64,000 bases of DNA, taken from the NCBI RefSeq assembly GCF_002262875.1, contig NZ_NKYE01000006.1, positions 62,001 through 126,000 of the forward strand. Direction: 5' to 3'. The position numbers were made by a program, and so were the translations under genes. The notes under the pieces were generated by a model. That model was not told where the DNA came from and did not search any database. It saw only the letters and a list, made by a program, of their open reading frames with translations. Below, one piece after another: positions 1 through 64,000 of this stretch (the first letter of the stretch is position 1; every line of letters starts with the position of its first letter). Source of the DNA: Amycolatopsis antarctica. GTDB lineage: Bacteria; Actinomycetota; Actinomycetes; Mycobacteriales; Pseudonocardiaceae.

Positions 1-111
1 CTGAACATGCGCAACAGGGCGACGGCGGTGGGCGGCTCCTTCGACGCCGGCCCGGACGAGCCGGGCTGGTCGGTGCGCGCGGTGCTGCCGATCGAGGAAG
101 GTCAGTACTGA
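1..111 (+). CDS. sensor histidine kinase, C-terminal end only (partial)
   Basis: The window opens inside a reading frame that ends at TGA 109-111. The 36 visible residues run from LNMRNRA through AVGGSF to RAVLPI. This is the G2-box end of a HATPase_c domain of the NarL/DesK-type (HisKA_3) kinases. Most aligned positions match the C-terminus of the complete kinase at 33670-34914, so the two are paralogues. No response regulator follows: the next gene is a methyltransferase. Any partner must lie upstream of the window or elsewhere. The identification rests on a short segment, but the paralogy makes it fairly safe. Confidence 0.75.
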   Translation: MNMRNRATAVGGSFDAGPDEPGWSVRAVLPIEEGQY

Positions 112-204
112 CTTCCTGCCAGGGCCCCGGACGCGTCGAGGAGCAAGCGGTTCGTCCATTCGGCGCAAGGAATCCGCCGCCCGGTACGTGATCCACCCAG
201 TTGT

Positions 205-217
205 GTCCACAGTGGAC
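205..217. repeat. 13-bp perfect palindrome upstream of the methyltransferase genes
   Basis: GTCCAC-A-GTGGAC is a perfect inverted repeat about 130 bases before the first methyltransferase start and 70 bases before its likely -10 box. It could be an operator. The shorter core TCCAC-N-GTGGA also occurs inside coding sequence at 24114-24124 and 51286-51296, so it may instead be a generally abundant motif in this genome. Confidence 0.35.
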
Positions 218-259
218 CTGGTGCGGGTTCTCCCGATGCGTGGGTCGATCGAAAGAAGG

Positions 260-290
260 ACGACAGGCTCCGCGGACCGTCGGATATGAT
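260..290 (+). promoter_or_regulatory. candidate promoter of the methyltransferase operon
   Basis: TATGAT at 285-290 matches five of six bases of the -10 consensus and lies 54 bases before the GTG at 345. The best -35 is weak: ACGACA at 260-265, with a long 19-base spacer. The position, between the kinase stop and the first methyltransferase, fits a transcription start there. Confidence 0.35.
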
Positions 291-344
291 CCGCACGCGC
301 GGACGCGCTGGAGGCGTCCGCCATTTGCTCGATGGGAGAACCAC

Positions 345-1454
345 GTGACACGTTCGCTCGTCACGGAGTCCGAGGCCACGGGCCGTCCGCTACAGGTGGC
401 CGTGGGCCGCGCGGGAACGCGCTCGGAGGCCGCCGTGCTCTTTCCCTCACTGGGCGAGTATCCGGTCTACGACCCGATGGCCTACCGGTTCATGCTCGAC
501 GACGAGCGGCGCAACGAGCACTACGCCGCGGCCGTACGGCGACACGCTCCCGGGCGCACGGTGCTCGACATCGGCACCGGCCACGAGGCGGTCTGGGCGA
601 TCGAGAGCGCCCGCGCCGGAGCGAGCCACGTCTACGCCGTCGAGGTCATCCCGGAGACCGCCGCACTGGCCCGCAAGACCATCGCCGAGGCTGGCCTCGC
701 CGATCGCATCACCCTGATCGAGGGCCTGTCCACGGACATCGAACTGCCCGTCAGGGCGGAGGTCTGCGTCTCCGAGATCATCGGCACCCTCGGTGGTTCC
801 GAGGGTGCCGGTCCCGTGTTGCGGGACGCGCGCCTGCGGCTGCTGACACCGGACGGGGTGTTCGTGCCGCACCGGTCGGCTACCACTGTCGTGGCGGTCG
901 ACCTCGACACCGCCTTCGGTGGCAGGCGGCCCGCGTTTGCCCCTATCGCCGTGCGCTACCTGGACAAGATCTTCGGCTCGGTCGGCCGGCCGTTCGACCT
1001 GCGGGTGTGCGTTCCGCGGTTGAACGAGGCGGCGTTCCTCTCGGAGATCGCCGAAGTCGAGTCCCTCGAGTTCAACGGCGAACTGCGACCGGAGGGCACC
1101 GATCACCGCGAGCTGCGGGTCACGAAATCCGGAACACTGCACGGTTTCGCGCTCGGCGTGCGGCTCTGGGTCGACGAGAACCAGTCGCCACTCGACTCGT
1201 TCTCCCAGCGCACCAACTGGTTCCCGGTCTACGCACCCGTCTCCACCGCGGGTCTGCCGGTGGCCGAGGGGGATCGGATCACGCTGGAGTTCGTGACACG
1301 GCTCAGCGACGACGGGGTGCATCCCGACTACGAGCTGACCGGGGAACTGGAACCCGTGGCAGGGGAGCGCGTCCCGTTGCACTGGAGGTCCGGTCATCAC
1401 GACATGGGTTTCCGGACGAACGGCTTCTACCGCGAACTGTTCCCCGGCGACTGA
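345..1454 (+). CDS. PRMT-like SAM-dependent methyltransferase 1
   Basis: A 369-residue class I methyltransferase. Motif I, VLDIGTG, is at residues 73-79. It is followed by a PRMT-style double-E loop: SEIIG with Glu144, and a second Glu153 nine residues on, the spacing found in protein arginine methyltransferases. A TNW segment near residue 290 stands where PRMTs have the THW loop, and a PRMT-like beta-barrel C-terminus follows. In PRMTs the two Glu bind the substrate guanidinium, so a guanidine-bearing substrate (arginine or a peptide residue) is plausible but inferred. GTG 345 is chosen because GGGAGA lies just upstream and because the longer frame has no homology-like N-terminus. The stop is 75 bases from a close paralogue. 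This pair and its terminator form one transcription unit beside the NRPS operon. Confidence 0.82.
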   Translation: MTRSLVTESEATGRPLQVAVGRAGTRSEAAVLFPSLGEYPVYDPMAYRFMLDDERRNEHYAAAVRRHAPGRTVLDIGTGHEAVWAIESARAGASHVYAVEVIPETAALARKTIAEAGLADRITLIEGLSTDIELPVRAEVCVSEIIGTLGGSEGAGPVLRDARLRLLTPDGVFVPHRSATTVVAVDLDTAFGGRRPAFAPIAVRYLDKIFGSVGRPFDLRVCVPRLNEAAFLSEIAEVESLEFNGELRPEGTDHRELRVTKSGTLHGFALGVRLWVDENQSPLDSFSQRTNWFPVYAPVSTAGLPVAEGDRITLEFVTRLSDDGVHPDYELTGELEPVAGERVPLHWRSGHHDMGFRTNGFYRELFPGD

Positions 1455-1529
1455 GCCGTAGCACGTCCGCCGCACCACCCGCCGCGCCCGCGCGCATGAC
1501 GTGCGGCCTCGACAAGGAGTGACCAAGAC

Positions 1530-2642
1530 ATGAGTTCCTACCGCCTGGCCGAACTGAGTCTTCCGGAAGGCTCGACCCCGGTTCGCGTGGCAGCCACGGA
1601 CGATCGCTGGTTCGACATCGCCGTGCCGTCCGTGGGGGAGTACCCGGTCTACGACGACATGCTGTACCAGATCATGATCGCCGACACCCCGCGCACCGAC
1701 GGCTATCGCCGCGCGGTCCGCCGGCACGCTCGCGGGAAGACGGTGCTCGACATCGGCACGGGCCAGGACGCGCTCTGGGCGATCGCGAGCGCCGAAGCGG
1801 GCGCGCGCAAGGTCTATGGCGTCGAGACCATTCCCGAGTCCGCCCGTCTGGCACGCGACGCCGTGGACCGGGCGGGATACAGTGATCGCGTCACCATCGT
1901 CGAGGGCCTGTCGACCGATGTGGAGCTGCCGGAGCCGATCGACCTCTGCGTGTCCGAGATCATCGGCACCCTCGGTGGATCCGAGGGTGCCGCCTCAGTG
2001 CTCTCCGCCGCCCGCCGCGACTTCATGGCACCCGGGGGCGCGTTCATCCCGCAGTGGTCGGCGACCACCGTGGGTGCGGTGGACCTGTCGGTGCCCGTTC
2101 CCGACCTGCAGATGTGCCTGGACGGAGACACCGCCAAGTACCTGGAGAAGATCTTCGAGCACGTCGGGAGGCCGTTCGACGTGCGGATGTGCCTGCCCGG
2201 TCTGCGGATCGAGGACCTGATCTCGACCAGGGCGACCGTCGAGGAGCTGACCTTCGCGGACGAGATCCCGATGGACGGCAAGGACCAGCGAGAACTGGTC
2301 ATCACCCGCGACCGCACCCTGCACGGCTTCATGATCGGCATGCTGCTGCGGATCGACGATGTCGAACCGTTGATCGATTCGACCGCGCAGGCCAGTAGCT
2401 GGATTCCGGTGTACGCCCCGGTGTCGGACGAGGGCATACCGGTGCGGGAAGGCGACCGGATCGTTTTCGACTTCTCCTGGTCGCTCAGCGACGACGGTGT
2501 CCACCCCGACTACCGCATGGAGGGTGAGATCCGCCGGGCCGGTCAGTCGGCGGTCGCGTTCGAGTGGGACTCTCCGCACCATGGAACGGTATTCCGCGGA
2601 AATGGTTTCTACCGATCGTTGTTCCCCGTCGAAGGTCCTTAG
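1530..2642 (+). CDS. PRMT-like SAM-dependent methyltransferase 2
   Basis: A 370-residue paralogue of the preceding gene. Motif I, VLDIGTG, starts at residue 72. The double-E loop has Glu143 and Glu152 within SEIIGTLGGSE, and SSW replaces the TNW of copy 1 at the THW position. The start ATG has AAGGAG about a dozen bases upstream. Both copies keep all visible SAM-binding and double-E residues, so neither looks like a decayed duplicate. They may form a heterodimer or act on different positions, since PRMTs work as dimers. It is followed directly by a strong terminator. Substrate unknown; a guanidino group is the best guess from the double-E loop. Confidence 0.82.
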   Translation: MSSYRLAELSLPEGSTPVRVAATDDRWFDIAVPSVGEYPVYDDMLYQIMIADTPRTDGYRRAVRRHARGKTVLDIGTGQDALWAIASAEAGARKVYGVETIPESARLARDAVDRAGYSDRVTIVEGLSTDVELPEPIDLCVSEIIGTLGGSEGAASVLSAARRDFMAPGGAFIPQWSATTVGAVDLSVPVPDLQMCLDGDTAKYLEKIFEHVGRPFDVRMCLPGLRIEDLISTRATVEELTFADEIPMDGKDQRELVITRDRTLHGFMIGMLLRIDDVEPLIDSTAQASSWIPVYAPVSDEGIPVREGDRIVFDFSWSLSDDGVHPDYRMEGEIRRAGQSAVAFEWDSPHHGTVFRGNGFYRSLFPVEGP

Positions 2643-2654
2643 AGGTCCATTTAC

Positions 2655-2703
2655 CGGTCCGGTGGGCCCGGCGATCCGTCGCCAGGCCCACCGGACCGTT
2701 TTG
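2655..2703 (+). terminator. rho-independent terminator after the methyltransferase pair
   Basis: A perfect 14-bp stem (2655-2668 with 2685-2698) has a 16-base loop and is followed by TTTTG. It begins 13 bases after the stop of methyltransferase 2 and separates that unit from the long leader of the NRPS operon. Confidence 0.88.
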
Positions 2704-3585
2704 TGTCCGGACCACGTGTTCCCGGATGTGGATGCGACTGTTGTTTCACGAGGGTGAGCGAGAACGGCCCAATGGTGGCCACCATTCGGCGTAGTGCTCG
2801 GCGAATCGTCGAATCACGAGACCGCGGTATTCGCGATGTGGGACGGGTTTCGCCGCTACTGCGCCCACTCTCCTGATGAGAATTCCAGTGTTAGGGACAG
2901 TCGCGTCGAAGGTGCCGTTCCCTCGGTATGAGTGTGCCAGTGGACCCTTGGCCATTGTGCGGATGCGCTTCGACCTGCGGGATCGGCGAAACGACCGGAT
3001 CCCGCCCCAGGGGATCGTCGCGAGTCACAGGCGAGGACCTGCGGAAATGCGGATGCCGCCCAGTTGAATACTTTACGAACGTGTCGATCCAAGTAGCCAT
3101 CACAACCGCGTTCGCCTCCTACTTTCGATCGACCTCGCTGTAAGCCGTTCGTGCTATTTCACGAGGCCACTACCCCCATCTGCGGCCCTGCGCCTCCTGC
3201 TCTGGTGCCAGAGCGGACCGAGCGCGGACCGAGCAGGACAGGGTGGGCGCATACGCTCGGTGACGGACGGGCGTGACCGGTGAATCTTTACCGGACCGTC
3301 AAACCCATTCGGGTGACGCTTGTCGATCGGTGTTCTGAAGTGCGTATTCGTGGCGGTGAACTCCCCGGCGTACCCGCCTAGACGGCGGCGAGGGGGCCGG
3401 GCGACAGTCGCGACCGAGCGCGTCCGCCCGCGTGATCCCGCCGGTCGGGGCGGTCGCGGAGCCCGCGTCGCCGCCGGATCGGGCCCGGCGACCGTCGCCG
3501 TGCGGGAGATTTTCTCCGGACGGCGATCAATTCCCTCGTCGGCAGGGGGCAATTGGACCAGAATTGTTCCGGACCGGTTAATGCG

Positions 3586-3598
3586 GTTTACCGTAAAC
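3586..3598. promoter_or_regulatory. palindromic operator candidate
   Basis: GTTTAC-C-GTAAAC is a perfect 13-bp inverted repeat in the AT-richer part of the leader, about 460 bases before the ketosynthase. Its symmetry suits a dimeric regulator. The binding protein is unknown; the response regulator at 34911-35564 is one candidate. Confidence 0.35.
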
Positions 3599-3960
3599 AA
3601 TATCGCTCGCTCCGTTTGCACGCAGCGTAGTGGAATGCCGAGAAGATTTCCGGAAGTCGCATAACGGCAGCCCGCCGTGCCGTTCGTACGGTTCGGCGGA
3701 CAGTGATCGATCGCGACTGAGGGCAACCACGGCGATTACTCCGCAGGACTGGCTAGTTGCTTCGTTCTCGACTAAATTCGCTGATCGAAGACTGGACAAG
3801 TGCTGGGGCGATAGATATTGGACTTCATCGGTCGCGAGGTCGGTCGTGGGATCGAGACGACCTCGGATCGAACAGGTGTACTGACGCGATGAACGGTTGG
3901 TTTCGTTTTCGCGGCCACGGCCGTTAATCACGCGCGTCGGACGAACTGCTGCTCGTACCG

Positions 3961-3987
3961 GCGGTCCCCGTCTTATCGGGGAACCGC
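3961..3987 (+). other. leader hairpin before the ketosynthase gene
   Basis: GCGGTCCCCG (3961-3970) pairs with CGGGGAACCGC (3977-3987) around a six-base loop, with one bulged base. No U-run follows, so it is not a simple terminator. It lies about 60 bases before the ribosome-binding site and could act as an mRNA-stability or attenuation element. Confidence 0.35.
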
Positions 3988-4045
3988 TCGTGGTCGCGGG
4001 TCGGTTTCCCATGCTCGTCGGGGTTTTCCGCCCGGCCACGTAGTG

Positions 4046-4052
4046 AAAGGAG
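4046..4052 (+). promoter_or_regulatory. ribosome-binding site that points to an ATT start
   Basis: AAAGGAG is a near-perfect Shine-Dalgarno sequence. With the usual 6-base spacing it points to ATT at 4059, not to the first NTG codon at 4098. An in-frame TGA lies just upstream at 4044-4046, and no ATG, GTG, TTG or CTG occurs in frame between it and 4098. Confidence 0.6.
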
Positions 4053-4058
4053 TCGACG

Positions 4059-5318
4059 ATTTCAGCACCGAATGATCACCAGAGCCGGAAAGCTGTCGTG
4101 ACCGGGTGGGGTGCGGTGACACCGGTCGGGCTCACCGCCGACGACTCCTGGCGTTCGCTGCTGGCCGGTCGCAGCGGCATAGCGACGATCGAGTGCGTCG
4201 ACGCCTCCGACCTGCCGACCGACATAGCCGGCGAGGTACGCGGCTTCGACCCGGAGAACTACCTGTCCCGCAAGCAGGTTCGCCGGATGGACCCGTACGC
4301 GCAGTACGCCTTCGCCGCGACCGCCGAGGCCCTGCAGATGGCGAAACTGGACATCGACGAGGACATGGCACCTCGGGTCGCGGTGCTGATCGGCAGCGGA
4401 TACGGGCCGATGAACGCGATCGCCGAGCAGGTCGCCTCACTGGCCGCGAAGGGACCCCGAGGGGTCAGCCCGTTCGCCCCGGTCACCGGGGCGATCGACA
4501 GCGCGGCAGGCGAGATCAGCCTCGCGTTCGGCGCCGCGGGCCCGACGCGGGCGGTCAGCACCGCCTGCGCGTCCGGCACCGACGCGATCGGTGAGGCGGC
4601 CCGGCTGATCCGCTACGGCGTGGCCGACGTGGTGATCGCGGGTGGCGCGGAGAACATCCTGACCCGGAACGAGATCGCGGGCAGCGGGAACGCGAAAGCG
4701 CTCTCCACCCGGACCGACGCACCCACCGAGGCGTGCCGGCCGTTCGACGAGGACCGCGACGGCTTCGTGATGAGCGCGGGGGCCGGCGTGATGATCCTGG
4801 AATCGGCGCAGCACGCGGCCGCCAGGTCGGCGCCGGTGTACGCCGAGGTCGCCGGTTACGCGGCGACCTCGGACGCCTATCACTGGACGGCACCGCATCC
4901 CGAGGGCAGGGGAGCACGCGCGGCCATGCGCGGCGCACTCGCCGACGCCGGGATCGATGCGTCCGAAGTGGACTATGTCAACGCGCACGGGACGAGCACG
5001 GTGCTCAACGACAGGGCGGAACTCGAATCCGTTCGTGCGGTGCTCGGCGATCGGGCCACCCGGATCCCGATCAGCTCGACCAAGTCGATGACCGGTCACA
5101 TGATCGGCGCGGCGGGTGCGGTGGAGGCCATCGTGGGCGCCCTCGTCATCAACGAGGGCATGATCCCGCCGACGGTCAACTGCCACCGGCCGATCGACGA
5201 TGAGATCAACTTCGTGCCGCTGGAGGCGCAGGCACACGAGGTCGACGTGGTCATGAGCAATTCGTTCGGTTTCGGCGGTCACAACGCCGTCCTGCTGCTG
5301 CGGCGCTGGCCCGGCTGA
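4059..5318 (+). CDS. beta-ketoacyl-ACP synthase, FabF (KAS II) type
   Basis: A decarboxylating condensing enzyme of the thiolase fold. Numbered from ATT 4059 (419 residues), the triad is Cys170 in TACASG, His310 in NAHGTST and His347 in KSMTGH, with Lys342. These spacings (140 and 37) equal those of E. coli FabF. The C-terminal NSFGFGGHN loop is intact, so it should condense rather than act as a chain-length factor. Starting at GTG 4098 would give 406 residues but remove the first beta-strand (RKAVVTGWG), and 4098 lacks a good ribosome-binding site; the AAAGGAG at 4046 suits ATT. No ACP, KR or PKS lies nearby. It heads the NRPS operon 60 bases before NRPS1. It may extend a fatty acyl group for N-acylation, as ketosynthases in CDA-type lipopeptide clusters do, but this is inferred. 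Confidence 0.9.
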   Translation: MSAPNDHQSRKAVVTGWGAVTPVGLTADDSWRSLLAGRSGIATIECVDASDLPTDIAGEVRGFDPENYLSRKQVRRMDPYAQYAFAATAEALQMAKLDIDEDMAPRVAVLIGSGYGPMNAIAEQVASLAAKGPRGVSPFAPVTGAIDSAAGEISLAFGAAGPTRAVSTACASGTDAIGEAARLIRYGVADVVIAGGAENILTRNEIAGSGNAKALSTRTDAPTEACRPFDEDRDGFVMSAGAGVMILESAQHAAARSAPVYAEVAGYAATSDAYHWTAPHPEGRGARAAMRGALADAGIDASEVDYVNAHGTSTVLNDRAELESVRAVLGDRATRIPISSTKSMTGHMIGAAGAVEAIVGALVINEGMIPPTVNCHRPIDDEINFVPLEAQAHEVDVVMSNSFGFGGHNAVLLLRRWPG

Positions 5319-5378
5319 GCGCTCGGCACGAGCACCACCGGACCGAATCACCTACTCATCGGGAGCGAGAACAAGGTC

Positions 5379-8300
5379 ATGCACGAGGTTTCCAGCCGGC
5401 GTCGGCGACTCTCCGTAGGCCAGCTCGGCAAGTGGTACGGCCAGCAGCTGAACCCCGACAACATGTTCATGCTCGCGGAGTACCTGGAGATCGACGGTGC
5501 CATCGACGTCGACCTGTTCCAGGAGGCCCTGCTGCGGACAGTTCTCGACGCGGAACCGGTGCAGACCCGGTTCACCGCCGACGACGAGGGCGTCTGGCAG
5601 TACCTCGTGCCCGAGGCGCCACTGACGTTCGTCGACGTCAGCGGCGAGCAGGACCCGATGGCCACCGCGCTGGACTGGATGCAGCGCGACCTCTACAAGC
5701 CGTTCGACGTAACCGATGCGCCGCTGTCGATGGACACCCTGTTCCGGATCACGCCGGACAAATACGTCTACTACATGCGCAACCACCACCTCAACGCCGA
5801 CGGTGGTACCGGTCCGATCTTCGTGCAGCGCCTCGCCGAGATCTACACGGCGCTGGCCGGAGGCACCGAGTACAGCCCCAACACCTTCGCGACTCTCGAC
5901 GAGTGCCTGGCCGACGAGGACGCCTACCGGTCCTCGCCCCAGTTCGAACGCGACCGCGCGTACTGGAACGAGCGGCTCGCCGGACGGCCCGAGGCCGTGG
6001 GCCTCACCGCGTCCACCGCGATGGCCTCCGTTCGGCCGGTCCGGCAGACCGCCTATCTCGGCGACGCCACCATGACCGGTCTGCGCGAGCTGGCCCGGAG
6101 CAACGCCAGCACCTGGTCGATCGGGCTCACCGCCGCGGTGGCCGCCTACCTGCACCTGGTCAGCGGTGCCAAGGTGGTACCGGTCGGCTTCCCGGTCATG
6201 GCCCGCAAGAGCAAGCTGCTGCGGGAAACGCCGTTCATGGCGGCCAACGTCCTGGCCCTGATCGTCGACATCGATCCGTCGATGACTTTCTCCGAGGTGC
6301 TGCGCGCCACCACCGTCGAGGGCCGGAACACGCTCAAACACCAGCGGTACCGGCAGGAGGACATCCTCCGCGACCTGAACATGCTGGAGGGCGCGCGGGC
6401 TCTGGCCAAGATCACCGTGAACGTGATGCCCTTCGACTACAGCCTGACCTTCGGCGGGCACAACGCGACGGCGCACAACCTGTCCAACGGTGTGATCGAC
6501 GACTGCGAGGTCGTCGCCTACGACCGCCACGACGGCGGCCCGGTCCGGATCGATTTCGACGGCAACGAGGAGCTCTACGCCCAGGAGGAGATCGCCGGCC
6601 ACCTGGCGGGCCTGCTGCGACTGCTGGACCGCATGGTCGCCGAGCCGGACGTACCGCTGGCCCGGTTCGACCTCGTCGACGAGGCCGAACGCCGGCGGGT
6701 GCTCGTCGAGTGGAACGACACCGCCGTCGACGACGACCTCGAGGGCGTCGTGGAGCGCGTGCAGCGCACGGCCCGGTCCACCCCCGACGCCGTCGCGGTC
6801 GTGGACGCCGCCGGGGAGACCGGCTACGCGCGGCTCGCCGGCCGGGCCAGTGCACTCGCGCGCAGGCTGCGCGCCCTGGGAGCGGGGCCCGGCTCCATCG
6901 TCGCGCTGCCGACCGACCAGGGTGCCGACTTCATCACCGCGGTGCTCGGCGCGCTGGGCGCCGGCGCCGCGTACATGCCGCTGGACGTGGACGGGCCCGC
7001 CACCCGGGCGGCCGCGCTGCTGCGGGACAGCCGGGCCGGTTTCGTCGTGGCCCGTGCGGACCGTGCGGAGGGCATCGAGCGTTTCGTCGCCGAGGCGGAC
7101 GCCGCGGTCGAACTGCTGTTCCTGGACGACGCGATCGACGGTCCGGACGACCTGCTGCCTCCCGTGGGCAGTGGTGACGATCTGGCGTACGTGCTGTTCA
7201 CCTCCGGGTCCACCGGAAAGCCGAAGGGGGCGATGGTCCACCGCGACGGGCTGGTGAACCATCTGCTCGCCATGGTCGAGGACTACGACCTCACCGCCGC
7301 CGACACCGTGGTGCAGAACGCGCCGCTGACCTTCGACGTCTCGGTGTGGCAGATGCTCACGCCGCTGCACGCCGGCGGGACGGTCCGCGTGGTGGGCAGG
7401 ACCGTGGCCGCCGATCCGGACGCGCTGTTCCGGCTGGTGGCCGAGGAGAAGGTCGCGGTGCTGCAGATCGTGCCCTCGCTGATGCGCGCGGCACTCGATG
7501 TGTGGCAGGCAGAGGACACCTTCCCCGCACTGCCCTCGCTGCGGTGGCTGGTGGTCACCGGTGAGCCGCTGCCGGCCGACCTGTGCGTGCGCTGGCTGGA
7601 GCGCTACCCGGACATTCCGCTGGTGAACGCCTACGGCCCTGCCGAGTGCGCGGACGACGTGACCTGCGCGGTCATCGACACCCCGGACCGGGTGCGCGAC
7701 GGCGTGGTCCCGATCGGCAAGGCACTGCGCAACACCCGGCTGTACCTGCTCGACGACCGGCTCCGGCCGGTGCCGGTCGGGTCGCCCGGTGAGCTCTACG
7801 TCGGCGGTCTGGTCGTCGGCAGGGGATACCTGGGCGAGTCGCGGCGCACGGCCTCGTCCTTCGTGGCGGATCCGTTCAGCCCGCGCGCGGGTGCCCGGAT
7901 GTACCGCACCGGTGACTATGTCCGGCACCTTCCCGACGGTGAACTCGTGTTCCTGGAACGACGGGACCACCAGGTCAAGATCCGTGGCCACCGGATCGAG
8001 CTGGGCGAGATCGAAGCCGTGCTCGCCCGGTTCCCCGACGTGGGTCCGCTGACCGTGGTGGCAAGGGAGGACCGGCCGAGGGAGAAGAACCTCGTCGCCT
8101 ACGTGGTGGCCGGCGAGACCGGCCTCGACCTCGACGCGCTGCGCGCCTTCGCCGGCGCGGAACTGCCCGACTACATGGTTCCGTCGGCGATCGTCGAACT
8201 CGACGCGCTTCCGTTGAGCCCCAACGGGAAGCTGGACCGCAAGGCGCTGCCGGCACCGGATCTCGCGCGAGCGGGCAGGGCTCCGCGCACCGCCAACGAG

Positions 8301-8510
8301 GAACTTCTCGTCGGGGTGTTCGCCGAGGTGCTCGGGGTGGAGCGGCTCGGGGTGGACGACAGCTTCTTCGACCTCGGCGGGCATTCCCTGCTCGCCACCC
8401 GGCTGATCAGCCGGGTGCGGTCGCTGTTCGACGTCGAACTGACCATCCGCGCGGTGTTCGAGGGGCCGACGGTGGCTGCGCTGGCGGCAAGGATCGGCAG
8501 GGCGGGGACC
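5379..8510 (+). other. NRPS1 module 1: C-A-T, starter-type C, substrate unassigned
   Basis: The C domain (to about residue 445) is intact and could take a free acyl donor. A-domain code DVWQVTADDK; the A5 region reads GPAECADDV instead of the usual GPTE. Two Asp at 330/331 may favour a polar or cationic substrate. Carrier serine 1003. Confidence 0.7.
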
Positions 8511-11500
8511 GCACGGGCCGCGCTGACCGTCGCGCGTCGCCCGGAGGTCCTGCCGCTGTCGTTCGCCCAGCGCCGGCTGTGGTTCCTCAACCGGATGGAG
8601 ACCACCGGTGCCGGGGTGTACAACCTGCCGCTGCCGCTGCGTCTGCGCGGCACCCTGGACTTCGCGGCGATGGTGGAGGCATTGGGCGACCTGGTGGGCA
8701 GGCACGAGGCGCTGCGCACCCTGTTCGAGGAGTCCGGAGGCGAGCCGCGGCAGCGGATCGTGCCCGCCTCGCGGGCCCGCGCGATGGTGGCCGCGACCAC
8801 GGCCGAAGAGGACATGGACGAGACGCGGCTGCCGGACCGGCTGACCGAGACCACCGGGCACCGCTTCGACCTCTCCGTCGAGTTGCCCCTGCGGGCATGG
8901 GTGTTCCGCCCCGGCGCCGACGAGTGGGTTCTGATGCTCGTGGTGCACCACATCGCCGGAGACGGCTGGTCCTTCGCGCCGCTGCTGCGCGACCTGGAGG
9001 AGGCCTACCGGGCGCGCGCGGCGGGCACCGCCCCGGATTTCGATCCGCTTCCGGTGCAGTACGCGGACTACACGCTGTGGCAGCGCACGGTTCTCGGGTC
9101 CGAAGAGGACGGCGAGAGTGTGGCGGCCCAGCAGGTGCGGTTCTGGCGGGAGCAGCTCGCCGGGGCACCGGAGGTTCTCGATCTGCCCACCGACCGGCCA
9201 AGGCCCGCGGTGGCCTCGTACGCGGGCGCCCGGGTGATGTGGTCACTCGACGCCGAGGTGGCGACCGGGGTGCGGGATCTCGCGCGGGAGCGTGGGGTGA
9301 GTGTGTTCATGGTGATGCAGGCTGCGGTGGCGGGGTTGTTGTCGCGGTTGGGTGTGGGTGTTGATGTGCCGTTGGGGACGGTGGTGGCGGGGCGTACTGA
9401 TGAGGCTTTGGATGAGTTGGTTGGGTTTTTTGTGAATACGTTGGTGGTGCGGACGGATGTGTCGGGGGATCCGTCGTTTGTGGAGTTGTTGGATCGGGTG
9501 CGTCGTGGGGATTTGGCGGCGTATGGGAATCAGGATGTGCCGTTCGAGCGGTTGGTGGAGGTGTTGAATCCGCGTCGGTCGTTGTCGTGGCATCCGTTGT
9601 TCCAGGTGATGGTGGTGTTGCAGAACGTTCCGGAGCCGGATCTGGACCTGCCGGGACTCGACATCGAGCTGGAGACCGTCCGCACCGAGGACTCCCGTTT
9701 CGACCTCTGGTTCGATCTGCACGAACGCCACGACGCCACTGGTGCGCCGACCGGGATCGACGGGTTCATCGAGTTCGCGACCGATCTGTTCGACGCCTCC
9801 ACGGTGCGGGCGATCGGTGCGCGCCTGTCGCGGCTGCTGGCCGCTGTCACCACCGATCCGTCGACCAGGGTGAGCCGGGTCGAACTGCTCGACTCCGACG
9901 AGCGGCGTGCTCTGCTGTCCGGCTGGAACGGTGCGGAGACCGCCTCGCCGGGAGAGTCGCTGGCGGCCCGCTTCGAGGCACGGGCAGCGGCCGCCCCGGA
10001 CGCACCCGCCCTGCAGACCACTGACGGGATCTGGACCTACGCCGAGGTGGACGCCAGGGCGAACGCCTGGGCGGACGAACTCACCGCCGCGGGAGTCGGC
10101 GTGGAGACCGCGGTCGCACTGTTGCTGGACCGTTCTCCCGAACTGGTCATGGCTATCCTCGCGGTACTCAAGGCCGGCGGGTTCTACGTACCGCTGCACG
10201 ACTCGTACCCGGTGGAACGACTCAACTTCATTCTGTCCGATGTGGACGCTCCGGTACTGCTGACCGACCGGGAGGCGCTGCCGTCCGGGCTGAGCCCGGA
10301 TCCCCGGGTGCTGCGCCTGACCGATCTCGGCGCGGATTCGGGCACACCGGGGCCGAGATCACGGGTGCGGCCGGACGGACTCGCCTACGTCATGTACACC
10401 TCGGGGTCGACGGGCACGCCGAAGGGGGTGGCGGTCACCCACGCCAACGCGGTCGCGCTGGCCACCGACAGCGCGTTCACCACACCGGCGCACGAGCGGG
10501 TGCTGCTGCACTCCTCGTACGCCTTCGACGCCACCACCTACGAGCTCTGGGCGCCGCTGCTGCGCGGTGGAACGATTGTGGTGGCCCCGCCAGGGGACCT
10601 CGACATCCCGGTGTTGCGCCGGATGATCAGCGAGCACCGGGTCACCGGCCTGTGGCTGACGGCCGGGCTGTTCCGGCTGGTCGCCGAGGAGGCGCCGGAA
10701 ACCCTGTCCGGCGTCGCGGAGGTGTGGGCCGGCGGGGACGTCGTACCGCCCTCGGCGGTCGAGCGGGTCCGTGAACGCTGCTCGGGCCTGGTCGTGGTGA
10801 ACGGATACGGCCCGACCGAGTCCACCACCTTCGCCACCCGTTTCGCCGTCCGCGCCGAGGACGCCGTACCCGAACCGGTGATCCCGATCGGCCACCCGGT
10901 CGACAACTGCCGGACCTACGTACTCGACACCTGGATGAGCCCGGTGCCGCTGGGCGTCACGGGAGAGCTCTACATCGCCGGTTCCGGTCTCGCCCGCGGC
11001 TACCAGGATCGGCGCGGCCTGACCGCCGCCCGCTTCGTGGCCGATCCGCACGGAACGCCGGGGGAGCGGATGTATCGCACCGGTGACCTGGTCCGCCGCC
11101 GCCGCGACGGGGCCCTGGAGTTCCTCGGCAGGGTGGACGACCAGGTGAAGCTGCGGGGTTTCCGGATCGAACTCGGCGAGATCGAGGCCGCCGTCACCCG
11201 CCACCCGCGCGTGGGCCAGGCAGTCGTGCTGATCCGGGAGGACCCGGTGGCGGGCAAGCGCCTGGTCGCCTACCTCGTCCCGGAAGGGGCGCCGGAGGAC
11301 CTGGACGTGGCCGCCGTGCGGGAATCGCTCTCGGCCGAGCTGCCCGCCTACATGGTGCCCGCGGCGTTCCCGGTGGTCGATCGGATCCCGTTGACCACCA
11401 ACGGAAAGGTGGACCGCGCGGCGTTGCCGGAGCCGGAGTTCGCCGGGACCGCGAGCAGCGAACCGCGCAACCGCACCGAGAAGCTGCTCTGCGAACTGTT

Positions 11501-14500
11501 CGCGGACGTGCTGGGCCTGGAGACGGTCGGCGTGCACGACAGCTTCTTCGACCTCGGCGGACATTCGCTGCTGGCGACGCGCCTGGCCAGCCGCGTCCGG
11601 TCGGTACTGGACGTGGAGTTGCCGATCCGCGCCATCTTCGACGCGGTCACTCCGGCCGGGGTGAGCCGGGTGATCGACGCGGCCACCGGTGGTGGCCGCC
11701 GGGTCGAGGTGCGGGAACGTCCCGAGGTGCTGCCGCTGTCGTTCGCGCAGCAACGCCTGTGGTTCCTCGACCGTCTCGACGAGTCCGGTGGCCTCTACAA
11801 CATCCCGATCGCGTTGCGACTGACCGGTGAACTCGACCGGCCCGCGCTCGCCGCGGCGCTGGGCGACGTGCTGGAACGGCACGAGTCGCTGCGGACCGCC
11901 TTCCCCGAGACCGACGGCCGCGCCCGCCAGCTCGTGCTGGATCCAGCCTGGGCGCGGGAACTGCTCGACGGGGTGACCAGCAGGGCCATCGTCGACGAGG
12001 AGGAGTTGCCCGCACGGCTGAAGGAGGCGGCAGGCTGCAAGTTCGACCTGTCCCGCGAGCTTCCGCTGAAGGTGTGGCTCTACGAGGTCGGTACCACCGA
12101 CCACGTTCTGCTGCTGGTGGTGCACCACGTCGCGGGTGACGGCTGGTCGCTGGCCCCGCTGATGCGTGACTTCAGCGTCGCCTACGAGAGCAGGCTGGCG
12201 GGCGCGGCACCGGAGTTCACCCCGCTCCCGGTGCAGTACGCGGACTACACGCTGTGGCAGCGCGATCTGCTGGGCGCCGAGGGCGACCGGACGAGTGTCA
12301 TCGGACGTCAGCTCGACTACTGGACGACGACGCTGGACGAGCTGCCCGAGGAACTGGCACTGCCCTACGACCGTTCCCGCCCGGCGCAGCCCAGCTACTC
12401 CGGTGGCACAGTCGAACTGAACATCGACGAGGCGACGCACAGCCGCCTGGCCACTGTCGCCGCCGAGCACGGTGCCAGTGTGTTCATGACCCTGCACGCG
12501 ACGCTCGCCGTGCTGCTCTCCCGACTTGGCGGGGGTACCGACATCCCCGTCGGTACCCCGATCGCGGGCCGCCAGGACGAGGCGCTGGACGAACTGGTCG
12601 GCCTGTTCGTCAACACCCTGGTGCTGCGGGCCGATCTGGGCGGCGACCCGACGTTCGCGCAGTTGCTGTCCAGGGTCCGCTCGGCCGACCTGGCCGCGTT
12701 CGATCACCAGGAACTGCCGTTCGAGCAGGTGGTGGAGGCGGTCGCGCACGAACGCTCCCTCAACCGCCATCCGCTGTTCCAGGTCATGCTGGCGCTGCTG
12801 AACACCCCGGCCGCCGCTCTGGAACTGCCCGGGCTGCGGGTCGCCGTTGCCGACTACGGGCTCGACGCGGCGAAGTTCGACTTGTCGGTGTCGTTGAACG
12901 AGCACCAGCACCCCGACTCCTCACCTGCCGGGATCACCGGGACGCTGGAGTACAGCGCGGACCTGTTCGACAGGGCCACCGCTGCCCGGATCGCGGACTG
13001 GTTCGGCGTGGTGCTCGGCCAGGTGCTGGCAGACCCGGAACGTCCGGTCAGCGAGGTCGGGCTGATCTCGGACGAGGAGCGCACGCGGGTGCTGGAGCGG
13101 TGGAACGACACCGCGGCTCCGGCGGCCGGCGGCACGATCGTCCAGGTGTTCCAGGAGCACGCCGCGAAGGCTCCCGCCGAGCGTCTGTCGGTCGTCTTCG
13201 GTGACGAGCGGATCAGTACGGTCTCACTCAACGCCAGGGCGAACCAGCTCGCGCGGGCGCTGCGGGCACGCGGCGTCGGCATCGGGGACACGGTCGCCGT
13301 CGGGCTCCCTCGCTCGGCCGCGATGCCGGTCGCGATGCTCGCCGTACTGAAGGCCGGCGCCACGTATCTGCCGATCGATCTCGGCTATCCGCCGGAGCGG
13401 GTCCGCTACATGCTCGACGACGCCGGCCCGCAACTGGTGATCGTCGACTCCGGTACCAGCGACGCGCTGCCGGAAGGGACCCCGCGACTGGTGCTCGACG
13501 AGCCCGTCGTGCACGAGGAACTCGCCGCCGGGCGGACCGGCGACCTGACCGGCACCGAACTGGGCCGGTCGCTGTCCCAGCACGACCCGGCGTACGTCAT
13601 CTACACCTCCGGGTCGACGGGGGCGCCGAAGGGCGTGGTCGTCGAGCACGGCTCGCTGGCCAACCTGTACCACCACCAGCGGGAAAGCCTGTACGCCCCG
13701 GTGGTCCGGCGGCTGGGCGACCGTCAGGCGCGGGTGGCGCTGACCGCCTCCTTCGCCTTCGACGCGTCCTGGGACCCGGTGCTGTGGATGATCGGTGGCC
13801 ACGAGCTGCACGTGGTCGACGAGGACCTGCGCCTGGACGCCGACGCGTTCGGCCGCTACCTGGCCGACGCCGGCATAGACCTGATCAACACCACCCCGTC
13901 CTACCTGCGCCAGCTCGTCGCGGACGGCCTGTTCGACGGGACGCGCCGCGCGCCGGGGGTGCTCATCCTGGGCGGCGAGGCGGTGCCGGAGGACCTGTGG
14001 ACCTCGCTGCGGGCGGTCCCCGGTCTGGACGCGCGCAACTTCTACGGCCCGACCGAGGCCACCGTGGACGCGATGGCCTCGATGCTGGCCGAGGACGAGC
14101 GGCCCTCGATCGGCCACCCGCTGCGCAACGGCCGGGCCTATGTACTCGACGACCGGCTGCGGCCGGTGCCGGTGGGCATCGCCGGAGAGCTCTACGTCGC
14201 CGGGGCCGGACTGGCGAGGGGCTACCTGCGCCGTCCCGGACTCACCGGGGAGCGGTTCCTCGCCGACCCCTTCGGTGCACCGGGTACGCGCATGTACCGC
14301 ACGGGTGACCTCGCCCGCAGGCGTTCCGACGGTCAGGTCGTGTACCTGGGGCGGGTGGACGACCAGACGAAGATCCGTGGGTTCCGCGTCGAACTCGCCG
14401 AGATCGAGTCGGTACTCACCGAGCAGCCTTCGGTCGGCACGGCGGCGGTCGTGGCCAGCAAGGGCGGCCCCGGTGCCACCACCCTGGTCGGGTACCTGAC

Positions 14501-16454
14501 CCCGGCCGGGGACGCGCTGGACGTCGACACGGTGCGGTCGGCGATCCGGGAGATGCTGCCGGAATACATGGTGCCCGCCGCGTTCGTGGTGCTCGACGAG
14601 TTGCCGCTGTCGGCGAGCGGCAAGCTGGACCATCGCGCGCTGCCCGCGCCCGAGTTCGCCGCGGAACCGGCGGGGCGGGCCCCGCGCACCCCGCGGGAGG
14701 AGACGCTCTGCGCGGTGTTCGCGGACGTGCTGCGGGTGCCCGAGATCGGGGTGGACGACAGCTTCTTCGACCTCGGCGGCGACAGCATCATCTCGATCCA
14801 GCTCGTCAGCAGGGCCAGGAAGGAGGGCCTGGTCTTCACTCCGCGGGACGTCTTCGAACGCAAGACGGTCGCCGGGCTGGCGGCCGTGGCCGGTGAACTC
14901 GCCTCGCACGCGCTCGTCGCCGACGAGAACGGGGTGGGCGAACTGCCGCTGACCCCGGTGATGCAGTGGTTCCTCGGTGGCTCTTGGCCGATCGACGGCT
15001 TCAACCAGTACCGGCTCGTCGGGGTGCCCGCCGATCTCGGCTGGCAGTACCTGATCGGCGCGATCCAGTCCCTGCTGGACCACCACGACGTGCTGCGCTC
15101 CACTCTGCTGCCCGGTACCGGAACCGAGGGCCCCACGACCACCGGTTCACTGGAGATCACGCCCACCGGGTCGGTACGGGCACAGGAACTCGTGCGCCGT
15201 ATCGACGTCTCCGGTCAGGACGAGGGCGAACGGACCGCGAGCTACGCCCGGGCAGGCGACGCGGCCCGGCAGCGTCTGGCGCCCCGCGAGGGCCGGATGC
15301 TGGACTTCGTCTGGTTCGACGCCGGACCGGACGAGCCCGGCAGGCTGCTGTTCGTCGCGCACCACCTGGTGGTCGACGGGGTGTCCTGGCGGATCCTGCT
15401 CGACGACCTGGCCGCCGCCTGGCAGGCACTGGCCGGTGGGCAGCGCCCGAAGCTCGAGCCGGCCTGGACCTCGTACCGCACCTGGGCGCGGATGCTCACC
15501 GAGGCCGCGCACGATCCCGCCTGGACCGGGCAGCTCGACGTCTGGAAGTCCATTTTGGACGGCCCCGATCCGCGACTGGGCACCCGGGACATCGACCCGG
15601 CCAGGGACACGGTCGCCACGGCGGCGTCGACCTCGGTGACCCTGCCGGTCGAGGAGACCGAACCGTTGCTCACCACCGTTCCCGCTGCGTTCCACGCCGG
15701 CGTGAACGATGTGCTGCTCACCGCGCTCACTCTGGCGGTCGCCCGCTGGCGCGACCTGCGCGGCGACCCCGGCGACGGCTCGCTGCTGATCAACGTCGAG
15801 GGGCACGGCCGTGAGGACGCACTGTCCGATGTGGAGCTTTCGCGCACCGTCGGCTGGTTCACCAGCCTGTTCCCGGCACGCCTCGACGCGGGCGGAATCA
15901 CCTGGTCCGACGTCGGGTCCCGGTCCGGGCGGGTCGGTGACGCGCTGAAGCGGATCAAGGAGCAGTTGCGCGACATCCCCGACCGCGGCTTCGGCTACGG
16001 GCTGCTGCGGTACCTCAACGCCGGGACGGCCACCGAGCTCGACCGGTTGGGAGCCCCGCAGATCGGGTTCAACTATCTCGGCCGGTTCGGGACCTCCACG
16101 GCACAGGAGTCGCCGCTGTGGGCCTCGGACTCGGAAACCGAACGGCACGTGGCCGTCGGCGACGACGAACTCCCGTTCGTGCATGTCATCGAGATCAGCG
16201 CCGTCACCGAGGACACCGCCGAGGGACCGAGGTTCAGCGCGGCACTGTCCTGGCCGTCGGACCTGCTCACCTCACGGGAGGCGGATGAGCTGGCGGAGCT
16301 GTGGATGCAGGCGCTGCGTTCGCTCGCCTCCTGTGTCCAGGAGAGCACGGTCGGCGGGTTCACCCCGTCCGACCTGACGCTGGTGTCGCTGAGCCAGGAC
16401 CACATCGACCTGCTCGAGGACGACGAGGAGGACGGCTATGACGACGAGGACTGA
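5379..16454 (+). CDS. NRPS1: C-A-T-C-A-T-C-A-T-E
   Basis: A 3691-residue three-module synthetase. Condensation motifs are HHLNADG (136-142), HHIAGDG (1190) and HHVAGDG (2249). Phosphopantetheine serines are S1003, S2063 and S3136; the last is in GGDSI, the form typical before epimerases. An epimerase follows, with HHLVVDG (3328), RTVGWFT and FNYLGRF. GrsA-numbered pocket codes are DVWQVTADDK (unassigned), DAYWWGGTFK (Val-like) and DADNIGFVDK (unassigned; Asp at 239 and 331 hints at a basic residue). The first C domain is at the very N-terminus, as in lines primed with an acyl group. The C-terminal tail is very acidic ([11 protein letters not shown]) and probably docks NRPS2. The second C domain carries a 386-bp block identical to one in NRPS2. 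ATG 5379 has only AAGG close by. Confidence 0.95.
9045..9152 (+). repeat. 108-bp direct repeat, copy 1 (other copy 20184-20291)
   Basis: Identical base for base to 20184-20291, inside the second condensation domain of NRPS1. The spacing between copies is 11,139 bases, the same as for the 386-bp repeat downstream, so the two domains align without gaps and only patches are identical. Confidence 0.95.
9280..9665 (+). repeat. 386-bp perfect direct repeat with atypical codons, copy 1 (other copy 20419-20804)
   Basis: Identical to 20419-20804. It encodes the C-terminal half of a condensation domain (from RERGVSV to PGLDI). Its codon use breaks sharply with the flanks: leucine is almost always TTG, aspartate GAT, valine GTG/GTT and glycine GGG/GGT, where neighbouring DNA uses C-ending codons. 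This suggests recent gene conversion between the two domains, and that the tract itself may come from a different source. Confidence 0.97.
11700..16454 (+). other. NRPS1 module 3: C-A-T-E, D-residue, possibly basic
   Basis: Code DADNIGFVDK matches no code I can assign. The A4 region reads [11 protein letters not shown], and the acidic pocket residues may favour a cationic side chain. Carrier serine 3136 is in a GGDSI motif. The C-terminal epimerase should give the D-configured residue. Confidence 0.65.
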
Positions 16455-16502
16455 GTCGCCCGGCAGCACCCGTCCGCACGCCAAGGAAGGCCCTACGACG
16501 CC

Positions 16503-27538
<11,036 letters not shown>

Positions 27539-27542
<4 letters not shown>

Positions 27543-30500
27543 CCCGGCCGCAGATCGAGGACATCCTCCCACTGTCGTCCCTGCAGCGGGGCCTGCTCTT
27601 CCATTCGCTCTACGACGCCGAGGGCCTGGACCTCTACACCGTCCAGTTCCATGTGGAGCTGCGTGGCGAGGTGGACAGGACGGCACTGCGCTCGGCTGCG
27701 AACACCTTGCTGCGCAGGCATTCCAACCTGCGTGCGATGTTCGTCCACGAAGGATTCGACGAGCCCGTCCAGGTCGTCCGCAGTGGCGTCGAGGTGCCAT
27801 GGGACGAGATCGATCTGTCCGATATGGACAGTGTGGCCGCGGACGCGGAGTTCGCCGCGCGGCACGACGCCGAGCGGATGCGCCGGTTCGTCCTGGACGA
27901 GGACGTCCTCGTGCGCTGCGTGCTCTACGTGCTGCCGGACCGGGTGTTCCGGCTCGGCCTGACCCTGCACCACATCCTGCTCGACGGCTGGTCGGTGCCG
28001 GTCCTGCTGGAGGAGCTGTTCGAGCTCTACGAACGGCGCGGCGGTACCGCCGGGATGCCGGTGGTGACCCCGTATCGCGAGTACCTCGACTGGATCGGCA
28101 GGCAGGACACGGAAGCCGCGACGAGCGCGTGGCAGGAACTCCTGCACGGAGCCGAGGCCACCCGGATCGTGCCTGCCGACCGCGGCGGCGAGCCACGGCC
28201 ACCTCGTGCGGTATCGCTGGAACTTCCCGCGGAGGTGACCGCGGCGCTGACCGAGCAGGCCCGCGACCGCGGCTGGACCCTCAACACCGCGGTGCAGGCG
28301 GCATGGGGGCTGGTACTGGGCAGGCTCACCGGCCGCACCGACGTCCTCTTCGGCGGCACCGTGTCCGGACGCCCCGCCGAACTGCCCGGGGTGGAGCGGA
28401 TGATCGGCCTGCTCATCAACACCCTGCCGGTCCGGGTCGGCTGGACCGGCCAGGACAGCCTCGCCGACCTCGTCTCCTCGGTGCAGCGGCAGCAGTCCGC
28501 GCTGTTGCCGCACCAGCACGTCGATCTCGCCGAACTGCACCGGCTCCGCGGCGACGGCGAACTGTTCGACACCACGCTGGTCTACGAGAACTACCCGTCC
28601 GGCGCGGACGAGGAGCAGGTGCTCAGTGGCGGTGTGCGGATCACCGACGTGCACGGCCGCGACTCCACCCACTACGCCGTCACGGTCGTCGCCATGCCGG
28701 GCGACCGCTTGCGGTTCCGCCTCGACTACCGGCCGGAAAGCCTCGACGAGGCCGCCGTGCGCAGGCTCGGCGACTGGCTCGAGCGCACCCTGCGCGCGCT
28801 CGCGGCCCGCGCGGACGACCCCGTCGACTCGGTCGAGCTGATCACCGGGGCCGAACGGGAGCAGGTGCTGCGGACCTGGAACGACACCGCGCACCCGGTC
28901 CCCGAGGACACCCTTGCCGGCCTGCTCGCCCGGCAGGCGGCGCGCACCCCCGGTGCCACCGCGCTCGTCGACGGTGACACCGAGCTCACCTACGCCGAAC
29001 TGCACGAGCGGGTCAACCGGCTGGCCCGGCGGCTGATCGCTGCCGGGGCCGGCCCGGAACGGCTCGTCGCCGTGGCACTGCCGAGGTCCACCGAGCTGGT
29101 GGTCAGCCTGCTCGCCGTGGTCACCTCCGGTGCCGCCTACCTGCCGATCGCCCCGGAGCACCCGGCCGAGCGGGTCGCGATGATGCTCGGCGACGCCCGG
29201 CCGGTATGCGTGCTCGCCCAGTCCGCTACCGCACTGGCCGGAGCCGGCGGGATGCCCGTGCTGCTCCCCGGCGACGTGGGGGAGGGCTCGCCGGAGGCCA
29301 TCACCGACGCGGACCGCCTCGCGCCCCTCGACCCGCGATCTCCCGCCTACGTCATCTACACCTCCGGTTCCACCGGCACCCCGAAGGGCGTCGCCGTACC
29401 GCACAGCGGAATCGTCAACCGGCTCGCCTGGATGCAGGCGGAGTACGGACTCACCGACGACGACCGCGTACTGCAGAAGACACCGTTCGGATTCGACGTC
29501 TCGGTGTGGGAGTTCTTCTGGCCGCTGATCACCGGCGCCGCGCTGGTCGTCGCCGAACCCGAGGGCCACAAGGATCCCGCCTACCTCGCCGGCCTGATCC
29601 GCACCCAGCGCGTCACCACCGTCCACTTCGTACCCTCCATGCTGGAGGTCTTCCTCGCCGAACCTGCGGCGGCGGACTGCGCCGCCGGACTGCGCCGGGT
29701 CATCTGCAGCGGCGAGGCTCTCTCCCCGGCCACGGCGGACACCTGCCTGAAGGTCCTCGGCACGGAACTGCACAACCTGTACGGCCCCACCGAGGCCTCC
29801 GTCGACGTGACCTACTGGCAGTGCCTGCCCGCCGCTTCGAGCGTGCCGATCGGCGCACCGGTGTGGAACACCCGCACCTACGTGCTCGACGCACGGCTCG
29901 TACCGGTGCCTCCCGGCGTCCCGGGCGAGCTGTACCTGGCGGGAGCGCAACTCGCCCGCGGCTACGTCGGCCGGGCCGCGCTCAGCGCCGAACGGTTCGT
30001 CGCCAACCCGCATGGCGCTCCCGGCGAGCGCATGTACCGCACGGGCGACCTCGCCTGGTGGCATGAGGACGGCACCCTCGCCTACGCGGGCCGGGTCGAC
30101 GACCAGGTCAAGATCCGCGGCCAGCGGATCGAGCCCGGCGAGATCCAGGCTGTCCTTGCCCACCACCCCGGCCTGGCACAGGTGGCCGTGGTGGTCCGCG
30201 AGGACCGGCCCGGCGACCAGCGGCTGGCCGCGTACGTGGTGCCCGCCGGCGGGCGCGCCCCGAGCGACGGCGAACTGGGCGAGTACGCCGGGGCCAGGTT
30301 GCCCGCGCACATGGTGCCCGGCACGTTCACCACACTGGACACGTTGCCGGTGAGCCCGAACGGCAAACTCGACCGGCGCGCGCTGCCCGTGCCGGAGGTC
30401 GCCGCGGGAACCGGCCGCGGCAGCCGGACGATGACCGAGGAACTGCTCTGCCGGGCCATCGCCGAGGTACTCGGCCTCGACCGCGTCGGCCCGGAGGACG

Positions 30501-31438
30501 GATTCTTCGAACTCGGCGGGCACTCGCTGCTGGCGATCCGCCTGGTGGACCGGATCGGCTCGCTGCTAGGGGTGAGTTCGACCGTCCGCACCGTGTTCGA
30601 GGCACCCACCGCGGCCGCGCTGGCCGGGAGGCTCGCCGGGCAGGACGCGGGCGACGACGCGATGGCGACACTGCTTCCGTTGCGCCGCAACGGAGACCTG
30701 CCCCCGCTGTTCTGCGTACATCCCGCCGGTGGCCTGAGCTGGTGCTACGCCGGGCTGCTCGGCGAACTCGATCCGGCCATCCCGGTGTACGGCCTGCAAT
30801 CGCCCGAGGTGGTCGAGGGCGGCTCGGAGGCCTCGATCGCGCAGCGCGCGGCCGGCTTCGTCGAACGGATCCGTACGCTCCGCCCCGAGGGCCCTTACCG
30901 GCTGCTCGGGTGGTCGGCGGGTGGCCACATCGCGCACGAAATGGCGGTGCAGCTACAACGGCAGGGCGCGGAGGTCGACCTGCTGGTGACGCTCGACGCC
31001 TACCCCGCACGTCCGGACGACCGTCTCGATCGTGAGCGGATCTTCGCGGACATGTTCGCCGCCACCGACGTGGTGCGGTCCGATATGGACACCGAACCGG
31101 GCAGGGCGAAGGTCTTCGAGACCGTGCGCGCCGGTCTCAGCGGGCACGACTGGATCACCGACGAGGTCGCGGGAAACGTGCTGGAGAGCTACCTGTCCAC
31201 CACTCTCGCCATGCAGGCGGCGAGCCCGGGCCGGTTCGAGGGCGACCTGATGTTCTTCCGTGCCAAGGACATCGTCGGTGACGGTTCCCGCGACACCGAG
31301 CTCTGGCGCCCGCACGTCCAGGGCCGGATCGAGGTGCACCAGATGGAGCAGGTGCACGAGGACATGGCACGGCGAGACGTGCTTGACCTGGTCGCGGCGG
31401 CCGTCAACGACGCCGTGATCACCGATGAAGAGGAGTGA
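27539..31438 (+). CDS. NRPS3: C-A-T-TE, terminal serine module
   Basis: A 1299-residue single-module synthetase with built-in release, laid out like EntF. GTG 27539 overlaps the NRPS2 stop by four bases. The C domain opens [15 protein letters not shown] (D-donor type, expected after the NRPS2 epimerase) and has HHILLDG at 144. The A-domain code DVWHISLVDK is the serine code, with HFVPSML and NLYGPTE. Carrier serine 996 is in GGHSL. The thioesterase begins near residue 1042, with [10 protein letters not shown] and the nucleophile Ser1126 in GWSAGG; VHEDMA near the end supplies the histidine. It releases the heptapeptide by hydrolysis or cyclisation, and the Ser hydroxyl of this or an acyl chain could be the cyclising nucleophile. 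A GTGA junction leads into the MbtH gene. Confidence 0.95.
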
Positions 31439-31443
31439 ACGCA

Positions 31444-31656
31444 ATGACGAACCCGTTCGAGGACAACGACGCAGGCTTCTCCGTGCTGGTCAACGATGAG
31501 GGTCAGCACTCGTTGTGGCCGCAGTTCGCCGAGGTGCCCGCGGGCTGGCGGGCCGTGTTCGGCGTCGACACCCGGCAGGCATGCCTCGACTACGTCGAGG
31601 AGAACTGGACGGACATGCGCCCGCTCAGCCTCGTCAAGGCGATGAACGAGGCCTGA
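31444..31656 (+). CDS. MbtH-like protein
   Basis: A 70-residue MbtH-family chaperone for adenylation domains. It shows the signature [19 protein letters not shown] and the [10 protein letters not shown] end. Such proteins bind A domains and are often needed for their solubility or activity, here most likely those of NRPS1-4. ATG 31444 (MTNPFEDND) fits the family start and has GAGGAG eight bases upstream. The alternative GTG at 31435 overlaps the NRPS3 stop. Confidence 0.96.
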
Positions 31657-31683
31657 CACAGCTTTCTGGGGAGGTGCCGGCCG

Positions 31684-32469
31684 ATGGCCGAACACACTGA
31701 ACACGAGCGCAGACGCTGGCTTCGCGGCCGGCGCGACGGTGGCGACGCCGCGGCGAATCTCGTCTGCCTGCCGCACGCGGGCGGATCGGCAAGTTTCTAC
31801 CGTGACTGGGAGGCCGGTCTGCCCGGGGACCTGGCGGTGCGCGTGGTGCAGTACCCCGGCCGGGAGGACCGCCTGGCCGAACCGTGCCTGACGAACATGG
31901 CCGAGCTCGCCGACCGGGTCACCGAGGTTGTCCTGCCGTTGTTCGACCGGCCGGTCGTGCTGTTCGGGCACAGCATGGGCGCGGCGCTGATGTACGAGGT
32001 GACCCGCCGCTGCGAGGCCGCCGGTGCGTCACCGGACCTACTGATCGCCTCGGCGCACCCTGCGCCCCACCGCAAGGAACCGGGCGGCCTGCATCTCGGC
32101 AGCGACCGGGACCTGCTCGCCGATCTGCAGAACTTCGCAGCCAGCCGGGCGATCCTGGAAAGCGAGGAACTGCGGGAGATCATGCTGCCGATGGTTCGGG
32201 CGGACTACCAGGTCATCGAGACCTACGAACTCGCCGAGCCGATTCCCGTGCGCGCCCCGATCGCGGTGTTCCGTGGCGCCGAGGACACCGACGTCGACTC
32301 CGGGCAGGGCGATGCCTGGGCCGAACTGACCGAACACGGGCGCCTGGTACGACACCAGGTGTTCGACGGCGGCCACTTCTATCTGCAGCCGCAGCAGGAC
32401 AGGTTGTTCGCGGAGATCACCGGCCTGCTGGAGGCGGTACGGACGAGATCCCGCTCCGTGGCGCGATGA
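31684..32469 (+). CDS. type II thioesterase
   Basis: A 261-residue stand-alone alpha/beta-hydrolase of the proofreading type that clears misprimed carrier domains. LVCLPHAGGSASFYRDW near the N-terminus and the nucleophile elbow GHSMGAAL are typical, and GGHFYLQ near the end carries the catalytic His. GGGGAGG lies a few bases before ATG 31684. It sits 27 bases after MbtH, in the same transcription direction as NRPS1-3. Confidence 0.95.
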   Translation: MAEHTEHERRRWLRGRRDGGDAAANLVCLPHAGGSASFYRDWEAGLPGDLAVRVVQYPGREDRLAEPCLTNMAELADRVTEVVLPLFDRPVVLFGHSMGAALMYEVTRRCEAAGASPDLLIASAHPAPHRKEPGGLHLGSDRDLLADLQNFAASRAILESEELREIMLPMVRADYQVIETYELAEPIPVRAPIAVFRGAEDTDVDSGQGDAWAELTEHGRLVRHQVFDGGHFYLQPQQDRLFAEITGLLEAVRTRSRSVAR

Positions 32470-32493
32470 CCGGTCGGGCACACCCGCGCCCGG

Positions 32494-32529
32494 CGGCTGA
32501 CGCCGTTCAGCCGACACACGCAGATTTTT
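32494..32529 (+). terminator. weak hairpin with trailing U-run after the type II thioesterase
   Basis: CGGCTGA (32494-32500) pairs with TCAGCCG (32507-32513). A five-T run follows only after 11 bases (32525-32529). The distance makes full termination unlikely; it may lower expression of the hydroxylase downstream. Confidence 0.3.
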
Positions 32530-32566
32530 CCCGATATGCCGAAGTTCCCCGAATGAAGGAGGGGCC

Positions 32567-33547
32567 GTGCAACTGTTGGAGGATGGCTCGTCGACCACAG
32601 CGACGCTGGCGGACGGCGAGTACCGGGATCTGGATCGGATCGCCCGCGAGCTGCTCTCCGTGGCATCCGGCACCATCGACTCACCGACCTGGGTCGCCGC
32701 TGCCCGGGACGCCTGGGAGGACTCGCCCGCCGACCTCCGGCGGGCACTGAGCGCGTTTCGCAGACACTCCGGTTCCGGTGGCGCACTGGTGATCCGCAAT
32801 CTCCCCGTGGACAAGGACAATCTGCCCGACACCCCCTCCGCGGACGGTTCGGTGCTGCGAGAGGCCACGGTGTCCGCCGCGACCCTGATGCTCATCGCGC
32901 ACGGGCTCGGCGACCCGGGAGCGTTCCGGGCGGAGAAGTCCGGCGCGCTCGTGCAGAACGTGGTCCCCGTTCCCGGGCGGGAGGAACTCCAGGCGAACTC
33001 CGGATCGGTACGGCTGACCTTCCACACCGAGAACGCCTTTCACCAGCACCGCCCGGATTTCGTGCTGCTGCTCTGTGTCCGGCCGGATCACGAGGAGACC
33101 GCGGAACTGCGCACGGTCTGCTCACGCCAGGTACTGCCCAAGCTCAGCGAGCCGGCCAGGGAATCCCTGTGCTCGGCGTCGTTCCTCACCGAGGCGCCAC
33201 CCTCCTTCGGTGACAGCGCGGGCAAGGCCGAGGCACACCCGGTTCTGCCCGGCGACCTAGACGATCCGAACCTGCGCATCGACGAGGCCGCGACGACGCC
33301 GCTAACCCCGGAGGCGGAGGAGGCGAAGGCCGAACTGAGCGGCCTTTTCGAGAGTTCGTACTCGGCCGTCCGGTTGAAGGCGGGTGACCTGGCGATCGTG
33401 GACAACAGGGTCACCGTGCACGGCCGGTCCGCGTTCACCCCGCGCTACGACGGGCGGGATCGGTGGCTGCAGCGCACGTTCGCTTTCGCGGATCTGCGGC
33501 GTTCGCGCGACCACCGCGACAACGACGGCCACGTGCTCGAGCGGTAG
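32567..33547 (+). CDS. AsnO/clavaminate-synthase-like Fe(II)/2-oxoglutarate hydroxylase
   Basis: A 326-residue non-haem iron oxygenase of the family that beta-hydroxylates free amino acids (AsnO, VioC, OrfP) or carrier-bound ones (KtzO/KtzP). The iron facial triad is visible: His153 and Glu155 in FHTENAFH, and His285 in TVHGRSAF. The 2-oxoglutarate-binding Arg is in the PRYDGRDRW region. The two Asn-specific modules of the window (NRPS2 module 1, NRPS4 module 5) make asparagine beta-hydroxylation a reasonable guess, but other amino acids are possible. GTG 32567 follows AAGGAGGGG. It is last in the first operon and ends before a hairpin. It is distinct from the VioC-like gene at the window end. 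Confidence 0.88.
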   Translation: MQLLEDGSSTTATLADGEYRDLDRIARELLSVASGTIDSPTWVAAARDAWEDSPADLRRALSAFRRHSGSGGALVIRNLPVDKDNLPDTPSADGSVLREATVSAATLMLIAHGLGDPGAFRAEKSGALVQNVVPVPGREELQANSGSVRLTFHTENAFHQHRPDFVLLLCVRPDHEETAELRTVCSRQVLPKLSEPARESLCSASFLTEAPPSFGDSAGKAEAHPVLPGDLDDPNLRIDEAATTPLTPEAEEAKAELSGLFESSYSAVRLKAGDLAIVDNRVTVHGRSAFTPRYDGRDRWLQRTFAFADLRRSRDHRDNDGHVLER

Positions 33548-33582
33548 GCACCCGTCCCGGCAGGGCACTACGCGATTGACCC

Positions 33583-33620
33583 GGAAGTGGGATCGGCCGC
33601 CACCGGTCCCACTTCCTTCC
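33583..33620 (+). terminator. terminator-like hairpin after the hydroxylase gene
   Basis: A 10-bp perfect stem, GGAAGTGGGA (33583-33592) with TCCCACTTCC (33607-33616), extends by four more pairs with one G-T wobble around a six-base loop. The downstream run is TTCC rather than poly-T. It is placed between the end of operon 1 and the kinase gene. Confidence 0.6.
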
Positions 33621-33669
33621 CGCCGAACGTCATCACCGGTGCCGGGGGACCGGGTCATCAGTAAGAAGG

Positions 33670-34914
33670 ATGCGGCGGGAAAATCCTATGTGCTGGAATA
33701 ACCGGGTGCCCGAACGCCACAGCGGGGTCGCGTCTCCCTTCAGTCGTCTGCGGGAGTGGCAGCAGGACGGGATCATCGTCGCGAGTTCGGTGGCACTGGG
33801 CACGATGCTCTACATGTTCGGCCTCTTTCCCCGCGAGGAGACGGGCGGACCGGGCCCGAGTTGGGTTCCACCCACCCTGTTCGGCTGCATCTGCCTGGCC
33901 GAGGTGTTTCGCCGCAAGGCACCCACCATCGCGCTGATCGCGGGTTTCGTGCTCGTCGCGACCGATGCCTTCTTCGGCGTGAGCCTGCCGATGTGGATCG
34001 TGTTCGCCGACCTGCTGTACGCGGCGACTCTGTACGGGCCGCGGCGGGTGAGCAGGCGGATGGTGCCGATCGCCGGGATGTGCATCGTGTTCGCCGTCGT
34101 CGCGGCGTATATCTCGCTGCGGGAATGGCAGAGCACGATTCTGGCGGTTCTCGCGTCCATGCCGGCGATCGTGGTCCCGGTGTGGTGGGCGTCGAACATC
34201 CGCCAGCACCAGAAGATCGCCGCCGCCGAGCGGACCAACGCCGAGCAGCTCGAGAAGATCGGCGAACTCGACCGGGAGGCCGCGGTGTCCGGGGAGCGGG
34301 CCCGGATGGCCCGCGATCTGCACGACGTGATCGCGGGTCACCTCTCGGCGATCGCCATCCAGTCGGAGGCCGCGCTGTCGATGAAGGAAGGCGGCGCGCA
34401 GGGTCAGGGGCGGACGGTGCTCAGTTCCGTACGGGAAGACAGTGTGCGTGCGCTGAAGGAGATGCGGACGATGATCGGCGTCCTGCGTGCCGACGGTGGC
34501 GACACCGACGAGACCACCGCGCCCGCCCGGCTGGCCGAACTCGGTGAGCTCGTGGAATCCGCGCGCGGCAACGGAATGCGGCTCGAGGTCCACTCCGATT
34601 TCGACGAATCGACGCCGTTGTCGGCGGCGGTGGATCTGACGGCGTACCGGATCACCCAGGAAGCATTGACCAACATCACCAAGCACGCGCCGGAGAGCAA
34701 AGCGCGCGTGGACATCCGCCAGGAGGATGGAATGCTCAACGTCGAGGTGGTCAACGAACTGGCCGCCGCCCCCGAATCCGCGGACCACGGGGGAATGGGC
34801 CTGCTGAACATGCGGGAACGCGCCGTGGCGGTCGGCGGCTCGTTCACCGCGGGCCCCGGCGCGTCGGGCTGGCACGTGCGCGCCGCGCTGCCGATCTCGG
34901 GAGTGCGGGCATGA
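33670..34914 (+). CDS. NarL/DesK-type sensor histidine kinase
   Basis: A 414-residue membrane kinase. Residues about 33-180 hold five or six hydrophobic segments. A coiled linker and the HisKA_3 box [12 protein letters not shown] follow, with His218 as phosphoacceptor. The HATPase domain shows [11 protein letters not shown] (N box) and [12 protein letters not shown] (G box). It overlaps the response regulator by four bases (ATGA), so the two are co-translated partners. Its position between the two NRPS operons suggests control of one or both. Start uncertain: ATG 33670 or ATG 33688, the latter with GCGGGA upstream. It is paralogous to the kinase fragment at position 1. Confidence 0.93.
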
Positions 34915-35564
34915 CGATCAAGGTGCTGGTCGCCGACGACCACGGTGCGGTCCGCGCCGGTCTGGTCCTGATGCTCAACAACGTCGACGACATCGAGGTC
35001 GTCGCCGACGTGGGCGATGGTGCCGCGGCGATCCAGCAGGCACGGGAACTGCGCCCGGACGTCACGCTGATGGACGTCCGGATGCCCGGGGTCGGCGGTA
35101 TCGCGGCGACCCGGACGCTGGTCTCCGAGGGACTGGGCGAGGTACTGGTGCTCACCACCTTCGACCTCGACGAGTACGTCTACGCCTCGTTGCGTGCCGG
35201 GGCGGCGGGGTTCCTGCTCAAGTCCGTCGAGGCGAATCATCTGGTGGACTCGGTGCGCCAGGTGGCCAACGGTGAGGGCGTCCTCGCCCCGCAGATCGTG
35301 CGCAGGCTGATCAGTGCCTTCGCCTCCTCCACCGAGCCACCGCAGGCGAAGCCGAAGTTCGACCTCGCCGATCTGACCGATCGCGAGCGGGATGTGCTGG
35401 TGTGCCTTGGCAACGGGCTGTCCAACGCCGAGATCGCGGCGCAGCTGTTCATCGGCGAGACGACGGTCAAGACCCACGTGTCGAGTGTGCTGGCCAAGCT
35501 CGACCTGCGTTCCCGGCTGCAGGCCGCGATCCTCGCCAGGGAGGCCGGCCTGGTCGCCCAGTGA
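34911..35564 (+). CDS. NarL/FixJ-family response regulator
   Basis: 217 residues. The receiver domain has the acidic pair in VLVADDH, the phospho-accepting Asp55 in LMDVRMPG and the Lys of FLLKS. A LuxR-type helix-turn-helix follows from about residue 150 ([22 protein letters not shown], then [13 protein letters not shown]). It should bind DNA as a phosphorylated dimer. The cognate kinase is immediately upstream with a four-base overlap. Targets are not shown by the sequence; the long leaders before 4059 and 38809 are the obvious candidates. Confidence 0.95.
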
Positions 35565-35571
35565 CCAGGCC
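35547..35571. terminator. hairpin between convergent genes
   Basis: GGCCTGGTC (35547-35555) and GACCAGGCC (35563-35571) form a perfect 9-bp stem with a 7-base loop that spans the response-regulator stop. The next gene converges on it from the other strand, so it could serve as a bidirectional terminator, though U-runs are lacking. Confidence 0.5.
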
Positions 35572-35582
35572 CGCCGTACCGG

Positions 35583-36830
35583 TCAGGGGCGGACCAGCGA
35601 GCCCGCCGCCGTGGACAACCGGGCCAGCAGGGCCTCCAGCGGACCTCGCCCGAGGAACCTGCGCCAGACGGTGGTGAGCACCATGGTGGCGACCACGAGC
35701 ACCACCAGTGGCAGGTACCCGGTCTCGGTGGCCAGCACGGTGAGCCTGTCGATGCCGATGGCCCAGATGACCACGATGTGCCCGGCGTAACCGGTGAGGG
35801 CGAGCGCACCGACCGAGGCGAGTGGTACGACGGCGCGCGGAAACCGGTCGGCCACCACAAGGCTCACACTGATCACGACCATCGCGACGCCGATCTCGGC
35901 CAGGATCTCCAGTGGTGCACCGCTGTGCGAGGCGGAGATGAACAGGAAGCCCGGATCGTCGACAGGCACGGTGCCGGGGGAGTCGGCCGTCATCAGGCGC
36001 ACACCCTCGACGTCAAGGCCGCCGCCCAGGTTGCCTGCGATCCGCGCGTACCCGCCGAGCGGGTTCATCGCCGCCCACGAGGCGGCGTAGGCGGCGCTGG
36101 CCAGCACCGCCCCGGCCAGCGCCATGGTCAGCCGGACCGTTCTCGCCCGCAGGTCGAGGCGGCCGATGGCCAGTCCGGCCAGCAGAAACGGCAACCAGGT
36201 CAGCACCGGGTAGGTGCCGGTCAGCAGGATCCCCTTCAGCACCTCGAGCGCCCCCTGCGCCGAGGTCAGGTCCGCCCAGCCGGGGGAGACGCCGGTACGG
36301 GTCTGCGGCACGACGGAGCCACGGAGCGCGAACGAAGCCAGTGGGCCCGCGACGGCGAGTACCGCGGCAGCCACCGCGAGGACGAGCGGGCGCACCCGCA
36401 GCAGCGGGATGGACAGGAGAAACAGCACCGCGTACACGGTGAGGATCTCCTTGACGGTCGTGCCCAGTGAGGTCAGGGCCAGACCCAGCACGAACAGCAG
36501 GACCGCCCGGACCGCGATCTGCACTCTGCGGGCACGCATCGCCCTGCCCTCGGCCGGTTCCCCGCCTCCGCTGAGCAGAGCGATCGACACGCCTGCCAGG
36601 AGTGCGAACAGAGCGGCCGAACGCCCGGTGACGAGTTGTTGCAGCCAACTGTCCGGGTTGAGCAGGTCGGGATCGAAGTGGGCGCAGAACATGCCGATCA
36701 CGGCGATGCCGCGAGCGACGTCGATGCCGGCCAGACGGCGCCGTGGGGCCTTCGCAGGGCCGGACTCACCGGGCGCCGGCGAACTTCCCGGAGCGCCGGC
36801 ACCTTCCTGACGGGCCTGTGACGTGGTCAT
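35583..36830 (-). CDS. polytopic membrane protein, heparan-alpha-glucosaminide N-acetyltransferase/DUF418-like
   Basis: A 415-residue integral membrane protein with about ten hydrophobic segments. The N-terminal cytoplasmic stretch ends in RRRLAGIDVARGIAVIGMFCAHF, the hallmark opening of the DUF1624/DUF418 acyltransferase-like families, whose members are thought to move acyl groups across membranes. The substrate is unknown. It runs against the two-component genes, and the next gene upstream is on the same strand. It may be unrelated to the peptides, or may modify or protect the envelope. The start ATG at 36830 lacks a clear ribosome-binding site, so the true start could lie a little downstream. 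Confidence 0.75.
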   Translation of the reverse strand: MTTSQARQEGAGAPGSSPAPGESGPAKAPRRRLAGIDVARGIAVIGMFCAHFDPDLLNPDSWLQQLVTGRSAALFALLAGVSIALLSGGGEPAEGRAMRARRVQIAVRAVLLFVLGLALTSLGTTVKEILTVYAVLFLLSIPLLRVRPLVLAVAAAVLAVAGPLASFALRGSVVPQTRTGVSPGWADLTSAQGALEVLKGILLTGTYPVLTWLPFLLAGLAIGRLDLRARTVRLTMALAGAVLASAAYAASWAAMNPLGGYARIAGNLGGGLDVEGVRLMTADSPGTVPVDDPGFLFISASHSGAPLEILAEIGVAMVVISVSLVVADRFPRAVVPLASVGALALTGYAGHIVVIWAIGIDRLTVLATETGYLPLVVLVVATMVLTTVWRRFLGRGPLEALLARLSTAAGSLVRP

Positions 36831-36972
36831 GGCCCCGAGTATGGCGACACTTTTCCGGCCGGACGTCAGGAGAAAGGGGGAGGCTCGGGAGGATATTTCC
36901 GGTACTCACGCGGGTGGGTGACGGCACGCCGAGCGCGGTCACGGAGCGGATTCGCCGGTGGAACGGCGTCGC

Positions 36973-37767
36973 TCAGTTCGTGCCGGTCAGGCCCCACAGT
37001 TCGGCGAAGAAGCCGACGCCCTCGGTGAAGACGAAGAAGCCGACGATGCCGACCAGCAACTGCACGTTCGCCCGCGAGTTCTTTGCCAGCTTGGCCCGTG
37101 TCCGCTCCATCCACTGCTCGATACGGGACTTGAGTACCTGGTGGGTCACCAGCAGCAGGAGTTCCGGCAGCACCATGACGAGGACGTGCATGGCGAGCAG
37201 CGGCAGCCACAGCGTCCACGACAGGGAGTTGGCGGTCATGATTCCGATGGAGGCCAGGAACGGCAGCGCGGTGGCGAACTCGATGACCGAGACGACCAGG
37301 CCGAGTGCGAAAAGCGGGCCGAGCCGGTCCGATACCGGCATGCGGGACTTCTTGTTCCGGTGCCGGTCCGGTTCGCGCTTGTCCTTGACCGCGCCGACCA
37401 CGGCCCAGGTGAGCATCGCGAGACCGAGGAGGGTGGTGACCGCCCAGGCCGGTGCGCTGTTCAGTGCCTTCTGCACCTTGTCGCCGAGCGCGCTCAGTCC
37501 GAGCAGGATCAGCACCCCGATGACGAAGTAGGTGCCCACCACGGCGGACAGATAGGTCAGGACCGGGACCACCGGGCTCTTCCACCGGTCGGCGGGGCGG
37601 GTGTCGGCCGCGGCCTCCGGGGGCACGTCCCCACTCTGGTTTCCCGCCGCCACGGGCGCCGGTGCCCGCTTCACGAGCAGGAAGATGGTGACGGCGATGA
37701 CGGAGGGATTGAGGCTGTCCAGAAGCGCCAATCCCAGAACCGCGGCGATGATTGCGGGCACGGCCAT
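36973..37767 (-). CDS. GAP/Sap-family membrane protein (LysE-like transporter fold)
   Basis: 264 residues. The N-terminus MAVPAIIAAVLGLALLDSLNPS and about six membrane spans resemble the GAP (peptidoglycolipid-addressing, SfLAP) family. These resemble LysE-type exporters and are linked to moving lipids or peptides to the cell surface in mycobacteria. A charged cytoplasmic loop lies near the middle (KDKREPDRHRNKK). The start is set at 37767 because GGAG precedes it at good spacing on the minus strand; an upstream in-frame start would add 35 polar residues that do not fit the family. No other transporter is seen in the window, so a role in peptide export is possible but unproven. Confidence 0.75.
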   Translation of the reverse strand: MAVPAIIAAVLGLALLDSLNPSVIAVTIFLLVKRAPAPVAAGNQSGDVPPEAAADTRPADRWKSPVVPVLTYLSAVVGTYFVIGVLILLGLSALGDKVQKALNSAPAWAVTTLLGLAMLTWAVVGAVKDKREPDRHRNKKSRMPVSDRLGPLFALGLVVSVIEFATALPFLASIGIMTANSLSWTLWLPLLAMHVLVMVLPELLLLVTHQVLKSRIEQWMERTRAKLAKNSRANVQLLVGIVGFFVFTEGVGFFAELWGLTGTN

Positions 37768-38260
37768 GAAACTGTCTCCGGTTTCTCGGATTCCCGGCTG
37801 GTGCCCGTTGCGGTGTCGACGCAGCCCGTACGCATATTGCCCGGCAACTGTATCAGTCGAATTGGGATACACGAGGATGTGCCGGGATCGGTGCGGTCGA
37901 ATTCAGTGCGCGCCCACACCCACGGTGGTCACGAGGTGACGGCCCGGAAGTCGCGCTCTCCGCGATCGGCAGGATTCGTCCCGGCGATGTTCCGGTATTG
38001 CCGATCGAACGTCACGCGCACCGGAAAAGGTCCTCGTATTTTCGGATGACTTATCCGGAGGGCCGTTTTCTCCCGTCCGTCGTCCGGCCTGGTCGCACCG
38101 GGCCTGGTCCGACGATCTGGGCGGCACCGGTGATGGTCGCTACGGCGAACGAAATCGCTGCCGTAGCTGCGGAACTGCCCGGACGGCAGAGCCCGTCACC
38201 GTCGAGAGGACTTCGGCGAACGGGCCCGTGGCAGCGGAATACGGGTTATCGGTGCCGGAA

Positions 38261-38299
38261 TGTCCGGGTCCTACTCTCGAATGAGGTGTTCCCCGGACA
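38261..38299. repeat. 8-bp inverted repeat in the NRPS4 upstream region
   Basis: TGTCCGGG (38261-38268) and CCCGGACA (38292-38299) are separated by 23 bases. It may be an operator or a weak hairpin. Significance uncertain. Confidence 0.3.
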
Positions 38300-38605
38300 C
38301 TCGTGATAGGCCGTCGACGCGGCAGCGGGCGGCGATGACGCTCGGTCAGCGCGACGGTGGTGCGCAGCGTGACCGGCACCGGCCGGGCCGGGGAGAGGCG
38401 AGAGCCTTGTGGTTCCGGGCGTCGGGCTGCGATCGGCTGGTGACGGTGCGGGGGCTCGGCCCGGACGGGCTCCGATGCCACACGCAGGCCCCGTGCACCC
38501 TCGGTGATGCGACACGGGCCGGCCGCCGGGTCAGTCAGGTGCACGAATGCGCTCCGTGAACAAGGACCCTCGGGCGTGCCGCCGTTTCGCCGTACACCCA
38601 TCCGG

Positions 38606-38634
38606 TTGACTCACCATTTAGCGCTCTCTAAGCT
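38606..38634 (+). promoter_or_regulatory. candidate promoter of NRPS4
   Basis: TTGACT (38606-38611) and TAAGCT (38629-38634) are separated by 17 bases, matching the TTGAC / TANNNT pattern of the major actinomycete sigma factor. The distance to the start codon is about 175 bases, leaving a long 5' leader. Confidence 0.55.
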
Positions 38635-38803
38635 CAGGCTTAACTGGGGTTAGGCGAACTACTCGGAATCGGCAGTGGGCCTTTTACGCGCTCTGTCGGA
38701 CGGCCGGGGCGGTCTATTCGTGTTTTCGGCACACTGATTCGGACGTAGACGCGATCACGCATGTCGCCGTACTCGATGCACCGTCAGCAGCAGGTCGACA
38801 GTT

Positions 38804-38808
38804 GAGGA
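38804..38808 (+). promoter_or_regulatory. ribosome-binding site bearing on the NRPS4 start
   Basis: GAGGA directly abuts ATG 38809 with no spacer. The in-frame TTG at 38815 has the ideal 6-base spacing from it, so translation may begin two codons later than the ATG. Confidence 0.45.
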
Positions 38809-61253
<22,445 letters not shown>

Positions 61254-61257
<4 letters not shown>

Positions 61258-62075
61258 CCACAGGCCTCTACGCGCATGCCGGCGCCGCGGGGGACACCCG
61301 CCCGGCCGGGGACGGCACGACAGCGGGATACACCATCACCGACATCCGGCAGACCCCTTCGCTCCGCTCCCGGATCGAGGGCCTCGTCGGGGACAGTTTC
61401 GCCGAGTACATGTTCTGGGAGTCGCCGGGCAACTGGCGCTGGGCCAAGCTCTACGACCTGTTCCCCGAATGGCAGCTCGCCGTACTGGACACGAACGGCG
61501 AACTCGTCGCCACGCTCGACTCCGTACCGGCGCTCTGGGACGGCACCGTGTCCGGCCTGCCCGGCGGTTTCGACGACCTCATCGTCAACGCCGTCGACGC
61601 CCCCCGCGACACCGTGTGGACGGCGAGCAGCGCACTGTCGCTGACCGTCGGCAAGGAACACCGCAAGGCCGGCCTGCCCGAACTCCTGCTGACCGAGTTG
61701 CGGCGCCGCAGCGGCAACGCGGGCCACCGCGGTGTACTCGCACCGGTACGCCCCACCGCGAAGGTGCACTACCCGCTGGTGCCGATGAGCGAGTACATGA
61801 CCTGGACCGACGCCAACGGACGCCTGTTCGACCCCTGGCTGCGGACCCACCGCGAACTCGGCGCGGACGTGGTGGCCGTCGCCGAACGGTCACTGGTGAT
61901 CCGCCAGCCGGTGTCCCGCTGGGAAGGCGTGTACGGGCGTCCCATGCCGGGCCCCGGCGGATACCTGATGCCCGGCTGTCTGACCCCCGTGCAGGTCGGC
62001 ACCGACCGGATGGGCACCTACGCCGAACCGAACGTCTGGGCCATCCACCCCTGCCGGCCGGAGGCGGGCCGATGA
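61254..62075 (+). CDS. putative GNAT-fold acyltransferase
   Basis: 273 residues. ATG 61254 overlaps the NRPS4 stop (ATGA). The middle segment ([26 protein letters not shown], about 120-150) resembles the acetyl-CoA loop and following helix of GNAT proteins, though the classical Q/RxxGxG/A signature is only partly met. A long C-terminal part ([15 protein letters not shown], then EPNVWAIH) is characteristic of a wider, poorly described protein group. Tight coupling to NRPS4 and to the precursor genes implies a role with that peptide: acylating the N-terminus or a guanidine, or self-resistance by acetylation. The exact reaction is unknown. Its own stop overlaps the next start (ATGA). Confidence 0.55.
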
Positions 62076-63214
62076 CCACCGCCGAGGCGAACCCGTTGCC
62101 ACGCGCCCGGCTGGAGGACTGGCTGCGCGACCGCTACTTCGACACCTCCGTCGACATCAGCGGCAGCGGTGTGCAGGACTACACCCTCGGCGAGGTGCTC
62201 GACCTGGCAGGCGCACCCACCGCCGATCTACGCGAACTCGTGTTCCGCGACAGCCACTCCCTCGGCGGGCCCGAACTGCGCGAGGCGATCGCGCGGCGCT
62301 TCGCCGGGGGGCGCACCGACCTGGTGATGGCGACGCAGGGCTCCAGTGAGGGGATCTACCTCGCCGCCAGAACCCTGCTCCGGCCGGGCGACGAGATCGT
62401 CGTCCCCGGCCCCGGCTACCACTCGCCGAGTCTGCTCGCCGAGTCGATCGGCTGCCGGGTCCGCACCTGGGAACTCGGCCACCGCGACGGAGCCGTGTCC
62501 AATGTGGACGAACTGGTGGCGATGATCGGCCCCGGTACCCGGGCCGTGGCCGTCAACTTCCCGCACAACCCGACCGGCGCGACGATCACCCCCGAGGAAC
62601 AGCGAGCACTCGTCGACGCCTGCGACAGCGTGGGTGCGTACCTGTTCTGGGACGGCGCTTTCACACACCTGACCTACGACCGGCCACCACTGCCGGACCC
62701 GGCCCTGGCCTACCCCAGGGCACTGTCGTTCGGCACCCTGTCCAAGGGGTACGGGCTGCCCGGCCTCCGGGTGGGCTGGTGCCTCGCGCATCCCGAGGTC
62801 CTCGCCGAGTGCGTGCGGCTGCGCGACTACGTCAGCCTCGCGCTCTCGCCGCTCACCGAACTGGTCGCCCGCCACGCGATCGAGCACGCCGACGCCCTGC
62901 TCGCGCCCCGGCTGGCACAGGCCACCCGCAATCGCGCACTGGTCGGCGACTGGGTCGCCGAGCACACGCCGCTGGTGCGCTGGGAACGCCCGGCGGGCGG
63001 TGTCGCCGCTCTGCCCGAGCTGACCGCCATCCCGGACACCGAACCCTTCGCCGAGGAACTGCTGCGCACGCACGGGGTCCTCGTCGTACCGGGCACCTGT
63101 TTCGGCCGCCCCGGCCATATCCGGCTCGGCTTCGGCGGCCCCACCAACGATCTCCGGCAGGGGTTGCAGCGACTCGCCGACCTCCTGTCCACCCGAGGAG
63201 GAAGACATGTTTGA
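62072..63214 (+). CDS. capreomycidine-synthase-like PLP enzyme (VioD family)
   Basis: A 380-residue fold-type I PLP enzyme of the aminotransferase I/II family. The internal-aldimine Lys225 is in GTLSKGYGLPGLRVGW. NFPHNPTG and the Asp of LFWDGAFT bind the cofactor. The N-terminal segment LEDWLRDRYFDTSVDISGSGV and the overall pattern recall VioD, which cyclises 3-hydroxyarginine to capreomycidine in viomycin biosynthesis, and the streptothricin homologue OrfR. The next gene resembles VioC, which makes that 3-hydroxyarginine; the pairing strengthens both calls. An alternative is an MppP/MppQ-like enduracididine enzyme, but no MppR-like cyclase is seen. ATG 62072 overlaps the previous stop, and its own stop overlaps the hydroxylase start. 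Confidence 0.82.
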   Translation: MTTAEANPLPRARLEDWLRDRYFDTSVDISGSGVQDYTLGEVLDLAGAPTADLRELVFRDSHSLGGPELREAIARRFAGGRTDLVMATQGSSEGIYLAARTLLRPGDEIVVPGPGYHSPSLLAESIGCRVRTWELGHRDGAVSNVDELVAMIGPGTRAVAVNFPHNPTGATITPEEQRALVDACDSVGAYLFWDGAFTHLTYDRPPLPDPALAYPRALSFGTLSKGYGLPGLRVGWCLAHPEVLAECVRLRDYVSLALSPLTELVARHAIEHADALLAPRLAQATRNRALVGDWVAEHTPLVRWERPAGGVAALPELTAIPDTEPFAEELLRTHGVLVVPGTCFGRPGHIRLGFGGPTNDLRQGLQRLADLLSTRGGRHV

Positions 63215-64000
63215 CCTGACGATCGACGACCGGGAGGCCCGCGAGGTCGGGGCCCTGCTCGACGACCTCGCCGGCACCTACAGCACCGTGGAGGACCCGG
63301 CGTTCCAGCGGCGCCTGCCCGTCCACGCGCACGAACTACCGGTGCGGGTCCGCGAGCACCTCACCACCTTCCGGCTGGGGGAGCCCGCCGGGGTCTGCGT
63401 GATCTCCGGATGCCAGGTCGACCAGGACCGTGTCGGGCCGACCCCCGCGCACTGGCGCGACCAGGGGCCGGTGTCGCCCGCGCTGCGCGAGGAGATCTTC
63501 ATCCTGCTCTGCGGGTCCCTGCTCGGTGACCCGATCGGCTGGTCCACCCAGCACGATGGCCGGTTCGTCCACGACGTCCTCCCGGTGCCCGGCGACGAGA
63601 ACGAGCAGATCGGCACCGGCAGCGCCCAGACGATCACCTGGCACGTCGAGGACGCTTTCCACCCGTTCCGCGGCGACTACGTCGGCCTCATGTGCCTGCG
63701 CAATCCGGACAAGGTCGCCACCACCTACGCCGACATGGCCGACCTGGAGATCGACGAGGAAACGGCCGAGGTGCTCGCCGAGCCCAGGTTCTACATCCGC
63801 CCGGACAACTCCCATCTCAACGGGGCGTCCGCGAACGGCACCGTCCCGTCACCGGGCGCGGCAAGGCTCATGGCCGCTTCGCGGGAACGGATCCTGGGAA
63901 TGCACAACGATCCCGAACCGGTACCGGTGCTCTTCGGCGCGGACCACGCCCCGTACCTGCGGCTGGATCCGTACTTCATGGACTTCGACCGGATGGACCA
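63207..64000 (+). CDS. VioC/OrfP-like arginine beta-hydroxylase (partial, cut by window end)
   Basis: An Fe(II)/2-oxoglutarate oxygenase. 264 residues are visible of an expected 350 or so. The first iron ligands are present in WHVEDAFHPFRGDYVGLMCLRN (His and Glu of the HxE motif). The flanking features RFVHDVLPVPGDENEQ, RPDNSHLNG, PVLFGADHAPYLRLDP and FMDFD closely follow arginine hydroxylases such as VioC and OrfP. The distal His and the 2-oxoglutarate Arg would lie beyond the window. GAGGAGGAAG precedes ATG 63207, which overlaps the previous stop by eight bases. It likely supplies 3-hydroxy-L-arginine to the VioD-like enzyme. Confidence 0.87.
   Translation, partial: MFDLTIDDREAREVGALLDDLAGTYSTVEDPAFQRRLPVHAHELPVRVREHLTTFRLGEPAGVCVISGCQVDQDRVGPTPAHWRDQGPVSPALREEIFILLCGSLLGDPIGWSTQHDGRFVHDVLPVPGDENEQIGTGSAQTITWHVEDAFHPFRGDYVGLMCLRNPDKVATTYADMADLEIDEETAEVLAEPRFYIRPDNSHLNGASANGTVPSPGAARLMAASRERILGMHNDPEPVPVLFGADHAPYLRLDPYFMDFDRMD

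Follow-up and report, generated by a model that had tools for sequence, protein, structure and literature searches.

What do two proteins resembling protein arginine methyltransferases (PRMTs) do at the edge of an NRPS locus? The question is raised by a stretch of 64,000 nucleotides from Amycolatopsis antarctica (hereafter the window), in which two such genes lie in tandem. A sequence-only reading had proposed that they methylate a guanidine of a peptide or of its precursor. We put the probability at roughly three in four that they are stand-alone, SAM-dependent guanidine N-methyltransferases, whose likely target is a building block derived from arginine and used for the adjacent NRPS products. 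The observations behind this estimate concern their fold, motifs, gene neighbourhood, family distribution and NRPS-embedded relatives.

The PRMT pair and its locus

The first gene, PRMT-A (345..1454, + strand, 369 aa), starts with GTG behind a GGGAG-type ribosome site, read directly in the sequence. The second, PRMT-B (1530..2642, + strand, 370 aa), starts with ATG after a gap of 75 bases, and a plausible ribosome site precedes each gene. The two products, both putative guanidine N-methyltransferases with a PRMT fold, are 53% identical over 337 residues. The open reading frames and motifs named in the sequence-only reading were all recovered: SAM motif I (LDIGTG), a double-E loop (SEIIGTLGGSEG) with its Glu residues nine apart and, at the THW position, TNW in PRMT-A and SSW in PRMT-B, which are only THW-like. 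In a family alignment of 16 rows, the double-E residues E143 and E152 and the Trp of the SSW segment, W291 (PRMT-B numbering), are invariant, as are M49, D52 and R55 of the M..D..R helix, with the helix residue Y59 nearly so. The double-E is present in 63 of 63 aligned rows, PRMT-A and PRMT-B counted, and the THW-loop Trp in 62 (the remaining row, L143, has a gap there). Thr and His are not conserved at this loop, which reads x-(N/S)-W in place of the THW of the PRMT superfamily.

Pfam gave no PRMT model above cut-off for either protein, the best score being 19.9 bits with the PRMT5 model (cut-off 22.9) for PRMT-B alone; Pfam-based annotation would therefore overlook the family. With phmmer, PRMT-A as a single sequence matched PRMT7 at E 2.6e-14, along with other PRMTs. 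A profile built from the 16 rows matched PRMT4.2 at 2.1e-27, and in this match the two Glu line up with those of the PRMT double-E. The AlphaFold2 model of PRMT-B (pLDDT 91.9, pTM 0.90) fits the single-chain PRMT architecture of a Rossmann SAM domain and, after it, a beta-barrel. It was aligned by VIA-align with PRMT8 (Z 29.0, 291 residues, rmsd 2.7 A) and with a type I PRMT and PRMT6 (Z 28.7), and the PRMT structural matches cover residues 38-352. Because phmmer, the family profile and the model all match PRMTs, the likeness is not due to chance, and the comparisons of sequence and predicted structure confirm PRMT-A and PRMT-B as full-length PRMT-fold proteins. The structural check suggested at the outset thus returned a PRMT fold throughout; the double-E was aligned with solved PRMTs by sequence only, and active-site geometry was not inspected. 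Eukaryotic PRMTs (PRMT8, PRMT1, PRMT6 and PRMT7) share the catalytic-core fold, SAM motif I, the double-E and the M..D..R...Y helix with the pair and are 19-26% identical to PRMT-B in structural alignments, but the context of PRMT-A and PRMT-B is biosynthetic, unlike theirs.

Just 3' of PRMT-B, between the pair and the NRPS operon, hairpin arms of 14 bp are followed by TTTTGTG (2655..2705, + strand), a probable intrinsic terminator. The hairpin has an MFE of -52.6 kcal/mol (z -7.07, 81 nt folded); a consensus terminator scan, which considers only loops of 3-8, does not list it. This strong hairpin with its T run suggests that the pair is probably a transcription unit of its own. After a gap of 1.45 kb comes a FabF-type ketosynthase gene (4098..5318, + strand), recognized by domain searches, which opens the first NRPS line. 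The pair thus does adjoin an NRPS locus, as had been claimed, with a seven-module NRPS next to it and a six-module NRPS further on. Line 1 (5379-31438) ends in a thioesterase, and its modules 3 and 6 each include an E domain. Its modules 1-3 (5379..16454, + strand; C-A-T, C-A-T, C-A-T-E) carry the A codes DVWQVTADDK, DAYWWGGTFK and DA(D/W)NIGFVDK, of which we take the second to be Val-like and the last comes from an ambiguous alignment. Domain analysis placed modules 4-6 at 16503..27542 (+ strand) and module 7 with the terminal thioesterase at 27539..31438 (+ strand), the A code of the latter, DVWHISLVDK, being presumably Ser-like. Line 1 is followed by a 70-aa protein of MbtH size (31444..31656, + strand), named from size and position only, a stand-alone thioesterase (31684..32469, + strand; PF00975), a TauD-type dioxygenase (32567..33547, + strand), whose nearest models (GntD, clavaminate synthase and VioC) all score below curated cut-offs, and a two-component pair.

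Line 2 (38809..61257, + strand) has an E domain in module 5 and a thioesterase in module 6. Modules 1 and 4 both have the A code DVEEAGVVTK, and in module 3 an insert of the canonical N-MT type separates A8 from A9. Three genes with overlapping ends follow, encoding a 273-aa protein of unknown type, the capreomycidine synthase VioD (62072..63214, + strand; TIGR03947 489.9 bits, cut-off 390.9) and a GntD/VioC-type arginine/enduracididine beta-hydroxylase (63207..64000, + strand; NF041363 482.1 bits, cut-off 345). The hydroxylase scores 409.5 bits with TIGR03946, under the cut-off of 418.6, and continues beyond the window end; complete, it has 343 aa (read from L072:207-1238). These VioD and VioC/GntD genes lie on the same stretch as the PRMT pair, about 60 kb downstream of it and past line 1.

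Relatives, their neighbourhoods and NRPS-embedded domains

A first scan of genome contigs with one single protein gave no matches. Among 297 genomes of a Pseudonocardiaceae-type sample (the family of the window), PRMT-B had a match at E 1e-10 or better in 40 and below 1e-50 in 15, window genome counted. A phylum-wide draw of 396 genomes held full-length close members only in the window genome, with weaker matches in five others. The family profile at 1e-20 found 26 of 297 genomes of the Streptomyces-containing family, six of them below 1e-100. Scanning named genomes yielded 71 relatives, which we split into 43 close members (L091-L131, L141 and L143; at least 33% identity and a match extending into the C-terminal part) and 28 others. 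Once duplicates were merged, 59 distinct close loci remained: the window, 17 from its own family, 36 from named genomes and five from the Streptomyces-containing family.

We examined flanks of mostly 10-20 kb per side, shorter at contig ends and longer for a few loci. NRPS/PKS or arginine/guanidine-type genes were present in 41 of the 59 close loci, window counted; in the other 18, the examined flanks showed no recognized marker of guanidine, NRPS or PKS genes. Wide occurrence of homologues outside biosynthetic loci would have spoken against the initial proposal; they are instead concentrated in such loci. NRPS/PKS sequence was found in 21/43 close named loci (nine as fused ORFs) versus 0/28 of the others (Fisher P 2e-6). 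This contrast is merely indicative, since the distant loci were shorter (480 versus 858 kb in total) and the NRPS/PKS markers, drawn from these same loci, were of Actinobacteria.

Several neighbour-gene names of guanidine types used here are based on matches under curated cut-offs. G034 and its relative G068 have PKS clusters with an arginine-monooxygenase-type amine oxidase, a CN-hydrolase, an acyl ligase and a VinK-type acyltransferase, and partial guanidinobutyryl-type gene sets lie near the PRMT in G086, G157, L098 and L104. A PKS accompanied by a GntA-type heme guanidine N-hydroxylase occurs in G040 and G074 (G040 was tested: 198.5 bits, cut-off 145), and an NRPS with VioC/GntD-like genes at the second G034 locus and in G147, G214 and G712. 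G261 combines an NRPS with MppP-like and VioC-like genes, their matches being below cut-offs. Seven loci (L111, L113, L120, L122 and L182-L184) contain amidinotransferase-, DDAH- and GntB-like genes, likewise with NCBIfam matches below cut-offs. An MppP-like gene lies near seven of the 28 more distant relatives (L135-L140 and L142); the only one tested, from L135, scored 161.8 bits, below the cut-off of 450.

Close members without such linkage include five P450-linked loci from one genus (Crossiella, by two members) and six of the Streptomyces violaceusniger clade. For the P450-linked members and G016a, no guanidine-gene, NRPS or PKS marker was found in the flanks, and selected neighbours, scanned further, likewise revealed no guanidine, NRPS or PKS gene. 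A 440-aa protein in a S. turgidiscabies-type cluster had no PDB match at 0.001, so an SznF-type partner is not indicated there. Stendomycin was rejected as a direct explanation: in Streptomyces himastatinicus ATCC 53653, a stendomycin producer, the PRMT (L141, near 1.78 Mb of a 10.9-Mb record) is not beside the GntD/VioC match (near 10.2 Mb, contig 2).

What surprises most in this survey lies outside the window: NRPS modules, mostly arginine-coded ones, with a PRMT-type domain built in line. Nine NRPS ORFs from four phyla carry a PRMT-family domain: L106-L108 (Pyrinomonadaceae), L109 (Nitrospirales), L112 (Nostoc spongiaeforme), L119 (Nostoc), L117 (Scytonema), L115 (Chamaesiphon) and L127 (Chitinophagaceae DXS). 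In all nine the domain sits in frame between A8 and A9 and retains the double-E, and the nine score 312-377 bits against the family profile over most of its length. Canonical NRPS N-methyltransferase domains occupy the same A8-A9 site but belong to a different methyltransferase family; the canonical N-MT of window line 2 gave no match to the PRMT-family profile.

We read the A codes of the host modules with a manually entered position ruler. Seven of the nine (DVENIGAITK, DVENVGAITK, DVEDIGAITK, DVEDLGCISK twice, DVESIGAISK and DMESIGGVAK) are near the ApnA A1 codes DVEDIGAIEK, DVEDIGAVEK and DVESIGAIEK, for which the portion of the source available to us gives arginine alone by HPLC-MS/MS (PMC5311044 Table 2); the ninth position is T, S or A versus E in ApnA. 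Within the same portion, the ApnA codes closest to DMESIGGVAK (L127) are ones whose use is mixed between Arg, Tyr and Lys (PMC5311044). The codes of the other two hosts, L109 and L119, are not clearly arginine-type. For the L112 host A domain, the best solved single A domain was ApnA A1 (Arg/Tyr), at 375.6 bits. Turning to the window, the closest counterparts of the two DVEEAGVVTK domains of line 2 (modules 1 and 4) outside their own protein are, in the compared set, PRMT-holding A domains of other phyla, with which they share a Glu at position 239. This residue should correspond to E204 of ApnA A1, which orients arginine according to the accessible text of PMC11253843; the equivalence of numbering is inferred. 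A literature search found no paper for the A codes as letter strings, and none on an NRPS-embedded PRMT domain in open-licence PMC literature; subscription literature was not covered.

The position of the embedded domains suggests that they act on a carrier-bound residue in those NRPS systems. For the relatives as a whole, we lean, with some reserve, towards one family of bacterial guanidine N-methyltransferases that have a PRMT fold and serve natural-product biosynthesis. Its members would act in trans in NRPS, guanidino-polyketide and small-molecule clusters, and the methylase still missing for azalomycin-type marginolactones would be among them. In Cyanobacteria, Acidobacteriota, Nitrospirota and Bacteroidota they would also act in cis, where arginine-activating modules would carry them between A8 and A9 as a new kind of in-line NRPS tailoring domain. 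Several antibiotics contain N-methylguanidines, and a family recognizable by sequence, with a clear motif, offers a handle for mining methylated-guanidine peptides and polyketides. For NRPS engineering, the embedded form points to a type of methyltransferase domain with which an arginine side chain would be modified in place.

Candidate substrates and alternative readings

In the proposed reaction, the double-E would clamp the guanidinium and the Rossmann domain would deliver the SAM methyl to a capreomycidine/arginine-type residue of line 2 or to a guanidino group on line 1. There are no activity data; that the enzymes are catalytic and specific for guanidines is inferred, as are their substrate, the timing of the step and whether they work one after the other or on different products. 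Support for guanidine methylation is indirect and comes from the embedded domains in mostly arginine-coded modules and from the guanidine-gene neighbours, as stand-alone members adjoin arginine-monooxygenase-like, acyl-ligase, VioC/GntD-like, MppP-like, GntA-type, amidinotransferase-like and DDAH-like genes. Since a 4-guanidinobutyryl starter has no alpha-amine, the guanidine is the common denominator of the family contexts. Both targets remain open readings; line 2 capreomycidine/arginine fits the VioC/VioD-type genes and the line 2 A domains, and a line 1 guanidino group fits the gene content of G212. This closest NRPS-cluster relative seen has one PRMT with line-1-type genes and a Thr-like module 3 code, and its genome gave no GntD/VioC match at 1e-40; conservation of the PRMT there is thus explained neither by capreomycidine nor by the module-3 residue. 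With two lines and two PRMTs, one enzyme per line would fit, which is only a guess.

A more specific version of the line 1 reading, which we regard as a real possibility short of an even chance, is that the window target is not capreomycidine but a guanidino-acyl starter. The ligase-ALDH fusion, TPP enzyme and ketosynthases encoded upstream would make this starter, and the first C domain would load it. G212 retains the ligase-ALDH fusion, ketosynthase, TPP enzyme, ER and line-1 NRPS together with its single PRMT, without GntD/VioC. L105 retains pieces of a line-1-type NRPS as well as a PRMT whose sister is the G212 one, and the same genome encodes the fusion on a contig that bears the same number. 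Compared with the guanidinobutyrate-type ligase of G034, the ligase half shows about 41% identity. However, the fusion is also found in genomes at places without a PRMT, and for the TPP enzyme the 5-guanidino-2-oxopentanoate decarboxylase model gives 193.5 bits, far short of the cut-off of 500 and less than six other models give. We dropped the upstream set as a proven guanidinobutyryl pathway because the evidence is not decisive. Alternatively, PRMT-A and PRMT-B might make free N-omega-methylarginine, as SznE reportedly does, to be loaded or processed later with no carrier-bound or finished-peptide step. We consider this unlikely, although it has precedents in streptozotocin and saskemycin: as far as the available parts of the sources go, the saskemycin cluster encodes an SznE-like arginine N-methyltransferase (PMC12637814, preprint) and N-omega-methylarginine is the substrate of SznF (PMC11177257). 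Amidinotransferase/DDAH-like contexts without NRPS also agree with a free substrate, whereas the NRPS-embedded domains suggest a carrier-bound one in those systems and the guanidinobutyryl-type PKS contexts begin with a guanidino acid. SznE and the saskemycin enzyme resemble our candidates as bacterial arginine N-methyltransferases of small-molecule biosynthesis, although no sequence comparison with SznE was made. As expected of SznE-type methyltransferases, the window pair is encoded with arginine/guanidine-processing genes, here of the VioD and VioC/GntD types; unlike SznE and the saskemycin enzyme, the window PRMT genes are paired and lie with NRPS lines, and relatives are built into NRPS modules.

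Two further readings move away from small-molecule guanidines or from the guanidine itself, and we hold both to be very improbable. The embedded domains occupy the canonical N-MT insertion site, as they would if the family replaced N-MT domains and methylated the alpha-amine of arginine-type residues, the side chain being merely recognized. All nine nonetheless keep the double-E, the family profile does not find the canonical N-MT of window line 2, and relatives occur in guanidinobutyryl-type polyketide clusters, whose starter offers no alpha-amine. That the best solved relatives are protein PRMTs would be expected of true protein arginine methyltransferases modifying a cellular protein, for regulation or self-protection, but this fits poorly with a sporadic distribution (the 15/297 Pseudonocardiaceae-type genomes below 1e-50), with biosynthetic linkage in 41/59 loci and with fusion of the domain to NRPS modules.

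Azalomycin-type marginolactones

A 4-guanidinobutyryl starter route has been described for azalomycin (PMC5082578), and the arginine-monooxygenase/CN-hydrolase/ligase/VinK gene sets near PRMTs fit this route in so far as the accessible part of that source details it. The same part reports that the azl and kch clusters contain no methyltransferase, that the methylating enzymes are unidentified and that S. lividans supplies them too. A quick ML tree unites the six violaceusniger-clade PRMTs with those of the second G086 locus, L098 and L104, which are PKS loci with a VinK-type acyltransferase, in a single set supported at SH-aLRT 100; window PRMT-A falls inside a larger supported set around these violaceusniger/PKS PRMTs (SH-aLRT 99). 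No guanidine, NRPS or PKS marker lies within 10 kb on each side of the six violaceusniger-clade PRMT loci. The five genomes that hold them each encode two guanidinobutyrate-type ligases (59-62% identity), and one is that of S. iranensis (PRMT L102), described in the available part of PMC10322714 as producing azalomycin F. The tree grouping, the ligases and the azalomycin producer make the violaceusniger-clade PRMTs candidates, by sequence comparison, for the guanidine methylase left unidentified in PMC5082578. From their 14-Da steps, we take azalomycins F3a, F4a and F5a to carry an un-, mono- and dimethylated guanidine, respectively.

We rejected genome-level co-occurrence of PRMT and guanidinobutyrate-type ligase as an argument, since in 297 Streptomycetaceae genomes the six that hold a close PRMT do not overlap with the 30 that gave a ligase match (18 of these strong). 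Post hoc, more distant PRMTs were enriched in the 18 strong-ligase genomes (6 of 20, P 0.0005); this was set aside as well, because the genes are far apart or on other contigs and phylogeny was uncontrolled. As S. lividans also methylates azalomycin (PMC5082578, available part), we cannot exclude that an unrelated general enzyme does so. With regard to azalomycin-type marginolactones, PRMTs lie within ligase/VinK/PKS clusters in G034, G068, G086 and L098, and those of the azalomycin clade lie outside clusters of this kind; azl and kch, reported without a methyltransferase in that same part of PMC5082578, differ in this from the guanidino-polyketide clusters that contain a PRMT.

PRMT-type domains within NRPS modules

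PRMT-type domains were found in frame within NRPS modules, as A8-A9 insertions, at loci from Pyrinomonadaceae (L106, L107, L108), Nitrospirales (L109), Nostoc (L112, L119), Chamaesiphon (L115), Scytonema (L117) and Chitinophagaceae (L127). The A codes of these modules are mostly arginine-like.

Neighbourhoods of stand-alone PRMT genes

PRMTs of the Streptomyces violaceusniger clade (L095, L099-L103) cluster together with PRMTs from inside guanidino-polyketide clusters, and no guanidine, NRPS or PKS markers lie within 10 kb of their genes. We put these genes forward as candidates for the azalomycin guanidine methylase. A PKS locus of Sciscionella encodes a GntA-type heme guanidine N-hydroxylase (L035:14587-15294) about 4 kb from its PRMT. 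A Streptomyces-type cluster, kept across L113:1955-11011 and L182-L184, comprises genes for GntB-like, amidinotransferase-like and DDAH-like proteins, one uncharacterised 440-aa protein and a PRMT, with a transporter gene noted for L113. In Proteobacteria (L135-L140, L142), an MppP-like PLP enzyme gene lies close to distant PRMT-like genes, accompanied in L135 by a multicopper oxidase. Finally, in Crossiella-type genomes (L037:18284-19471) a P450 gene overlaps or abuts the PRMT gene start, an arrangement kept in five such genomes.

Other genes in and around the window

Upstream of the window, a ligase-aldehyde-dehydrogenase fusion and a TPP enzyme (L033:7998-12440), shared with the genome holding the closest NRPS-cluster relative seen (G212), possibly serve an unusual starter pathway. 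A 273-aa protein (window 61254-62075) has no Pfam or NCBIfam match; its gene shares a few bases with each of its neighbours, NRPS line 2 and VioD. A phage-type integrase 3' of the VioD/VioC genes (L034:1711-2886) is a possible island edge.
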